Of a stretch of DNA of 64,000 nucleotides, positions 1 to 64,000 are shown one piece after another. Origin of the DNA: Arthrobacter sp. QXT-31 (GTDB taxonomy: Bacteria > Actinomycetota > Actinomycetes > Actinomycetales > Micrococcaceae). Position numbers and translations under genes: made by a program. The stretch spans positions 4,154,001-4,218,000 of the forward strand of contig NZ_CP019304.1 in assembly GCF_001969265.1 (NCBI RefSeq). The letters are read 5' to 3'. The notes beneath the pieces are model-generated. The model made no database searches. It had not been told where the DNA came from and saw only the letters and a list, made by a program, of their open reading frames with translations. The stretch's first letter is position 1, and every line of letters starts with the position of its first letter.

Positions 1-612
1 GTCTCGGCGTCCGTGCTGGCCCTTTACCTGGGCGCGGCCTTCTTCGCCGCCCAGCAGCTGCGCCACCGCGAAGTGGTCAGCCAGGAGCCGCAGCACGACG
101 AAAAGCTCATTGCCGTCGACTCGCCGCTGACCTTCGCGAACCGCCAGCTCAGCACCCACCGGTTCAACGCCATCTCGCTGGCTGTCGCCGTCGGCGTGTT
201 CGCCTCGGCCGTCGGCGGGCTGATCGCCCTGCTGATCGACATTCCGCGCGCCGCTGGCGCCAGTGCCCTCAGCGGCCTGGCCGCCGCCAGCGTTGCCCTG
301 CCCAGCATCATCCTTGGATTGTCCGGCGTGGCAGTGGGGCTCCTGCTCACACTGGTGACCGGGCGCTTTGAGCTGAAGGCCAAGCGGCGGTACCTCGGAA
401 CGCTGCAGGCGATGGGCTGGAACCCCGACATGCTGGGCCAGGTCCGCTTCTTCGAAAACGCCCTGGTGGGAGCGGTCGCCGTGCCGCTGGGTATTCTCGG
501 TGCCCTGGGCATCGGCCTTGTTCTTGCCCCCTACGCCGCGTTGTGGGCCGCCGTGGCCGGGCTCGTGGCTGTTCTCTGCTGGATTCCGATTGCAACGAAA
601 GTGGTCAAATGA
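1..612 (+). CDS. FtsX-like ABC transporter permease, C-terminal part (5' end outside window)
   Basis: The reading frame is open from base 1, so the start lies upstream; 203 codons remain. Three or four hydrophobic segments are visible, with the cytoplasmic-loop pattern KRRYLGTLQAMGW followed by a membrane helix, as in the C-terminal repeat of FtsX/MacB-type permeases (RRELGxLRALG in the family). The stop codon overlaps the ATG of the following ATPase gene (ATGA), so the two form one exporter complex in the cytoplasmic membrane. The substrate cannot be deduced from this fragment; lipoprotein or antimicrobial-peptide export are the usual roles of the family. Confidence 0.85.
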   Translation, partial: VSASVLALYLGAAFFAAQQLRHREVVSQEPQHDEKLIAVDSPLTFANRQLSTHRFNAISLAVAVGVFASAVGGLIALLIDIPRAAGASALSGLAAASVALPSIILGLSGVAVGLLLTLVTGRFELKAKRRYLGTLQAMGWNPDMLGQVRFFENALVGAVAVPLGILGALGIGLVLAPYAALWAAVAGLVAVLCWIPIATKVVK

Positions 613-1364
613 GTAACGACCTGAACCTTCGCCGCGTGCGCGGGAACAATGAGGCTGAAACCCCGGTCCAGACGCGGGCCAACACCATTGTCAAGGAAGC
701 GGACCACGCCACCCCGCTGGAGCTGAGCAACATCACCATCCGCTACGGCGGGGGCAAGACCGGGTCTGAAGCCGTCAGCGTCGTCGAAGGTTTTGACCTG
801 ACCCTCAACGCGGGGGAGATGCACTGCGTGGCCGGCCGAAGCGGCTCGGGCAAGACCAGTATCCTGACCGTCGGCGCAGGCCTGACCCTGCCAACGTCGG
901 GCCGGGTGCTGTGGGAGGGCGATTCCCTCGAAACCATGTCCGACGACGAGATCGCCGACCGCCGCCGGGCCCTGATCGGCTACGTCGACCAGGGCGGCGC
1001 CCTGATTGACGGCATGAGCGCGCTCGAAAACGTGCTCCTCCCGGCGGTTCCGGACGGCGAGGTGGAGCAGCGGCGCGAGATGGCCAAGGACCTGCTGGAC
1101 CTCGTGGGCCTGGGACGCCGCATGCGGCACCGCCCCGAGCAGCTCTCCGGCGGTGAGCGCCAGCGCGTCGCCATCGCCCGCGCCCTGATCCTGGGGACCC
1201 GCGTCCTGGTGGTGGATGAGCCGACGGCGAGCCTGGACCGGGCCTCCGCCAACCGCATTATCAGCATCCTGAAGGACACCACGTCCGACGGCATCGCAGT
1301 CCTCGTGGCGTCACATGACCACGAACTGGTCCGGCTGAGCGATACGCTGACCGAACTGATCTAG
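609..1364 (+). CDS. ABC transporter ATP-binding protein (MacB/LolD type)
   Basis: This 251-residue protein is the energy-coupling subunit for the permease upstream. Walker [10 protein letters not shown] lies at residues 76-84, followed by the signature [15 protein letters not shown], Walker [13 protein letters not shown] and an H-loop histidine (ASHDHE). About 35 residues precede the ABC fold, a little longer than usual. The ATG at 609 overlaps the permease stop by 4 bp and is preferred over the in-frame ATG at 543, which lies inside the permease gene. Membership of the MacB/LolD group is inferred from the FtsX-like partner. Confidence 0.92.
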
Positions 1365-1399
1365 ATCCATTCCTCCGCACTAAAGGTAATGTTCTGCCC

Positions 1400-2959
1400 G
1401 TGACTTCCTCAGACAAGAGCCCCTTCTACATCACTACGGCCATCACCTACCCGAACGGCGTGCCGCACATCGGCCACGCCTACGAGTACATCGCCACGGA
1501 TGCAATGGCCCGGTTCAAGCGGCTCGACGGCTACGACGTGAAGTTCCTGACCGGCACCGACGAACACGGTCTGAAGATTGCGCAGACGGCCGAGAAGGAA
1601 GGCATCTCGCCCAAGGAACTGGTGGACCGGAACGCCGAAATATACAAGGCCGCCCACGCCGCCCTCGGCATCACCTACGACCGGTTCATCCGCACCACGG
1701 ACGCTGACCACTACACCGCCTCCCAGGCCATCTGGAAGAAGATGGAAGCCAACGGGGACATCTACCTGTCCAAGTACGAGGGCTGGTACTCCGTGCGGGA
1801 CGAGGCCTACTACGGTGAAGACGACACCGTGGTCAAGGAGGACGGGGCACGGTATACCAAGGAGACCGACACCCCGGTCACCTGGACCGCCGAGGAAAGC
1901 TATTTCTTCCGGCTGTCCGCCTACCAGGACAAGCTGCTGGCCCTGTACGAGGCACAGCCGGAGTTCGGCGCGCCGCAGTCCCGGTTCAACGAGGTCATCA
2001 GCTTTGTCCGGCGCGGCCTCGAGGACCTTTCCATCAGCCGCACCACGTTCGACTGGGGCGTGCCCGTTCCCGGCGACGAAAAGCACGTCATGTATGTGTG
2101 GGTCGACGCACTGACCAACTACCTCACGGGCGCGGGTTACCCGGACGTCGAATCGGAGCAGTTCAAGAGGTACTGGCCGGCCGACGTCCACGTCATCGGC
2201 AAGGACATCTCGCGCTTCCATGCCATCTACTGGCCGGCCTTCCTCATGAGCGCCGGGCTCGAACTGCCCAAGCGCATCATGATCCACGGCTTCCTGCACA
2301 ACAACGGGGTCAAAATGTCCAAGTCCCTGGGCAACGTCGTTGCCCCGGAAGACTTCGTGGCGCAGTACGGCCTGGACCAGGTCCGCTTCTTCTTCCTGCG
2401 CGAGGTCCCGTTCGGCGCCGACGGCAGCTACAACCATGAAGCGATCGTCGGCCGGATGAACTCCGACCTGGCGAACAACTTCGGAAACCTGGCGCAGCGC
2501 TCACTGTCCATGGTGGCCAAGAACTGCGAAGGCCGCGTACCTGTTCCCGGCGCGTTTACCGACGCTGACACAGCTATCCTGGGCCAGGCCAATGCCCTCC
2601 TGGAGCAGGCACGCGCCGCGTTCGAAAAGCAGGAGTTCAGCCGCGCCCTCGAGGCGATCTGGACGGTGCTGGGCGACACCAACGCGTACTTCGCCGAGCA
2701 GGCACCGTGGGTGCTGCGGAAGACCGACGTCGAACGCATGCAGACGGTGCTGTACGTGACCCTGGAAGTGCTCCGCATCGTGTCGATCCTCGCCCAGCCC
2801 GTCATGCCCACGGCCACTGCCGCCCTTCTTGGGTACCTCGGCCAGCCGGAGGGGGAAGCCCGGGAGTTCTCGGCCATTGGGACGCCGATCACCGCGGGCA
2901 CCGACCTGCCCGCCCCCGCGCCGGTGTTCCCGAAGTACGAGGAGCCCGCGGAAGCCTGA
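1400..2959 (+). CDS. metG: methionyl-tRNA synthetase
   Basis: A class I aminoacyl-tRNA synthetase that charges tRNA-Met with methionine in the cytoplasm. The 519 residues contain the HIGH signature at 23-26 (PHIGHAYEY) and the KMSKS loop at 305-309, with the MetRS motifs TGTDEHG and [10 protein letters not shown]. The length matches the short bacterial form without the C-terminal EMAP-like tRNA-binding domain. It starts with GTG at 1400, 35 bp after the ABC ATPase, and a strong intrinsic terminator follows, so it ends its transcription unit. Confidence 0.97.
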
Positions 2960-2996
2960 CCGTGATTTTCCCGGCGGCGTGCCGCTGCCGGCTGAT

Positions 2997-3037
2997 CCCC
3001 CGTGCCATGGTTCCACCCATGGCACGGGGGATTTTTT
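2997..3037 (+). terminator. intrinsic terminator after metG
   Basis: A perfect 14-bp stem (CCCCCGTGCCATGG with its complement at 3017-3030), a 6-nt loop and a run of seven T make a canonical Rho-independent terminator 38 bp after the metG stop. The following 3040-3315 holds no gene; I see only weak promoter-like elements in it. Confidence 0.93.
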
Positions 3038-3315
3038 TGATGCCATCCCCACGCCGCCTATCCAAGTAGTTCTAGGTACAACCGGGCTACGGGGCCGATA
3101 CCACCAAGTAGAAGGCCTCAGAATAAGGCGTAGTGACTACTCGGGACTGCCGCAGGACCGAACCCTACCCTGAGATTGCAAGCAGACTGCCGGCATTTTC
3201 GGAAGTATTCATCGCTCTCTCTTCCACCGTTTGGTGTCTTCAGCCAGTGGTTCGTTGAGACGGAATGCCGCGAACGATCCCGTCAGTTTGGTCCAGCGGT
3301 ATGGAGGTACACGAA

Positions 3316-4038
3316 ATGAGACGAACTATCGCGGCGGTGGGGCTTGTGGGTCTGGGACTCGTGGGCACCACAATTCCGGCTATTGCTACGCCGGACAACG
3401 GGCAGGTCACGGTCTGCCACCACACGGGCTCTGAATCGAACCCGGCCTTTGAGATCGATGTCAATGAGCGGGCTGCCGAGAACGGGAACGGCGGCAACGG
3501 CGGAAACGGGAACGGAAACGGGAACGGAAACGGGAACGGCGGCTACGGGAACGGTAACGCCGGGAACGGCGGCAACGGGAACGGCGGCAACGGGAACGGC
3601 GGAAATGGCAACGGCAACGGCGTCGGCCATCAGGGGGAATGCTACCCAGACAACGAAACGCCGCCGAATGAGGAGCCGCCCGCCGAAGAGCCGCCGGCCG
3701 AAGAGCCGCCGGCCGAACAGCCCCCGGCAGAGGAGCAGCCTCCTGCTGTCGCTCCTCCGGCGGTAGCACCCCCGGCGGCCGTGGTACCCGCAGCACCAGT
3801 GGTGAAGCCCGTTGCAAAGCCAGCCGTGGCGGCCCCTGCAGCGGCGGCGCCGGTTGCAGCGGCGCCCGTTGCAGCTCCGGCGGCGATCAACGAGGGATAT
3901 AACGTGCAAACGGCCGCAGGCGGGGGAACAGAAAGCGGGATTCCAGCTTGGCTGGCCACTTTGACGGCCCTCTTTGCGGGCCTGTCCGGCGTTATCCTCG
4001 CGCGGGGCGGTGCCCGGGCCAGGAACCTTGGCAGCTGA
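3316..4038 (+). CDS. secreted Asn/Gly-repeat surface protein with sortase-like C-terminal anchor
   Basis: A 240-residue exported protein of unknown function. The ATG at 3316 has GGAGG eight bases upstream and is preferred over earlier in-frame ATGs. A signal peptide ends near ATPDNG. The N-terminal block VTVCHHTGSESNP resembles the secreted CH-TGS motif; its usual second half (here GHQGEC) is displaced by about 50 residues of Asn/Gly repeat. Then come PPAEE repeats and an Ala/Pro/Val stretch. The tail carries NVQTA at residues 196-200, a hydrophobic segment and RGGARAR, the layout of a cell-wall sorting signal without LPXTG. A sortase gene follows 73 bp downstream, suggesting it is that enzyme's substrate. 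Confidence 0.8.
   Translation: MRRTIAAVGLVGLGLVGTTIPAIATPDNGQVTVCHHTGSESNPAFEIDVNERAAENGNGGNGGNGNGNGNGNGNGGYGNGNAGNGGNGNGGNGNGGNGNGNGVGHQGECYPDNETPPNEEPPAEEPPAEEPPAEQPPAEEQPPAVAPPAVAPPAAVVPAAPVVKPVAKPAVAAPAAAAPVAAAPVAAPAAINEGYNVQTAAGGGTESGIPAWLATLTALFAGLSGVILARGGARARNLGS
3481..3624 (+). repeat. in-gene hexamer repeat encoding Asn-Gly
   Basis: About 24 degenerate copies of GGNAAC code for alternating Asn and Gly with occasional GG, inside the surface-protein gene. Copy number in such arrays is prone to slippage. Confidence 0.9.
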
Positions 4039-4111
4039 CTGGTAGCGGTTTGAGGGTGCCACGTTGCTGGGCGTGGCGCCTTCCTATCCGATTCCCGGCA
4101 GAGGAGGGGCC

Positions 4112-4879
4112 ATGGGCAGGCATCGCCGGAGCAGCGAGACCGAACGCGGGGGCAGCCGACGGCTGCTGCTCAGCTATGTGGACCTCCTTGTGCTGTCGTT
4201 CTGCTGTCTTGGGATCCTGACCGCCTGGCTCATCTATGGCGCCGGGGGTATCAGCCCATCATCCGCTTCCGCCGTGGACGCACCGGTGGTCCGCTACACA
4301 CCTGTCGGGGCCCCAACGGAGATTCCGAAGGCAGGCGCGCCGGCAGGGACCACCAAGGCGCCCGTTCCCGCAAAATCCGCCGTTGCTGCAAAACCCGCGG
4401 CACCGAAGCCATCACCGGCTCCAAAGGCCATAACAGCTGCGCCTCCGCAGCGGATCATTTATCCTGCTGCCGGCATGGATGTGGTGGTGCACCCGCTGAA
4501 ACCCGGCAGTGGAGATATGGACAGCCGGTCCATAGTGCCCCCGGAGACCATGGACGGCTACTGGCTCACACCGTACGGCCAGCCCGGCGTCGGCTCCGTC
4601 AACACGACCTACGTCATCGGGCACAGCTGGGAGGGCCAGGACGCCCCCTTTAACCACCTCAGCGCAGCGGCAGTCCCGGGGGATGTATTCACCGTTGTAA
4701 CCGCCAAAGCCAAACTTTCCTACAGAGTGGACTCAGTCACGACCTATACGAAGTCCACCTTGAAGGACAGTCCGATTTGGTCAGTTGTTCCGAACCGCCT
4801 CGTGCTGATCAGCTGCTACACGCAGGACCTCTGGGGCAAGAACGTGGCGGTGGTCGCGTCACCGCTGCGGGCCAAATGA
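4112..4879 (+). CDS. class F-like sortase
   Basis: A membrane-anchored cysteine transpeptidase of 255 residues that joins surface proteins to the cell wall. A basic N-terminus and one membrane helix (about residues 20-43) are followed by an Ala/Pro/Lys linker and the sortase fold. Catalytic His171 lies in YVIGHSW and Cys235 in LISCYT. The Arg expected shortly after the Cys is not evident; the segment reads QDLWGKN. GAGGAGGGG just before 4112 fixes the start, making the upstream in-frame TTG at 4064 unlikely. The gene directly upstream encodes a likely substrate. The class call rests on the short length and lone sortase domain. Confidence 0.85.
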   Translation: MGRHRRSSETERGGSRRLLLSYVDLLVLSFCCLGILTAWLIYGAGGISPSSASAVDAPVVRYTPVGAPTEIPKAGAPAGTTKAPVPAKSAVAAKPAAPKPSPAPKAITAAPPQRIIYPAAGMDVVVHPLKPGSGDMDSRSIVPPETMDGYWLTPYGQPGVGSVNTTYVIGHSWEGQDAPFNHLSAAAVPGDVFTVVTAKAKLSYRVDSVTTYTKSTLKDSPIWSVVPNRLVLISCYTQDLWGKNVAVVASPLRAK

Positions 4880-4898
4880 AGCGCCCAACATTCCTGTT

Positions 4899-4914
4899 GT
4901 CTGAATAATGAGAC
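4899..4914. promoter_or_regulatory. candidate LtbR/NdgR-type operator upstream of leuB
   Basis: The dyad GTCTGAATAATGAGAC sits 3 bp before a TTGACC -35 box. Apart from a one-base gap it matches the dyad upstream of leuC (18706-18722): GTCT[GC]AATA..TGAGA[CT]GC. Confidence 0.55.
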
Positions 4915-4917
4915 GCT

Positions 4918-4948
4918 TTGACCAGAATGTGGATGGTTTGGCTACGCT
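4918..4948 (+). promoter_or_regulatory. leuB promoter, possibly leaderless
   Basis: TTGACC (4918-4923) and TACGCT (4943-4948) are separated by 19 bp. The -10 box ends 6 nt before the leuB ATG and no convincing ribosome binding site is present, so transcription may start at the ATG. Confidence 0.5.
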
Positions 4949-4954
4949 GAAAGT

Positions 4955-6007
4955 ATGAGCGCATCTACCATCAATCTTGCTGTCATTCCGGGCGACGGCA
5001 TTGGCCCGGAGGTCACCGCCGAAGCCCTGAAGGTTCTCGAAAAGGTCGTGGCCGCCGAGGGGGTCACCCTGGAGCAGACCCACTACGAGCTCGGTGCCCG
5101 GCACTGGCTCGAGACCGGCGAGACCCTTCCGGATGCTGTCCTGGAGGACCTGAAGACGCGCGACGCCATCCTTTTCGGTGCCATCGGCGCGGCGCCCGGG
5201 GATACCCGCATTCCGTCCGGGCTCATTGAACGCGAGCTGCTTCTCAAGCTGCGCTTCAGCCTGGACCACTACGTCAATCTGCGTCCGTCCCGGCTTTACG
5301 GCACGGTGGGCAGCCCGCTGGCCGAGCCCGGCAACATCGATTTCATCGTCGTCCGTGAAGGCACCGAAGGACCCTACGTGGGCAACGGCGGTACCCTCCG
5401 CGGCGGCACGCCGCACGAAGTGGCCACCGAGGTTTCCCTTAACACCGCCCACGGCGTGGAGCGTGTTGTCCGCGATGCATTCCGCCGGGCCAACGAGCGC
5501 CCGCGCAAGAAGCTGACCCTGGTCCACAAGCACAACGTGCTGGTGTTTGCCGGCCACCTGTGGAAGCGCACTGTCGAGGCTGTGGCCAAGGAATTCCCCG
5601 AGGTCACCCACGACTACCTGCACATCGATGCCGCGACGATCTTCATGGTTACTGATCCGGCCCGCTTTGATGTCATTGTCACCGACAACCTGTTCGGCGA
5701 CATCATCACGGACCTTGCTGCCGCCGTCACCGGAGGCATCGGCCTGGCAGCCTCGGGCAACATCAACATGGACCGCACCGCCCCGTCCATGTTCGAGCCC
5801 GTCCACGGCTCCGCACCGGATATTGCCGGCCAGCAGAAGGCCGACCCCACCGCCGCGATCCTGTCCGCAGCCCTCCTGCTGGACCACCTGGGCTACTCCG
5901 ACGCTGCCCGGCGGATCGAGTCCGCGGTGGTGGCCGACGTCGAAAGCCGCAACGGTGAAGTGCGCAGCACAAGCGCCATTGGTGATGCCATTGCGGCGGC
6001 CGTTTAG
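4955..6007 (+). CDS. leuB: 3-isopropylmalate dehydrogenase
   Basis: Catalyses NAD-dependent oxidative decarboxylation of 3-isopropylmalate in leucine biosynthesis. The 350 residues begin with the GDGIGPEV nucleotide-site motif, contain the LeuB segment [17 protein letters not shown] and the conserved [14 protein letters not shown] and [12 protein letters not shown]. The length is normal. The next pathway enzymes, leuCD, lie about 13 kb downstream and share an upstream dyad with leuB, suggesting common control by the IclR regulator at 17972-18691. The aminotransferase ilvE follows after 100 bp. Confidence 0.97.
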
Positions 6008-6107
6008 CCTCCGCCAGCAGGCGTAAGCTTGACCTGAATTACCAATCGCTGCCGTGGTCCGACGCTGAACCACCTTCAGATGCCAGGCAGCCGACCGTGG
6101 AGGAACC

Positions 6108-7220
6108 ATGACTCAGACTGCCCATGGCGTCGAATTCACCCAGCAGCTCTCGGCCACCCCGAAGTCTGCTGAAGAGCGTGCAGCCATCCTGGCGAACCCA
6201 GGCTTTGGCGACCACTTCACCGACCACACTGCGATTGTTGACTACACGGTCGACGCCAGCGGCCAGGGCGGATGGCATGATGCGCGGATCGAGGCCTACG
6301 GGCCCATCATGCTGGATCCCTCCGCAGCGGTGCTGCACTACGGCCAGGAGATCTTCGAGGGACTGAAGGCGTACCGCCACGCTGACGGTTCCATCTGGAG
6401 CTTCCGGCCCGAGGCCAACGCCGCCCGGATGAACAAGTCCGCCCGCCGCCTGGCGCTTCCGGAGATTCCTGCCGAATACTTCCTGGGAGCCATCCGCGAA
6501 CTTGTCGCGGCGGACAAGGAATGGGTTCCGTCCGGCGACGGCGAGGCCCTGTACCTGCGCCCGTTCATGATCGCCACGGAGGCGTTCCTGGGAGTTCGCG
6601 CAGCCCGTGAGGTGTCCTTCCGCGTCATTGCCTCGCCGGCCGGGAACTACTTCGGCGGGGAGCTGAAGCCGATCTCGATCTGGATCTCCCGCGAGTACGC
6701 CCGCGCGGGCCGGGGCGGCACGGGTGCCGCCAAGTGCGGCGGCAACTACGCGGCCTCCCTCATCGCGCAGCAGGAAGCGGAAGCGAACGGCTGCAAGCAG
6801 GTGCTGTTCCTGGACCAGTTCAACGACAACGCTGTTGAGGAACTGGGCGGAATGAACGTCTTCTTCGTCCTCAAGGACGGCTCGCTGGTGACGCCCGCGC
6901 TGAGCGGCACCATCCTCGAGGGTGTGACCCGCTCCTCGATCATCCAGGTTGCCAAGGACATGGGCCGTGAGGTCACGGAGCGGAAGATCACCCTGGACGA
7001 ATGGCGCGACGGCGTTGCCTCCGGCGACATCGCCGAGGTGTTTGCCTGCGGTACCGCGGCCGTCATCACGCCCATCGGAGTCCTCAAGGACGCCACTGAA
7101 TTCATCGGTTCGGAGGATGCGAAGGCAGGCGAGACCACCATGGCGATCCGCCAGCAGCTCCTCGGCATCCAGACCGGCACCGTCGCAGACACCCACGGCT
7201 GGCTGACCCGGCTCGCCTGA
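6108..7220 (+). CDS. ilvE: branched-chain amino acid aminotransferase
   Basis: A PLP enzyme of fold type IV that transaminates 2-oxoisocaproate and related oxoacids to Leu, Ile and Val. The 370 residues match the longer actinobacterial form. The PLP lysine is in [12 protein letters not shown], and [23 protein letters not shown] is split by the family's usual PLP-phosphate contacts. GGAGG lies 6 bp before the ATG. Its position directly behind leuB places the last step of leucine synthesis next to the second to last. Confidence 0.96.
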
Positions 7221-7240
7221 GGCTTTTAGCGAGCGGTTAT

Positions 7241-7303
7241 AGAACGACGGCGGGTGGCCGGCTGGGCTGTTTTGGCAGCCCACCGGCCGCCCGCCGTCGT
7301 TCT
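7241..7303 (+). terminator. long hairpin after ilvE
   Basis: AGAACGACGGCGGG (7241-7254) pairs with its exact complement (7290-7303), and the interior also pairs (TGGCCGG with CCGGCC, GGGCTG with CAGCCC). There is no clean T-run, only a short T-rich stretch downstream, so termination is likely but not certain. Confidence 0.7.
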
Positions 7304-7347
7304 TGTGCCATTTTGTCCGGCTGTATCCGGTGGTACCGGATGACAGA

Positions 7348-8154
7348 ATGAAACCTGTGAATCAGGACATGTCCACTGCATTTACCCGCAGCAGCCCGCT
7401 GACCCGCTTCCGCCTCGCGCCCAATTCGGGCCCGATGAGCCTCGAGGGGACCAACTCCTACGTCGTCGGGGAACCTGGCCATGGGGCCGTGGTGATGGTT
7501 GATCCTGGTCCCCTGGACGAAACCCATCTCCAGGCGCTCGCGGCAGCCGGGCCGGTGGAGCTCATCCTGGTCACGCACCGGCACGCGGACCACACCGCCG
7601 GTTCGGCCCGCCTTGCAGAAATCACCGGCGCGCCCGTCCGTGCCGCCGCCCGCGAGCACTGCCATGGGGGAAGCACGCTGCAGGCGGGGGAGACCATCGC
7701 CGCCGGCGGAACCGAGATCCGGGTGGTTTCCACACCCGGGCACACCTCGGACTCCGTCTGCTTCCACCTTCCCCTCGACGGACCTGCCGGTTCCGTGCTG
7801 ACCGGTGACACGATCCTGGGCCGGGGAACCACCGTCCTGGATCACCCGGACGGCACGCTGGCCGACTACCTCGCCTCACTCGACCGGCTGGAGCAGCTGG
7901 GGCCCGCCACGGTCCTGCCTGCCCACGGCCCTGTCCTGCCCGCCCTCGACGCAGTGGTCCGCGCCTACCGGGACCATCGGCTGGACCGGCTGGCGCAGAT
8001 CCGTACTGCTCTCGCCGGCCTCGGCCCTGACGCCGGAGTGGGCGAGGTCACCAGCGTTGTCTACGCCGACGTCGACCCTTCCGTGCGGCGCGCCGCAGAG
8101 AATTCCGTGGCGGCGCAGCTGCAGTACCTTCGCTTCCTGAGTGGGCGAGGCTGA
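7348..8154 (+). CDS. MBL-fold metallo-hydrolase (LACTB2-like)
   Basis: A cytoplasmic metal-dependent hydrolase of about 268 residues. The zinc-binding HxHxDH motif reads THRHADHTAG, followed by a conserved His in STPGHTSDS, the bridging Asp in LTGDTILG and a C-terminal LPAHGP. The arrangement matches the LACTB2/RNase Z-like branch of the beta-lactamase superfamily; the substrate is unknown. The start is uncertain: ATG 7348, GTG 7357 and ATG 7369 are all possible and none has a strong ribosome binding site. The FAH-family gene follows after 18 bp. Confidence 0.85.
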   Translation: MKPVNQDMSTAFTRSSPLTRFRLAPNSGPMSLEGTNSYVVGEPGHGAVVMVDPGPLDETHLQALAAAGPVELILVTHRHADHTAGSARLAEITGAPVRAAAREHCHGGSTLQAGETIAAGGTEIRVVSTPGHTSDSVCFHLPLDGPAGSVLTGDTILGRGTTVLDHPDGTLADYLASLDRLEQLGPATVLPAHGPVLPALDAVVRAYRDHRLDRLAQIRTALAGLGPDAGVGEVTSVVYADVDPSVRRAAENSVAAQLQYLRFLSGRG

Positions 8155-8159
8155 GACTG

Positions 8160-8165
8160 TAGGCT
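8160..8165 (+). promoter_or_regulatory. -10 box of probable leaderless transcript (FAH-family gene)
   Basis: TAGGCT ends 7 nt before the ATG at 8173 and no ribosome binding site lies between them. Confidence 0.45.
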
Positions 8166-8172
8166 TGGGGCC

Positions 8173-8949
8173 ATGCGTATTGCCCGGTTTGTAGTCGATT
8201 CTGATCCCCTTTACGGCGTTGTTGAAGGCCAGCCCGGCAGTGAGGAAATCACTGTCATCAACGGCGACCCGTTCTTCAACGGCGTGGAACGCACTTCGGT
8301 GCGGCACAAGCTGGAGGATGTCCGCCTGCTGGCGCCCATTATTCCGCGCAGCAAGGTCATCGGCGTGGGCCGGAACTTTGTGGAGCACGCCCACGAGCTC
8401 GGCAATGAGGTGCCCCAGCAGCCGCTGCTGTTCCTGAAGCCCAACACGTCCGTGGTTGGCCCGAACGATCCTGTTGTCCTCCCCGAGTTCTCCGAGGAGG
8501 TCTCCTTCGAGGCGGAGTTATGCGTCGTCATCGGCCGCATCTGCAAGGACGTGCCGGAAGACCGAGTGGACGACGTCATCTTCGGGTACACCTGCGGCAA
8601 CGACCTCACCGCCCGCGACGTGCAGAAAACCGACCTCCAGTGGGCCCGCGCCAAGGGCTTCGACACGTCCGCGCCCCTGGGACCATGGATCGAAACCGAC
8701 CTCGATCCGGAGGACCTGTCCATCAAGGGCCGGCTCAACGGTGAACTTCGCCAGGACGGCAGCACCACCCAGATGATCCGCGGCGTCCGCGAACTGGTCT
8801 CCATCGTCTCCAGCGCGTTCACGCTGCTGCCCGGCGACGTCATCATGACCGGCACGCCGGCGGGCGTCGGCCTCGTCCAGGCCGGCGACCGGTACGAAGT
8901 GGAGATCGAGGGCATCGGCCGTTTGTCGAACCCCGTGGTCCGCCGCTAG
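8173..8949 (+). CDS. fumarylacetoacetate hydrolase family protein
   Basis: A 258-residue enzyme of the FAH superfamily, whose members hydrolyse or decarboxylate oxo-diacids or hydrate dienoates using Mg2+. The metal-site acidic residues are visible in FEAELCVVIG and NDLTARDVQ, and the C-terminal PGDVIMTGTPAGVG is the family hallmark. The N-terminal 60 residues form the small cap domain of the FahA/HpcE-like group. The neighbours (MBL hydrolase, gltX) give no pathway. Candidate roles include oxaloacetate decarboxylase or acylpyruvase, which sequence alone cannot separate. Confidence 0.9.
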   Translation: MRIARFVVDSDPLYGVVEGQPGSEEITVINGDPFFNGVERTSVRHKLEDVRLLAPIIPRSKVIGVGRNFVEHAHELGNEVPQQPLLFLKPNTSVVGPNDPVVLPEFSEEVSFEAELCVVIGRICKDVPEDRVDDVIFGYTCGNDLTARDVQKTDLQWARAKGFDTSAPLGPWIETDLDPEDLSIKGRLNGELRQDGSTTQMIRGVRELVSIVSSAFTLLPGDVIMTGTPAGVGLVQAGDRYEVEIEGIGRLSNPVVRR

Positions 8950-9004
8950 CCGTACCCACCCGGGGACGGCGCAGGGGTAGCCGGTTGGTAAAGTTGGTAT
9001 CACT

Positions 9005-10516
9005 ATGACTACCCCCTCCGCCGCTCCTGCTGCCATCCCTGCCGTCACCGCCGAAACGCCCGTTCGCGTCCGCTTCTGCCCGTCTCCCACGGGCACCCCG
9101 CACGTCGGGCTGATCCGCACGGCGCTGTTCAACTGGGCCTATGCCCGCCACACAGGCGGCAAGATGATTTTCCGCATCGAGGACACCGACTCGGCGCGCG
9201 ACAGCGAGGAAAGCTACCACCAGCTGCTGGACGCCCTGAAGTGGCTCGGCATCGACTGGGACGAGGGCGTCGAGGTGGGCGGGCCGCACGAACCGTACCG
9301 CCAGTCGCAGCGGAGCGAGCTGTACCAGGATGTCATCGCCAAGCTCAGGGCAGGCGGCCACATCTACGAGTCCTACTCGACCCCTGACGAGATCGAAGCG
9401 CGCCACCGGGCCGCCGGCCGGGACCCCAAGCTGGGCTATGACGGGTTTGACCGTGACCTCAGCGAGGAACAGGTCGCTGCCTTCAAGGCCGAGGGCCGGG
9501 AAGCGGTACTGCGGCTGAGGATGCCGGACGAGGACATCACGTTCACCGACCTGGTCCGGGGCGAGATCACGTTCAAGGCCGGCTCTGTGCCGGACTTCGC
9601 CGTGGTGCGGGCTAACGGCGCACCGCTGTACACCCTGGTCAACCCGGTGGACGATGCCCTCATGGGCATCACCCACGTCCTTCGCGGCGAGGACCTGCTG
9701 AGCTCCACGCCGCGCCAGATCGCCCTGTACCGGGCGCTGTATGCGGTGGGTGTGGCAGAGTACATGCCGGAGTTCGGCCACCTGCCTTACGTCATGGGCC
9801 AGGGCAACAAGAAGCTGTCCAAGCGCGACCCGGAATCGAGCCTGTTCCTGCACCGGGAACGCGGCTTCATCCCCGAGGGCCTGCTGAACTACCTGTCTCT
9901 GCTGGGCTGGTCCCTGAGCGCCGACGAGGACATCTTCACGGTGGACCAGATGGTGAAGAACTTCGACATCCACGACGTCCTGGCCAACCCGGCCCGCTTC
10001 GACCTCAAGAAGGCCGAAGCGATCAACGGAACGCACGTCCGGCTGCTGGACCCCGCGGTCTTCCGCGAAAGGCTGGTCCCGTACCTCCGCCACGAGGGCC
10101 TGGTGGGGGAGATTCTCACCGACCGCCAGGAGGAGATCCTGACCGAAGCCGCACCGCTCGTCCAGGAACGGATCACCCTGCTCGGCGAAGCTCCGGAGAT
10201 GCTGGCTTTCCTCTTCAAGTCTGACGACCAGATCGACGTCGCCGCTGACGCCCGCAAGGGCCTGCCGGAGAACGTCACCGAGGTCCTCGAGGCGGCGCTG
10301 GCAGCCCTCGAACCGATCAGCGACTGGAACGCAGAGAACATCCAGTCCGCCCTGAAGCAGGCGTTGGTGGAGGACTTGGGTATCAAGCCGCGGCTTGCGT
10401 TCGGTCCAGTGCGCACTGCGATCTCCGGCCGCCGGATCTCCCCGCCGCTCTTTGAGTCCATGGTCATCCTGGGCAAGGACTCGTCTCTGGCGCGCCTGCG
10501 CGCTTTCCGCGGCTGA
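9005..10516 (+). CDS. gltX: glutamyl-tRNA synthetase
   Basis: A class I synthetase that charges tRNA-Glu, and in actinobacteria also tRNA-Gln before GatCAB amidation. The 503 residues contain the modified HIGH motif [17 protein letters not shown] and the KMSKS equivalent KLSKR at 270-274. The anticodon-binding domain follows. Strikingly, the tRNA-Gln and tRNA-Glu genes are only 0.9 kb downstream. TAAAGT lies 10 bp before the ATG, again with no clear ribosome binding site. The stop overlaps the next start (TGATG). Confidence 0.97.
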
Positions 10517-11268
10517 TGTCACACCCTGCAGCCGAAACCGCTGTCCTTTCACCTGGCCTCGGGGCAGTCAGCGGTGTCCTGTTCGACATCGACGACACGC
10601 TGGTGGACCTTGCCTACGCCATGACCACGGCGCTGCGGGACGCCAGCGAACACCTCCTGCCCGGCCTCGACCAGGCCGGGTGGGACCGGGTGGGGCGGAT
10701 CTTCACGCACGAGACGACCCACTACTACGACCGCTACCTTGCCGGCGAGTTGACGTTCAATGAGCAGCGGCTGCTCCGGGGCCGTGCGGCCCTGGGGCAC
10801 TTCGGCGTCGAGATGGGCGAGGGGGAGGAAGCGCATAACTGGCTCAGCACCTATGCACGGTTGCAGCCCAGCTATGTTCGGGCCTTTGAGGACGTCGTGC
10901 CGCTTCTCGACGCCCTGGACCAGGCGGGCATTCCCTACGGGGCTGTGAGCAACAATGTGCACGACTACCAGCGGGCAAAGCTGGACAGTGCCGGACTGGA
11001 ACGGATCCGGTTCCTCGTGGGCACGGACACGGTGGGTGTTCCCAAGCCGGACCCGGCCATCTACCTCGAGGGTGTCCGGCTGATCGGCAGCACTCCTGCC
11101 ACCACTCTGTATATCGGGGACAACCGGCTTCTGGACGCTGAGGGCTCGACGGCGGCAGGACTGTCGGGCATCTGGCTGAACCGCGGCGGGGAACAGGCCC
11201 CTGGTTTCCAGGGGCAGGAAGTCGCCTCCCTGCTGGAACTCCTGGCGCTGCCTGCCGGCTCCAGCTAG
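10516..11268 (+). CDS. HAD-family hydrolase
   Basis: A 250-residue haloacid dehalogenase-type phosphatase. Motif I is FDIDDTLVD with nucleophile Asp24 and acid/base Asp26. A helical cap follows, then motif II near VSNN, motif III Lys in GVPKPDPAIYL and motif IV YIGDNRLLDAEGS. The layout is that of subclass IA phosphatases acting on small phosphorylated metabolites; the substrate is unknown. It is translationally coupled to gltX by a 1-bp overlap. Confidence 0.9.
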   Translation: MSHPAAETAVLSPGLGAVSGVLFDIDDTLVDLAYAMTTALRDASEHLLPGLDQAGWDRVGRIFTHETTHYYDRYLAGELTFNEQRLLRGRAALGHFGVEMGEGEEAHNWLSTYARLQPSYVRAFEDVVPLLDALDQAGIPYGAVSNNVHDYQRAKLDSAGLERIRFLVGTDTVGVPKPDPAIYLEGVRLIGSTPATTLYIGDNRLLDAEGSTAAGLSGIWLNRGGEQAPGFQGQEVASLLELLALPAGSS

Positions 11269-11338
11269 CCGGTTGGGTCCGTTGCCTGCTCCCGCTTGAG
11301 GCGTTCAGAAAGTGTGGCGCAGGTAACGGCCTGCCGAT

Positions 11339-11367
11339 TTGTGCGGCGCAAAAGTCTCGGGTAGAGT
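11339..11367 (+). promoter_or_regulatory. promoter for the tRNA-Gln/tRNA-Glu unit
   Basis: TTGTGC and TAGAGT are spaced by 17 bp, about 65 bp upstream of tRNA-Gln. This is a good SigA-type match in otherwise GC-rich DNA. Confidence 0.6.
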
Positions 11368-11431
11368 AATTACTCGTGCTGAGGGGCACGGAGCGAAAGA
11401 TAAAGACTTTCCACCGGCCCGAAAGTGCCAA

Positions 11432-11503
11432 TGGGATATGGTGTAATTGGCAACACTACGGTTTCTGGTACCGTCATTCTAGGTTCGAGTCCTGGTATCC
11501 CAG
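11432..11503 (+). tRNA. tRNA-Gln (anticodon CTG)
   Basis: Cloverleaf: acceptor TGGGATA pairs with TATCCCA, D-stem GTGT with ACAC, anticodon stem ACGGT/ACCGT around loop TTCTGGT (anticodon CTG), and T-arm CTAGG-TTCGAGT-CCTGG. The 3' CCA is not encoded. Confidence 0.96.
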
Positions 11504-11602
11504 CTCTGGATTTCTCCGGATTTTCCGAAGAATTTCAGGTGTTGCGAATCGAAAATCATCGATTTGGAACAAAGCCAAATGTGTGAAACACTAACTTGGC
11601 TT

Positions 11603-11622
11603 GATCAGCGGAAACGCTGATC
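11603..11622 (+). other. perfect GNRA-tetraloop hairpin between the two tRNAs
   Basis: GATCAGCG-GAAA-CGCTGATC forms an 8-bp perfect stem with a GAAA tetraloop, 11 bp before tRNA-Glu. It lacks a T-run, so it looks like an RNA structural or processing element rather than a terminator. Confidence 0.6.
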
Positions 11623-11633
11623 GGAAAGTACGC

Positions 11634-11706
11634 GGCCCCATCGTATAGCGGCCTAGTACGCCGCCCTCTCACGGCGGTAACGCGGGTTCGAATCCCGCTG
11701 GGGTCA
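11634..11706 (+). tRNA. tRNA-Glu (anticodon CTC)
   Basis: Acceptor GGCCCCA pairs with TGGGGTC (one G-T wobble), discriminator A. Anticodon stem CCGCC/GGCGG encloses CTCTCAC, giving anticodon CTC. The T-arm is GCGGG-TTCGAAT-CCCGC. CCA is not encoded. Confidence 0.96.
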
Positions 11707-11711
11707 CAAGC

Positions 11712-11747
11712 AACCGGCTCCGGGCAACAGCCCGGGGCCGGTTTTGT
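11712..11747 (+). terminator. intrinsic terminator of the tRNA unit
   Basis: AACCGGCTCCGGGC-AACA-GCCCGGGGCCGGTT forms a 14-bp stem with a G-T pair and a tetraloop, followed by TTGTGTT. It begins 6 bp after tRNA-Glu. Confidence 0.85.
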
Positions 11748-11768
11748 GTTGCCTGAATTTGTATGGTC

Positions 11769-11858
11769 TGTTCTGTGGTTCTGCTCTGTACTGTGGCTCC
11801 ACTCTGTTCGGTGGCTCCACTCTGTCCTGTGGTTCCGCTCTGTTCGGTGGTCCTGAAC
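11769..11858 (+). repeat. five imperfect 18-bp tandem repeats
   Basis: Units follow TGT[TAC]C[TG]GTGG[CT]TCC[AG]CTC: 11769-11786, 11787-11804, 11805-11822, 11823-11840 and a diverged 11841-11858. They fill the gap between the tRNA terminator and the dynamin-like gene. The array is open in frame with that gene (period 6 codons, Cys/Val/Pro/Leu rich), but the ORF start inside it is unlikely to be used. Confidence 0.85.
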
Positions 11859-11891
11859 CCCAAAACACATCTGAACTGGCATGATGAGGCT

Positions 11892-13688
11892 GTGACCTCC
11901 AACCGGATCCCGCCAGCCAGCGGCCAGGACATGGAAACGCAGCCTGCCGGCGTGCGCCTCCTCGAGGAGGTCCGCCGCAACCTGGCAGATGTCACGCTGC
12001 CGCTGGCGCTGCCGACGGCCGACCAGGCACGGCTGGAGATCCGGAACTCCGTGGCCCAGCTCGATGACTACATCCTGCCCCGCTACCGCAGCCTGGACGC
12101 CCCGCTGCTGGCCGTCGTCGGCGGTTCAACGGGCGCCGGCAAATCAACTCTCGTGAACGCGCTCGTGGGCCATCCCGTAACGCGTGCCGGGGCCATCCGG
12201 CCCACCACCCGGCAGCCCATCCTGCTGCACCATCCCTCGGAAGCCGCCTGGTTCGAGGACCAGCGGGTACTGCCCGGCCTCAGCCGGATCCGCGGAACCG
12301 TAGTCCCGGCCGCTGTCCCGGCCCTCCCAAACCGCCAGCCGGCCGGGCAGGCCGGGCCGCCGTCGGACTCTGCTCCCGTCTCGTCGCTGGTCCTGGTAGG
12401 CGAACCAGCCGTGCCCGAAGGCATTGCACTGCTGGATGCGCCCGACGTCGACTCCATCTCCGACGAGAACCGCAGGCTCGCCGGGCAGTTGCTGGCGGCC
12501 GCCGACCTCTGGATCTTCGTGACCACCGCCAACCGGTACGCCGACGCCGTCCCATGGAAGCTGCTGCTGAACGCGGCATCGCGGGACATCATGGTGGCGG
12601 TGGTCCTCGACCGTGTGCCGCCGGCCGCTGAAGCGGAAGTGCGCGAGGACCTGCGCAGCATGCTGGCGCGGGAGGGCTTGGGCGCCGCGCGCCTCTTCGT
12701 CATTCCGGAAGTCGTGCTCGGCAGCGCCGGCATGCTTCCGGCGGAAACCGTGCAGCCGCTGAAAGCCTGGCTGCGCGGCCTTGCCGAAGATGCGGCGGCC
12801 CGCGCCGACATCGCAAGGCGGACGCTGCATGGTGCTGTACGAGAGCTGGGCCAGCGTGTGGCGCACATCGCCGAAGCCGCCGGGGAACAGGGCCGCGCCG
12901 CCACCCTGCTGGGTGATGACGTGCGGGCCGCCTACCAGGATGCGGGCACACGGATCATCGACGCCACCAAAGACGGTGCCCTCCTCCGTGGCGAGGTCCT
13001 GGCCCGCTGGCAGGACTTCGTGGGAACGGGCGAGTTCTTCCGCAGCCTGGAGCAGAACGTGGGGCGGTTCCGCGACCGCCTGGGCGCATTCTTCCGCGGC
13101 GAGCCTGCGCCGGCAGTGAAAGTGGAAACCGCCATTGAAACAGGCCTCCAGGCGGTCATCCTGGATGAGGCTGCCAAGGCAGCGGAGGACGCAGACCAGC
13201 GTTGGCGCTCGGATCCGGCGGGCCGGCAGCTCCTGGGCACGGACGACCTCTCCGGAACGGGTCCCGGCTTTGGGGACCGCGTGGCGGCGGAAATACGCGA
13301 CTGGCAGGCTGGGCTGATGGAACTGATCAGGACCGAAGGCCAGGACAAGCGGACCCAGGCGCGGTGGCTGTCCTTTGGCATCAACGGCCTCGGTGCAGCC
13401 CTGATGATTGTGGTTTTTTCCATGACGGCCGGGCTGACCGGCCTGGAGATCGGCGTCGCCGGGGGCACCGCGGTGGTGGGGCAGAAACTGCTGGAAGCCG
13501 TCTTCGGCGAGGACGCCGTACGCCGGCTCGCCCACACCGCCCGCGACGACCTGAGCAGCAGGTGCCGAAACCTGCTGGCGGCGGAGCAGGAGCGGTTCCT
13601 GGAGAGGCTGGACGCGGACGCCGGGAAGGCCGCCGTCGAGCTCGCCGAGCATGCACGGGCGCTGACGCGGTTGGCGGACGCCACGTGA
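11892..13688 (+). CDS. dynamin-like GTPase, first of a pair
   Basis: A large GTPase of about 598 residues. The G1 P-loop GGSTGAGKS lies near residues 77-85, a G2-type Thr segment RPTTRQP follows, and LLDAPDVDS is the G3 motif. The C-terminal half is helical with a hydrophobic segment near residues 495-540 (INGLGAALMIVVFSMTAG), which suggests membrane contact. Pairing with a second GTPase that overlaps it by 4 bp resembles the DynA/DynB bacterial dynamins of Streptomyces, involved in division-site membrane remodelling; assignment by arrangement is inference. Start GTG 11892 (GAGG nearby) is my choice; ATG 11931 is possible. Confidence 0.85.
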   Translation: MTSNRIPPASGQDMETQPAGVRLLEEVRRNLADVTLPLALPTADQARLEIRNSVAQLDDYILPRYRSLDAPLLAVVGGSTGAGKSTLVNALVGHPVTRAGAIRPTTRQPILLHHPSEAAWFEDQRVLPGLSRIRGTVVPAAVPALPNRQPAGQAGPPSDSAPVSSLVLVGEPAVPEGIALLDAPDVDSISDENRRLAGQLLAAADLWIFVTTANRYADAVPWKLLLNAASRDIMVAVVLDRVPPAAEAEVREDLRSMLAREGLGAARLFVIPEVVLGSAGMLPAETVQPLKAWLRGLAEDAAARADIARRTLHGAVRELGQRVAHIAEAAGEQGRAATLLGDDVRAAYQDAGTRIIDATKDGALLRGEVLARWQDFVGTGEFFRSLEQNVGRFRDRLGAFFRGEPAPAVKVETAIETGLQAVILDEAAKAAEDADQRWRSDPAGRQLLGTDDLSGTGPGFGDRVAAEIRDWQAGLMELIRTEGQDKRTQARWLSFGINGLGAALMIVVFSMTAGLTGLEIGVAGGTAVVGQKLLEAVFGEDAVRRLAHTARDDLSSRCRNLLAAEQERFLERLDADAGKAAVELAEHARALTRLADAT

Positions 13689-15298
13689 ACCGCCGGGGGA
13701 GGATGAAGGAAGAGACACGGCTGCAGGGCCGCCTCGAAGCGCTGGGCGAGGCGCGTGAACTGGCCGAAGGCGTGCTGCCCGACGCCGCGCTGGAGGACGT
13801 TCTCGGGGTGCTGGAACGTGCCCGGTCACGGCGTGCGCTCTCAGCAGAGCACACGGTGGTGGGCTTCTTTGGAGCGACCGGAAGCGGAAAGTCCACGCTG
13901 TTCAACGCCGTAAACGGCGCTGAAATTGCGACGGCGGCGGCGCGCCGGCCGACCACGTCCGAACCTTTGGCGAGTGTGTGGGGTGCCGACGGCAGCGAGC
14001 CGCTGCTTGACTGGCTGGACGTGAAGGCGCGCCACCATGCAGTCCCCGTGGACGGGTTCGCCGACGAGGACACCGGGCTGATTCTGCTGGACTTGCCCGA
14101 CTTTGATTCCACGCGGACTGCGAACCGGGATATCGTGCAGCGGCTGGTGGGAATGGTGGATGTCCTGGTCTGGGTGCTGGATCCGCAAAAGTACGCCGAT
14201 GCCGCCGTCCACAACGGATTTCTGGCGCCGCTGGCGTCGCACGGTGCCGTCACGCTGGTGGTGCTCAACCAGGTGGACAGGCTGCCGGATGCCGACGTCA
14301 AGCCCGTGCTGGAGTCGCTGAAGGGGATCCTCGCCCGCGACGGGCTGGGCAAGGTACAGGTCCTGGCCGCCTCCGCGCTGACCGGATCGGGAGTGGACAA
14401 TGTCCGGGCTGCCATCCGCCGTGTGGTGTCGCAGCGGGAAGCACTGTCCCTTCGGCTGTCCGCGGATGTGACCAAGGCTGCGGCCCAGCTGCAGGAAGCC
14501 TCCGGCCGCGGGGATGCTGCAGGCGTTCAGCGCGGGACCGCGGCGCGGCTCGCTGATGAGCTGGCCAAGGCGGCCAACGTGCCGCTGGTGGCCGATGCCG
14601 TGTCCTCGTCGTACCGGATCGAGTCGACCCGGCGCACAGGCTGGCCGGTGACCCGCTGGCTGGTGCGCTTCAGACCCGATCCGCTGCGCCGGCTCAACCT
14701 GCGCCGTGACGCCAGCGCCGAGGTGAACCGGACGTCCCTGCCGCCCGCGGGCGCTCCGGAACGCGCGCGGACCGACGCTGCCGTTCGCAACTTTGCCGAC
14801 GCCGCCAGTGACGGTGCACCCGGTCCCTGGCGCGCCTCCATCCGCACGGCCGCCCGGATGGGGAGGGACCGGCTGCCGGATGCTCTTGACCAGGCCATCG
14901 CCGGGGCAGATCTTGGAGCGGGGCGGAAGTCCTGGTGGTGGGGTGCCTTCAACATCATCCAATGGCTGGCGCTGCTCGCGGCCGTGGCTGGCCTGGGCTG
15001 GCTGGGCGTGCTTGCGGGCCTCGGTTACCTGCAGCTGCCCGTTCCCGAGGTGCCGCGTGTGGAGGGCTGGCCCGTGCCCACCCTGATGGTTGCGGGCGGA
15101 GCCGCACTAGGGATCCTGCTCGCCGTGACGGCCAAGTTCATTACTGCCGGGGTGGCGAAGCGCCGCGGCGCCAGGGCCAGGAAGCGGCTCAATGCGGCGG
15201 TGGCAGACGTGGCGGACCGGCTGGTGGTGGAACCCGTGGAGGCGGAAGTTCGGCGATTGGAAGCGTTTAACGCCGCGCTGCGGACGGCCGCGGGCTAG
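13685..15298 (+). CDS. dynamin-like GTPase, second of a pair
   Basis: A 537-residue GTPase with P-loop GATGSGKST at 63-71, G3 LLDLPDFDS and G4 NQVD. Two C-terminal membrane segments are visible (IIQWLALLAAVAGLGWLG and LMVAGGAALGILLAVTAKF) followed by a basic tail. The GTG at 13685 overlaps the stop of the first GTPase (GTGA); the ATG at 13703 sits directly against a GGGGGAGG run, too close for that run to serve it. Translational coupling implies balanced amounts and probably a hetero-oligomer. Confidence 0.87.
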   Translation: MNRRGRMKEETRLQGRLEALGEARELAEGVLPDAALEDVLGVLERARSRRALSAEHTVVGFFGATGSGKSTLFNAVNGAEIATAAARRPTTSEPLASVWGADGSEPLLDWLDVKARHHAVPVDGFADEDTGLILLDLPDFDSTRTANRDIVQRLVGMVDVLVWVLDPQKYADAAVHNGFLAPLASHGAVTLVVLNQVDRLPDADVKPVLESLKGILARDGLGKVQVLAASALTGSGVDNVRAAIRRVVSQREALSLRLSADVTKAAAQLQEASGRGDAAGVQRGTAARLADELAKAANVPLVADAVSSSYRIESTRRTGWPVTRWLVRFRPDPLRRLNLRRDASAEVNRTSLPPAGAPERARTDAAVRNFADAASDGAPGPWRASIRTAARMGRDRLPDALDQAIAGADLGAGRKSWWWGAFNIIQWLALLAAVAGLGWLGVLAGLGYLQLPVPEVPRVEGWPVPTLMVAGGAALGILLAVTAKFITAGVAKRRGARARKRLNAAVADVADRLVVEPVEAEVRRLEAFNAALRTAAG

Positions 15299-15311
15299 CT
15301 TTGCCGGCGCG

Positions 15312-15863
15312 TCAGCCGGCTGCTGTCTCCAGGGCCCTCGCGGCATCCCGGACCTTGATCATGGTGCGGAGGTTTCGGGTGGTGGTGGAAGCCTTGTACT
15401 TCGGCTTGGCCGTCAGTTTGCTGAAAGGGCTCTCAAGGGTACCGCCGGCGGGCGCCAGCCAGGCCACGGCTTCGGCGCCCAGCCGTTCCAGCTCCACGTT
15501 GTCCAGTGCTTGCCCTGTCGCGGACAACTCGTCCAGTGCAGCCGGGTCCGAGGCAAGGGTGAGATAGGTGTGGGTGGTTTTGTCGTCGGCTGGGTAGCGG
15601 CACGCGGCCACGAGTTCAGCCACGCGGTCCGAGGTCAGCACCACCACCCAGGCGTCATAGCCGAAGCCCTCCCGCAGCGTTGTCTCGAACTCCTTCTTGA
15701 CGGTGGCAGGACCCAGGTCGCTGGCCAGCACAACATTGCCGCTTGCGAGCAGCGTTTTCACGCCACTGAACGGGCCGTCCTTGAGGGCCTCCTTAAGGTC
15801 CGCCATCTTGATGTTGATGCCGCCCACATTGATGCCGCGGAGGAACACTGCATAGCTGGTCAT
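15312..15863 (-). CDS. DUF1697 domain-containing protein
   Basis: A 183-residue protein beginning MTSYAVFLRGINVGG, the conserved opening of DUF1697 proteins, followed by the family's LLASGNVVL segment. The function is unknown; the family is small, soluble and widespread. It is convergent with the dynamin-like pair, whose stop is 13 bp away. Confidence 0.9.
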   Translation of the reverse strand: MTSYAVFLRGINVGGINIKMADLKEALKDGPFSGVKTLLASGNVVLASDLGPATVKKEFETTLREGFGYDAWVVVLTSDRVAELVAACRYPADDKTTHTYLTLASDPAALDELSATGQALDNVELERLGAEAVAWLAPAGGTLESPFSKLTAKPKYKASTTTRNLRTMIKVRDAARALETAAG

Positions 15864-15938
15864 GCGCCCACACTACTGCGCGATAGTGCGTCACGGCCGA
15901 GCTTCCCTCTACGGTCTCGGACAATATGCCGGCGGGTG

Positions 15939-17765
15939 CTACGGCGCCGGGCCGTCGTCTTCGATGTGGTGAGCTTCGCGAAGCCCCGCTCCAACGCGTC
16001 TGGTTCCGGTCAGACTGGCCAGCCTGGTTCCGGGTAGCGGGGGTGCGGTGGATTGGTAGGTGTGGCCGGTCGGTGTGGTGATTTCGATGGTGTGTCTTGG
16101 TCCTGGTCTGGGTTGGGCTTTCCAGCCGGGGAGTTCTTTGGTGTGGTTGCAGGCTTCGCAGAGTCCGGTGCCGTTGGCGAGGCTGGTTGGGCCGTCGTTG
16201 TGCCAGGGGACGATGTGGTCTAGGTGTCGGATGGGTGCGTCGCAGTAGGGGGTGCGGCAGGTGTCGTCGCGGACCTGGATGAAGCGGCGCAGCGGTGGCG
16301 GGAAGAGCCGCCGTTTCGAGTCCATGGCGACCAGGTCGCCGGTGTCCGGGGCGGTGTAGAGCCGGCGCAGCCAGATCCTCAGGTCTTTCACGGCGCCGTT
16401 CCGGCGGATCACCGCGTCCTTCTTGCCTGTATTCGAGCCGGACGCGTTTGAGCTGCCAGTGTTTGGCTGGAGGGGCTGCTGCGCTACTTGTTCCTGGTTG
16501 AGGAGTTCCTGGGCCCAGGCTGCGGGGACGATGCCGTAGCCGGTGAGCCTTGCAGGTTCGCTGTCCCCCTGGAGGAGGGTGCGGTCGGTCATGACGAGGT
16601 TGACCTCGACGCCGGTAATGCCGCCGGGGGTGCCGGTGGTCCACTCGACGAGGGTGTCGGCCATGGCCTGGTTCCGGGAGCGTGGGTCCCCGGCGGAGCG
16701 GAGGGCGTCGGCCTGCCGGGTGAGTGCCGCATACACGGCCACGCCTTGGTGGGCGGGCAGCAGGGCTGTCAGGTACGTCATGCAGTCCGGGGCCGGGCGC
16801 AAACTCACGCTCCGCTCGGACGCGGCGTGGCTGGCCCGCTGGGTGACCGAGCGCGGGTCACGCCGGGTGGCGGCGGCCTTGACCGCGGCGATGACGCCGC
16901 GGGTCCCCACCCCGTCGAAGGTCCCGGTATCGGCGGCGAGTTCCTCATCGACCGCGGCCCGGTCCTCCACCGTCAGGACGGCCGTTTCCTTCACGACATA
17001 CATGGCCTTTTCTTCATTCAGCAGGCCGGTATCCAATGCACCGAGGGTGTGCGGCATCTCAATGACCAGGGCCTTCGCCATGCCCAGCAGCCGGCCGCCA
17101 CGGTGCGGGGACTCACCCCGGGCCAGCGCGATCTGCTCGGCCACACCCAGGGAGTGTTCCTTGGGCCGCTTCTTGCCCAGGTCCTCGGCCGAGAGGGTGC
17201 TGCTTGTGGCCAGCCCGGAAGCGGCCTGCGCCGGACCGTTCACGGTCGCGGGTCCGGCCTGTTCCTGCCGCTGTCTGGCTTCGAACTCGACGGCCAGCCG
17301 GGCCTGCTGCCCTGTGGCCCAGCGTTTGAATTTCTCCAGCACCGTGGTCTGGTCCATCAGCCCGGGACCATCGGTGCTGAGATCGGCCCGCAACAGCGTC
17401 TTTACCGTCCCGACCCGGTCGTCGACACCCAGCCCAGGTGTAGGAGCGGCGTCGGCACCGGAGGCCGCGCCACTGGCGGTGGGGGCGTCCGTGAACAGGT
17501 GGTCCCTGGAAAGGAGCTCGGGGAACGGGGCATCAAGGAGCTCGGGGAACGGGTCCTCCGGAAAAACCCCGTCCTCATACTCCCCGCCGGGGAAAGGGTC
17601 CTCCGGATACGCGGAGTCCGGATCAGCGCCGTAGGGAAATTCGTCGCCGGCGAAGCCCTCAAAGGGAAAAACCTCTTCGGAGAACCAGCCGTCGGGAACG
17701 GTGTCGCCAGGCAGCCCGCCGGCACGCGTGGCCGGTGCTGCTGCTGAGTTCCCGAGAACCTCCAT
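15939..17765 (-). CDS. DUF222 / HNH endonuclease domain protein
   Basis: About 608 residues. The acidic N-terminus is rich in repeated (E/D)xFP and PFPELL units (roughly residues 25-90) and probably disordered. A DUF222 helical region follows, and the C-terminal HNH domain shows CRTPYCDAPIRHLDHIVPWHNDG and GLCEACNHTK split by the metal-binding loop, with catalytic-type His in LDHIVPWH. Such proteins occur in many dispersed copies in actinobacteria; their role is not established. The start is uncertain: ATG 17765 is chosen, GTG 17813 is also open, and neither has a good ribosome binding site. Confidence 0.88.
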   Translation of the reverse strand: MEVLGNSAAAPATRAGGLPGDTVPDGWFSEEVFPFEGFAGDEFPYGADPDSAYPEDPFPGGEYEDGVFPEDPFPELLDAPFPELLSRDHLFTDAPTASGAASGADAAPTPGLGVDDRVGTVKTLLRADLSTDGPGLMDQTTVLEKFKRWATGQQARLAVEFEARQRQEQAGPATVNGPAQAASGLATSSTLSAEDLGKKRPKEHSLGVAEQIALARGESPHRGGRLLGMAKALVIEMPHTLGALDTGLLNEEKAMYVVKETAVLTVEDRAAVDEELAADTGTFDGVGTRGVIAAVKAAATRRDPRSVTQRASHAASERSVSLRPAPDCMTYLTALLPAHQGVAVYAALTRQADALRSAGDPRSRNQAMADTLVEWTTGTPGGITGVEVNLVMTDRTLLQGDSEPARLTGYGIVPAAWAQELLNQEQVAQQPLQPNTGSSNASGSNTGKKDAVIRRNGAVKDLRIWLRRLYTAPDTGDLVAMDSKRRLFPPPLRRFIQVRDDTCRTPYCDAPIRHLDHIVPWHNDGPTSLANGTGLCEACNHTKELPGWKAQPRPGPRHTIEITTPTGHTYQSTAPPLPGTRLASLTGTRRVGAGLREAHHIEDDGPAP

Positions 17766-17971
17766 GAACACAGTCTGCCTGGGGGGTACGACAAAATAAG
17801 GCGGATCGGGCACCAGATCTGAACAGAATCCAGAAACTTTTTTGGATGCGTCCCGCTACCAAAAACCGGGTAGCAGATCAAGGCGTTTCCGGCGGGGGGA
17901 AGGCCCTGAACTGCCACCCGGTTGGGCGCTGTATTTAGATCCGCTCGCCGGCGGGTCCATCAAGGGGGGAG

Positions 17972-18691
17972 TCAGTCGTTATTCTTGCGGAGGGCTTCGG
18001 TCAGGACGCGGGCCGCGTTGCATACGACTTCCGCGTGCAGCCGTCCGGGCTGGCGGGTGAGCCGCTCGATGGGGCCGGAGATGGAAACGGCGGCAATGAC
18101 GCGGCCGGAAGGGCCGCGCACCGGTGCGGAGACTGAGGCGACGCCCGGCTCACGTTCGCCGAGGCTCTGGCCCCAGCCCCGCCGTCGTACTCCGGCCAGG
18201 ACGGTGGGCGTGAAGCGCGCCGACTGCAGGCCTTCCAGCAGGCGGTCGTGGTCTTCCCAAGCGAGCAGCACCTGGGCCGCAGAGCCGGCTTTCATGGACA
18301 GCTGTGTTCCGACCGGGATGGTGTCGCGAAGCCCGATGGGCCGTTCGGCGGAGGCGACGCAGACCCGCCAGTCACCCTGGCGGCGGAAGATCTGGGCGCT
18401 TTCGCCCGTGGCGTCGCGCAGCTGCATGAGCACGGGCCCAGCGGAGGCGATCAGCCTGTCCTCGCCGGCAGCGGAAGCGAGCTCGACGAGCCGGCTGCCG
18501 AGGACAAAGCGGCCCTGGATGTCACGGCTCACCAGGCGGTGGTGAACCAGCGCCAGTGCCAGCCTGTGCACCGTGGGCCGCGCCAGTCCTGTGGCAGCGA
18601 CGAGCTGCGCAAGAGTGGTGGGTCCGGCCTCAAGCGCGTCGAGCACCTGCGCTGCTTTATCAATGACACCGACTCCACTAGAATTGTCCAT
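17972..18691 (-). CDS. IclR-family regulator, NdgR/LtbR-like
   Basis: A 239-residue DNA-binding regulator. The N-terminal winged helix (residues 8-60, LAQLVAATGLARPTVHRLAL) is followed by an IclR effector domain with GESAQIFRR and ISGPIERLT. It is divergent from leuC. In Corynebacterium the IclR protein LtbR represses leuB and leuCD, and NdgR holds the equivalent position in Streptomyces, so control of leucine synthesis is the likely role. ATG 18691 is preferred to the upstream start at 18712, which would lie inside the shared operator. The intergenic 17766-17971 has no recognisable element. Confidence 0.9.
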   Translation of the reverse strand: MDNSSGVGVIDKAAQVLDALEAGPTTLAQLVAATGLARPTVHRLALALVHHRLVSRDIQGRFVLGSRLVELASAAGEDRLIASAGPVLMQLRDATGESAQIFRRQGDWRVCVASAERPIGLRDTIPVGTQLSMKAGSAAQVLLAWEDHDRLLEGLQSARFTPTVLAGVRRRGWGQSLGEREPGVASVSAPVRGPSGRVIAAVSISGPIERLTRQPGRLHAEVVCNAARVLTEALRKNND

Positions 18692-18705
18692 GTATTGATA
18701 TTGCC

Positions 18706-18722
18706 GTCTCAATATCTGAGAT
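18706..18722. promoter_or_regulatory. candidate IclR operator in the leuC upstream region
   Basis: TCTCA-ATATC-TGAGA (18707-18721) is a perfect dyad; an overlapping one is GATATTG-N6-CAATATC (18697-18716). It ends 9 bp before the leuC -35 box and resembles the leuB dyad at 4899-4914. Confidence 0.6.
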
Positions 18723-18731
18723 GCAAATCAT

Positions 18732-18760
18732 TTGACTGGCTTATTACACAGCTCTGCTGT
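18732..18760 (+). promoter_or_regulatory. leuCD promoter
   Basis: TTGACT and TGCTGT are spaced by 17 bp. The -35 box is good and the -10 weak, as expected for a promoter helped by an upstream-bound activator. Confidence 0.45.
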
Positions 18761-18803
18761 TTCAGTGGAACTAAGAGCAAAACAGCACCGAAGGGAGATG
18801 GCC

Positions 18804-20261
18804 ATGGCCAAAACATTGGCCGAGAAAGTCTGGGATGCGCACGTGGTGCGCAAAGGTGACGGCGACGGCGCCAACGCCCAGCCTGACCTTCTGTACATCG
18901 ACCTGCACCTCGTCCATGAGGTGACTTCCCCGCAGGCGTTCGAAGGGCTCCGCCTGGCCGGCCGCAAGCTGCGCCGCCCGGACCTCACCATCGCCACCGA
19001 GGACCACAACACCCCTACGCTGGACATCGACAAGCCGATTGCCGACCTGACCAGCCGGACCCAGATCCAGACCCTGCGCAACAACTGCGAGGAGTTTGGC
19101 GTCCGCCTGCATCCCCTCGGCGACGCCGAGCAGGGCATCGTGCATGTCGTCGGCCCGCAGCTTGGGCTGACCCAGCCCGGCATGACCGTGGTCTGCGGCG
19201 ACTCGCACACTTCCACCCACGGCGCGTTCGGCGCGCTGGCCATGGGCATCGGCACGTCCGAAGTGGAGCACGTCATGGCCACCCAGACGCTGTCCCTCAA
19301 GCCCTTCAAGACCATGGCCATCAACGTCGAGGGCACCCTGCGCCCCGGCGTGACCGCCAAGGACATTATCCTCGCTGTCATCGCCAAGATTGGCACCGGC
19401 GGCGGCCAGGGCTACGTCCTGGAGTACCGCGGCTCCGCCATCCGCGCGCTGTCCATGGACGCCCGCATGACCATCTGCAACATGTCCATCGAAGCAGGCG
19501 CCCGCGCCGGCATGGTGGCTCCGGACGAGACTACCTACGCCTACATGAAGGGCCGGCCGCACGCGCCGGAGGGCGCGGACTGGGACGCCGCCGTCGAGTA
19601 CTGGAACACGCTGCGCACCGACGAAGATGCCGTCTTCGACGCCCAGGTTGACCTGGATGCCAACACCCTCGAGCCGTTCGTCACCTGGGGCACCAACCCG
19701 GGCCAGGGCGTCTCCCTCTCGGCCAACGTGCCGTCCCCGGAGGACTTCGGCGACGAGAACGCCAAGGCCGCCGCTGAGCGTGCCCTGCAGTACATGGGAC
19801 TGGAAGCCGGAACGCCCATGAAGGACATCCGCGTGGATACCGTCTTCCTGGGCTCCTGCACCAACTCCCGCATCGAGGACCTGCGTGCGGCGGCGGACAT
19901 CATCCGCGGCCGCGAGAAGGACCCGAAGGTCCGGATGCTCGTGGTTCCCGGCTCGGCCAGGGTGCGCCTCGAGGCCGAGGCTGAAGGACTGGACCGTGTG
20001 TTCAAGGACTTCGGCGCGGAGTGGCGCTTCGCCGGCTGCTCCATGTGCCTCGGCATGAACCCGGACCAGCTGGAGCCGGGGGAGCGGTGCGCCTCCACTT
20101 CCAACCGCAACTTCGAAGGCCGGCAGGGCAAGGGCGGACGCACACACCTCGTTTCCCCGGTAGTCGCAGCCGCCACGGCCGTCCGCGGCACGCTGAGCTC
20201 GCCTTCGGACCTCGATCCGGCACCGGAATCCGCCGCAGCCCTGACCACCGACGCAGCCTAG
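18804..20261 (+). CDS. leuC: 3-isopropylmalate dehydratase large subunit
   Basis: The large subunit of isopropylmalate isomerase (485 residues), which carries the 4Fe-4S cluster and interconverts 2- and 3-isopropylmalate. Cluster cysteines are visible in [11 protein letters not shown] and [11 protein letters not shown], and [12 protein letters not shown] is the substrate-site motif. AAGGGAG at 18791-18797 favours ATG 18804 over ATG 18798. The leuD start is 10 bp after the stop behind AGGAGG. Confidence 0.97.
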
Positions 20262-20270
20262 GAGGACGCC

Positions 20271-20873
20271 ATGGAAAAGTTCACCACCCACACCGGTATC
20301 GGCGTCCCGCTGCGCCAGAGCAACGTCGATACTGACCAGATCATCCCGGCCGTGTACCTCAAGCGCATTACGCGCACCGGCTTTGAAGACGCGCTCTTCT
20401 CCGCCTGGCGGAAGGATCCGTCCTTCATCCTGAACCAGGAGCCGTTCAACACCGGGTCCGTACTGGTGGCAGGCCCCGATTTCGGCACGGGCTCCTCCCG
20501 CGAGCACGCCGTCTGGGCGCTCAAGGACTACGGCTTCCGTGCCGTGCTCTCCTCCCGGTTCGCCGACATCTTCCGCGGCAACTCGGGCAAGCAGGGACTC
20601 CTTGCCGCCCAGCTTGCCCAGGATGACATCGAGCTCATCTGGAAGACTCTCGAAAACGCCCCGGGCACCGAGGTGACCGTTGACCTCGTGTCCAAGACCG
20701 TCACGTGCGGCAACGTTGTGGCACCGTTCGAGATCGACGACTACACGCGCTGGCGCCTGCTCGAGGGCCTCGATGACATCGGGCTGACCCTGCAGCACGA
20801 GGAGGACATCACGGCCTACGAAGCGACGCGGCCGTCCTTCAAGCCCCTCACGCTGCCGGCGAAGACTGCATAA
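20271..20873 (+). CDS. leuD: 3-isopropylmalate dehydratase small subunit
   Basis: The 200-residue swivel-domain partner of LeuC. It opens with [21 protein letters not shown] and contains the family segment [15 protein letters not shown]. Expressed with leuC as a two-gene operon closed by the hairpin at 20910-20943. Confidence 0.97.
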
Positions 20874-20909
20874 GTAAGGCCGTCTTAGCAAGGCAACGAA
20901 GCATTCCCG

Positions 20910-20943
20910 AAAGGCCCGCCGTGCACAGCCGCAGCGGGCCTTT
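20910..20943 (+). terminator. terminator after leuCD
   Basis: AAAGGCCCGC pairs perfectly with GCGGGCCTTT across a 14-nt loop. The stem ends in T residues. Confidence 0.75.
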
Positions 20944-20991
20944 CCGCTGCCCCCGGTTCGCGTGCCGAAGCCCACACACCCGCGTCAGTAT

Positions 20992-21020
20992 TTCGGTTCG
21001 GTAACGCGAACTCATATGCT
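20992..21020 (+). promoter_or_regulatory. candidate murA promoter
   Basis: TTCGGT and TATGCT are spaced by 17 bp, 54 bp upstream of the murA ATG. Confidence 0.4.
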
Positions 21021-21074
21021 TAGCTGGTGCCTTTGTAAGGATTTGGGGGCGAGTAGTCGTGAGGAAACCGGTAA

Positions 21075-22400
21075 ATGAGTAGTGTTCTGACAATCCGCGG
21101 AGGCGTCCCGCTAACTGGCCGTGTCAGCGTCCGCGGTGCCAAGAACCTTGTACCCAAGGCCATGGTGGCAGCGCTGCTGGGCAACGAGCCCTCCGTGCTG
21201 CGGAACGTCCCGGAAATCAAGGACGTTGAGGTGGTCACCAGCCTGCTCCAGCTCCACGGCGTGACCGTCGAGAAGGACCCGGTCACCGGGGATCTCACCC
21301 TGGATCCCAAGGCGGCCAAGACGGCGTCGAGCACGGCCATCGATGCCCACGCCGGCGACTCCCGGATCCCCATCCTGCTGTGCGGCCCCCTGATCCATGC
21401 CATCGGCGAGGCCTTTATCCCGGACCTGGGCGGCTGCAAGATCGGCGACCGGCCCATCGACTACCACCTGGACGTGCTGCGGCAGTTCGGCGCCGTCGTC
21501 GAGAAGCGCCCCGGTGGCATCCACATCTCCGCGCCCAAGGGGCTGCACGGGGCCAAGATCTCCCTGCCCTACCCGTCGGTCGGCGCTACAGAGCAGGTTC
21601 TTCTGAGCGCAACGCGCGCCGAAGGCATCACTGAACTGTCCGGTGCCGCCACCGAGCCCGAGATCATCGACCTCATCGCCGTGCTCCAGAAAATGGGCGC
21701 CATCATCAGCGTCCAGACGGACCGGACCATCCGCATCGAGGGCGTCCGCGACCTTGGCGGCTACAACCACCGCGCGCTCTCGGACCGCAACGAATCGGCC
21801 TCCTGGGCCTCCGCGGCCCTGGTGACCCGCGGCGACATCTTTGTTGAAGGCGCCTCCCAGCGGGACATGATGACCTTCCTGAACACCTTCCGCAAGGTGG
21901 GCGGCGGCATGGATATCGCCGAGGACGGCATCCGGTTCTACCACCGCGGCGGCAAGCTCAGCCCCCTGGTCCTGGAAACGGACGTCCACCCGGGATTCAT
22001 GACCGACTGGCAGCAGCCGCTCGTCGTGGCCCTGACCCAGGCTGAAGGCGTGTCCATCGTGCACGAGACCGTGTACGAGAACCGCTTCGGCTTCACCGAC
22101 GCCCTCATCCGCATGGGTGCCAGCATCCAGGTGCACCGGGAATGCCTGGGCAGCGTGCCGTGCCGCTTCGGGCAGCGGAACTTCCTGCACTCCGCGGTCA
22201 TCTCGGGTCCGACCCAGCTCAAGGGAACCGACATTGACGTGCCGGACCTGCGCGGCGGCTTCAGCCACCTGATCGCCGCGCTGGCCGCCACGGGCACCTC
22301 CCGGGTAACGGGCATTGACATCATCAACCGCGGCTACGAGCGGTTCACTGAAAAGCTGGCCGCGCTCGGCGCCGACTTCGACATCTCGTCGGCGAAGTAG
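21075..22400 (+). CDS. murA: UDP-N-acetylglucosamine 1-carboxyvinyltransferase
   Basis: Catalyses the first committed step of peptidoglycan synthesis, adding enolpyruvate to UDP-GlcNAc (441 residues). The catalytic-loop residue is Cys121 in GGCKIGDRP, the Cys form that fosfomycin can alkylate, unlike the Asp form of mycobacteria. The opening GGVPLTGRVSVRGAKN has the substrate-contacting Lys-Asn in the family's order Lys then Asn. GAGG about 11 bp upstream supports the ATG. The downstream acyltransferase, gpsA and ddl run in the same direction with minimal gaps, giving an envelope operon. Confidence 0.95.
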   Translation: MSSVLTIRGGVPLTGRVSVRGAKNLVPKAMVAALLGNEPSVLRNVPEIKDVEVVTSLLQLHGVTVEKDPVTGDLTLDPKAAKTASSTAIDAHAGDSRIPILLCGPLIHAIGEAFIPDLGGCKIGDRPIDYHLDVLRQFGAVVEKRPGGIHISAPKGLHGAKISLPYPSVGATEQVLLSATRAEGITELSGAATEPEIIDLIAVLQKMGAIISVQTDRTIRIEGVRDLGGYNHRALSDRNESASWASAALVTRGDIFVEGASQRDMMTFLNTFRKVGGGMDIAEDGIRFYHRGGKLSPLVLETDVHPGFMTDWQQPLVVALTQAEGVSIVHETVYENRFGFTDALIRMGASIQVHRECLGSVPCRFGQRNFLHSAVISGPTQLKGTDIDVPDLRGGFSHLIAALAATGTSRVTGIDIINRGYERFTEKLAALGADFDISSAK

Positions 22401-22410
22401 CGGGGGCCCG

Positions 22411-23157
22411 GTGAAGGAATCGGCCAGGAGCCACATAACGTTCATGGTGATCGCCAGCATCGTCCGGCCGGTCCTGAACCTGATCATGAGCAAAAAATGG
22501 GAGGGCACGGACAAGCTTCCCGCCGGGGGCTTCATCGCCGTACCCAACCACTGCACCGAGATCGACCCCCTCGTCATCGGGCACATGCTGTACAGCCAGA
22601 AGCGGGCCCCGCACTTCCTGGCGAAGTCGGGCCTTTTCAAGGTTCCCGTTGTGGGCGCCGTGCTGCACGCCACCAAGCAGATCCCGGTGGAACGCTCGAC
22701 GGCGGGTGCTAACCGCTCGCTGCAGCTCGCCCAGGAGGTCGTGGCAGAGGGCGGGGCGATCATTATCTACCCCGAGGGAACGCTGACCCGTGACCCCGAC
22801 CTGTGGCCGATGAAGGGCCACACCGGGGCCGCCCGGCTGGCCCTCGAGACCGGCATCCCGGTGGTGCCCATGGCGCACTGGGGAGCGCACGAGCTCTTTC
22901 CCCGCTACGCCAAGCGCTTCCACCTCTTCCCGCGCAAGACGTCCAGGATCCGGATCGGCGACCCCGTTGACCTCTCGCGGTTCATGGGCCAGCCCCGGGA
23001 CAAGGCCACCCTGGCGGAAGCCACGGACGTCATTATGGATGCCGTGACCGGACTCCTGGCCGAACTCCGCGGCGAGCAGCCCCCCGCCCGGCGCTGGGAC
23101 CCGAGCGCCCACAACCAGACGAAGCACGGCCGCGACGTTGAGCGGGGCAAAAAATGA
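22411..23157 (+). CDS. 1-acyl-sn-glycerol-3-phosphate acyltransferase family protein
   Basis: A 248-residue PlsC-type acyltransferase that makes phosphatidic acid from lysophosphatidate. The HX4D catalytic motif is NHCTEIDP and the second motif PEGTLTRD. A hydrophobic N-terminal segment (FMVIASIVRPVLNLIM) suggests membrane association. GTG 22411 lies 10 bp after murA; the longer frame runs back into murA. The stop overlaps the gpsA ATG by 4 bp, which couples acyl transfer to supply of its precursor glycerol-3-phosphate. Confidence 0.9.
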   Translation: MKESARSHITFMVIASIVRPVLNLIMSKKWEGTDKLPAGGFIAVPNHCTEIDPLVIGHMLYSQKRAPHFLAKSGLFKVPVVGAVLHATKQIPVERSTAGANRSLQLAQEVVAEGGAIIIYPEGTLTRDPDLWPMKGHTGAARLALETGIPVVPMAHWGAHELFPRYAKRFHLFPRKTSRIRIGDPVDLSRFMGQPRDKATLAEATDVIMDAVTGLLAELRGEQPPARRWDPSAHNQTKHGRDVERGKK

Positions 23158-24206
23158 CACCTGTCTCTGCCCGGCCCGGCTCCGCCGTGTCCGTGGCGGT
23201 GCTGGGCGCCGGTTCGTGGGGCACCACGTTCGCGAAAATCCTCGCCGACGCCGCCACCGCCTCCGGGGTGGACCGCAGCATCCGGGTCTGGGGACGCCGT
23301 CCGGAAGTTGTTGCCGAGATCAACGGCAACCACCGCAATCCCCAGTACCTGGCCGACATCGACCTTCCGCCGAGCATCACCGCCGCCACGGACGTGGCCG
23401 AAGTGCTGTCCGGAGCTGACCTGGTGGTCCTTGCCGTTCCCGCGCAGTCGCTGCGCCTCCAGCTGCGCAAGTGGAAGCCCCTGATCGGGCCCGACGCCCT
23501 CGTGGTGTCCCTGATGAAGGGCCTCGAGCTGGGTTCCGATGCACGGATGAGCGAGGTCATCGCCGAGGAGCTGGACATCCCCGCCGAACGCATCGCGGTC
23601 GTGTCGGGGCCCAACCTGGCCATGGAGATCGCCCGCGAGGAGCCCACGGCGTCGGTCGTTGCCTGCCCCGATGCCGCCGTCGCCGGCTGGATCGCCAGAA
23701 GCTGCACCGCCCCCTACTTCCGCCCCTACACCACCTCCGACATCGTCGGCGTTGAGATCGGCGGCATCGTCAAGAACGTCATCGCGCTGGCTGTGGGCAT
23801 CTGCGAGGGAAAGCAGATGGGGGACAACACCAAAGCCTCCGTCATCACGCGCGGGCTGGCCGAAACGTCCCGGCTGGCCCTGGCACTCGGCGGCAAAGCC
23901 CACACCATGGCGGGGCTGGCCGGACTCGGGGACCTGGTGGCCACGTGCTCCTCGTCGCTGTCCCGGAACCACACCGCGGGCCGCCTGCTGGGTCAGGGGC
24001 TCACGCTGGACGAGGTCGCGCAGAAAATGACCCAGACGGCCGAAGGCATCAAGTCCGGGCCGGCCGTCCACGAACTTGCCGGCAAGGTCGGCGTCGAAAT
24101 GCCCATCACGGCGGCCGTCGTAGCGGTCCTCGCCGGAAAATTGTCCGTTGACCAACTCGGGCCGCTGCTGCTGTCCCGGGAACTTAAAGCCGAAGGCGAT
24201 TACTGA
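23154..24206 (+). CDS. gpsA: NAD(P)-dependent glycerol-3-phosphate dehydrogenase
   Basis: Reduces dihydroxyacetone phosphate to sn-glycerol-3-phosphate for phospholipid synthesis. The 350 residues contain the Rossmann motif VLGAGSWGTTFAK and the catalytic Lys in GGIVKNVIALAVG. The ATG overlaps the acyltransferase stop (ATGA). The length is normal for the family. Confidence 0.96.
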   Translation: MTPVSARPGSAVSVAVLGAGSWGTTFAKILADAATASGVDRSIRVWGRRPEVVAEINGNHRNPQYLADIDLPPSITAATDVAEVLSGADLVVLAVPAQSLRLQLRKWKPLIGPDALVVSLMKGLELGSDARMSEVIAEELDIPAERIAVVSGPNLAMEIAREEPTASVVACPDAAVAGWIARSCTAPYFRPYTTSDIVGVEIGGIVKNVIALAVGICEGKQMGDNTKASVITRGLAETSRLALALGGKAHTMAGLAGLGDLVATCSSSLSRNHTAGRLLGQGLTLDEVAQKMTQTAEGIKSGPAVHELAGKVGVEMPITAAVVAVLAGKLSVDQLGPLLLSRELKAEGDY

Positions 24207-24208
24207 CA

Positions 24209-25378
24209 GTGTCGGAAGAAAACTTGACCGCAGCGGACAAGAACAGCAACGCAACCCAGGAGGGGACGACTCAGCGCAAGCCGCGCGTCGCCGTCCTTTT
24301 TGGCGGCCGTTCCAGCGAGCACGCCGTCAGCTGCGTGACCGCGGCCGGTGTACTGGGAGCCATCGACCGGACCAAGTACGACGTCGTCCCCATCGGCATC
24401 GCCAAGTCCGGCCAGTGGGTCCTCGCGTCCGGGGACACGGCACAGTGGTCCCTGTCGGCGACGGCGCTGCCGGAGGTTCCGGCGTCGGCCCAGACGGTGA
24501 CCCTCACCGAGATCGGGGGAGAGCACCAGCTGATCGTGACCGCCCCCAACGAGGTTCCGCAGGAACTTGGCACCGTGGATGTCGTGTTCCCGCTGCTGCA
24601 CGGACCGTTCGGCGAGGACGGCACCATCCAGGGTTTCCTGGAGCTGTCAGACACCCGTTACGTCGGCGCCGGCGTGCTGGCATCGGCGGTTGGCATGGAC
24701 AAGCACTTCATGAAGGTGGTCTTCGAGGCGGCCGGCCTGAAGGTTGGCCCCTACGTCGCTGTGACCGACCGGCAGTGGCGCAACGACCCCGAATCCGTCC
24801 GCAAGCAGGTCGACCTGCTGGGCTTCCCGGTGTTCGTCAAGCCCGCCCGCGCGGGGTCCTCCATGGGCATCTCCAAGGTGGACTCGCTGGACGGCCTGGA
24901 CGCCGCCATTGAGGCGGCCCGCGAGCATGATCCCAAGCTGGTGATCGAGGCCGGCATCGTGGGCCGCGAAATCGAATGCGCCGTGCTCGAGGGCCGCGGT
25001 TCCGATGCGCCGCGCGCGTCCCTGCCCGGCGAGATCTCGGTGGCCGGGGACCAGCACGAGTTCTACGACTTCCAGGCGAAGTACGTGGATGACGCTGCTG
25101 CCTTGAGCTGCCCCGCGGACATGCCCGAGGAAGCGATCGCCCGCGTCCGCGAGCTTGCCGCGGCGGCGTTCGAGGCGGTCGGTGCGGAGGGCCTGAGCCG
25201 GGTTGACTTCTTCTACACCCCGGACGGCGATCTCATCATCAACGAGATCAACACCATGCCCGGCTTCACCCCGAAGAGCATGTACCCGCAGATGTGGGCG
25301 GCCACCGGCCTGTCCTATCCGGAGCTGATCGACGAGCTGATCTACCTGGCCCTGAACCGGCGGACCGGCCTGCGCTAA
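24209..25378 (+). CDS. ddl: D-alanine--D-alanine ligase
   Basis: An ATP-grasp enzyme that joins two D-Ala for the peptidoglycan stem peptide. The 389 residues open with a roughly 25-residue polar extension before VAVLFGGRSSEHAVS. Further motifs are LLHGPFGEDGTIQG, KPARAGSSMGISKV and INEINTMPGFT. GTG 24209 is 2 bp after gpsA. The following gene is convergent only 22 bp away, so this ends the murA operon. Confidence 0.96.
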   Translation: MSEENLTAADKNSNATQEGTTQRKPRVAVLFGGRSSEHAVSCVTAAGVLGAIDRTKYDVVPIGIAKSGQWVLASGDTAQWSLSATALPEVPASAQTVTLTEIGGEHQLIVTAPNEVPQELGTVDVVFPLLHGPFGEDGTIQGFLELSDTRYVGAGVLASAVGMDKHFMKVVFEAAGLKVGPYVAVTDRQWRNDPESVRKQVDLLGFPVFVKPARAGSSMGISKVDSLDGLDAAIEAAREHDPKLVIEAGIVGREIECAVLEGRGSDAPRASLPGEISVAGDQHEFYDFQAKYVDDAAALSCPADMPEEAIARVRELAAAAFEAVGAEGLSRVDFFYTPDGDLIINEINTMPGFTPKSMYPQMWAATGLSYPELIDELIYLALNRRTGLR

Positions 25379-25400
25379 TTCCGCCCGGCAGGCGCACCGC

Positions 25401-25940
25401 CTATTTGCTGGTGGGGAGGTCCTGAAGGTCCGCCTGGCCCACGCAATTTCGGCTGGCCTTGATCTTCGTGGCCGCGCCGGAAAGGTCAGCAAGGACGGTG
25501 GCCGAGCTGATCTTGTTGGGATCCATCAGGATTTCCGTGGCCGGTTCCCGGCCGTAGGTGGTCAGCGTCCACACGGGGTTGCCCTCCTTGATGACCCAGT
25601 CGACATCGTTGACGCTGACGCAGCGGTCTGTGGTGGGGCCCGGAGCGTTTACCCCGCACCGCAGGATCACCAGCGACGGGTCACCCCAGGCGGCGGTGGC
25701 CTGGCTGTTCGTTTTCCGCAGGCGGGCGTCGCCGATGGCATCCGGAAGGGCCACCATCATGGGGGCACAGGCCGGATTGGCCGCATCGGCTGCCGGTGCA
25801 ACGTCGACGGCGGGTGAACAGCCGCCCAGCGCCAGGCCAGTCACTGCCGCGGCTGCTGCCACCCTCAGCCTGCGGACGGATTTCTGGGCAGGTTTCTGGA
25901 CAAGTTTCTGGGCAGGTTTCTGGGCAGGCGGGTAATGCAT
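25401..25940 (-). CDS. DUF3515 lipoprotein
   Basis: A 179-residue probable lipoprotein: the signal h-region AAAAAVTGLALGGC ends in a lipobox with Cys41. The mature part has conserved Cys and Trp residues (SLVILRCGV, DRCVSVNDVDWV) of DUF3515. The function is unknown; the family typically neighbours ddl and thiL in actinobacteria, as here. The n-region is unusually long, with PAQK-type repeats encoded by the 12-bp array at 25881-25928. No alternative start codon lies downstream of the repeats. Confidence 0.88.
   Translation of the reverse strand: MHYPPAQKPAQKLVQKPAQKSVRRLRVAAAAAVTGLALGGCSPAVDVAPAADAANPACAPMMVALPDAIGDARLRKTNSQATAAWGDPSLVILRCGVNAPGPTTDRCVSVNDVDWVIKEGNPVWTLTTYGREPATEILMDPNKISSATVLADLSGAATKIKASRNCVGQADLQDLPTSK
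25881..25928. repeat. four 12-bp tandem repeats in the DUF3515 signal region
   Basis: TTTCTGGGCAGG occurs four times in a row (second copy TTTCTGGACAAG). On the coding strand it encodes P-A-Q-K/L-V-Q-K units before the signal helix. Confidence 0.9.
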
Positions 25941-26048
25941 CCTTCAAGCCTATCCCTCGGCAGCGAGCCGCTCTGACCGCCCAGTTCCCTCCGGGCACCG
26001 TGTGACTGAGGCAGCGCGGACGCCGCTAAAAATGTCCGTCCGTGGCGG

Positions 26049-26054
26049 TAGCGT
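26049..26054 (+). promoter_or_regulatory. -10 box of probable leaderless thiL transcript
   Basis: TAGCGT ends 6 nt before the GTG at 26061. No ribosome binding site is present. Confidence 0.5.
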
Positions 26055-26060
26055 AGTGGC

Positions 26061-27086
26061 GTGCCCCAAACACCATTGACTGTCGCCCAACTGTCCGAAG
26101 CGGAGCTTTTGGCCCGGATTTTCCCGCGCCTGGAACTCAGCGCCCTGCACAGTGCCGCCGTGGTCCTCGGCCCCGGCGATGATGCCGCCATCGTTGCGGT
26201 TCCGGATGGCAGGACAGTCATCAGCATCGACACCCAGGTCCAGGACCAGGATTTCCGGCTTCAGTGGAACAACGGCTACCGGACCACCGGGTACGACGTC
26301 GGCTGGAAGGCCGCAGCGCAGAACCTCAGCGACATCAACGCGATGGGTGCCTCGGCAACGTCCATGGTGATTAGCCTGACCATGCCGCCTGACACGCCGG
26401 TGGGATGGGTCGAGGATCTGGCGGACGGCCTCACGGCAGCCATCAGCAAGCTGGGGGCCGGTGCGTGCTCCGTTGCCGGCGGCGACCTTGGCCGCGGGCG
26501 GGAGCTGTCGGTCACCGTTGCAGTCCTTGGCACGCTTGGCGGCGGGCAGCCAGTTCTGCGGTCCGGTGCACAGGAAGGCGACGCCGTGGCTATCGCCGGG
26601 CGGGCAGGCTGGGCAGCGGCCGGGCTGGCGCTGCTGGAATCCAGCCACCAGGTGGACTCGCTGGCACCGGAGCTGCTGTCAATGCTTGAGCTTCAGTGCC
26701 GGCCGGAGCCGCCCCTGGATGCGGGGCCGCTGGCACGGTTCTCCGGCGCCACCGCCATGATGGATATTTCGGACGGCCTGGTGCGGGACGGCACCAGGAT
26801 GGCCGCCGCCAGCGGGGTCGTGCTGGATCTGGACCCCGGGCAGCTGGCCGCGCTTGCCGAGCCACTGCGCCCGGCAGCCACCCTGCTCGGGGCAGACCCG
26901 CGCGCCTGGGTGCTGGGGGGCGGGGAGGACCACGGACTCCTGGCCACATTCCCGGCGGGCATGCAGGTGCCGCCCGGGTTTACTGGGATAGGCTCAGTAC
27001 AGGCCTGCGGCGCAGACAAGGCGCCGGGCGTGACGATCGCGGGACGGCCCGCTGACTCCGTGGGATGGGATCACTTTGCAGACTAG
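26061..27086 (+). CDS. thiL: thiamine-monophosphate kinase
   Basis: Phosphorylates thiamine monophosphate to thiamine pyrophosphate, the last step of cofactor synthesis. The 341 residues have the PurM-like fold markers GPGDDAAIV, SIDTQVQDQDFRL (family D-T-x-V-E/Q), DINAMGA and MMDISDGLVRDG. It starts with GTG 26061. The downstream DAK2 gene starts 11 bp inside it. The thiC gene with its TPP riboswitch lies elsewhere in this window, at 48428-50338. Confidence 0.95.
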   Translation: MPQTPLTVAQLSEAELLARIFPRLELSALHSAAVVLGPGDDAAIVAVPDGRTVISIDTQVQDQDFRLQWNNGYRTTGYDVGWKAAAQNLSDINAMGASATSMVISLTMPPDTPVGWVEDLADGLTAAISKLGAGACSVAGGDLGRGRELSVTVAVLGTLGGGQPVLRSGAQEGDAVAIAGRAGWAAAGLALLESSHQVDSLAPELLSMLELQCRPEPPLDAGPLARFSGATAMMDISDGLVRDGTRMAAASGVVLDLDPGQLAALAEPLRPAATLLGADPRAWVLGGGEDHGLLATFPAGMQVPPGFTGIGSVQACGADKAPGVTIAGRPADSVGWDHFAD

Positions 27087-28110
27087 GGTTGCCGCGAACG
27101 CGCAAGCGATGAAGCGGTGGTTGGGCAAGGCCGAAACCGCACTGGGCAACCACAGCGACCGCCTCAACGCCATCAACATTTTCCCCGTGGCCGACGGCGA
27201 CACCGGAACCAACCTGTACCTCACGGTCCGTGCCGCGGCCCGGGCACTGCAGGACGCCGTTCCGGAAGATGCGGGCCAGCAGCCCAACGACGTGGGCGCC
27301 GTCCTGGCGCGCGCAGGCCAGGCCGCCATGGAACAGGCCAGGGGCAACTCCGGCACGCTGTTCTCTGTGTTTCTCTGTGCCGCAGCCGAACCGCTGGCCG
27401 GGCATCCCCGGCTCACATCGTCCCTCCTCGCAGCCGCGCTCAACCGCGCGCAGATAAGGGCCTGGTCCGCGCTGAGTGACCCCGTTCCCGGCACCATGCT
27501 GTCGGTCATGGAGGCTGCGGGCCGGGCAGCCGCAGCCGTCGACGCCGGGCAGAACGGCAACGACAGCAACCATGCGCTGGGCCTTGTCCTGGACGCGGCC
27601 GTGGCGGCCGCCCTCGAAGCCGTGGTCCGCACGGAGGGCCAGCTTGACGCGCTGCAGGCCGCGCACGTGGTGGACGCCGGCGGTGTGGGCATGCTGCTGA
27701 TCCTCGACTGCCTCCGCTCGGTGGTGCTTGGCGAGGAGCTCCGCAACGAACTGCTGGACGGCCTGCACGGCTACGACCTGCAGGACCCCCACATCCACAC
27801 CGACATGCCGGACGACGACGGCGTGGAGGTCATGTGCACCATCAGCCTCTCGCCGCTCGACGCCGCCATGCTCCGGCAGCGCCTCGATGAGCTTGGTGAC
27901 TCCGTGATCATGAGCCAGGTGGGTCCTTCCGCGGACGTCGAAGGCCGGTACCGGTGGCGGGTCCACGTCCACGTTGCCGAATCGGGCCCCGCCCTGGCGA
28001 TGATCAGGTCGCTGGGCGAGCCGTCGGACGTGTCCGTCAGCGACCTCGCCCTGCCCCGGGATCCGTCAGGTGAAGTGAGCGCAGAGGGAATGGGCGCAGA
28101 GGGAAGATGA
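27076..28110 (+). CDS. DAK2 domain protein (FakA/YloV-like)
   Basis: A 344-residue protein with a DAK2 ATP-binding domain: NIFPVADGDTGTN carries the Mg-binding aspartates 40 and 42, and AGGVGMLLILDCL closes the domain. A shorter C-terminal part follows. FakA fatty-acid kinases are about 550 residues, so the C-terminal domain is reduced here. The TTG at 27076, behind GGGATGGGA and overlapping thiL, is chosen; the ATG at 27109 has no ribosome binding site. It is coupled to recG by ATGA, the order also seen for YloV and recG in Firmicutes. The substrate is unproven. Confidence 0.88.
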   Translation: MQTRVAANAQAMKRWLGKAETALGNHSDRLNAINIFPVADGDTGTNLYLTVRAAARALQDAVPEDAGQQPNDVGAVLARAGQAAMEQARGNSGTLFSVFLCAAAEPLAGHPRLTSSLLAAALNRAQIRAWSALSDPVPGTMLSVMEAAGRAAAAVDAGQNGNDSNHALGLVLDAAVAAALEAVVRTEGQLDALQAAHVVDAGGVGMLLILDCLRSVVLGEELRNELLDGLHGYDLQDPHIHTDMPDDDGVEVMCTISLSPLDAAMLRQRLDELGDSVIMSQVGPSADVEGRYRWRVHVHVAESGPALAMIRSLGEPSDVSVSDLALPRDPSGEVSAEGMGAEGR

Positions 28111-30326
28111 ACGTCGAAATGGAACTCGGCCTCGAGCGCCGGGTCGGCAAACGCTCCGCGAACGCGATCGAGAAGCACCTGGGCATCACCACTGTGGGCG
28201 GCCTGCTCAACCATTTCCCGCGGAAGTACATTAACCGCGGTGACCTGACGCGCATCAGTGAGCTTCCGTTCGACGAGGAAGTGACGCTCATCGCCCGCGT
28301 CGTCTCCAACAGCACCAGGCAGATGCGGCAACGCAAGGGCTCCATCACCGATGTCCTCGTCACCGATGACGCCGGATCGGGCACGCTGAAGATCAGTTTC
28401 TTCAACGCCCGTCTCCCCAGGGTCGAACTGCATGCCGGACGCCGTGTCATGTTCTCCGGGAAGGTGACGCGCTATCAGGGTTCACTGGGGCTGACCAATC
28501 CGAACTACCAGCTGCTGGACAAGGATCCGGATATCGCGGGCACGGACCCTGAAAAGCTCGCGGCCATGCCCATCCCGATTTACCCGGCCACCGCAGGCAT
28601 CACCAGCTGGGCCATCCACAATGTCGTGAAGGCCCTGCTGGCAACCGCGGACCTGGACGCCTTGCCGGATCCGCTGCCGGCGGCCATATCAGCCCGCCAA
28701 AAATTCCTTCCGGTGCCGGAGGCCTACCGGCTCATCCACACCCCCGAAAACGCGCAGGACTGGCGCAAGGCCAGGGACCGGTTCCGCTACCAGGAGGCGC
28801 TGGTCCTCCAGTCCGCCCTCGCCCGCCGGCGCGCCCAGCTTTCGGCCGAGGAGGCCACCGCCCGGCGTCCGGTGACCGACGGACTGCTTGCAGCCTTCGA
28901 CAGGCAGCTGCCGTTCACCCTGACCGCCGGCCAGTCCGCCGTCGGCAAGACGCTCGCGGAGGAGCTGTCGCAGAACTGGCCCATGAACCGGCTCCTGCAG
29001 GGCGAGGTCGGCTCCGGCAAAACCATTGTGGCGCTGCGGGCAATGCTCCAGGTTGTGGACGCCGGGGGGCAGGCGGCGCTGCTGGCACCCACGGAAGTCC
29101 TGGCGGCGCAGCACTTCGAGTCCATCCGGCGGACGCTCGGCCCGCTGGCCCGTGACGGACTCCTGGGCGGGCTGGGTGACAACGCGGTGCAGGTCAGCCT
29201 GCTCACCGGCTCCATGCCGACGGCCGCCCGCAAGCAGGCGCTGCTCGACGCCGCCTCCGGGACGGCCGGGATTGTCATCGGCACGCACGCGCTGCTGAGC
29301 GACAACGTCACATTCTTTGATCTGGGCCTCATCGTGGTGGATGAGCAGCACCGCTTCGGGGTGGAACAGCGCGATGCCCTGCGGGCCAAGGCCAGCAAGC
29401 CGCCGCACCTGCTGGTCATGACCGCCACCCCGATTCCGCGGACCGTGGCCATGACGGTTTTCGGTGACCTCGAAACGTCAGTGCTTGACGAACTGCCGGC
29501 CGGCCGGGCACCGATCACCACGCACGTAGTGGGTCTCGCGGAGAACCCCGCCTGGGCTGCCCGCATCTGGTCCCGTTCCCGCGAGGAGATCGAGTCCGGC
29601 CACCAGGTGTACGTCGTGTGCCCCAAGATTGGGGCGGACGACGACGGCGACTTCACTCCCGGTGAAGCGGAACCTGATCCCGGGGAACTGGAGGGGGACG
29701 GTCCCGCACGCGAACTGGCGTCCGTGACCGCCGTCGTCGATCACCTCAAGGAGGAGCCGGCGCTGTCCGGAGTGCCCCTGGCCCCGCTCCACGGGCGCCA
29801 GGACCCGGTGCTGAAGTCCGAGACCATGGCGTCGTTCACCGCCAACCAGACCAAGCTGCTGGTATCCACCACCGTGATCGAGGTGGGCGTGGACGTGCAC
29901 AACGCCACCCTGATGGTCATCCTGGACGCGGACCGCTTCGGCATCTCGCAGCTTCACCAGCTCCGCGGGCGCGTGGGCCGGGGCGGCCTGCCGGGGACGT
30001 GCCTGCTCGTGACAACGCTTGAACCGGGCCACCCCAGCCGGCGCCGGCTCGATGCGGTGGCGTCCACCACGGACGGGTTCGAGCTTTCGCAGGAGGACCT
30101 CAAACTGCGCCGCGAGGGTGACATCCTCGGCGCCTCCCAGTCCGGCGGCCGGTCCACGCTGAAGCTGCTCCGCGTACTGGAACACGAGGACATCATTGCC
30201 CGGGCCCGCCAGGATGCCCAGCAGATCGTCGCCGCCGACCCCGGCCTGGCCGGCCATGCCGCACTTGCCGAGGCCATTGACGAGTACCTGAATCCCGAGA
30301 AGGAGGCGTTCCTTGAACGTGGCTAG
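28107..30326 (+). CDS. recG: ATP-dependent DNA helicase RecG
   Basis: Branch-migrating helicase that remodels stalled forks and Holliday junctions. The 739 residues contain an N-terminal wedge/OB region, Walker A EVGSGKTIVAL, DEQHRFGVEQRDAL, the motif TATPIPRT, and the C-terminal QLRGRVGRGG. The length is normal. The ATG overlaps the DAK2 stop by 4 bp. Confidence 0.97.
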   Translation: MNVEMELGLERRVGKRSANAIEKHLGITTVGGLLNHFPRKYINRGDLTRISELPFDEEVTLIARVVSNSTRQMRQRKGSITDVLVTDDAGSGTLKISFFNARLPRVELHAGRRVMFSGKVTRYQGSLGLTNPNYQLLDKDPDIAGTDPEKLAAMPIPIYPATAGITSWAIHNVVKALLATADLDALPDPLPAAISARQKFLPVPEAYRLIHTPENAQDWRKARDRFRYQEALVLQSALARRRAQLSAEEATARRPVTDGLLAAFDRQLPFTLTAGQSAVGKTLAEELSQNWPMNRLLQGEVGSGKTIVALRAMLQVVDAGGQAALLAPTEVLAAQHFESIRRTLGPLARDGLLGGLGDNAVQVSLLTGSMPTAARKQALLDAASGTAGIVIGTHALLSDNVTFFDLGLIVVDEQHRFGVEQRDALRAKASKPPHLLVMTATPIPRTVAMTVFGDLETSVLDELPAGRAPITTHVVGLAENPAWAARIWSRSREEIESGHQVYVVCPKIGADDDGDFTPGEAEPDPGELEGDGPARELASVTAVVDHLKEEPALSGVPLAPLHGRQDPVLKSETMASFTANQTKLLVSTTVIEVGVDVHNATLMVILDADRFGISQLHQLRGRVGRGGLPGTCLLVTTLEPGHPSRRRLDAVASTTDGFELSQEDLKLRREGDILGASQSGGRSTLKLLRVLEHEDIIARARQDAQQIVAADPGLAGHAALAEAIDEYLNPEKEAFLERG

Positions 30327-30383
30327 CACGAACCCCCTGCCACCCGTACTGCCGCAGGCAGGGGACAGCGCGGGGGACCGGCC

Positions 30384-30983
30384 ATGAGCAGGATCGTCGC
30401 CGGCGCCGCGGGCGGAACCCCGCTGGCCAACGTCCCGGGTTCCCTGACGCGTCCCACCACGGACCGCGTCAAGGAGGCCCTGTTTTCCCGGCTGGATGCC
30501 TTCAACGTGCTCGGCGGCGCCCGCGTCCTGGACCTGTACGCCGGATCCGGTGCCCTCGGGGTTGAAAGCGCCAGCAGGGGAGCGGAGACCGTCGACCTCG
30601 TGGAGTTCGACGCCAAGGCCAGCGCCGTTTGCCAGCGCAACGCCGATCTCATCAACGGAGTCCTGGGCCGCAAAGCCGTCACGGTGCACCGCTCCAAGGT
30701 CGAGTCCTTCCTGGAACGGACGGCCGGGGACACCAAATGGGACGTCGCCTTCCTGGACCCGCCATATCCCCTCGGCGAGCCCGCGCTGGCGTCGGTCCTG
30801 GAAAAGCTCGCGGCGCACCTGAACGAAGGGGCAGTGGTGGTGGTGGAGCGCTCATCACGCGCCACCGAACCCGGGTGGCCGGACGGCCTGGAGCGCTTCG
30901 CGGAGAAGAAGTACGGCGAGACCCGGCTGTGGTACGCCGAACCGTCCAGCGGCCAGGACGTGGACCTCGCGCTGGAGGACTAA
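30384..30983 (+). CDS. rsmD: 16S rRNA (guanine(966)-N(2))-methyltransferase
   Basis: A 199-residue SAM-dependent methyltransferase. The SAM loop is VLDLYAGSGALGVE and the catalytic (D/N)PPY is FLDPPYPLG. The opening RIVAGAAGG and RPTTDRVKEALF are RsmD-specific. It usually precedes coaD, and here two minus-strand genes are inserted between the two. Confidence 0.95.
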   Translation: MSRIVAGAAGGTPLANVPGSLTRPTTDRVKEALFSRLDAFNVLGGARVLDLYAGSGALGVESASRGAETVDLVEFDAKASAVCQRNADLINGVLGRKAVTVHRSKVESFLERTAGDTKWDVAFLDPPYPLGEPALASVLEKLAAHLNEGAVVVVERSSRATEPGWPDGLERFAEKKYGETRLWYAEPSSGQDVDLALED

Positions 30984-31007
30984 TTTTTACGGCTGGAGGG
31001 CTAGTTC

Positions 31008-31790
31008 CTACCCGGACAGCCCGTCCAGCTCCACACCGGCCAGGACCCTCGCCGGATGGGGCCCACGGGCCGTCAAGGCGGCAGTCCACTCGGGCGGCCA
31101 TGGCTTCCGGGTGCCGGCAAGGATCATGTTGCCCGGATACTTTCCGGTGAACATGCCCGCCTCGGCGCAGGCGGCCACGTCCGTCATGGCCCTGCGCAGC
31201 GCGGCTACCTGGCTCCGGACGAGGGTCAGGCCGGGCTCGTCGCCGACATTCACGATCAGCACGCCGCGTTCGGTGAGGAGCGCCGCCGCCTCCTGGTAGA
31301 ACTCGGTGCAGGCGATGTGGCCAGGCGCCTCCGGTCCGGAGAAGATGTCAAGGATAACGACGTCGAACCGGAGCTCCGCGGGCAGTTCCGCCAGGGCAGC
31401 GCGCGCATCACCGATGACCGTGTGGAGGTCTGTGCCCTCCGGCAGCGGCAGCCGCTCCAGCACGAAGTCCAGCAATTCGCGCTCCAGTTCCACGGCGTAC
31501 TGCACGGATCCGGGGCGGGTCACCTGGATGTACCGCGCCAGCGTCAGGGCCCCGGCGCCCAGGTGCAGCGCGCGAATTGGCTCACCCCACGGGGCGGCGA
31601 GGTCCACGATGTGGCCGATGCGGCGCAGGTACTCATAAAAGATGTCCTCGGGGTCGGCGAGGTCCACGTGGGACTGCTCGGCCCCGCCAATGCTCAGCAC
31701 GAACCCGCCGTCCGTAAACGTATCCGGTTCTATGACCGCGTGCTGGCCGATGCCACGCAGGAAACGCGATGCCCGGGTGCCGCCGGCCAC
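31008..31790 (-). CDS. spermidine synthase-like SAM-binding protein
   Basis: A 260-residue class I SAM-fold protein. LHLGAGALTLARYI is the nucleotide loop and VVILDIFSGPEAPGH occupies the region of the catalytic Asp in aminopropyltransferases; the N-terminal tetramerisation domain is short. Related proteins are annotated as spermidine synthase or fused to membrane proteins, but polyamine synthesis is unproven. It lies 2 bp downstream of the aminotransferase gene in the same direction, so the two are likely cotranscribed. Confidence 0.8.
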   Translation of the reverse strand: MAGGTRASRFLRGIGQHAVIEPDTFTDGGFVLSIGGAEQSHVDLADPEDIFYEYLRRIGHIVDLAAPWGEPIRALHLGAGALTLARYIQVTRPGSVQYAVELERELLDFVLERLPLPEGTDLHTVIGDARAALAELPAELRFDVVILDIFSGPEAPGHIACTEFYQEAAALLTERGVLIVNVGDEPGLTLVRSQVAALRRAMTDVAACAEAGMFTGKYPGNMILAGTRKPWPPEWTAALTARGPHPARVLAGVELDGLSG

Positions 31791-31792
31791 GG

Positions 31793-33001
31793 TCAGAGCC
31801 TGTCCCGGAGGGTGGCCAGCCGCGTGGCCGCCTCCTCGAGGATGTCATTGCGCTTGCAGAACGCGAACCGCAGCAGGCTGCGGGTCCGCTCCGCTCCCTC
31901 CGGGTGGCAGAACACCGGCACCGGAATCGCTGCCACGCCCACCAGCCCGGGCAGGCGCCGGGCCAGGTCCACGGAGTCGCGGATACCGAGCGGCGAAGTG
32001 TCCACGTTGACGAAGTAGGTGCCGTCGGGCGTGAACACCCTCAGGCCCGCTGCGCGCAGCCCCTCGCTGAGGATGTCGCGCTTCTGCCGCAGCGTGGCGG
32101 AGATGCCCTCGTAGAATTCATCGGGCAGGGCCAGCGCGGCGGCGATGGCGCTCTGGAACGGGGTGCCGGAACTGTAGGTGAGGAATTGCTTCACCGTCCG
32201 CACGGCCGCCACCAGGTGCTCCGGGCCGCTCAGCCACCCCACTTTCCAGCCGGTGAACGAGAAGGTCTTGCCTGCCGAGGAGATGGTGATCGTCCTGTCG
32301 GCGGCGCCCGGCAGCGTGGCCACCGGAATGTGGCGGACGCCGAACGTGAGGTGTTCGTACACCTCGTCCGTGATGATGATGGCGTCATGCTTCCGGGCGA
32401 GGTCGACGACGCGCTGAAGCACCTCGCGCGGGAAGACGGCACCGGTCGGGTTATGCGGGTTGTTTAGCAGCACCACCTTGGTGCGGCGGGTGAACGCCGA
32501 TTCCAGGGCAGCGGTGTCGGGAAGGAAATCAGGGGCAAGCAGCGGGGCGGTGACATGCGCGGCACCGGACAGCCCGATGATGGCGCCATAGGAGTCGTAG
32601 AACGGCTCGAAGGTCAGAACCTCATCCCCCGGACCGACGAACGCCAGCAGGGACGCGGCGATTGCCTCCGTGGCGCCGGTGGTGATGATGATCTCTGTGT
32701 CGGGGTCCGGTTCCAGCCCGTAGAACCGGCTCTGGTGTGCGGACACGGCCCTCCGGAGCTGGGGGATGCCTTTGCCGGGCGCGTACTGGTTGGAGCCCTC
32801 GGCGATCGCCGCCTGGGCTGCCGCCTTGATTTCCGCAGGGCCGTCCTCATCCGGGAATCCCTGGCCGAGGTTGATGGCGCCGGTCTGCATGGCCAGCGTG
32901 GTCATCTCCTCGAAGATCGTCACGCCCAGGGCGCCGTCCGTTCCCAGCAGGTTCGCCCCGGTGGCCGCACGCTGCCATGGCGCCGGAAGTGAATGTGTCA
33001 T
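31793..33001 (-). CDS. PLP-dependent aminotransferase, class I (DapC/kynurenine aminotransferase-like)
   Basis: A fold type I aminotransferase of about 402 residues. The PLP lysine lies in SSAGKTFSFTGWKVGWL; NNPHNPTG and the C-terminal LLRFAFCK (substrate carboxylate Arg) are present. It resembles N-succinyldiaminopimelate and kynurenine/glutamine aminotransferases; the substrate cannot be fixed. AGGAAA 4-9 bp before the ATG at 33001 favours this start; an in-frame ATG at 33070 would add 23 Ala/Gly-rich residues. Confidence 0.9.
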   Translation of the reverse strand: MTHSLPAPWQRAATGANLLGTDGALGVTIFEEMTTLAMQTGAINLGQGFPDEDGPAEIKAAAQAAIAEGSNQYAPGKGIPQLRRAVSAHQSRFYGLEPDPDTEIIITTGATEAIAASLLAFVGPGDEVLTFEPFYDSYGAIIGLSGAAHVTAPLLAPDFLPDTAALESAFTRRTKVVLLNNPHNPTGAVFPREVLQRVVDLARKHDAIIITDEVYEHLTFGVRHIPVATLPGAADRTITISSAGKTFSFTGWKVGWLSGPEHLVAAVRTVKQFLTYSSGTPFQSAIAAALALPDEFYEGISATLRQKRDILSEGLRAAGLRVFTPDGTYFVNVDTSPLGIRDSVDLARRLPGLVGVAAIPVPVFCHPEGAERTRSLLRFAFCKRNDILEEAATRLATLRDRL

Positions 33002-33093
33002 TGGTTTCCTGCCTGTCTGTCCGGCACTCTTTCCTGCCGCGGGCGCGTGGGCGGCGGGTGCCCCAGTCATGGTATCCCGGCCTGCGGATACGG

Positions 33094-33099
33094 TAGGTT
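33094..33099 (+). promoter_or_regulatory. -10 box of probable leaderless coaD transcript
   Basis: TAGGTT ends 6 nt before the coaD ATG at 33106. The GGAG in between is too close to the ATG to act as a normal ribosome binding site. Confidence 0.45.
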
Positions 33100-33105
33100 C
33101 GGAGC

Positions 33106-33606
33106 ATGAGACGCGCCGTATGCCCAGGCTCCTTCGATCCCATCCACAACGGACACCTCGAGGTGATTGCCAGAGCCGCGAGCCTGTTTGACGAAGTGAT
33201 CGTCGCCGTGTCCACCAACTATGCCAAGAAGTACCGGTTTCCGCTGGAGGAACGGATTGAGATGGCCAGGGAGACGCTGGCCTCGCTGCGCGGCATCGTG
33301 GTGGAGCCGGTCGGAGAGGGCCTGCTGGCGGAGTACTGCCGCCAGCGCGGGGTGTCTGCCATCGTCAAGGGGCTGCGGTCGTCGTCGGACTTCGACTACG
33401 AGCTTCCCATGGCCACCATGAACCGCCAGCTGAGCGGCGTGGAGACCGTGTTCCTTCCGGCCGAGGCGCACTACGTCCACCTCTCCTCGACGCTGATCAA
33501 GGAAGTGGCTTCCCTGGGCGGGAGCGTCTCCGAATATGTTCCGCGGTCTGTGCTGAAACGGCTGCTTGCGGGCGCGCCTTCGGCCGGCCACCCTTCCAGG
33601 GGGTAG
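33106..33606 (+). CDS. coaD: phosphopantetheine adenylyltransferase
   Basis: Transfers AMP from ATP to 4'-phosphopantetheine in coenzyme A synthesis (166 residues). The nucleotidyl-transferase HxGH motif is GSFDPIHNGHLEVI, and SSTLIKEVASLGG is the second conserved block. The hexameric family's usual length is 160-170. Confidence 0.97.
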   Translation: MRRAVCPGSFDPIHNGHLEVIARAASLFDEVIVAVSTNYAKKYRFPLEERIEMARETLASLRGIVVEPVGEGLLAEYCRQRGVSAIVKGLRSSSDFDYELPMATMNRQLSGVETVFLPAEAHYVHLSSTLIKEVASLGGSVSEYVPRSVLKRLLAGAPSAGHPSRG

Positions 33607-33663
33607 GCTGGTCCGGTACGTTTCCGGTGCACGCCGGCCGCGTGCCCGGGCGTGGCATCCGGT

Positions 33664-33693
33664 TTGAGTCCGTCAGGGAGTTCAGGCTAAGAT
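33664..33693 (+). promoter_or_regulatory. promoter of the DUF177-rpmF-rnc-mutM cluster
   Basis: TTGAGT and TAAGAT are spaced by 18 bp, 33 bp upstream of the likely first codon. Confidence 0.6.
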
Positions 33694-33726
33694 GGTACGT
33701 CGGTCATATGTTCAACAGGAGTTCTC

Positions 33727-34275
33727 ATTAAGCGAGATGCAAGTTCGCCCTTGATGTTTGACGTCAAGGACCTCGGGCGCAGCCCGGGGAGCATGCGTAC
33801 ACTGACGGAACATGTACCCGCGCCGGAAGATCTCGGCGTGGCGCTCATTGGTGTTCAGGAAGGCTCGGATATCGAGCTCGACCTGAGGCTGGAGGCCGTA
33901 CACGAAGGAATTCTGGTATCAGGAACCGCCCTCGCCGAAGTAAAAGGTGAGTGCGGCCGATGCCTGGATCCCCTTGCGTATGACCTTGAGGTCAATGTGC
34001 AAGAGCTTTTCTTCTACGAGGGCGCCCTGCCCTCCGACGAGGAAGACGATGAAGAGCAACGTCGAGTCGAGCACGATCTGATCGATCTTGAGCCGGTGTT
34101 GCGGGACGCAGTCGTGACCGCGCTGCCGTTCCAGCCGGTGTGCCGGGAAGACTGCCAGGGTCTGTGCTCCGAATGCGGGGCGCGCCTGGAAGACGATCCG
34201 GGGCACCACCACGAGGTCGTAGATCCTCGCTGGGCTGCCCTGGCTGATCTGGCTAAGCCTGACCGGCAAAATTGA
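33727..34275 (+). CDS. DUF177 (YceD) family protein, possible ATT start
   Basis: A YceD/DUF177 protein linked to rRNA or ribosome biogenesis, always beside rpmF. Conserved cysteines occur as CGRCLDPL and CREDCQGLCSECGARL. The only good ribosome binding site, AGGAG at 33717-33721, is five bases before an ATT codon at 33727, which would give 182 residues beginning xKRDASSPLMFDVKDLGR. The extension resembles the (S/N)PLxFD lead-in of Streptomyces homologues. Without it the first standard starts are TTG 33751 and ATG 33754, which lack a site. Gene call is firm, start is not. Confidence 0.88.
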   Translation: MKRDASSPLMFDVKDLGRSPGSMRTLTEHVPAPEDLGVALIGVQEGSDIELDLRLEAVHEGILVSGTALAEVKGECGRCLDPLAYDLEVNVQELFFYEGALPSDEEDDEEQRRVEHDLIDLEPVLRDAVVTALPFQPVCREDCQGLCSECGARLEDDPGHHHEVVDPRWAALADLAKPDRQN

Positions 34276-34311
34276 TTTGTAAGTGTTTTTCTAGAGAGAA
34301 ATGAGTTAGCC

Positions 34312-34515
34312 GTGGCTGTTCCCAAGCGGAAAATGTCTCGCTCGAATACCCGCGCCCGCCGTTCCCAGTGGAAGGCAACCGCGCCCCACCTGGTGAAGAC
34401 CGTCGAGAACGGCCAGGTCACCTACAGCCTGCCGCACCAGGCAAAGGTCGTCACCGACTCGGCTGGCACTGCGCTGTTCCTTGAGTACAAGGGCCGCAAG
34501 GTCGCGGACGTCTAA
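34312..34515 (+). CDS. rpmF: 50S ribosomal protein L32 (zinc-free form)
   Basis: A 67-residue bL32. [20 protein letters not shown] is the family N-terminus. No cysteine is present, so this is the C-minus form that does not bind zinc. It sits between DUF177 and rnc as in most bacteria of this phylum. Confidence 0.96.
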
Positions 34516-34536
34516 TCGGCCCCCAAGCTGATCAGG

Positions 34537-35238
34537 ATGTCTTCAACTGAAGAGCTTCTGAAGCGTCTCGGTGTCTTCATTGACGCCGGGACGCTTCGTC
34601 TTGCTCTGACACACCGGTCGTACGCCTACGAAAACGGCGGCATACCCACCAACGAGCGCCTTGAGTTCCTGGGCGACTCCATCCTGGGCTTCTCCGTCAC
34701 CGATGCGCTGTACCGCGACAACCCGACGCTTCCCGAAGGCGACCTGGCCAAGCGCCGGTCAGCTGTCGTGAGCACGAGGGCCCTCGCCGGCATCGGCCGC
34801 AGCCTGGGCATCGGGGACTACATCTACCTCGGCCAGGGGGAGAAGCTCACAGAAGGCAAGAACAAGGCCTCGATTCTGGCTGACACCATGGAAGCGCTCA
34901 TCGGTGCCACCTACGTGTCCAACGACATCGAGACCGCCCGCCAGCTGGTGATGCGCCTCATCGGTCCGCTCCTTAAGGACGCGGCAGCCCTCGGTGCCGG
35001 CACGGACTGGAAAACCAGCATCCAGGAGCTGGCGGCCAGCCGGCAGCTGGGCAGCATCTACTACGCGGTCGAGGGCTCCGGTCCGGACCACGCACGCACG
35101 TTCGTCGCCGAGCTTCAGATCGGCGGAACTGCCTACGGAAAGGGCTCCGGCCACTCCAAGAAGGAAGCCGAGCAGGAAGCTGCCGCGGATGCCTGGCGGA
35201 GGCTTTCCGCCCCCTCGGAATCCGCCACGGGCAGCTAA
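34537..35238 (+). CDS. rnc: ribonuclease III
   Basis: Double-stranded RNA endonuclease for rRNA processing, 233 residues. The catalytic signature NERLEFLGDSILG lies near residue 35; a second acidic cluster is DTMEALIGA. The dsRNA-binding domain occupies about residues 155-225 (KTSIQELAASRQLG to SKKEAEQEAAADAW). mutM follows after 6 bp. Confidence 0.97.
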   Translation: MSSTEELLKRLGVFIDAGTLRLALTHRSYAYENGGIPTNERLEFLGDSILGFSVTDALYRDNPTLPEGDLAKRRSAVVSTRALAGIGRSLGIGDYIYLGQGEKLTEGKNKASILADTMEALIGATYVSNDIETARQLVMRLIGPLLKDAAALGAGTDWKTSIQELAASRQLGSIYYAVEGSGPDHARTFVAELQIGGTAYGKGSGHSKKEAEQEAAADAWRRLSAPSESATGS

Positions 35239-35244
35239 GCGCCC

Positions 35245-36216
35245 GTGCCTGAACTTCCCGAAGTCGAGGTGGTCCGCCGCGGCCTGGTCAACTGGGTCCG
35301 CGGCCGGACCATCACCGCCGTCGACGTGGTGGACCCGCGGTCGGTGCGGCGGCATGCCCTGGGGCCCGAGGATTTCGCCGGGAACCTGGAGGGGGCCAAA
35401 GTCCTCGACGTCGTCCGCCGCGGCAAGTTCCTGTGGATGCCGCTGCAGGGGGACGGGGAGACGCGGTTCAATGCACATGGCAGCGATTCCGGGTTCCCCG
35501 GGGTCGCGCTCATGGCGCACCTGGGCATGAGCGGGCAGCTCCTGATGCAGGACAGTTCGGTCCCGGACGAGAAGCACCTGAAGGTCCGGCTGCGGCTGAG
35601 CCGCGTTGAAAGCATGCCGGAGCAGCTGCGCTTTGTGGACCAGCGGATCTTCGGCGGCCTGTTCGTCACCACGCTCGTCCCCACGGACGACGGCGGGCCC
35701 GGCGGGAGCGCGGAGGACCCGGTGCCGGTCATCGCCGAGGAGGCCTCGCACATCGCACGCGACCCCCTGGACCCGCACTTTTCCTTCGACGCCTTCTACC
35801 GCCGCATCCGGAAGCGCAAGACCGGGCTGAAGCGCGCACTGCTGGACCAGGGGCTCGTCTCCGGCATCGGCAACATCTACGCGGACGAGGCCCTGTGGCG
35901 GGCAAAGCTGCACTACGCCCGGCCCACTGACACCCTCCGCCGGAGTGAGGCAGAGCGCGTCCTCGCCGCTGCCCGCGACGTCATGACCGATGCCCTGGCC
36001 GCGGGCGGCACCAGTTTCGATTCGCTGTACGTCAACGTCAACGGCGCGTCCGGTTATTTTGAACGGTCCCTCAACGCTTACGGCAGGGAGGGGGAGGAAT
36101 GCCGGCGCTGCGCGGCGGTGGGGGTCCGCAGCATCATGAAGCGCGAACAGTTCATGAACCGCTCCTCCTACACCTGCCCTGTCTGCCAGCCGCGGCCGCG
36201 CAACGGCCGCTGGTGA
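35245..36216 (+). CDS. mutM: formamidopyrimidine-DNA glycosylase
   Basis: Excises oxidised purines such as 8-oxoguanine and nicks the abasic site. The protein opens MPELPEVE, whose Pro2 and Glu3 are catalytic. The H2TH region is [16 protein letters not shown] and the C-terminal zinc finger has CRRC and CPVC. At 323 residues it is about 50 longer than the E. coli enzyme because of an insertion near residues 145-170 and a basic PRPRNGRW tail, as in other actinobacteria. GTG start at 35245. Confidence 0.95.
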
Positions 36217-36334
36217 CCACCCCCACGGCGTTCCGTGAAGGCCGGAGGGCCGCAAATCCGGGGTTCCCGGCCTGCTTGCCGCTAGATTTGGGGGAGGACC
36301 AGCAGCCGCCGCCACTATGGAGATCTGAAAAACC

Positions 36335-39300
36335 TTGCACCTCAAAAGTCTGACCGTCCGGGGCTTCAAGTCGTTTGCGTCGGCCACGACGTTCGACTTC
36401 GAGCCTGGCGTCACGGCGGTCGTCGGGCCCAACGGCTCGGGTAAGTCCAACGTGGTGGATGCCCTCGCCTGGGTCATGGGGGAGCAGGGCGCCAAAACCC
36501 TGCGCGGCGGCAAGATGGAGGACGTCATCTTCGCCGGCACATCCGGGCGCCCGCCGCTGGGCCGCGCGCACGTCTCGCTCACCATTGACAACACCGACGG
36601 CGCCCTGCCGATCGAGTACAGCGAAGTCACCATCTCGCGGACACTGTTCCGCACCGGCGGTTCCGAGTACGCCATCAACGGTTCGGCCTGCCGGCTCCTG
36701 GACATCCAGGAACTCCTCTCCGACTCCGGACTCGGCCGCGAAATGCACGTGATCGTGGGGCAGGGCCAGCTTGACCGGGTCCTGCACGCCACCGCCGAGG
36801 ACCGCCGGGGCTTCATCGAGGAAGCCGCCGGCATCCTCAAGCACCGGCGGCGGAAGGAAAAGACCGTCCGCAAGCTGGAGGCGATGCAGGCGAACCTTCA
36901 GCGGCTCAGCGACCTGACCGGTGAAATCCGGCGCCAGCTCACGCCGCTGGGCAAACAGGCAGAGGTGGCACGGCGCGCGCAGACCGTCCAGTTCGAGGTA
37001 CGCGATGCCCGCGCCCGGCTGCTGGCCGATGACCTGGTCCAGCTCCAGAACGCACTGGCCCAGGACATCGCCGATGAGTCGGCGCTCAAGACGCGGCGCA
37101 CCGTCGTCGAAACCCAGCTTGAGGAGGGCCGGCGGCGGCAGGCTGCCCTGGAGCAGCTCGCCGCGGAGGCGACTCCGGCGCTGAACGCGGCCCGGGATAC
37201 CTGGTACCAGCTGTCCGCCGGACGGGAGCGCCTGCGTTCCCTCGCATCCCTGGCCCAGGAACGCTGCCGACTGCTGGGATCTGCGGATCCTGCGCCCGAA
37301 CCCGGCCGGGACCCGGAACAGCTGGAACGGCAGGCCGCGCGCGTGCGCGGCGAGCAGGCGGACCTGGAACGGGACATCATCGAGAGCCGTGCCGCGCTCG
37401 AAGCCGCAACTGCCGCCAAGTCGGCGGCTGAGGATGCCGCCGCGGCCGAGGAGAAGCGGCTTACCGCCGCCCTGCGTGCTGCCGCGGACCGCCGTGAGGG
37501 CCTGGCACGGCTGGCCGGTCAGGTGGGAGCGGCGCGGTCCAAGGTGGAATCTGCCCAGGCGGAAGTCGGCCGACTGCGCGAATCCCTCGCCGCCGGCGAT
37601 GAGCGCCGCCGGAAGGCCCAGTCCGAGTTCACCGCGCTGGAGTCGCAGGTGGCTGGCGTCGAGGACGGCGAGGAAACCCTCGACGCCGAATACGAGGACG
37701 CCAGCGCCGCCCTGGACGGCATCCTCGCGGAGATCGATGCGCTGAAAAGCACGGAACGGGACGCCGTCCGCGAGCGGGACGCGCTGAAGGCCCGGCACGA
37801 GGCCCTTCAGCTGGGTCTCAACCGCAAAGACGGCTCCGAGCATGTCCTCGGTGCCGGTGTGGCCGGGACCGTTGGCCCGCTCGCTTCGGCCCTGACTGTT
37901 GAACCCGGCTATGAGGCGGCCGTTGCCGCTGCCCTGGGCAGCGCTTCGGACGCCATCGTGGTGCAGGATGCCGGGACGGCGGCGGAACTGGTGCGCCTCC
38001 TCAGGGATGACGACGCCGGCCGGGCCACGCTCGTCCTCGAGACCGCTGAAGCCAAGGACCCTCCTGCCGCGGCCCTTACTTCAGCCGCCCGCGCGGCCTT
38101 GCCGTCCGGCGCCCGCCCGGCTCCGGACCTGGTTACGGCTTCCGGAACCACAGGGGAAGCCGTGCGCACCCTGCTCGGCGCCACCGCCGTCGTCGAGGAC
38201 CATGCCGCCGCGGCGGAACTCGTCGCTGAGCATCCCGGCCTCACGGCGGTAACGGTTTCCGGAGACGTTTTCACTGCCTGGACCGTTACCGGCGGTTCCG
38301 CGAAGGCACCCTCACTGCTGGAGGTGCAGGCCGCCGTCGACGATGCCGCATCCCGTCTGGCGGCAGTCACTGCCGCGCTGGAACAGTGCCGTTTTGCCCT
38401 GGCCGCCGCCGGGGCCCGCCGGGCGGAAGCCCAGGAACGGGCGGACGCTGCCCTGGACCGGCTGCACGAATCGGATGCGCGGCTGGCCGCGGTTGCCGAA
38501 CGGCTGGGCCACCTCAACTCTGTCCTGCGCAGCGCCGTCGGTGAAAGCGAACGGCTGGCCGCCTCGCTCGCCCGCGCTGAAGCCAACATCGTCACCGAGC
38601 AGGAGGCGCTGGAGGCGGTGACCGCCCGGCTGGCCGCGGCGCAGGACGCCCCCGCCGAGGAGGAACCCTCCTCCGGGCAGCGGGACGCGCTGGCCCTGGC
38701 CGCAGCGCAGGCGCGGTCTGCCGAGATGGAGGCGCGGCTCGCCCTGCGCAGCCGCGAGGAGCAACTGACCGCCATCCGCAACCGGGCCGCCTCGCTGGAA
38801 CGGGCGGCGGCATCGGAACGCCGTGCCCGGGAACAGGCAGCCGAACGGGCCCGCCGACGGAGAATCCAGGCCAAGCGGGCCGCGGCAGTCGCCGCCGCCG
38901 CCGAGCAGCTGGTCAGGTTCAGCGACGTTTCCGTGGAGCTGGCCAGCCGCGAGCGGGACCTTGCCGAGCAGGTCCGGGAGCAGCGGGACCGGGAGCTGGC
39001 GGACATCCGCACTGCCAACGATGCCCTGGCCCGCGAACTGGCGGAACTCACCGACTCGGTGCACCGCGACGAACTGGCGCGCGCCCAGCAGCGGCTCCGG
39101 ATCGAGGCGCTGGAAACCAAGTCGGTGGACGAGCTGGGGCTGACCGCAGACCAGCTCGTGGCGGATTACGGGCCGGACCAGCCGGTACCCCTGCCTGCGG
39201 CCGCGTCCACGGACAAGTGGGCGGCACTGCGGGCGCCGGTCGACGCCGAGGGGCAGCCTGTGGTGGAGGGTGTGCCGTTCGTCCGGGAGGAGCAGGAAAA

Positions 39301-39937
39301 GCGGCTCCGCAAGGCGGAACGGGATCTCTCATCGCTGGGTAAGGTCAACCCCCTGGCCCTGGAGGAGTTCGCAGCCCTGGAGGAGCGCCACCAGTTCCTC
39401 AGCACCCAGCTGGAGGACCTGAAGGCCAGCCGCAAGGATCTCCTGGACATCATCAAGGAAGTCGATGACCGCGTGCAGAAGGTCTTCGCCGAAGCCTTCG
39501 CGGACACCTCGGCCCAGTTTGTGCGGGTCTTCGGCCGGCTCTTCCCCGGCGGCGAGGGCAGGCTGGTCCTGACCGATCCCACGGACATGCTCACCACGGG
39601 CATCGAGGTGGAGGCCCGGCCCGCGGGCAAGAAGATCAAGCGGCTGTCCCTGCTGTCCGGCGGCGAGCGGTCCCTGACAGCGGTGGCCCTGCTCGTGGCG
39701 ATCTTCAAGGCCCGCCCCTCGCCGTTTTACGTCATGGACGAGGTGGAAGCTGCCCTTGATGACACCAACCTGGGCCGGCTCATCACGATCTTTGAAGAGC
39801 TCCGGGAATCCAGCCAGCTGATCGTGATCACGCACCAGAAGCGGACCATGGAGGTGGCCGACGCGCTCTACGGCGTCACCATGCGCGGTGATGGCGTATC
39901 CACCGTCATCAGCCAGCGGCTGGGAGCGGACGTCTAA
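36335..39937 (+). CDS. smc: chromosome segregation protein SMC
   Basis: Condensin ATPase that organises the chromosome, 1200 residues. The N-terminal ATPase half has GPNGSGKSNVVDALAW near residue 32, followed by a coiled coil rich in Glu/Arg/Ala, a hinge around residues 505-670, a second coiled coil, and the C-terminal signature LSGGERSLTAVALLVAI with Walker B FYVMDEVEAALDD. The TTG start at 36335 has GGAG about 12 bp upstream, and no better start is near. ftsY follows after 32 bp, the usual smc-ftsY pair. Confidence 0.96.
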   Translation: MHLKSLTVRGFKSFASATTFDFEPGVTAVVGPNGSGKSNVVDALAWVMGEQGAKTLRGGKMEDVIFAGTSGRPPLGRAHVSLTIDNTDGALPIEYSEVTISRTLFRTGGSEYAINGSACRLLDIQELLSDSGLGREMHVIVGQGQLDRVLHATAEDRRGFIEEAAGILKHRRRKEKTVRKLEAMQANLQRLSDLTGEIRRQLTPLGKQAEVARRAQTVQFEVRDARARLLADDLVQLQNALAQDIADESALKTRRTVVETQLEEGRRRQAALEQLAAEATPALNAARDTWYQLSAGRERLRSLASLAQERCRLLGSADPAPEPGRDPEQLERQAARVRGEQADLERDIIESRAALEAATAAKSAAEDAAAAEEKRLTAALRAAADRREGLARLAGQVGAARSKVESAQAEVGRLRESLAAGDERRRKAQSEFTALESQVAGVEDGEETLDAEYEDASAALDGILAEIDALKSTERDAVRERDALKARHEALQLGLNRKDGSEHVLGAGVAGTVGPLASALTVEPGYEAAVAAALGSASDAIVVQDAGTAAELVRLLRDDDAGRATLVLETAEAKDPPAAALTSAARAALPSGARPAPDLVTASGTTGEAVRTLLGATAVVEDHAAAAELVAEHPGLTAVTVSGDVFTAWTVTGGSAKAPSLLEVQAAVDDAASRLAAVTAALEQCRFALAAAGARRAEAQERADAALDRLHESDARLAAVAERLGHLNSVLRSAVGESERLAASLARAEANIVTEQEALEAVTARLAAAQDAPAEEEPSSGQRDALALAAAQARSAEMEARLALRSREEQLTAIRNRAASLERAAASERRAREQAAERARRRRIQAKRAAAVAAAAEQLVRFSDVSVELASRERDLAEQVREQRDRELADIRTANDALARELAELTDSVHRDELARAQQRLRIEALETKSVDELGLTADQLVADYGPDQPVPLPAAASTDKWAALRAPVDAEGQPVVEGVPFVREEQEKRLRKAERDLSSLGKVNPLALEEFAALEERHQFLSTQLEDLKASRKDLLDIIKEVDDRVQKVFAEAFADTSAQFVRVFGRLFPGGEGRLVLTDPTDMLTTGIEVEARPAGKKIKRLSLLSGGERSLTAVALLVAIFKARPSPFYVMDEVEAALDDTNLGRLITIFEELRESSQLIVITHQKRTMEVADALYGVTMRGDGVSTVISQRLGADV

Positions 39938-39969
39938 GCAGGCCCCGCGGCTTGTGAGAAGCTAGGGGT

Positions 39970-41187
39970 GTGAATGACATTATCCCCATTCTTCTGCCCA
40001 TTCTTGCTGCCCTGGTAGTCATTGGCGGGCTGATCCCGGTGCTCATGAAAGCCCGGAAATCCGGCACCCAGTATCCCGGCACCCGGGACGCCAACGACCC
40101 CGTTCAGCCGCTCGGCGGCGGAGGGACGCTCCTCGAGGACCGCCCGGCCGCGCCTGCGGCCCCTGCCGACCGTAAGGCGCCGGACGCCGTCGACCTTGAA
40201 GGACTCGAGGCCGAGGTCCCCGATGACGCCGCCGGCCTGGAGACCATCGCGGTAGAGACCCCTCTGCCCGTGGCCGGACGCCTCACGCGGCTCCGGGAGC
40301 GCCTGGTCAAGTCCAACAATGTCCTCGGCAAGGGCCTGCTGGCGCTGCTCTCCAGCGACAAGATCGACGAGAACGTCTGGGACGAGGTGGAGGAAACCCT
40401 GCTCCTGGCGGACCTTGGCACCGAGCCGACCATGCAGCTGGTGGACGCGCTCCGCGAACGTGTGAAGGTCCTCGGCGCCCGCGACCCCGAGCACGTCAAG
40501 GCGCTGCTCCGGGAAGAGCTCATTAAGATCGTGGACCCGTCCATGGACCGGAGCCTCCGGGTTGACCGGCACGCGGACCGGCCTGCCGTGATGATGGTGG
40601 TCGGTGTCAACGGCGTGGGCAAAACCACCACGGTGGGCAAGCTGGCCCGTGTCCTGGTCGCGGAGGACAAGGACGTCCTGCTCGGTGCCGCGGACACCTT
40701 CCGTGCCGCCGCTTCCGAGCAGCTGGCCACCTGGGGACAGCGCGTGGGGGTGCCCACGGTGAAGTCGGACATCGCCGGCGCCGACCCCGCGTCCGTCGCG
40801 TACGAGGCCGTCAAGGCAGGCATCGACCAGGAAGTCGACGTCGTCATGATTGACACCGCCGGCCGCCTGCAGAACAAGATCGGCCTGATGGACGAGCTCG
40901 GCAAGGTCAAGCGCGTCGTGGAAAAGCTGGCAGAGGTGGATGAGGTCCTCTTGGTGCTGGACGCCACCACCGGCCAGAACGGGCTCAACCAGGCGCGGGT
41001 CTTCGCCGAAGTCGTCAACATCACCGGCATCGTGCTGACCAAGCTGGACGGCACCGCCAAGGGCGGCATCGTCGTCGCGATCCAGAAGAGCCTCGGCGTG
41101 CCCGTGAAGCTCATTGGCCTGGGCGAGGGCGCGGACGACCTCGCACCGTTCGAAACCGAGGGATTCGTCGACGCCCTCCTGAACTGA
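39970..41187 (+). CDS. ftsY: signal recognition particle receptor FtsY
   Basis: SRP receptor GTPase that docks ribosome-SRP complexes at the membrane (405 residues). A single N-terminal membrane helix (IIPILLPILAALVVIGGL) replaces the acidic A domain of E. coli, as in other actinobacteria. The G domain shows GVNGVGKTTTVGKLA, DTAGRLQNK and TKLDGTAKGG. Its partner ffh is at 45974. A perfect 18-bp hairpin follows. Confidence 0.96.
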   Translation: MNDIIPILLPILAALVVIGGLIPVLMKARKSGTQYPGTRDANDPVQPLGGGGTLLEDRPAAPAAPADRKAPDAVDLEGLEAEVPDDAAGLETIAVETPLPVAGRLTRLRERLVKSNNVLGKGLLALLSSDKIDENVWDEVEETLLLADLGTEPTMQLVDALRERVKVLGARDPEHVKALLREELIKIVDPSMDRSLRVDRHADRPAVMMVVGVNGVGKTTTVGKLARVLVAEDKDVLLGAADTFRAAASEQLATWGQRVGVPTVKSDIAGADPASVAYEAVKAGIDQEVDVVMIDTAGRLQNKIGLMDELGKVKRVVEKLAEVDEVLLVLDATTGQNGLNQARVFAEVVNITGIVLTKLDGTAKGGIVVAIQKSLGVPVKLIGLGEGADDLAPFETEGFVDALLN

Positions 41188-41205
41188 GCGGCTCCCAACT
41201 AAATT

Positions 41206-41247
41206 GCAGAAGAGGGCGTTCCCGCGGCTGGGAACGCCCTCTTCTGC
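41206..41247. terminator. bidirectional hairpin between ftsY and the MFS gene
   Basis: An 18-bp perfect stem (GCAGAAGAGGGCGTTCCC and its complement) with a 6-nt loop stands between convergent genes. No long T-run is present on either side. Confidence 0.75.
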
Positions 41248-41261
41248 TAGCCGGCTGTCTG

Positions 41262-42509
41262 CTAAGCCGCGGGGCTGGGCTTCTGCACCGTCTCCCGCGC
41301 GGCCAGCCAGCCGAGGGCGGCAACCAGCAGCACGGCGCCTGTCGCTGCGAAGGCCCAGCTGTAGCCGAACCGGTCCGCCAGCAGTCCGACGAGCACCGGC
41401 CCGAGGATGGCACCAATGTCCGACGTCATCTGGAAGGCCGCCAGGACAGGTCCGCCCGAGCGCTCGCGGCCGATCACATCCGCCACCGCCGCCTGCTGAG
41501 CCGGGTTGAGCGCGCCCGCGCCGACTCCGGCCAGCAGCGACGCCGCCAGGAACCACTCCAGCCCCTGTGTGAGCCCGATTCCTGAGGTGGCCGCGCCGGT
41601 GACCACCAGGCCGGCCACCATCATCGGCTTCCTGCCCAGGCTGTCCGCCAGCCGGCCTGACACAGTGAGGGCGAGCGCGTTTCCGGCGGCGAAGACCGCC
41701 AGTGCCCAGCCGGCCGCCTCCGGCCCCGAGCCCAGCGCCGTGACGGCGAACAGCGGCACCGTGGCCATGCGCACGCCGAAGGTGGCCCAGCCGTTGGCGA
41801 AACTTGAGAACATGGCCGCCCGGTAGGCGCTGTCGCCGAGCGCCTCGCCGAGTTTCATGGGCGGCGCCCCGCCTGCCTCTCCGCGCGCAGAGCCGGGAAC
41901 ATGGCTCAGCTGCGTCTGCACCACCAGGGCCGCCAGGACCAGCGCGGCGGCGTAGGCCAGGAACGGGATCCGCAGCCCGAATCCTGCCAGCAGGCCGCCG
42001 ACGATCGGTCCGCAGACGTTGCCGATCAGGAACGCGGAGGCGTACGCGCCCGAAACCCGGCCGCGGCTCTCCGGCGGAGCCAGCCTGACCACCAGCGCCA
42101 TCGATGCCACGGTGAACATGACCGAGCCCGCGCCGCCCAGCCCGCGGAACACCAGCAGCTGCCAGTAGTTCTGGGCGAAGGCGCAGGCCGCCGTGGACGC
42201 CGCCACAATGAGCAGGCCCGCAACGTAGACGGGGCGCTCACCGAGCCGGCCGATGAGCGACCCGCCGGCGGGGGCGAACAGCAGCCGCATGAACGCAAAG
42301 ATACTGACGATGACGGCGGCGGCCGTGGCGCCGACGTCGAACGTGGTGGCGAACTGCGGCAGCACGGGAGCCACCAGGCCGAAGCCCAGCGCTATCAGGA
42401 AGGCGGCGACGAGCATCACCTTGATGTCACGGGGCAGCGGAGCACCGCCGGGGCGGCGGACCGCGCTGAACCGGAGTTTGCCCGCGGCGTTACGGGGGAG
42501 TGGGGGCAT
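41262..42509 (-). CDS. MFS transporter, drug-efflux type
   Basis: A 12-helix major facilitator of about 415 residues. The loop 2-3 motif is GGSLIGRLGERPVYV, and loop 8-9 reads GRLADSLGRKPMM; motif C-like GxxxGPxxGG appears as NVCGPIVGGLL, typical of drug/H+ antiporters. The substrate is unknown. ATG 42509 has AAGGA about 12 bp upstream and is preferred; in-frame starts at 42566 and 42593 lack sites and would push the gene into the amtB regulatory region. Confidence 0.85.
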   Translation of the reverse strand: MPPLPRNAAGKLRFSAVRRPGGAPLPRDIKVMLVAAFLIALGFGLVAPVLPQFATTFDVGATAAAVIVSIFAFMRLLFAPAGGSLIGRLGERPVYVAGLLIVAASTAACAFAQNYWQLLVFRGLGGAGSVMFTVASMALVVRLAPPESRGRVSGAYASAFLIGNVCGPIVGGLLAGFGLRIPFLAYAAALVLAALVVQTQLSHVPGSARGEAGGAPPMKLGEALGDSAYRAAMFSSFANGWATFGVRMATVPLFAVTALGSGPEAAGWALAVFAAGNALALTVSGRLADSLGRKPMMVAGLVVTGAATSGIGLTQGLEWFLAASLLAGVGAGALNPAQQAAVADVIGRERSGGPVLAAFQMTSDIGAILGPVLVGLLADRFGYSWAFAATGAVLLVAALGWLAARETVQKPSPAA

Positions 42510-42559
42510 GTTGCGGGGGAATCCTTGCAAAGCGGGCGGAACGGGCGTTTGGGGCGGGT

Positions 42560-42586
42560 GAAACATAACCGTAACAAGCAGGATAT
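42560..42586. promoter_or_regulatory. candidate GlnR box upstream of amtB
   Basis: GAAAC-N6-GTAAC-N6-GATAT matches the middle and end of the actinobacterial GlnR consensus (alternating GTnAC and GAAAC boxes every 11 bp). It lies about 155-180 bp upstream of amtB. Confidence 0.45.
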
Positions 42587-42739
42587 GCACCATTTACGTC
42601 AGGGAGGTTGTTGTAACAGACCGGCAATCTAAATCCTCAGCCAGCGAAACACACCGGGGCAAAACTTGATTCAGGACGCAAAAGGCGTTGGGCAGGCGGA
42701 TCACTCCGCAGCATTTTCGATCAAGAGAGGACGTGCACC

Positions 42740-44110
42740 ATGGAACTTACCGCAGGTCACGTATGGCTCATGGTGGCGGCGGCACTTGTGCTGTTCATGA
42801 CACCAGGTCTGGCATTTTTCTACGGCGGCATGACGCGCGCCAAGGCTGCACTGAACATGATGATGATGAGTTTCATCTCCATCGGCATGGTCGGCGTGGT
42901 GTGGGTGCTCTGGGGCGCATCGATGAGCTCCGGCGAAGGATTCCTGCAGATTGTCGGGAACCCGTTCGCTACCTTCGGCCTGGAAGGCATCACCACCCCT
43001 GACGGACTGATCAAGGTCGGCTACGCGGCCACGTTCGCCATCATCACTGTTGCCCTCATCAGCGGCGCCATCGCAGACCGCGCGAAGTTCGGCGCCTGGA
43101 GCGTCTTCGTGCCCGTCTGGGTCACGCTGGTGTACTGCCCGCTCGCCTACATGGTGTGGGGAGGCGGACTGTTCGGCCCCGACGGCGCGGTTGGACAGGC
43201 GCTTGGCCCGGCCATTGACTTCGCCGGCGGCACCGTGGTCCACATCAACGCAGGTGTTGCTGCGCTGATCCTCGTCCTCATCATCGGCAACCGCAAGGGC
43301 TTCGGCAAGGACCCGAACCACCGCCCGCACAACGTTCCGTTCGTCATGCTCGGCGCAGCCATCCTGTGGTTCGGCTGGTTCGGCTTCAACGGCGGCGCCG
43401 CCACCACGGCGGAACAGGGCGGCCTGATCTGGATCAACACCCTGGCCGCTCCGGCTGCCGCCATGCTCGGCTGGCTCGTCACCGAGCGCATCCGTGACGG
43501 CCACCCCACCTCTCTGGGTGCGGCCTCCGGCGTGGTGGCCGGCCTGGTTGCCATCACCCCTGCCTGCGCCAACGTCAGCCCGGTCGGCGCCCTTGGACTC
43601 GGCGTTGTAGCCGGTGTGGCCTCGGCCCTGGCCGTCGGCCTCAAGTTCCGCTGGGGCTTCGATGACTCCCTCGACGTCGTCGGCGTCCACCTCGTCTCCG
43701 GCATCATCGGCACCGTGGCCCTCGGCTTCATCGCCCTTCCGACCGACGGCGTGGGCGGCGGCCTCTTCTACGGCGGCGGCCTTGCCCAGATGTGGGCTCA
43801 GCTGGCAGCAGCCGGCATCGCCATCGCCTACTCGGCTGTCCTGACCACGATCATCGCACTGGCCATCCACAAGACCATGGGCTTCCGGGTCAGCCAGGAG
43901 CAGGAAGTGGTGGGTGTGGACCTCAGCCTGCACGCAGAGACCGCCTACGAATTCGGCGTCGGCGGCCACGGCGGCAGCTTCCAGCCCCTGCATGAGCTGA
44001 TCACCGGCAAGGTTCCGGCAACCGGCGGTCAGACCAGCGGCACGGACACGGTTCCCGCCGACGGCAAGAAGGCAGAAGAAGTAACAGGCAAGGAAAGCGT
44101 GGGGGCATGA
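42740..44110 (+). CDS. amtB: ammonium transporter
   Basis: Trimeric membrane channel for ammonium uptake, 456 residues with about 11 hydrophobic helices. Family motifs include FFYGGMTRAKAALNMMM, ILWFGWFGFNGG and the pore-region FAGGTVVHIN. The C-terminal cytosolic tail (after VVGVDLSLHAETAY) is the GlnK-docking segment and is extended by about 40 polar residues. AGAGAGG is about 9 bp upstream. The stop overlaps the glnK ATG. Confidence 0.96.
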   Translation: MELTAGHVWLMVAAALVLFMTPGLAFFYGGMTRAKAALNMMMMSFISIGMVGVVWVLWGASMSSGEGFLQIVGNPFATFGLEGITTPDGLIKVGYAATFAIITVALISGAIADRAKFGAWSVFVPVWVTLVYCPLAYMVWGGGLFGPDGAVGQALGPAIDFAGGTVVHINAGVAALILVLIIGNRKGFGKDPNHRPHNVPFVMLGAAILWFGWFGFNGGAATTAEQGGLIWINTLAAPAAAMLGWLVTERIRDGHPTSLGAASGVVAGLVAITPACANVSPVGALGLGVVAGVASALAVGLKFRWGFDDSLDVVGVHLVSGIIGTVALGFIALPTDGVGGGLFYGGGLAQMWAQLAAAGIAIAYSAVLTTIIALAIHKTMGFRVSQEQEVVGVDLSLHAETAYEFGVGGHGGSFQPLHELITGKVPATGGQTSGTDTVPADGKKAEEVTGKESVGA

Positions 44111-44445
44111 AACTGATCACAGCAATTGTTCGTCCGGAGAAGCTCGAAACGATCCGCGAAGGCCTGGAGGCCTACGGGGTCCAGGGCCTGACGGTCAGCG
44201 CGGCCAGCGGCTACGGCCGGCAGCGCGGCTACACCGAGGTTTACCGCGGCGCCGAGTACAACGTGGACCTGCTGCCCAAGATCCGCGTCGAGGTGCTGGC
44301 CACGGACGAACAGGCTGACGACATCCTGGATGTCATCATCGCCAGCTCCAACACGGGCCGCGCCGGCGACGGCAAGGTCTGGACGGTCGATGTCTTCGAA
44401 GCAGTGCGGGTGAGGACGGGTGAACGCGGCGTAGCCGCCATCTAG
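44107..44445 (+). CDS. glnK: P-II nitrogen regulatory protein
   Basis: A 112-residue trimeric signal protein that blocks AmtB when nitrogen is plentiful and senses ATP/ADP and 2-oxoglutarate. Tyr51 in VYRGAEYNVD is the T-loop residue modified by adenylylation in actinobacteria. The C-terminal GRAGDGKVWTVDV is conserved. It overlaps amtB by 4 bp. No glnD follows, which is often the third gene of this operon in actinobacteria; instead a terminator and a minus-strand gene come next. Confidence 0.96.
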   Translation: MKLITAIVRPEKLETIREGLEAYGVQGLTVSAASGYGRQRGYTEVYRGAEYNVDLLPKIRVEVLATDEQADDILDVIIASSNTGRAGDGKVWTVDVFEAVRVRTGERGVAAI

Positions 44446-44468
44446 CGTAGTCGCCAGCCCAACACAGC

Positions 44469-44507
44469 GGGAGGGCCGGTCACCTTACAACGGTGACCGG
44501 CCCTCCC
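44469..44507. terminator. hairpin between glnK and the G6PD gene
   Basis: A 16-bp perfect stem (GGGAGGGCCGGTCACC and complement) with a 7-nt loop lies between convergent genes. There is no T-run. Confidence 0.75.
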
Positions 44508-44513
44508 CGCGCG

Positions 44514-45890
44514 TTAAGCAGTTCCTGTCGAGCCCGCCCGGTATTCCTCCAGCGGAACCTTGCCTGCTGCCCATGCCGCCAGCACCGGCTCGACGATCCG
44601 CCAGCATTCCTCTGCGGTGTCGCCCCTGACCGACAGCAGGGGATCCCCGGTCAGGACGCCTTCCAGCACTTCGCCGTAGGGCAGCAGTTCGGAGGCGTTG
44701 AGCTCGGCCACGAGGGCGGCCCGGTCCAGGCTGAAGACGTCCCCCGGCCCGTTGACGTCGACGCCGAGCTCCAGGGTGTCCGGGCCGAAGCCGATCCGGA
44801 GCGTGTTGGGGGTGTCCCTTCCGGTGAAGCCGGCGGGCAGGTGGGGAACCGGCCGGAACGTGACCACCGCCTCCTTGCGCTTGACCCCCAGCGCCTTGCC
44901 CGAGCGCAGGATGAACGGCACGCCGTTCCAGCGCCAGTTGTCGATGTTCACCTGCACCTCGGCCAGGGTTTCGGTGTTCCTGCCCGGGTCCACGCCCTCC
45001 TCCGCGGCATAATCGGGGACGTTCTTGCCGCCGAGGCTTCCCGCCACGTATCGCGCCCGCCGGGTGGTTTCCGTGTAGGGCTGCCTGATGCTGCTGGCCC
45101 GCAGGACGGCGGCAACCGCATCGCGGAGGTCGCGCTCGCCGATGGTGGCCGGCGGCTCAATGGCCAGCAGCGCCATGATCTGCAGCAGGTGGCTTTGGAT
45201 CATGTCCCGCAGTGCGCCCGCCCCGTCGTAGTACCGGGCGCGTCCCTCGAGGGCGAGGTCCTCCTCGAAGATGATCTCCACCTTTTCGATGTGGCCGCGG
45301 TTCCAGACCGGCTCCAGGAAATTGTTGGCGAACCGCAGCCCGAGGATGTTCAGCACCGTGGCCTTGCCCAGGAAATGGTCCACCCGGTGGATGTGGTCCT
45401 CCGGGACCAGGGTCAGGAGTGTCCGGTTGAGTTCACGGGCCGATTCCTCGCCGGAGCCGAAAGGCTTCTCCATGACCAGGCGTGTGCCGGCGGGGACCTG
45501 CTCCGGGCGCAGGATTTCGCAGGCCTTCTGGCTCACCTGCGGAGGCAGGGCAAAATAGACCGCGACCGGCCCCTCGAGTTCGGCCAGGAGCTGCGCCAGC
45601 GGGCCATCGGCCGTGACGTCGGCCTGGCGGTATTCCGTGGACTTTTCCATGGCCGCCAATGCGTCCCTGCCAGAGGAGCCCGCGGTCCCCGAGGCTGCCT
45701 CAAAAGCGGTGTGTACGCGCTCCTGCCACTGTTCCAGGGACCACGGATCCGAACCGGCGCCCACAAGTTTCAGGCCGGGCGCACGTCCTGTGGCCACCAG
45801 CCTGGCCAGGCCCGGGAGGAGGAGCCGGCCGGTGAGATCGCCGGAGGCACCAAGGATGAGCAGGGTTTTCACAGTCGTTTGGCTCGTCAC
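44514..45890 (-). CDS. zwf: glucose-6-phosphate dehydrogenase
   Basis: Oxidises glucose-6-phosphate to 6-phosphogluconolactone with NADP. The roughly 458 residues have the dinucleotide motif ILGASGDLTGRLLLPGL, the conserved MEKPFGSGEESA and the active-site RVDHFLGKATVLN (family RIDHYLGK). It is about 30-50 residues shorter than the classical enzyme and stands alone, not with tal/tkt/opcA, so it may be a second isozyme. GTG 45890 is chosen; the longer frame runs through the ffh promoter region. Confidence 0.87.
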   Translation of the reverse strand: MTSQTTVKTLLILGASGDLTGRLLLPGLARLVATGRAPGLKLVGAGSDPWSLEQWQERVHTAFEAASGTAGSSGRDALAAMEKSTEYRQADVTADGPLAQLLAELEGPVAVYFALPPQVSQKACEILRPEQVPAGTRLVMEKPFGSGEESARELNRTLLTLVPEDHIHRVDHFLGKATVLNILGLRFANNFLEPVWNRGHIEKVEIIFEEDLALEGRARYYDGAGALRDMIQSHLLQIMALLAIEPPATIGERDLRDAVAAVLRASSIRQPYTETTRRARYVAGSLGGKNVPDYAAEEGVDPGRNTETLAEVQVNIDNWRWNGVPFILRSGKALGVKRKEAVVTFRPVPHLPAGFTGRDTPNTLRIGFGPDTLELGVDVNGPGDVFSLDRAALVAELNASELLPYGEVLEGVLTGDPLLSVRGDTAEECWRIVEPVLAAWAAGKVPLEEYRAGSTGTA

Positions 45891-45973
45891 CCTGCCAGCA
45901 TGCCACCTGCAAGGCTGACTTGATACCCTAGATAGTCGAGTCCCGTACATCCACTGAAAGAAGTGCACGGCGC

Positions 45974-47554
45974 GTGTTCAATTCACTCTCTGACCGGTTG
46001 ACAGCAACCTTCAAGAACCTCCGCGGCAAGGGCCGCCTCACCGAGGCAGATGTCGACGCCACGGTCCGCGAGATCCGGCGCGCCCTCCTGGATGCGGATG
46101 TTGCCGTGCCCGTGGTCCGCGAGTTCACCGGGCAGGTCCGTGAGCGCGCGCTCGGCGCCGAGGTTTCCGGGGCACTGAACCCCAGCCAGCAGATCGTGAA
46201 GATCGTCAACGAGGAGCTCGTCGAAATCCTCGGCGGCGAGACCCGCCGCATCCGGATGGCCAAGACCGGCCCCACCATCATCATGCTTGCCGGCCTCCAG
46301 GGTGCCGGCAAGACCACCCTGGCCGGAAAGCTCGCCAAGTGGCTGAAGGCCCAGGGCCACAGCCCCATCCTCGTCGCCTGTGACCTCCAGCGCCCCAACG
46401 CCGTGACGCAGCTGCAGGTCGTGGGCCAGCGCGCCGGAGTTCCCGTCTTTGCACCGCATCCGGGCGCCACCTCGGAGCTGGAGCACCCGGCAGGCGATCC
46501 GGTCGGCGTCGCCCGTGCCGGCGTCGAGGAAGCACGCCAGAAGCTGCACGACGTCGTCATTGTTGACACCGCCGGACGCCTCGGCGTTGACGCGGACATG
46601 ATGGAACAGGCGCGCCAGATCCGCCGGGCCATCGTGCCCAACGAAGTCCTCTTCGTGATTGACGCCATGATCGGCCAGGACGCCGTCAACACGGCCATGG
46701 CCTTCGATGAAGGCGTGAATTTCACCGGCATCGTGCTGTCAAAGCTCGACGGCGATGCCCGCGGCGGTGCCGCGCTGTCCGTTTCGTCGGTCACCGGCAA
46801 GCCTGTGATGTTCGCCTCGACCGGTGAAAGCCTGGACGACTTTGAACTGTTCCACCCGGACCGGATGGCCTCGCGCATCCTGGACATGGGCGACGTCCTC
46901 TCCCTGATTGAGCAGGCGGAAAAGTCCTGGGACAAGGAAGAAGCCGCCCGGATGGCGAAGAAGTTCGCCGACCAGGAAGACTTCACCCTGGACGACTTCC
47001 TCGCCCAGATGCAGCAGATCCGCAAAATGGGCTCCATGAAGAAGATGCTCATGATGATGCCCGGTGCCCAGAACATCAGGCAGCAGCTGGAGCAGTTCGA
47101 CGAGCGCGAGATTGACCGGGTCGAGGCAATCGTCCGCTCGATGACGCCGCATGAGCGTTTGGCTCCGAAGATCATCAACGGTTCCCGCCGGGCCCGCATC
47201 GCCCGTGGCTCGGGCGTGCACGTGTCCGAAGTCAACGGGCTGCTGGAGCGCTTCGGCCAGGCGCAGAAGATGATGAAGAAGATGGCCCAGGGCGGCGGGA
47301 TGCCGGGGATGCCCGGTATGCCGGGCATGGGGGCAGGCGGTGCCCGCAAGGGCGGCAAGAACGCCCCCAAGAAGAAGGCCCGTTCCGGAAATCCCGCCAA
47401 GGCGGCGCAGGAGCTTCGCGAGGCGGAGGCAAGGCGGGCGGCCGGGGCCAAGGCAGTGCCTACCGGAGCTGCGTTCGGCCAGCAGTCCGGCGACTTCGAC
47501 CCGTCCCAGCTGAACCTCCCCAAGGGCTTCGACAAGTTCCTGGGCGGCAAATAA
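45974..47554 (+). CDS. ffh: signal recognition particle protein Ffh
   Basis: SRP54-type GTPase that binds signal peptides and 4.5S RNA (526 residues). The N-domain is followed by the G-domain with GLQGAGKTTLAGKLA, DTAGRLGVD and SKLDGDARGG, and the methionine-rich M-domain (GSMKKMLMMMPG, and a Gly/Met stretch GMPGMPGMPGM). The C-terminal 60 residues are a basic Ala/Lys tail. GTG start at 45974. This gene opens the rpsP-trmD region in many actinobacteria; here about 5.7 kb of other genes separate them. Confidence 0.97.
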   Translation: MFNSLSDRLTATFKNLRGKGRLTEADVDATVREIRRALLDADVAVPVVREFTGQVRERALGAEVSGALNPSQQIVKIVNEELVEILGGETRRIRMAKTGPTIIMLAGLQGAGKTTLAGKLAKWLKAQGHSPILVACDLQRPNAVTQLQVVGQRAGVPVFAPHPGATSELEHPAGDPVGVARAGVEEARQKLHDVVIVDTAGRLGVDADMMEQARQIRRAIVPNEVLFVIDAMIGQDAVNTAMAFDEGVNFTGIVLSKLDGDARGGAALSVSSVTGKPVMFASTGESLDDFELFHPDRMASRILDMGDVLSLIEQAEKSWDKEEAARMAKKFADQEDFTLDDFLAQMQQIRKMGSMKKMLMMMPGAQNIRQQLEQFDEREIDRVEAIVRSMTPHERLAPKIINGSRRARIARGSGVHVSEVNGLLERFGQAQKMMKKMAQGGGMPGMPGMPGMGAGGARKGGKNAPKKKARSGNPAKAAQELREAEARRAAGAKAVPTGAAFGQQSGDFDPSQLNLPKGFDKFLGGK

Positions 47555-47598
47555 GGCGCACGGTCACGTCGGCCGGCGCCGATGTCGGACCGCTGCCA

Positions 47599-47604
47599 TA
47601 AGGT
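47599..47604 (+). promoter_or_regulatory. -10 box of probable leaderless hydrolase transcript
   Basis: TAAGGT ends 6 nt before the ATG at 47611. No ribosome binding site is visible. Confidence 0.45.
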
Positions 47605-47610
47605 TGGGTC

Positions 47611-48348
47611 ATGTATAAGCAGCGGGTAGTGTTCGTCCACGGAGCCGGAAACTTCGGCTCCGCGGCGTGGCCGCGCCAGCATGGCATGGCACTGCAGTAC
47701 GACGCCCTGTTCCTGCGGCGGCATGGTTTTGACGCCGAAGCGGAACCGCTGGAGACCGACTTCGCCGAGGACGCCCGCATCGTGCTGCGTTCCCTGGCCG
47801 ACGACGGCCGGGGAGCCGCCGGGGGCCACGTGGTGGCGCACGCACAGGGCGCCATCGCCGCGATGATGGCCGCCGTCGAACGCCCCGACCTGGTCTTCTC
47901 GCTCACGCTCGTGGAGCCTGCCTGCCTGTCGCTCACCGCTGAACTGCCGGCTACTGCCGCCCATCGCGCCCTGATGGAACCGCTGTTCGAGGTCCGGCAC
48001 CAGCTCGGCGACGACGATTACGAACGTGAGTTCTTGCACCGTGCCTTCGCGGCGGATTCGCCGGAGCCCAGCACCCCTGAGGCCAAACGCGCTGCCAGGC
48101 GGCTGCGGCTGCAGGCGCCGCCGTGGCAGGCCCCGCTGCAGATAGTGCCGGGTGTTCCCACCCTGGTCCTCACCGGCGGCTGGGAGCCGTTGTACGAGGA
48201 AATCGCGGGTTACCTGCGCGAGACCGGTGCCGTGCACCGCATCGCTGCGGGAGGGCACCGGCCCCACGATTCACCGGAAGGTGACCGCCACATCAGGTCA
48301 TTCATCGCCGACGTCAGCCGGCGGCAGCAGCAGCCGCAGGCTTCCTAG
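47611..48348 (+). CDS. alpha/beta-hydrolase fold protein lacking the nucleophile Ser
   Basis: A 245-residue alpha/beta-hydrolase-fold protein. The strand-2 oxyanion region is VFVHGAGNFG and a C-terminal His occurs in AAGGHRPHDSP. At the nucleophile elbow, where the family has G-H-S-x-G, this protein reads A-H-A-Q-G, so Ala78 replaces the Ser. It may therefore be a non-hydrolytic member (binding, lyase or regulatory role) or use another residue. The TAAGGT box suggests a leaderless mRNA of its own. It is convergent with thiC. Confidence 0.82.
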   Translation: MYKQRVVFVHGAGNFGSAAWPRQHGMALQYDALFLRRHGFDAEAEPLETDFAEDARIVLRSLADDGRGAAGGHVVAHAQGAIAAMMAAVERPDLVFSLTLVEPACLSLTAELPATAAHRALMEPLFEVRHQLGDDDYEREFLHRAFAADSPEPSTPEAKRAARRLRLQAPPWQAPLQIVPGVPTLVLTGGWEPLYEEIAGYLRETGAVHRIAAGGHRPHDSPEGDRHIRSFIADVSRRQQQPQAS

Positions 48349-48378
48349 CGTTTCCCGTCCCGCGTTCAGCGTTCCGTC

Positions 48379-48415
48379 CCACGTCCGGCCGGCCCCCAAT
48401 GCCAGCCGGACGTGG
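48379..48415. terminator. hairpin between the hydrolase and thiC
   Basis: CCACGTCCGGC pairs with GCCGGACGTGG over a 15-nt loop between convergent genes. No T-run is present. Confidence 0.6.
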
Positions 48416-48427
48416 TGAGGGAGGCCG

Positions 48428-51507
<3,080 letters not shown>

Positions 51508-51514
51508 GACCCGG

Positions 51515-51544
51515 GAGGACTAGGAATAAGAGGACTAGGAATAA
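51515..51544 (+). repeat. 15-bp tandem duplication
   Basis: GAGGACTAGGAATAA occurs twice head to tail, directly before the palindrome at 51546. Confidence 0.9.
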
Positions 51545-51545
51545 A

Positions 51546-51557
51546 TTGAAGCTTCAA
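51546..51557. promoter_or_regulatory. palindrome TTGAAGCTTCAA, candidate MarR-type operator
   Basis: A perfect 12-bp palindrome in an AT-rich patch 60 bp upstream of the VOC gene. MarR-family repressors of ring-cleaving dioxygenase/VOC genes commonly bind such TTGAA-TTCAA sites. No MarR gene is adjacent. Confidence 0.45.
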
Positions 51558-51617
51558 GTAATTTAGATATGTAGAGGCTGCCGAAATCCGGCGGTCCGGA
51601 CATTTCGGGAGTATTCA

Positions 51618-52493
51618 ATGACAGCAGCAGACAGCAGCCAGGATTTGCTTCCTGCCGACCTCGCGATGGGCACCGTCATGCTCAAGGTGGGCGACATGAA
51701 GCTCATGACCGACTACTACCAGCGCGCCCTTGGCCTCGACGTCGTTGCCGAGCAGGACGGCGGCCTCTACCTCGGCCGGCTGAAGACGCCGCTGGTGCAC
51801 CTCGCTCCCGCTCCGGGCCTCAACATCCCCGGCCGCGGCGAGGCCGGCCTCTTCCACACCGCGCTCCTGTTCGAGGACCGGCCCTCCCTTGCCGCCACCA
51901 TTGCCAGTGCGGCCCAGTACGAGCCGCAGTCCTTCGTGGGCAGTGCCGACCATCTGGTGAGTGAGGCGTTCTATTTCACCGATCCGGAAGGCAACGGGAT
52001 CGAACTTTACTGGGACCGCCCGCGCGAAGCCTGGTCCTGGGACGGCAAAAACGTTGTCATGGACAACGTGGCACTGCCGCCGCAGAAGTACCTGCATGAT
52101 CACCTCACGCAGGAATCCGTGACGGGGCAGCGCGCCGCCGGAGCCGAGGTGGGGCACGTCCACCTGCAGGTGGGCGACGTGCAGTCCGCCCACGACTTCT
52201 ATGTCGGCACCCTCGGATTCGAAAAGACCGCGGGCTGGCACGGCCAGGCGCTCTTTGTGTCGGCTGGCGGCTACCACCACCACATGGCCATGAACGTCTG
52301 GAACAGCCGCGGCGCCGGGCCGCGCCGTGACACCCTGGGTCTCGGCGAGGTCCTCATCGAGGTCCCCTCGGGCGACGACGTCGGCGCCCTTGCCGACCGC
52401 CTCAAGGTCGCCGGCGTCGAATCGCACCACACGGGCGCCGAGCTCCGCTTCGAGGATCCGTGGCGGAACCGGCTCCGCGTCGCTGTTAAATAA
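51618..52493 (+). CDS. VOC family protein (two-domain, CatE-like dioxygenase)
   Basis: A 291-residue protein with two vicinal-oxygen-chelate halves. The first (residues 10-130) starts GTVMLKVGDMKLM and ends YFTDPEGNGIELYWDRP. The second (about 175-290) starts GHVHLQVGDVQSAHDFYV and ends FEDPWRNRL. The His of GHVHL and of the GGYHHHMAMN stretch are likely metal ligands; the first domain has Leu at the equivalent of the initial His. Family members include catechol 2,3-dioxygenases; activity is not proven. GGGAG is about 7 bp upstream of the ATG. Confidence 0.88.
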   Translation: MTAADSSQDLLPADLAMGTVMLKVGDMKLMTDYYQRALGLDVVAEQDGGLYLGRLKTPLVHLAPAPGLNIPGRGEAGLFHTALLFEDRPSLAATIASAAQYEPQSFVGSADHLVSEAFYFTDPEGNGIELYWDRPREAWSWDGKNVVMDNVALPPQKYLHDHLTQESVTGQRAAGAEVGHVHLQVGDVQSAHDFYVGTLGFEKTAGWHGQALFVSAGGYHHHMAMNVWNSRGAGPRRDTLGLGEVLIEVPSGDDVGALADRLKVAGVESHHTGAELRFEDPWRNRLRVAVK

Positions 52494-52495
52494 GG

Positions 52496-52563
52496 GCCGC
52501 TGTCCGATAAGCGCCGCCGTTTGGTAAACCCCGCCGTTCGATGAACGCCGCTGTTCGAAAATA
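52496..52563 (+). repeat. four degenerate 17-bp tandem repeats
   Basis: Units 52496-52512, 52513-52529, 52530-52546 and 52547-52563 follow [GC]CCGC[TC]GT[TC][CT]G[AG]T[AG]A[GA]C; the last copy ends differently. The array lies between the VOC gene stop and the next gene. Confidence 0.85.
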
Positions 52564-52666
52564 GGGTTCGCTGAGTCCGGTGCACCCGGTTGGGTTAGGC
52601 TGACATTCGAAGGGCCCGGCGCGGCAGCTGCCGGGCATGCACCGCCGACGGAATGAGGACGAATTC

Positions 52667-53101
52667 ATGGGCTTCACCGAAGTGTTTGTCGCCACCCACA
52701 ATGATGCCCTCAAGCGGGCAGAGGCGCTGGAAGGCGGCGCTGCTGCCGGAGACGGCATCCGAATCACCGGCATCAGTGATTTTGAGATCGAACAGCTCGG
52801 CGACCTCGCCGGCGCTGCGGTGCACGCCGCCGGCGCCGACTACGAGCTCGCCATGGTGGACGTGGCCAGCGACTCCCTGCTCGGCGTGCCCGCGGCGATG
52901 GTCCGGACGCTGGCCGAGCTCCTCACCTATGAGTCCGAGGGTGAGGGCAACGTTCTGGACGACGTGGCCGAACGCTGGGCGGCCCAGGACGACATGCCGT
53001 TCGGCGCCGGGGAAGCCCGGAAGTACGTTCAGCAGCTGGCGGAGCTGGCCGGTACCGTGGATGAAGCCAGCAGGACCGGCCTCTACGTCTGGTCTTCCTA
53101 G
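52667..53101 (+). CDS. hypothetical protein upstream of rpsP
   Basis: A 144-residue acidic protein that I do not recognise. It begins MGFTEVFVATHNDALKRA, has no membrane segment, signal peptide or cysteine, and consists of alternating predicted strands and Ala-rich helices. GAGG about 9 bp before ATG 52667 supports the start; an in-frame ATG at 52637 is less well placed. It precedes rpsP by 194 bp. The position beside the ribosomal cluster may be coincidental. Confidence 0.75.
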   Translation: MGFTEVFVATHNDALKRAEALEGGAAAGDGIRITGISDFEIEQLGDLAGAAVHAAGADYELAMVDVASDSLLGVPAAMVRTLAELLTYESEGEGNVLDDVAERWAAQDDMPFGAGEARKYVQQLAELAGTVDEASRTGLYVWSS

Positions 53102-53295
53102 CGCGCAATGAGACCGGCGTCCGCATGTCAAGTCGAAATAACGCGGACGATCTGGCACAATGAACAGGTACTCGATCTGCGTGGCCCCTCTCTCCGCGTC
53201 TGGATCCTGTCCTTTTCGAACCCCCAAGTACGGCCCGCCCCACGGGTGCAGAACGCGGGTTCAACCCCGTTTCAGAAACAGGAGTGACCACAAAA

Positions 53296-53709
53296 GTGGC
53301 CGTAAAGATTCGCCTCAAGCGCTTCGGTAAGATGCGCGCACCGTACTACCGCATCGTTGTCGCCGACTCGCGCACCAAGCGCGATGGCCGTGCCATCGAA
53401 GAGATCGGCAAGTACCACCCCACCGAGGAGCCCTCGTACATCGAGGTCGACTCCGAACGTGCACAGTACTGGCTGTCCGTCGGCGCCCAGCCGTCGGAGC
53501 AGGTTGCTGCGATCCTCAAGATCACCGGTGACTGGCAGAAGTTCAAGGGTCTGCCGGGCCAGGAAGGCACCCTGAAGACCAAGGCCGACAAGGAAGCATT
53601 CGTTGCTCCGGAGAAGGGTTCCGTGATCATCCCGGAAGCCATCACCAAGAAGGCCAAGGCATCGGAAGCCCCCGCCGAGGCTGAAGCAGAGACCACCGAG
53701 GCTGAGTAA
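53296..53709 (+). CDS. rpsP: 30S ribosomal protein S16
   Basis: bS16, 137 residues, starting [20 protein letters not shown]. The C-terminus carries an Ala/Glu/Lys tail of about 45 residues beyond the core. AGGAG at 53279-53283 serves GTG 53296; the GTG at 53284 abuts the site. A 194-bp upstream region contains a GGCACAATG -10-like element near 53153-53161. khpA follows 1 bp after the stop. Confidence 0.96.
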
Positions 53710-53710
53710 G

Positions 53711-53953
53711 TTGCTGGCAGAAGCGCTCGAACACCTTGTCCGCGGCATTGTCGACTCCCCTGAGGACGTCAAGGTCAGTGCCAAGAACAACCGCCGCGGG
53801 GATACCCTCGAGGTGCGCGTTCACCAGGAAGACCTCGGACGGGTAATCGGACGCCAGGGACGCACCGCGCGTGCACTGCGCACGGTCGTGGCTGCACTGG
53901 CGGATGGCGAGCAGGTGCGGGTCGACGTCGTCGACACCGACCGCCGCCGGTAA
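53711..53953 (+). CDS. khpA: KH-domain RNA-binding protein KhpA
   Basis: An 80-residue single KH domain protein with the RNA-binding GxxG loop as IGRQGRTARALR. In other bacteria KhpA pairs with KhpB/Jag to bind many RNAs and affect cell division. TTG start at 53711, 1 bp after rpsP, suggesting coupling; the order rpsP-khpA-rimM-trmD is standard in Gram-positives. Confidence 0.94.
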   Translation: MLAEALEHLVRGIVDSPEDVKVSAKNNRRGDTLEVRVHQEDLGRVIGRQGRTARALRTVVAALADGEQVRVDVVDTDRRR

Positions 53954-53979
53954 CGCGCCTGCAACGCTTGTCCTAATGT

Positions 53980-54014
53980 CCGGCCCCTCCACCAGCTAAC
54001 GGTGGAGGGGCCGG
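53980..54014 (+). terminator. hairpin between khpA and rimM
   Basis: CCGGCCCCTCCACC pairs with its exact complement (54001-54014) over a 7-nt loop, followed by ACTGCTTT. It could attenuate or separate rpsP-khpA from rimM-trmD. Confidence 0.7.
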
Positions 54015-54097
54015 ACTGCTTTGGGCCTGGCCCCGCGATGGCCAGCACGCCCGCACAGTCATAACCATGCATCGACATGCATCAAACAGAGGAACAC

Positions 54098-54679
54098 ATG
54101 CAGCTTCAGGTGGCCCGTATCGGCAAGCCCCACGGAATCCGCGGCGAGGTGACCGTCCAGGTGCTCACCGACGCGCCCGAGGACCGGTTCGTCCCCGGCA
54201 CCGAGTTTGTGGTGGAGCCGGCCTCGGCCGGGCCGCTCACCGTGCGCAGTGCCCGCTGGAACAAGGACATCCTCCTGCTCGGCTTCCAGGAGGTCGCTGA
54301 CCGCAACCGGGCGGAGACCCTGCGCGGCGCCAAGCTGTTCATCGAGACCGAAGAGCTTGACGAGGACGACGACGAAGGCTGGTACGAGCACGAGCTCGTC
54401 GGCCTTGAGGCCCGCGTCGGTTCGCAGCCCGTGGGTAAGGTCACCGCCCTAAACACCATGCCGGTGCAGGACCTGCTCGTCGTGGAAACCCCCGACGGCA
54501 AGGAAATCCTCATCCCGTTCGTGGAGCAGATCGTCCCGGAAGTGAACATCGAGGAGGGCTATGTCCTGCTCACTCCGCCGGCAGGCCTGTTCGAGATCAA
54601 CGAGGAAGGCGGGGAGGACCCGGAGACCCGGGGCCGGGACACCGCCGAGGACGACGCCGAGCCGGAGGCCAAAGCGTAG
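54098..54679 (+). CDS. rimM: ribosome maturation factor RimM
   Basis: Assists late 30S assembly by binding S19. The 193 residues have an N-terminal barrel (VARIGKPHGIRGEVTV) and a C-terminal PRC-barrel (DLLVVETPDGKEILIPFVEQIV), ending in an acidic tail. GAGGAACAC before ATG 54098 fixes the start; an earlier ATG at 54077 has no site. trmD starts directly at the next base after the stop. Confidence 0.95.
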   Translation: MQLQVARIGKPHGIRGEVTVQVLTDAPEDRFVPGTEFVVEPASAGPLTVRSARWNKDILLLGFQEVADRNRAETLRGAKLFIETEELDEDDDEGWYEHELVGLEARVGSQPVGKVTALNTMPVQDLLVVETPDGKEILIPFVEQIVPEVNIEEGYVLLTPPAGLFEINEEGGEDPETRGRDTAEDDAEPEAKA

Positions 54680-55468
54680 ATGAGGATCGACGTCGTCAGC
54701 ATCTTTCCCGAGTACCTGGCACCGCTGGAACTGTCGCTCATCGGAAAGGCCCGCCAGGACGGGCTGCTGGACCTGAATGTGCACGATCTGCGCACCTTCA
54801 CCACCGACCGCCACCGCACCGTTGACGACACCCCCTACGGCGGCGGCGCCGGCATGGTGATGAAGGCCGAGCCGTGGGCGCAGGCGCTGGAGTCAGTGGC
54901 GGCTGCCCGGCCGGCCGGCGCGGCCAAGCCCGTGCTGATCGTGCCCTCCCCGGCGGGGGAGCGCTTTAACCAGGAGCTGGCGTACGAGCTTGCCGAGGAG
55001 GAGCAGCTCGTGTTCGCCTGCGGGCGGTACGAGGGCATTGACGAGCGCGTCATCGAATGGGCGGCGGAACACTTCACCGTCCGCCCGGTCAGCCTCGGCG
55101 ACTATGTCCTCAACGGCGGTGAAGTGGCCGTCCTGGCCATGGTGGAAGCCATCGGCAGGCTGCTCCCCGGCGTCGTGGGGAACCCCGAATCGCTCGTTGA
55201 AGAGTCGCACTCGGACGGCCTGCTGGAGTACCCGGTGTACACCAAGCCGTCGGTCTGGCGCGACCGGGAGGTTCCGGCCGTCCTGCTCAGCGGCAACCAC
55301 GGCAAGATTGCGCAGTGGCGGCGGCACGAGCAGTACCGCAGGACGGCGGAACGCCGTCCTGACCTGCTCGAAACGTTCGACGCCGGGTCGCTGCCCCGCG
55401 CAGACCGTACCGCTCTCGCTGACCTGGGGTACGACGTCGTCGACGGTCACCTGAGGCGCCGGGATTAA
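54680..55468 (+). CDS. trmD: tRNA (guanosine(37)-N1)-methyltransferase
   Basis: SPOUT-class enzyme that makes m1G37 and prevents frameshifting. The 262 residues contain [14 protein letters not shown], the knot motif [12 protein letters not shown] and [14 protein letters not shown]. The ATG immediately follows the rimM TAG, with no gap. Confidence 0.97.
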
Positions 55469-55494
55469 CCAATTCGTGCCACATATGGCAAAAT
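55465..55494 (+). promoter_or_regulatory. candidate rplS promoter with long leader
   Basis: TTAACC and CAAAAT (within TATGGCAAAAT) are spaced by 18 bp. This would give a leader of about 180 nt before rplS, containing several potential stems. Confidence 0.4.
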
Positions 55495-55680
55495 TAGTCC
55501 TTGTGTCTGCTGGGTCCGCGCCTGCCACAGGGGGAGCGTAGCCAACAGCAAGACACCCCGGTGCTGCCAAACGGTGGCGGGACCGGACTTCAACACTTCG
55601 GCGGCGATTCCCGGAATTCTTCGGGCTTGGCCGCCGTGACCCAAAGTGGATGACCTGTGGCGTTCACCAGGAGTGGATCA

Positions 55681-56040
55681 ATGCATATCCTCGATTCCGT
55701 AGATGCAGCCTCGCTGCGCACTGACGTTCCCGAGTTCCGCGCGGGTGACACCCTCAAGGTTCACGTGAACATCATCGAAGGCAAGAACTCCCGTGTCCAG
55801 GTGTTCCAGGGCTTCGTCCTGGGCCGCCAGGGTGACGGCATCCGCGAGACCTTCACCGTCCGCAAGGTTTCCTTCGGTGTCGGTGTTGAGCGTACCTTCC
55901 CGGTGCACTCCCCGATCATCGAAAAGATCGAGGTTGTCACCAAGGGTGACGTTCGCCGCGCCAAGCTTTACTACATGCGTGCACTGCGCGGTAAGGCCGC
56001 GAAGATCAAGGAAAAGCGCGACTTCAGCGCCGCCAAGTAA
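55681..56040 (+). CDS. rplS: 50S ribosomal protein L19
   Basis: bL19, 119 residues, at the 30S-50S interface. Typical blocks are [18 protein letters not shown] and [18 protein letters not shown] in its native form [18 protein letters not shown] 8 bp upstream supports ATG 55681 over the in-frame ATG at 55657. Confidence 0.96.
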
Positions 56041-56125
56041 GTCCGACCGGACTTTCACGGCGGGTCCCCAGCCCGTGTCCGGCCAGCGCCGGAACCATCC
56101 GCAACAGCGCCACAGGATACGGACT

Positions 56126-56806
56126 ATGGATCAGACGAAACGCCAGCCAGGGAAACCGGGCTGGCGTTTTGCGTTGCTGGCAGTGCTGGCCGCCGTCCTT
56201 ATCAGCGGGCTGATCCGCTCCCTCTGGCTGGATGTCTATTACATCCCGTCCGCTTCCATGGAGCCGCTGTTCGGGACCGGCGACAGGATCCTGGTGTCCC
56301 GCACCGCCTTCCAGACGGAGCCGATCCGCCGCGGCGACGTCGTTGTGTTCGATGGCCGGGGCTCGTTCGCCCCGCTGAACAGCGGGCAGGGTCCGCTGCA
56401 GGAAGCGGCGGCCGCCGCGGGGCACTGGCTGGGACTGACCGGCAGTGATACTACATATGTAAAGCGGGTCATCGGCCTGCCCGGCGACCGCGTGGTCTGT
56501 TGCGACGCCGGCAACCGCCTCACAGTCAATGGCCAGCCGCTGGTGGAACCGTATCTGTATCAGGGTGACGCCGCGAGCACGCAAAAGTTCGACGTGACCG
56601 TTCCGGAGGGCCGGCTGTGGCTGCTCGGTGACCACCGCTCGGTGTCAGCGGACTCCCGAAGCCTGCTGGGGGCGCCGGGCGGCGGCATGGTGCGGGTGGA
56701 CCGGGTAATCGGCAGGCCGGTACAGATCATCTGGCCGCTTGATAGATTTGCGTCAGTGGCGCGGCCGCCGTTGGCGGCTCAAACAACAACAAAGGACGGA
56801 CAGTAG
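56126..56806 (+). CDS. lepB: signal peptidase I (first of two)
   Basis: A membrane serine protease that cleaves Sec/Tat signal peptides, 226 residues. One N-terminal helix (FALLAVLAAVLISGLI) precedes the catalytic Ser44 (IPSASMEP) and Lys113 (YVKRVIGLPGD). The domain E motif GDHRSVSADSR is present. GGATA lies about 8 bp upstream of the ATG; the long upstream frame through rplS is an artefact. The next signal peptidase starts at the base after the stop. Confidence 0.93.
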   Translation: MDQTKRQPGKPGWRFALLAVLAAVLISGLIRSLWLDVYYIPSASMEPLFGTGDRILVSRTAFQTEPIRRGDVVVFDGRGSFAPLNSGQGPLQEAAAAAGHWLGLTGSDTTYVKRVIGLPGDRVVCCDAGNRLTVNGQPLVEPYLYQGDAASTQKFDVTVPEGRLWLLGDHRSVSADSRSLLGAPGGGMVRVDRVIGRPVQIIWPLDRFASVARPPLAAQTTTKDGQ

Positions 56807-57634
56807 ATGCCGGAAATCGATCCCGGGAGTTCAGAGCCGCGGCAGAGTGCTGCGGGGCCGGGACGGCATGCCGCCCAGGAGCCCGTTTCGGAACCGGCAG
56901 TGCCCGGCTCCGGTGCGGCATCACCCTCCCGTTCCGGCTCCCGCCGGCAGGAAAAGAGCCGGGACCGCAACCCCCTCCTGCTGTGGCTGAAGGAAATCGC
57001 CACGGTGGTGGTGATCGCCGTCGTGCTGTCCTTCCTCATCAAGACCTTCCTCTTCCGGGCCTTCTACATTCCGTCCGAGTCCATGGTGAACACCCTGGAC
57101 ATCAACGACCGCATCTTCGTGAACCTCCTGGTTCCGGAGCCTTTCGCCCTCGAACGCGGCGACGTCGTGGTCTTCAAAGACACCAAGGGCTGGCTGCCGC
57201 CCACCCCGCCAAAGGCCGACGGGCCATTCAGCGTCGTGGAGGACGGGCTGACCTTCGTGGGCCTGCTGCCGGACAACTCCGAGCAGCACCTCGTGAAACG
57301 GATCATCGGGCTTCCGGGGGACCGCGTCGTCTGCTGTGACGACGGCGGGAAGATCACCGTCAACGGGGCTGCGCTGGACGAGAAATACGTCAACCCGGCC
57401 GAAGTCCCGGCCGTGCGCACCTTCGACGTCGTGGTGCCCGAGGGCAAGGTCTGGGTGATGGGGGACAACCGCAACCACTCGGCGGACTCCCGGGCCCACA
57501 CAGACAGCAACGGCGGCTTCGTGGACATCGCCGATATCGAGGGCAAGGCAGCAGTGATCGCCTGGCCGATGAACCGCTGGGCCGCCCTCGACAACTACCC
57601 GGACGTCTTCAAGAATGTCCCCTCGGCAGGTTAG
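56807..57634 (+). CDS. lepB: signal peptidase I (second of two)
   Basis: A second type I signal peptidase, 275 residues, with a longer Ser/Pro/Arg-rich cytosolic N-terminus before its helix ([18 protein letters not shown]). The catalytic dyad is Ser92 (IPSESMVNT) and Lys164 ([12 protein letters not shown]), and [11 protein letters not shown] is box E. Box B-D spacing is larger than in the first enzyme, with an extra [11 protein letters not shown] loop. Tandem LepB copies here are common in actinobacteria and may divide substrates. Confidence 0.95.
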
Positions 57635-57636
57635 CC

Positions 57637-58308
57637 ATGTCCGTTGCACCCACCCTTGACTACGAGAAGCGCTTCCTGCCCCGCGGTGCGCGGTTCCTGG
57701 CCGGCGTCGACGAGGTAGGCCGCGGCGCCCTTGCCGGGCCGGTAAGTGTGGGAATCGCCGTCGTGGACCTGCAGAACATGGAACTGCTCGCCGACGTCCG
57801 GGACAGCAAACTGCTCAAGGCGGCGGACCGCGAACGCCTGGATCCCCTGGTGCGGGCCTGGAGCGTTGCCTCCGCCGTCGGACATGCCAGTGCCCGGGAA
57901 ATCGATGAACTCGGCATCATGGGCGCCCTCCGGACCGCCGGGAACAGGGCCTGGTTTGCGATCCTCGGCGCCGGCATCACCCCTGACGTCGTCCTGCTCG
58001 ACGGCAGCCACAACTGGCTGTCACCCGCCGTCCAGCCCTCCCTGTTCGATGAGGTCGTGGTGGATCCCGGGTGCGACGCGCCGGTCCATACGCTCGTCAA
58101 GGCCGACATGCAGTGCCTCAGCGTCGCTGCCGCGAGCGTCCTTGCCAAGGTCCAACGGGACCGCACCATGCAGTCGCTGCATCTTGAGTTCCCGGACTTC
58201 GGCTGGGACGTCAACAAGGGCTACGGCACCTCCGCCCACCGGGAGGCCATCCGGACCCGCGGCCCCAGCCCCTATCACCGGGTGAGCTGGAACCTGCTGA
58301 CCGAGTAG
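57637..58308 (+). CDS. rnhB: ribonuclease HII
   Basis: Removes RNA primers and misinserted ribonucleotides, 223 residues. The catalytic Asp-Glu pair is in [14 protein letters not shown]; other acids occur in LLDGSHNWL and [18 protein letters not shown] 57637 is 2 bp after lepB. Confidence 0.96.
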
Positions 58309-58369
58309 CGAAGCTGCTGTCCGGGCAGCGTGGTGCGCGGGTTTCCGCCGCATGGTGCAAGATGGAACC

Positions 58370-58696
58370 ATGAGTGCCGAAGACCTTGAGAACTATGAGA
58401 CCGACATGGAGCTCCAGCTCTACCGGGAGTACCGCGACGTCGTGGGTCTGTTCAGCTATGTGGTCGAGACCGAGCGGCGCTTCTACCTCGCCAACCACGT
58501 GGACCTGCAGGCGCGCAGCGCCGACGGTGAGGTGTATTTCGACCTCACGCTCCAGGATGCCTGGGTCTGGGATGTCTACCGTTCAGCGCGGTTCGTGAAG
58601 AGCGTCCGGGTCATCACGTTCAAGGACGTCAACGTCGAGGAACTGCCGCGCAACGAGGAACTCGCGCTGCCCAAGGACGTCGACCTCGGCAACTGA
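58370..58696 (+). CDS. DUF2469 domain-containing protein
   Basis: A 108-residue protein of DUF2469, found only in actinobacteria between rnhB and yraN. It begins MSAEDLENYETDMELQLYRE and has a conserved aromatic core (VWDVYRSARFVKSVRV). Its function is unknown. A CAAGAT box six bases before ATG 58370 and the lack of a ribosome binding site suggest a leaderless start. Confidence 0.92.
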   Translation: MSAEDLENYETDMELQLYREYRDVVGLFSYVVETERRFYLANHVDLQARSADGEVYFDLTLQDAWVWDVYRSARFVKSVRVITFKDVNVEELPRNEELALPKDVDLGN

Positions 58697-58834
58697 GGCT
58701 GTTGCTGCTATTTCTGGCTTCGACTGTTCCTCCACACGCGGTCTTTCCCCGATATTCTCCCGGCCTTTCCACATAGCCCAATAGCAGGCTGTTCCGCATG
58801 ACCCGGCCCCCGCAGGCTGGATGCGGAGGTGGAC

Positions 58835-59191
58835 ATGAAAGCCAAGGACATGCTGGGCCGGCGCGGGGAAGAGCTCGCGGCCGAATACCTGGAATCACTG
58901 GGAATGCTGATCGTGGAGCGCAACTGGCGCTGCCCCGACGGCGAAATCGACATCGTCGCCCTGGACGGCGATGCCCTCGTGATTGCAGAGGTGAAAACGC
59001 GGCGCTCACTCGCCTACGGTCACCCGTTCGAAGCGGTGGGCCCGGACAAGCTCGCCCGCCTGCACCGCCTGGGTTCGGCCTGGTGCCGGGACCATGGGCT
59101 GCAGCTGCCCCTGCGCCGGGTGGACGTTATTGCCGTGCTGGACGACGGCGTTGGCGAACCAACCGTTGAGCACCTCAAGGAGGTGCTGTGA
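58835..59191 (+). CDS. YraN/UPF0102 family nuclease-like protein
   Basis: A 118-residue protein with a restriction-endonuclease-like core: GRRGEELAAEYLESLG, then EIDIVALDGDALVIAEVKTR (Asp, then Glu-x-Lys). The function is unproven but the fold is that of Holliday-junction-resolvase-like nucleases. GGAGG at 58825-58829 serves ATG 58835. The stop overlaps the first base of yifB. It usually forms rnhB-DUF2469-yraN-yifB-dprA. Confidence 0.93.
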   Translation: MKAKDMLGRRGEELAAEYLESLGMLIVERNWRCPDGEIDIVALDGDALVIAEVKTRRSLAYGHPFEAVGPDKLARLHRLGSAWCRDHGLQLPLRRVDVIAVLDDGVGEPTVEHLKEVL

Positions 59192-59886
59192 TGGCCCTGG
59201 GGAGAGCCTATTCGGTGGCCCTCGTGGGCCTGAACGGTTACATCGTGGAGGTCGAGGCCGACATCGGCCAGACCCTGCCGGCATTCGTGCTTCTCGGCCT
59301 CCCCGATGCTTCCCTCAACGAAGCCAGGGACCGCATCCGCTCGGCGGCGCAGAACTCCGGCATTCCGCTGAGCCGGCGGAAGATCACCGCCAACCTTATT
59401 CCGGCGTCGCTTCCCAAGCGCGGTTCCGGTTTCGACCTTGCCATCGCGATGTCGGTGCTGCGGGCAGCGGAGGATATCAGGCCAACGGGGCGCACCGTCT
59501 TCATCGCCGAACTGGGACTGGACGGCCGGCTCAGGCCTGTCCGCGGAATCCTTCCGGCCGTGATGTCCGCGGTGCAGGCGGGGTTCCACGACATTGTGGT
59601 TGCCCAGGCGAATGTCGCCGAGGCGGAGCTCGTCCCCGGCGCCAGGGTCCTGGGCTACCGGACCCTGGCGCAGCTGGTGTTCGATTTCGGGGCTGACCCG
59701 CAGGACCTTGTCCTTGACTTCGACCCGGAAGAGGATTCAGGCGGGACCGAGCCGGTGTCCGTGGACACGCCCGTCCCGGACATGTGTGACGTGTCCGGCC
59801 AGGCGGAAGCGCGCTGTGCCCTTGAGGTGGCCGCGGCCGGCGCCCACCATCTGCTGCTGATGGGCCCGCCGGGTCTATGTCCTTAA
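59191..59886 (+). pseudogene. yifB/comM-type AAA ATPase, truncated by insertion in the P-loop
   Basis: The N-terminal 228 residues are those of the YifB/ComM magnesium-chelatase-like ATPase (LPAFVLLGLPDASLNEARDR, RKITANLIPASLPKRGSGFD). The family has about 510 residues. Homology runs to HHLLLMGPPG, where the P-loop should continue GAGKT, but the sequence changes to LCP-stop. The break is at about 59873. AAGGAGG 6 bp before ATG 59191 shows the 5' end is intact. The remainder of the gene is absent from the window. ComM acts as a helicase in natural transformation in Gram-negatives; loss here would remove ATPase activity. Confidence 0.9.
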
Positions 59887-59946
59887 CCATGTATGCGCGG
59901 AGCAAACGAGCGGTATCCGACTTGCCGTCAAACATGCGCGCGACAC

Positions 59947-60057
59947 TCATCGGGGAAGCAGCGCCTGCCCGAACCCGGCCGAGTTGCTGCGGTGAGGAAG
60001 TTTGTAGCGGGGGTTGACGGCGGAGAGCCAGTGTGGAAGGTCGTGTTCGCGGGCCAT
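59947..60057 (-). pseudogene. fragment resembling an APC-family amino acid permease
   Basis: A 36-codon stretch reads MAREHDLPHWLSAVNPRYKLPHR, like the loop of APC permeases (ARxxxLPxWLxxVxPRxxxPH), then loses similarity and stops. The flanking DNA is not open in one frame. It is followed, overlapping by ATGA, by a frame MSVARMFDGKSDTARLLRAY running into the island junction, which I do not recognise. The rest of 59887-60240 holds nothing I can identify. Confidence 0.4.
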
Positions 60058-60240
60058 GGGCAGGCTGGTCCGCCCCAGCCCGCCCGATGAGAGCCCAGCA
60101 GGGCTACTGCTCGGGAGAGCACCGTGAATGGAACGGGAAGCACTAACAGTGCACCACCAACATCAAAGGCCAGACGATTGGCCACGCTGTCTAAGGGGCG
60201 TATTAGCGCGCCCTCCGCGTTTCGTCAGGCCGCTGATCCG

Positions 60241-60390
60241 TCAGGTGAACCTATCCCCTTGAAGCCTAAGCGCGACCCACAGGCCGCATCGCCGGCAGAT
60301 GTAGGAGTGTTCGGGTCCGAGGGCGTGCAGTCTTTTGCGGGGCATGGTTCGGCCGCAGCAGGAGCAGGTGTATTTGTCGTCCGCTTTCAT
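60241..60390 (-). CDS. 49-residue CxxC zinc-ribbon-like mini-protein in the mer operon
   Basis: A small open frame starting 35 bp after merB on the same strand. It has two cysteine knuckles, C9-x-C11-C12 and C32-RR-C35 (CSCCGR and CRRCG), a basic middle (PRKRLH) and a KADDKYT start. The layout is a short treble-clef or zinc-ribbon, a plausible metal-binding (possibly mercury-binding) protein. GAGGGAAG is about 12 bp upstream. I know no named family for it. It was below the usual size cutoff for gene calling. Confidence 0.55.
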   Translation of the reverse strand: MKADDKYTCSCCGRTMPRKRLHALGPEHSYICRRCGLWVALRLQGDRFT

Positions 60391-60425
60391 TGTTCTTGAC
60401 CGCTTCCCTCACGTGCCTCCGCGTT

Positions 60426-61079
60426 TCAGCAGCTGCAGCTTTGCAGGCCGTTCGCGGGTTTGCCGGTGGGCTGGGCGAGCAGCTGTTCGGCCATGGCGGA
60501 GGCGAGCCGGTAGGCCTCCTCGACGGGGATCACGGTGCCGTCGGGGTGCTTCTCCAGCCACGGCATGGCTTCTTCCGGTGAGGCGAAGAAGTGGACCTGG
60601 TTGCAGAAGGACGAACGGACAGAGCCGATGTTCTCCGGGTTGACCAGTGAGACCACGGCGGTGGCAGGCTCAACGCTGGTGACACCGAAACTGTCGACAC
60701 TCACCCGAACGGGATTACCGGTGGATTTGTAGGTCGATTCGATCTGTGCCGGAGCGCCAAGGAGGGTGGGGAAGATCAGGGTGTCCAGTGCGCACCAGGT
60801 GTAGAGCTGTTCGCCGTCCACTTCGAAGTGGTGCTGGGTGGGGCGCTGGGTGAGTCCCTGTCCGACGATCCGGCCTGAGCCGTCGTATTCGGTGTCCGCC
60901 ATGGCATGCAGGGCGGTGCGGATTTCCTCGATGGTTCGGTCTGTGGCCGCCGCAAGAGTGGCCGTGTCGACGGGCTCGCCTTGAGCGAGGAGTTTCAGCA
61001 GCGGAAGCCACAGCCAGGGTTCCATGCCGGTTTCGGATGAGGCGAGGCGCCCGGTGACCTGGTTGACGTCGTTCGTCAT
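60426..61079 (-). CDS. merB: organomercurial lyase
   Basis: Cleaves carbon-mercury bonds of organomercurials, releasing Hg(II) for MerA. The 217 residues have all three catalytic residues at the canonical numbers: Cys96 and Asp99 (WCALD) and Cys159 (FCNQVHFFAS). AAGGAA lies 6 bp before the ATG. It is 44 bp downstream of merA in the same direction. It ends with Cys-rich CSC, unusual but not informative. Confidence 0.95.
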   Translation of the reverse strand: MTNDVNQVTGRLASSETGMEPWLWLPLLKLLAQGEPVDTATLAAATDRTIEEIRTALHAMADTEYDGSGRIVGQGLTQRPTQHHFEVDGEQLYTWCALDTLIFPTLLGAPAQIESTYKSTGNPVRVSVDSFGVTSVEPATAVVSLVNPENIGSVRSSFCNQVHFFASPEEAMPWLEKHPDGTVIPVEEAYRLASAMAEQLLAQPTGKPANGLQSCSC

Positions 61080-61123
61080 TGTCGTTCCTTTGAGTGTCAG
61101 TGGCGGTGGGGTAGCTGAAGGGG

Positions 61124-62566
61124 TCAGGAGGCACAGCAGGAAAGTTTGGAGACGTCGGTGCTGAATGACTGGGCCGCGATTTTGATGCCTTCGGCCATGG
61201 TCAGATAGGGGCTCCAGAGGTTCGCCACCTGTTCGACGGTCATTCCGGCTTCAAGGATGTAGACGCCGGCCCCGGCCAGGTTCCCGGCTTCCTTGCCGAC
61301 CGCGGTGATTCCCACGATCTTTCCGGAGGCGTGGTCGGCGACTATTTTGATGAAACCGCGGGTGTCGCGGTCCACGAGAGCGCGGGGAACGTATTCCAGC
61401 GGCAGGACCCGGCATTCGCAGCGGATACCGGCGTCCAGGGCTTCCTTGTCGGTCATGCCGACAGCCGCCAGCGCCGGGCTGGTGAACGTGACACGCGGCA
61501 GGTGCCGGTAGTCCACTTCGCTCCCGGCGTCGTTGAAGGCGTTTTCCACCATGATGGATCCATGGGCGGCGGCGACGTAGACGAATTCGCGGTGCCCGGT
61601 CACGTCTCCAGCGGCCCAGATCCGAGGGTTGGAGCTGACGAGCGTGTTCTGGACCAGGACCTCGCCGCGGTCTCCGGTTTTGACCCCGACAGTGTCCAGG
61701 TTCAGGCCCTCGGTGACGGCGCGGCGGCCGGTGGCGACCAGCAGTTTCGTTGCCCGAAATTCCTCCTGGCCTCCGTCGATGGTGGCTGTGGCGATCACTT
61801 CTTCCGCGCCGGGGTCCGTGCGGACGGAGGTCACGGCCGCGCGCCGGACTACGCGGATGCCCTCGTCGGAGAAGACTCCCATTAGGGCACGGGAGGCTTC
61901 GGGTTCCTCTGCGGAAGCGAGGCGGGTACGGACCAGCATGGTCACCTTGGATCCGAGTCGGGCGAAGAGTTGTGCCTGTTCCAGGGCGACGTAGCCGCCG
62001 CCGAAGACGAGCAGGGACTCGGGCACTTCCTCCAGTTCCATGGCGGTGGTGGAGGTCAGGTAGTCCGCGTCCTGCAGGCCCTCTACCGGCGGCGCCCAGG
62101 GGCTCGATCCGGTGGCGACGAGGTAGTGGGCGGCGCGGACCTCGCTGCGGGCACCGTCGGGGCCAGTGACTTCCAGGACCGGTTCCTCGGGGGTGCCGGC
62201 GAACGCGGCGGTGCCTTCCCGCAGTTCCCAGCCGTACTCCCCGACCAGGTCCAGGTATTTGTCCGAGCGCATGGTCTGGACCAGGGACCGTTTGCCGTTG
62301 ATGAGTTCCCTCATGTCCACGGGCCCGGCCGAGGTGCTGATGCCGGGGAATCTGGCGTGCGCCTCGAGCGCCACGTGGCGGGCTTCGGCGACGGCCAGCA
62401 GGGCCTTGGAGGGGATGCATCCGGTGTTCACGCAGGTTCCGCCGACGGTGGAACGTTCGATCATCAGGACGCGCTTGCCGAGGTTGGTGGCCCGGATGGC
62501 GGCGGCGAAGGCGCCGCCTCCGGAGCCGATAACGGCCAGATCAAAGTCCGTTGCTGCATCAGGCAT
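61124..62566 (-). CDS. merA: mercuric reductase
   Basis: FAD- and NADPH-dependent reduction of Hg(II) to volatile Hg(0). The 480 residues contain the FAD motif VIGSGGGAFAAAIRA, the redox pair Cys45 and Cys50 (GTCVNTGCIPSK) and the C-terminal Cys477-Cys478 pair (LSCCAS) that delivers Hg to the active site. No N-terminal HMA domain is present, as in other actinobacterial enzymes. GGAGG is about 6 bp before ATG 62566. The operator-promoter region separates it from merR. Confidence 0.97.
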   Translation of the reverse strand: MPDAATDFDLAVIGSGGGAFAAAIRATNLGKRVLMIERSTVGGTCVNTGCIPSKALLAVAEARHVALEAHARFPGISTSAGPVDMRELINGKRSLVQTMRSDKYLDLVGEYGWELREGTAAFAGTPEEPVLEVTGPDGARSEVRAAHYLVATGSSPWAPPVEGLQDADYLTSTTAMELEEVPESLLVFGGGYVALEQAQLFARLGSKVTMLVRTRLASAEEPEASRALMGVFSDEGIRVVRRAAVTSVRTDPGAEEVIATATIDGGQEEFRATKLLVATGRRAVTEGLNLDTVGVKTGDRGEVLVQNTLVSSNPRIWAAGDVTGHREFVYVAAAHGSIMVENAFNDAGSEVDYRHLPRVTFTSPALAAVGMTDKEALDAGIRCECRVLPLEYVPRALVDRDTRGFIKIVADHASGKIVGITAVGKEAGNLAGAGVYILEAGMTVEQVANLWSPYLTMAEGIKIAAQSFSTDVSKLSCCAS

Positions 62567-62637
62567 GGATCCTCCATTGAGTCTTCAGTGAGTGCGCCCG
62601 GCAGGCGCATCGTCCTTAGGGTTAGGATGTTGGTTTC

Positions 62638-62669
62638 AGTCTGCACCTTCCCCTAAGCTGGAAGGTCAA
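62638..62669 (-). promoter_or_regulatory. MerR-type promoter/operator of merAB
   Basis: On the minus strand, TTGACC (62664-62669) is followed by a 19-20-bp spacer and CAGACT/GCAGAC. The spacer contains the dyad ACCTTCC-N8-GGAAGGT (62645-62666). Overlong spacing with a dyad between -35 and -10 is the mark of MerR-activated promoters. Confidence 0.8.
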
Positions 62670-62752
62670 GAGCCCATGGCACCCCCAAAGCCTTCCCTGA
62701 AAAGTGGAGGGTTACTGGAGGGCTTTCCAGCGACCTGAAGGAAGGATTCACA

Positions 62753-63142
62753 ATGCGCATCGGTGAAGCTGCAGCCGCCGCGGGCCTGACGACCAAGACG
62801 ATCAGGTTCTATGAGGGCCGTGGTCTGCTCCCGCCCGCTGAACGCGCGGCCAACGGCTACCGGGACTACGCCCACGACACCGTCAGCCGCCTTGAATTCA
62901 TTCGCCGCAGCCAGGTGGCCGGGCTGACCCTGGCGCAAATCCAGGACATCCTGAGGATCCGGGACGCCGGCTCCACGCCGTGCTTCCATGTCCGGGACGT
63001 GCTGGCACGGCAACTGACGGACCTGGATCGCCAGATCACCGAGATCACAGCCCTTCGGGCCACCGTTGCGCAATACCATGCAGCCGCCGAGTCGGCGGAT
63101 CCGGAATCCTGCGATCCGGAACGGATTTGCAGTTACCTCTGA
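62753..63142 (+). CDS. merR: MerR-family metal-responsive regulator
   Basis: A 129-residue regulator with an N-terminal winged helix (RIGEAAAAAGLTTKTIRFYE) and a dimerisation helix. Cys77, Cys120 and Cys126 correspond to the Cys82, Cys117 and Cys126 ligands of MerR, although the spacing of the last pair is shorter (6 rather than 9). Cys at the first position indicates a divalent-metal sensor. It is divergent from merA, with the mer operator between. GGAAGGA lies about 7 bp upstream of ATG 62753. A ZntR/CadR-like specificity cannot be excluded by sequence. Confidence 0.88.
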   Translation: MRIGEAAAAAGLTTKTIRFYEGRGLLPPAERAANGYRDYAHDTVSRLEFIRRSQVAGLTLAQIQDILRIRDAGSTPCFHVRDVLARQLTDLDRQITEITALRATVAQYHAAAESADPESCDPERICSYL

Positions 63143-63252
63143 GCGGCTGGTCCTCCGCAGGAAGCCTGGCCTAGGATGAGCACGGTGACGAGCCGGAACC
63201 TCATCGCATAGAGGGGCTGTCGCCGCCGGAAGACCGTTTCACCGCCAAGGAT

Positions 63253-63812
63253 GTGGACAGTTGTTGGAATCCGACAAACTGTGATGGTTGCGTAGACCAA
63301 GTGAGGCGGGCTAATGCCGCCGCATGGTCTCCTGTTGTCGTTCACGGCGTTTACGTCCGTATCTATTTTCCCGATGTTGACGCCATTCTCTCGGCTAGGC
63401 ACGAGCGCCAGGTCCAGGCCCACCTGGAACAACTGGCCCAGGTCCGGCACAGCGCCGACAGCCCTGAGCGGCAGCTCGAAGCCGTGCTGCAGACATATGC
63501 CATGATTTCCTACTCACGCCATGCAGGGGCAGAGGCAGCGCGGCTGCACCAGAGCCAACATGTGAGCCAGGCCCAGAAGCATCTCAACGAATTCCTCACG
63601 GAGCTGCTGCGCGACGGCGCTGAGGAAGGGGTTTTCGGCGACGATGTCGCCCCCGACGAGCTCGCCGGCTACTGTCTGCACGCCTTGGGGCGGCGGCCGT
63701 GCTGACGTCCCGCGAAGCCGCCCAGCGGCTGGTCAAAGTCACGATCAGCGGATTGCAACCACCGGCGGGGACATCGCATCCGGGACTGCAGGGGAGAGCA
63801 GCTGGCAGGTAG
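63253..63812 (+). pseudogene. TetR-family regulator, frameshifted remnant
   Basis: From about 63350 the frame reads YFPDVDAILSARHERQVQAHLEQLAQVR, ordinary for the end of a TetR HTH and the start of its ligand domain, but the first HTH helices are missing. It runs to YCLHALG, then hits TGA at 63705. In the next frame the family continues as AAVLTSREAAQRLVKVTISGL to TAG at 63812, which a one-base deletion in the GGGG run at 63687-63690 would explain. A 6-bp dyad ACAGTT-N14-AACTGT (63257-63282) precedes the homologous part. Confidence 0.65.
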
Positions 63813-64000
63813 CGCCCGGCCGGCAGCCGGCAACGGCGGTCCGGCCGTCTTTACCTGGTGTCTCACCCCATCGCAGTCAGGAGCGCGGCGCAAAATGTGC
63901 TGCCACTGGATGCCACTGCCGGTGCCGAAGAAGCTCCGGTTGAGCAGCAGCTGCACCCGGCAGCGGAAGAAACAAGGGGAAACCCGGCTCTGTCTTTTTG
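63813..64000. other. no identifiable feature
   Basis: The last 188 bases of the island have no ORF with recognisable similarity and no clear promoter or repeat. Confidence 0.6.

Follow-up and report, generated by a model that had tools for sequence, protein, structure and literature searches.

Judged by its sequence context across genomes, the P-loop of yifB is a genuine docking site for transferable DNA in the Arthrobacter group, and in Arthrobacter and Pseudarthrobacter its codons probably act as the attB of accreting mobile elements driven by a serine integrase. The gene is split at the same P-loop codon in 14 of 206 Arthrobacter and Pseudarthrobacter genomes (about 7%), which supports the proposal, made in a sequence-only reading of one such locus, of an island junction that uses the P-loop as attachment site.

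That locus lies in the genome of the soil bacterium Arthrobacter sp. QXT-31 (G000), a single contig of 5.04 Mb, within the window, the whole 64,000-nucleotide stretch analysed (positions 4,154,001–4,218,000). On the plus strand of the window, yifB is preceded by rnhB (ribonuclease HII; 57637..58308; NCBIfam NF000595 above cut-off), a small DUF2469-type ORF (58370..58696) with homologues in other islands, and yraN (58829..59191; NF009154 above cut-off), the conserved order that the sequence-only reading had described. The middle product, named in that reading rather than by a profile, we take to be a DUF2469 family member; a homologue lies 5′ of yifB in seven of nine gene-called islands, the other two stretches beginning further down. 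The yifB ORF (59188/59191–59886) ends in HHLLLMGPPGLCP followed by a stop codon, that is, it passes from GPPG into LCP and a stop, as had been read. Its left part, up to the GPP of the P-loop, occupies 59191..59870 (plus strand) and the frame continues to the stop at 59884–59886. The ORF matches positions 2–221 of the 499-position YifB model TIGR00368 (NCBIfam) with 175 bits, below the whole-protein cut-off of 362 because it is half a protein. The C-terminal half, matching positions 248–497, was found about 70 kb downstream (about 4283892–4284680 of the contig) and is followed by a dprA-like ORF (by reading) and a xerC-like ORF with a PF00589 match. Since the two halves cover 2–221 and 248–497, about 26 codons including Walker A are missing. 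An assembly error at 59873 or a chance frameshift was rejected as exceedingly unlikely: the genome is a single contig, the same junction sequence occurs in other species and the missing half of the gene is present 70 kb further along.

The survey compared an intact YifB with the 206 congeneric genomes, of which 37, chosen by weak or multiple matches, were re-examined; it undercounts yifB breaks near the N-terminus, and the partial yifB genes of G048, G051 and G073 fall outside its classes. The P-loop-split genomes are G000, G041, G066, G141, G004, G058, G107, G111, G114, G119, G177, G186, G189 and G198; the left junction was read in each of them, the right junction in every one but G000 (13 genomes). 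Among six congeners compared, the relatives with intact yifB that the sequence-only reading had asked for were found in G001, G006 and G012, which have one uninterrupted frame of 513–547 aa and no near-identical copy of the recombinase described below, and the three with such a copy (G041, G066 and G141) all have a split yifB. A search for the att motif across the 206 genomes with up to three mismatches matched 75 genomes, against 25 for the reversed control, and single three-mismatch matches therefore mean little; the exact motif, found in four records of wider genome contigs, is too strict as a measure of spread. In G055, G096 and G181, yifB appears in overlapping matches at one place, which looks like frameshifts rather than insertions.

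The crossover point could be read from the variation on either side of a shared CC. The base before this core is G in 7, A in 3, T in 3 and C in 1 of the 14 attL, and G37 T8 A5 C3 in 53 distinct intact hosts; this position, the last of the first Pro codon, is restricted to C (9) and T (4) in the 13 attR. The base after the core is G in all 14 attL, A2 C3 G7 T1 in the 13 attR and G33 C14 T4 A2 in the intact hosts. The host-like variation thus flips side at the CC, and we conclude that host sequence ends and resumes at the CC of the second Pro codon. Calculated by hand, the chance of 13 C or T is about (11/53)^13 = 1e-9 and that of 14 G about (33/53)^14 = 1e-3, figures that assume independence among related hosts and serve as a guide only. 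In the attR of G189 the CC is preceded by CTC, which does not encode Pro, and this codon is therefore element-derived. In the window, host-derived sequence stops at 59868, and the crossover dinucleotide, positions one and two of the second Pro codon in GPPGAGKT, occupies 59869..59870 (plus strand). The element begins at 59871, 2 bp short of the "about 59873" of the sequence-only reading, which had the junction right and its coordinate slightly off. The left half-site of the element, GGGTCTATGTCCTTAACCATGTATGCG (59871..59897, plus strand), is the right arm of attL; its first 21 bases are identical in 6 of the 14 attL, and the half-site differs in the other eight, strongly in some (G114, G189).

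When the host flanks were joined in silico, one YifB frame ran through GPPGAGKT in 10 of 10 islands (G198, G186, G119 and G000, the last without a right site, were left out), with nine frames of 512–514 aa and one of 544 aa in G189, upstream sequence included. These uninterrupted frames indicate a precise integration that can in principle be reversed. No target duplication longer than 2 bp is present, CC being the only bases shared among the 14 attL and 13 attR. A 2-bp overlap without target duplication is the product of serine integrases, and as far as junctions can tell the CC overlap fits such an enzyme, not Tn7. Tn7-like or AbaR/Tn6022-type targeted transposition into comM had been suggested by analogy with Acinetobacter, where AbaR resistance islands occupy comM/yifB, transpose with target duplication and are not known to have a serine integrase core. 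The arrays do share the target gene family and metal-resistance cargo with those islands, but here no 5-bp duplication accompanies the CC, head-to-tail junctions are of the same kind, and no tniA/tnsB-type gene was noticed among the island gene calls (by reading). With only CC shared and a junction that fits a serine integrase, the suggestion was not borne out, and we regard such transposition as very unlikely.

A recombinase at the island had also been anticipated, and a large serine recombinase (LSR) gene (about 590 aa; 589 aa in G000) was found 1.3 kb left of the right yifB half. The protein has the Resolvase, Recombinase and Zn-ribbon domains (PF00239, PF07508 and PF13408), all above cut-offs, and scores 37.7–51.8 bits against the CcrA, CcrB and CcrC models, whose cut-offs are 700–900. 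Its residues 528–575 (L010:7757-9526) give weak, below-cut-off matches to C2H2 zinc fingers, a C-terminal stretch that is, to our knowledge, unusual for an LSR. A protein search of 150 congeneric genomes returned four near-identical LSRs (G000 itself and, at 96%, G041, G066 and G141), the rest being at most 40% identical among the matches listed. Copies at least 95.7% identical to that of G000 are encoded in G041, G066, G141, G177, G189 and G198, all inside P-loop islands. Against PLSDB plasmids the protein matched 40 records, all below 60% identity (19.6–27.4% among the 30 matches listed); in viral contigs no LSR was confirmed and the att motif was found in none.

The LSR is carried by a plasmid-like conjugative element of about 148–172 kb found in half of the split genomes. 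In G189 a single 147.65-kb element with the LSR occupies yifB, the islands of G066, G141, G041 and G177 each end on the right with a homologous element, and G198 has the same right-end sequence and an LSR of 95.9% identity inside its island. Wherever the island is shared, the LSR element is the rightmost unit (G066, G141, G041, G177, the truncated copy in G000 and, by its ends, G198). The G189 element encodes a MobL relaxase (1e-100) and a T4SS coupling protein (T4SS-DNA_transf/TraG-D_C), and the large element also encodes a RecJ-like protein and one with an actin-like match below cut-off; a 20-kb query from the transfer region aligned over 70% of its length with a 639-kb Streptomyces plasmid, at 79% identity. 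An 88.9-kb backbone is 97.8–98.4% identical between G189 and G066, G141, G041 and G177, whose yifB flanks are 71–73% identical to those of G189. This disparity points to recent between-species transfer, and we infer that the large element has spread horizontally between hosts. BREX genes (BrxB, BrxC, PglX, PglZ and BrxL) are encoded in the G066 element near its right end (island positions 194308–206357; L058). The matching region of G041 contains restriction-type genes (by reading).

The complete LSR elements also encode a second candidate enzyme, a 370-aa tyrosine-recombinase-like protein that is 97.6–99.7% identical in all five (G041, G066, G141, G177 and G189) and whose gene, in G041, is about 10 kb away from the right att. 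That this protein, rather than the LSR, integrates the large element at yifB could be argued from its constant presence, its position in G041 and its weak match to PF00589 (26.4 bits, cut-off 27.1), but the match is confined to residues 300–355, the parental sites share 2 bp with differing flanking bases, which a tyrosine overlap of 6–8 bp would tolerate poorly, and the protein is also missing, by tblastn, from the five islands that lack the LSR. We consider this alternative improbable. On the other hand, the presence of the protein counts against the single-LSR explanation, as does the position of the LSR gene, which is not beside an att: its distance to the left att is 10.2 kb in G189, about 13 kb in both G000 and G141 and about 22 kb in G066 (10–23 kb overall, taking the nearest left att found). 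LSR genes are usually adjacent to attP, although this is not strictly required.

The ends of the LSR element look like those of a proper integrase substrate when compared as inverted half-sites, and the right ends of the other units differ. In the single element of G189 the two ends agree at 17 of 27 positions, a figure reached by 2 of 10,000 shuffles for the whole-island left end and by none for the left motif of the last unit itself. In the other LSR elements the nearest left motif agrees with the right end at 18 (G066), 19 (G141) and 15 (G177) of 27 positions (0, 0 and 9 of 10,000 shuffles), and in G041 at 12 of 27 (225 of 10,000). In recombinase-less islands, the left end of the last unit and the right end agree at only 6 (G114), 6 (G111), 7 (G058), 11 (G107) and 13 (G004) of 27 positions, and one enzyme for all right ends is thus unsupported. 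The right ends fall into a few recurring types, that of the LSR element being present at 7 of 13 attR (G041, G066, G119, G141, G177, G189 and G198). Around the core, internal junctions pair at 2–8 of 9 bp, with the best at 8 of 9 in G058 (61168) and G107 (90130); a perfect 9-bp palindrome at the core was rejected as a composite of junctions. At the right ends at G107 23795, G114 39036 and G177 39594 we observed a motif, ACCATGTGTGCG, that resembles the left half-site and lies 5 bp further from the core; the attP and attB of LSRs are described as differing by such a spacing shift.

Most islands are tandem arrays. Eleven were read through (G119, G186 and G198 are not among them) and nine of these are arrays, G004 and G189 appearing to be single-unit; the ten islands complete at both ends span 37.9–208.9 kb. 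The left-end motif recurs beside the core inside the islands of G066 (30,955 and 39,759), G141 (36,749), G041 (37,577 and 47,112), G114 (16,463 and 22,912), G111 (18,166 and 38,455), G107 (23,795, 90,130 and 100,654), G058 (61,168), G177 (39,594) and G000 (54,563). These 15 internal junctions were kept from scans with up to four mismatches, six of them having three or four; the four-mismatch junctions at G066 30955, G114 22912 and G177 39594 were retained, being preceded by a right-end type already known or followed by a continuation of the motif. Another 23 rows, each with four mismatches, were dropped as chance matches; many of them fell on the minus strand or within coding repeats of the large element. 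By reading, the cargo of G107 and G066 includes catabolic genes, some of them monooxygenase-type, and that of G058 metal- and sulfur-related genes; G111 carries CHAT-TPR and glycosylase-like proteins. Array-end DNA had no match among PLSDB plasmids in one search, and in another matched two records covering 6% of the query.

In the window genome the island of about 70 kb consists of a 53.7-kb mercury/copper unit and a stretch of about 16 kb from the LSR element, which includes the recombinase gene. The first unit starts at 59871 (59871..64000 within the window, plus strand, as delimited by gene content and an internal att-like junction) and extends to about 4267565 of the contig, or island positions 875 to about 54,563; the junction at 54563 has three mismatches to the motif and its core is one base out of register. 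Its cargo includes merB (organomercurial lyase; 60426..61079, minus strand; NF009710 and NF033555 above cut-off), merA (mercury(II) reductase; 61124..62566, minus strand; TIGR02053 above cut-off), a MerR-type metal-responsive regulator (62753..63142, plus strand; several MerR-family models, all below cut-off) and copper-resistance genes named by reading of the sequence. A degenerate, partial TetR-like regulator lies at 63253–63705 of the window, and its full version at island positions 16516–17106 (by reading). The remainder of the island (about 54,563–70,889), the left 16.3 kb of the LSR element, aligns to the G141 element in four blocks of 83–96% identity, of which three reach at least 93%. 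The sequence then jumps from the G141 equivalent of 52,955 to that of 197,239, from the element interior into yifB about 76 bp past the core (counted by hand). The comparison with G141 indicates that the right element end and about 76 bp of yifB were removed from the window genome by a later deletion. The rest of yifB, which the sequence-only reading had placed further right, is thus there, but its junction is secondary rather than a clean attR. As the right half-site is gone and Walker A deleted, excision cannot restore yifB in this genome, and its island copy looks locked in. A two-unit array would have formed first, and the remainder of the LSR element would have been lost later together with the yifB bases.

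Five of the 11 islands read through are LSR-less by the following searches. A tblastn search at E up to 1e-4 with a panel of LSR-bearing frames (two members whose longest frame was yifB were excluded) gave no match in the G114, G111, G004, G107 and G058 islands, and the same five islands contain no complete tyrosine integrase (PF00589; one partial match, in G114) and no homologue of the 370-aa protein. In the G111 stretch 24 genes were called, and a Pfam scan of 10 of them revealed no recombinase. PF07508 had no match anywhere in the genomes of G107 (one contig), G058 (two contigs), G119, G013, G187, G171 and G106, among 20 genomes searched. The idea that every array unit carries its own integrase was rejected, none having been found in these five islands. 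G058 contains an IS110-like frame (by reading).

yifB is also broken at other places. A second break, in or close to the Walker B codons (FLDEAPEY, around TTGACGAGGC), occurs in G060, G091, G117, G130, G070, G132 and G153 (L213-L217, L299-L308), with a distinct LSR gene directly beside the right yifB half in G060 and G091; both nucleotide-binding motifs of yifB thus seem to serve as attachment sites. A third break lies near codon 43 (DIGQTLPAF) in G145 (L016, C5) and G125 (L030, C4), where an LSR gene starts at the junction, and the yifB of G172 is also broken near this codon. G198 has a second interruption of about 8.5 kb near codons 80–86 (G198:C44:112509-120999) with another LSR (C44:113060).

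Array-type att junctions were also observed outside yifB in G126 (L203-L206, C42), G003 (L207, C31), G187 (L209), G106 (L199, C38), G013 and G171. An 11,072-bp stretch that starts at the att core is 99.93% identical between the G058 island (1482–12553) and L208 (G013:C12); in G013 it lies outside yifB, which is intact, so that one unit occupies two kinds of site. The junctions of G126 and G003 adjoin the right end of the large element, and these genomes have a different LSR, a frame of 508 aa with about 22% identity, which in G003 lies on a separate contig.

We infer the LSR assignment, above all the action of the enzyme on recombinase-less units, from association and junction form. The LSR would integrate its own conjugative element at the yifB P-loop, and it or a close relative would have moved the recombinase-less units in trans. 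The LSR element could then depart and the recombinase-less units stay behind; its excision would leave LSR-less arrays like those in five other genomes. The LSR-less state of 5 of the 11 islands itself counts against a single LSR, as do the junctions outside yifB that come with a different one. Alternatively, several integrases may share the P-loop site, with units having lost their own integrase genes independently. The breaks of yifB elsewhere (Walker B codons, N-terminus) with adjoining LSR genes, the variable left ends and the recombinase-less right ends, unlike both that of the LSR element and their own left ends, would all fit such a history, but one left-end motif recurs at units whose cargoes are unrelated, both within LSR-bearing arrays and elsewhere, and all 14 genomes share the crossover base pair. 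Because the right ends of the units do not mirror their left ends, we hold the single-LSR explanation and action in trans less firmly and give several integrases more weight, while still judging the latter unlikely.

Parts of this system are already known. Composite islands of the staphylococcal cassette chromosome (SCC) at rlmH are tandem cassettes with ccr-less members, are mediated by LSRs (Ccr) and are not known to inactivate rlmH; the site here is the yifB P-loop, not the rlmH 3′ end, and the LSR is far below the Ccr cut-offs. Durrant et al. (2022; PMC10083194) report that, of the site-specific LSRs they predicted, 12.4% target magnesium-chelatase/ATP-dependent protease homologues. The arrays have in common with those LSRs the target gene family, the PF07508-type LSR and the core dinucleotide; the relevant passages deal with pairs of LSRs and attachment sites, whereas here tandem arrays with recombinase-less units were found. 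A serine recombinase of Wolbachia phage sr1WO integrates in a magnesium chelatase gene, the WO sr1 group being prophages with their own recombinase and without cargo-unit arrays in the available part of that description (PMC9203015). The claim of the sequence-only reading that no equivalent had been described thus holds for this genus in the literature searched, but not for the gene family. In Dehalococcoides, according to McMurdie et al. (2011; PMC3146451), tandem islands at ssrA have a serine recombinase (a CcrB homologue) on some members and no integration module on 15; a single site, recombinase-less members and diverse cargo are common to both systems. There the site is the 3′ end of the tmRNA gene, the repeat is 20 bp long and the integration genes occupy the left edge, whereas in the yifB arrays a protein gene is disrupted, the overlap is 2 bp and the LSR lies 10–23 kb inside a conjugative plasmid-like element. 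No paper describing yifB arrays in Arthrobacter was found among the matches listed, which comprise titles and abstract openings and cover few subscription papers. LSR targeting of the gene family and tandem islands with integrase-less members are therefore known, and the yifB arrays are a variant of these.

In about 7% of the sampled genomes (14 of 206), this docking site is in use, for transferable metal-resistance, catabolic and defence genes, and strictly conserved coding DNA, the Walker A motif, is used as attB across species. From this natural series of junctions one can read the half-sites and core of an LSR family not yet characterised, which is of use for developing tools for Actinobacteria; the arrays also make the movement of recombinase-less units in trans and any cost of YifB loss testable. 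It is possible, and we offer this tentatively, that the arrays are a counterpart of the integron, in which the serine integrase of a conjugative element docks recombinase-less cargo units of about 5–60 kb successively in yifB and then leaves or decays. If so, unrelated species would gather swappable cargo for metal resistance, catabolism and possibly defence, at the cost of a housekeeping gene that is switched off but restorable.
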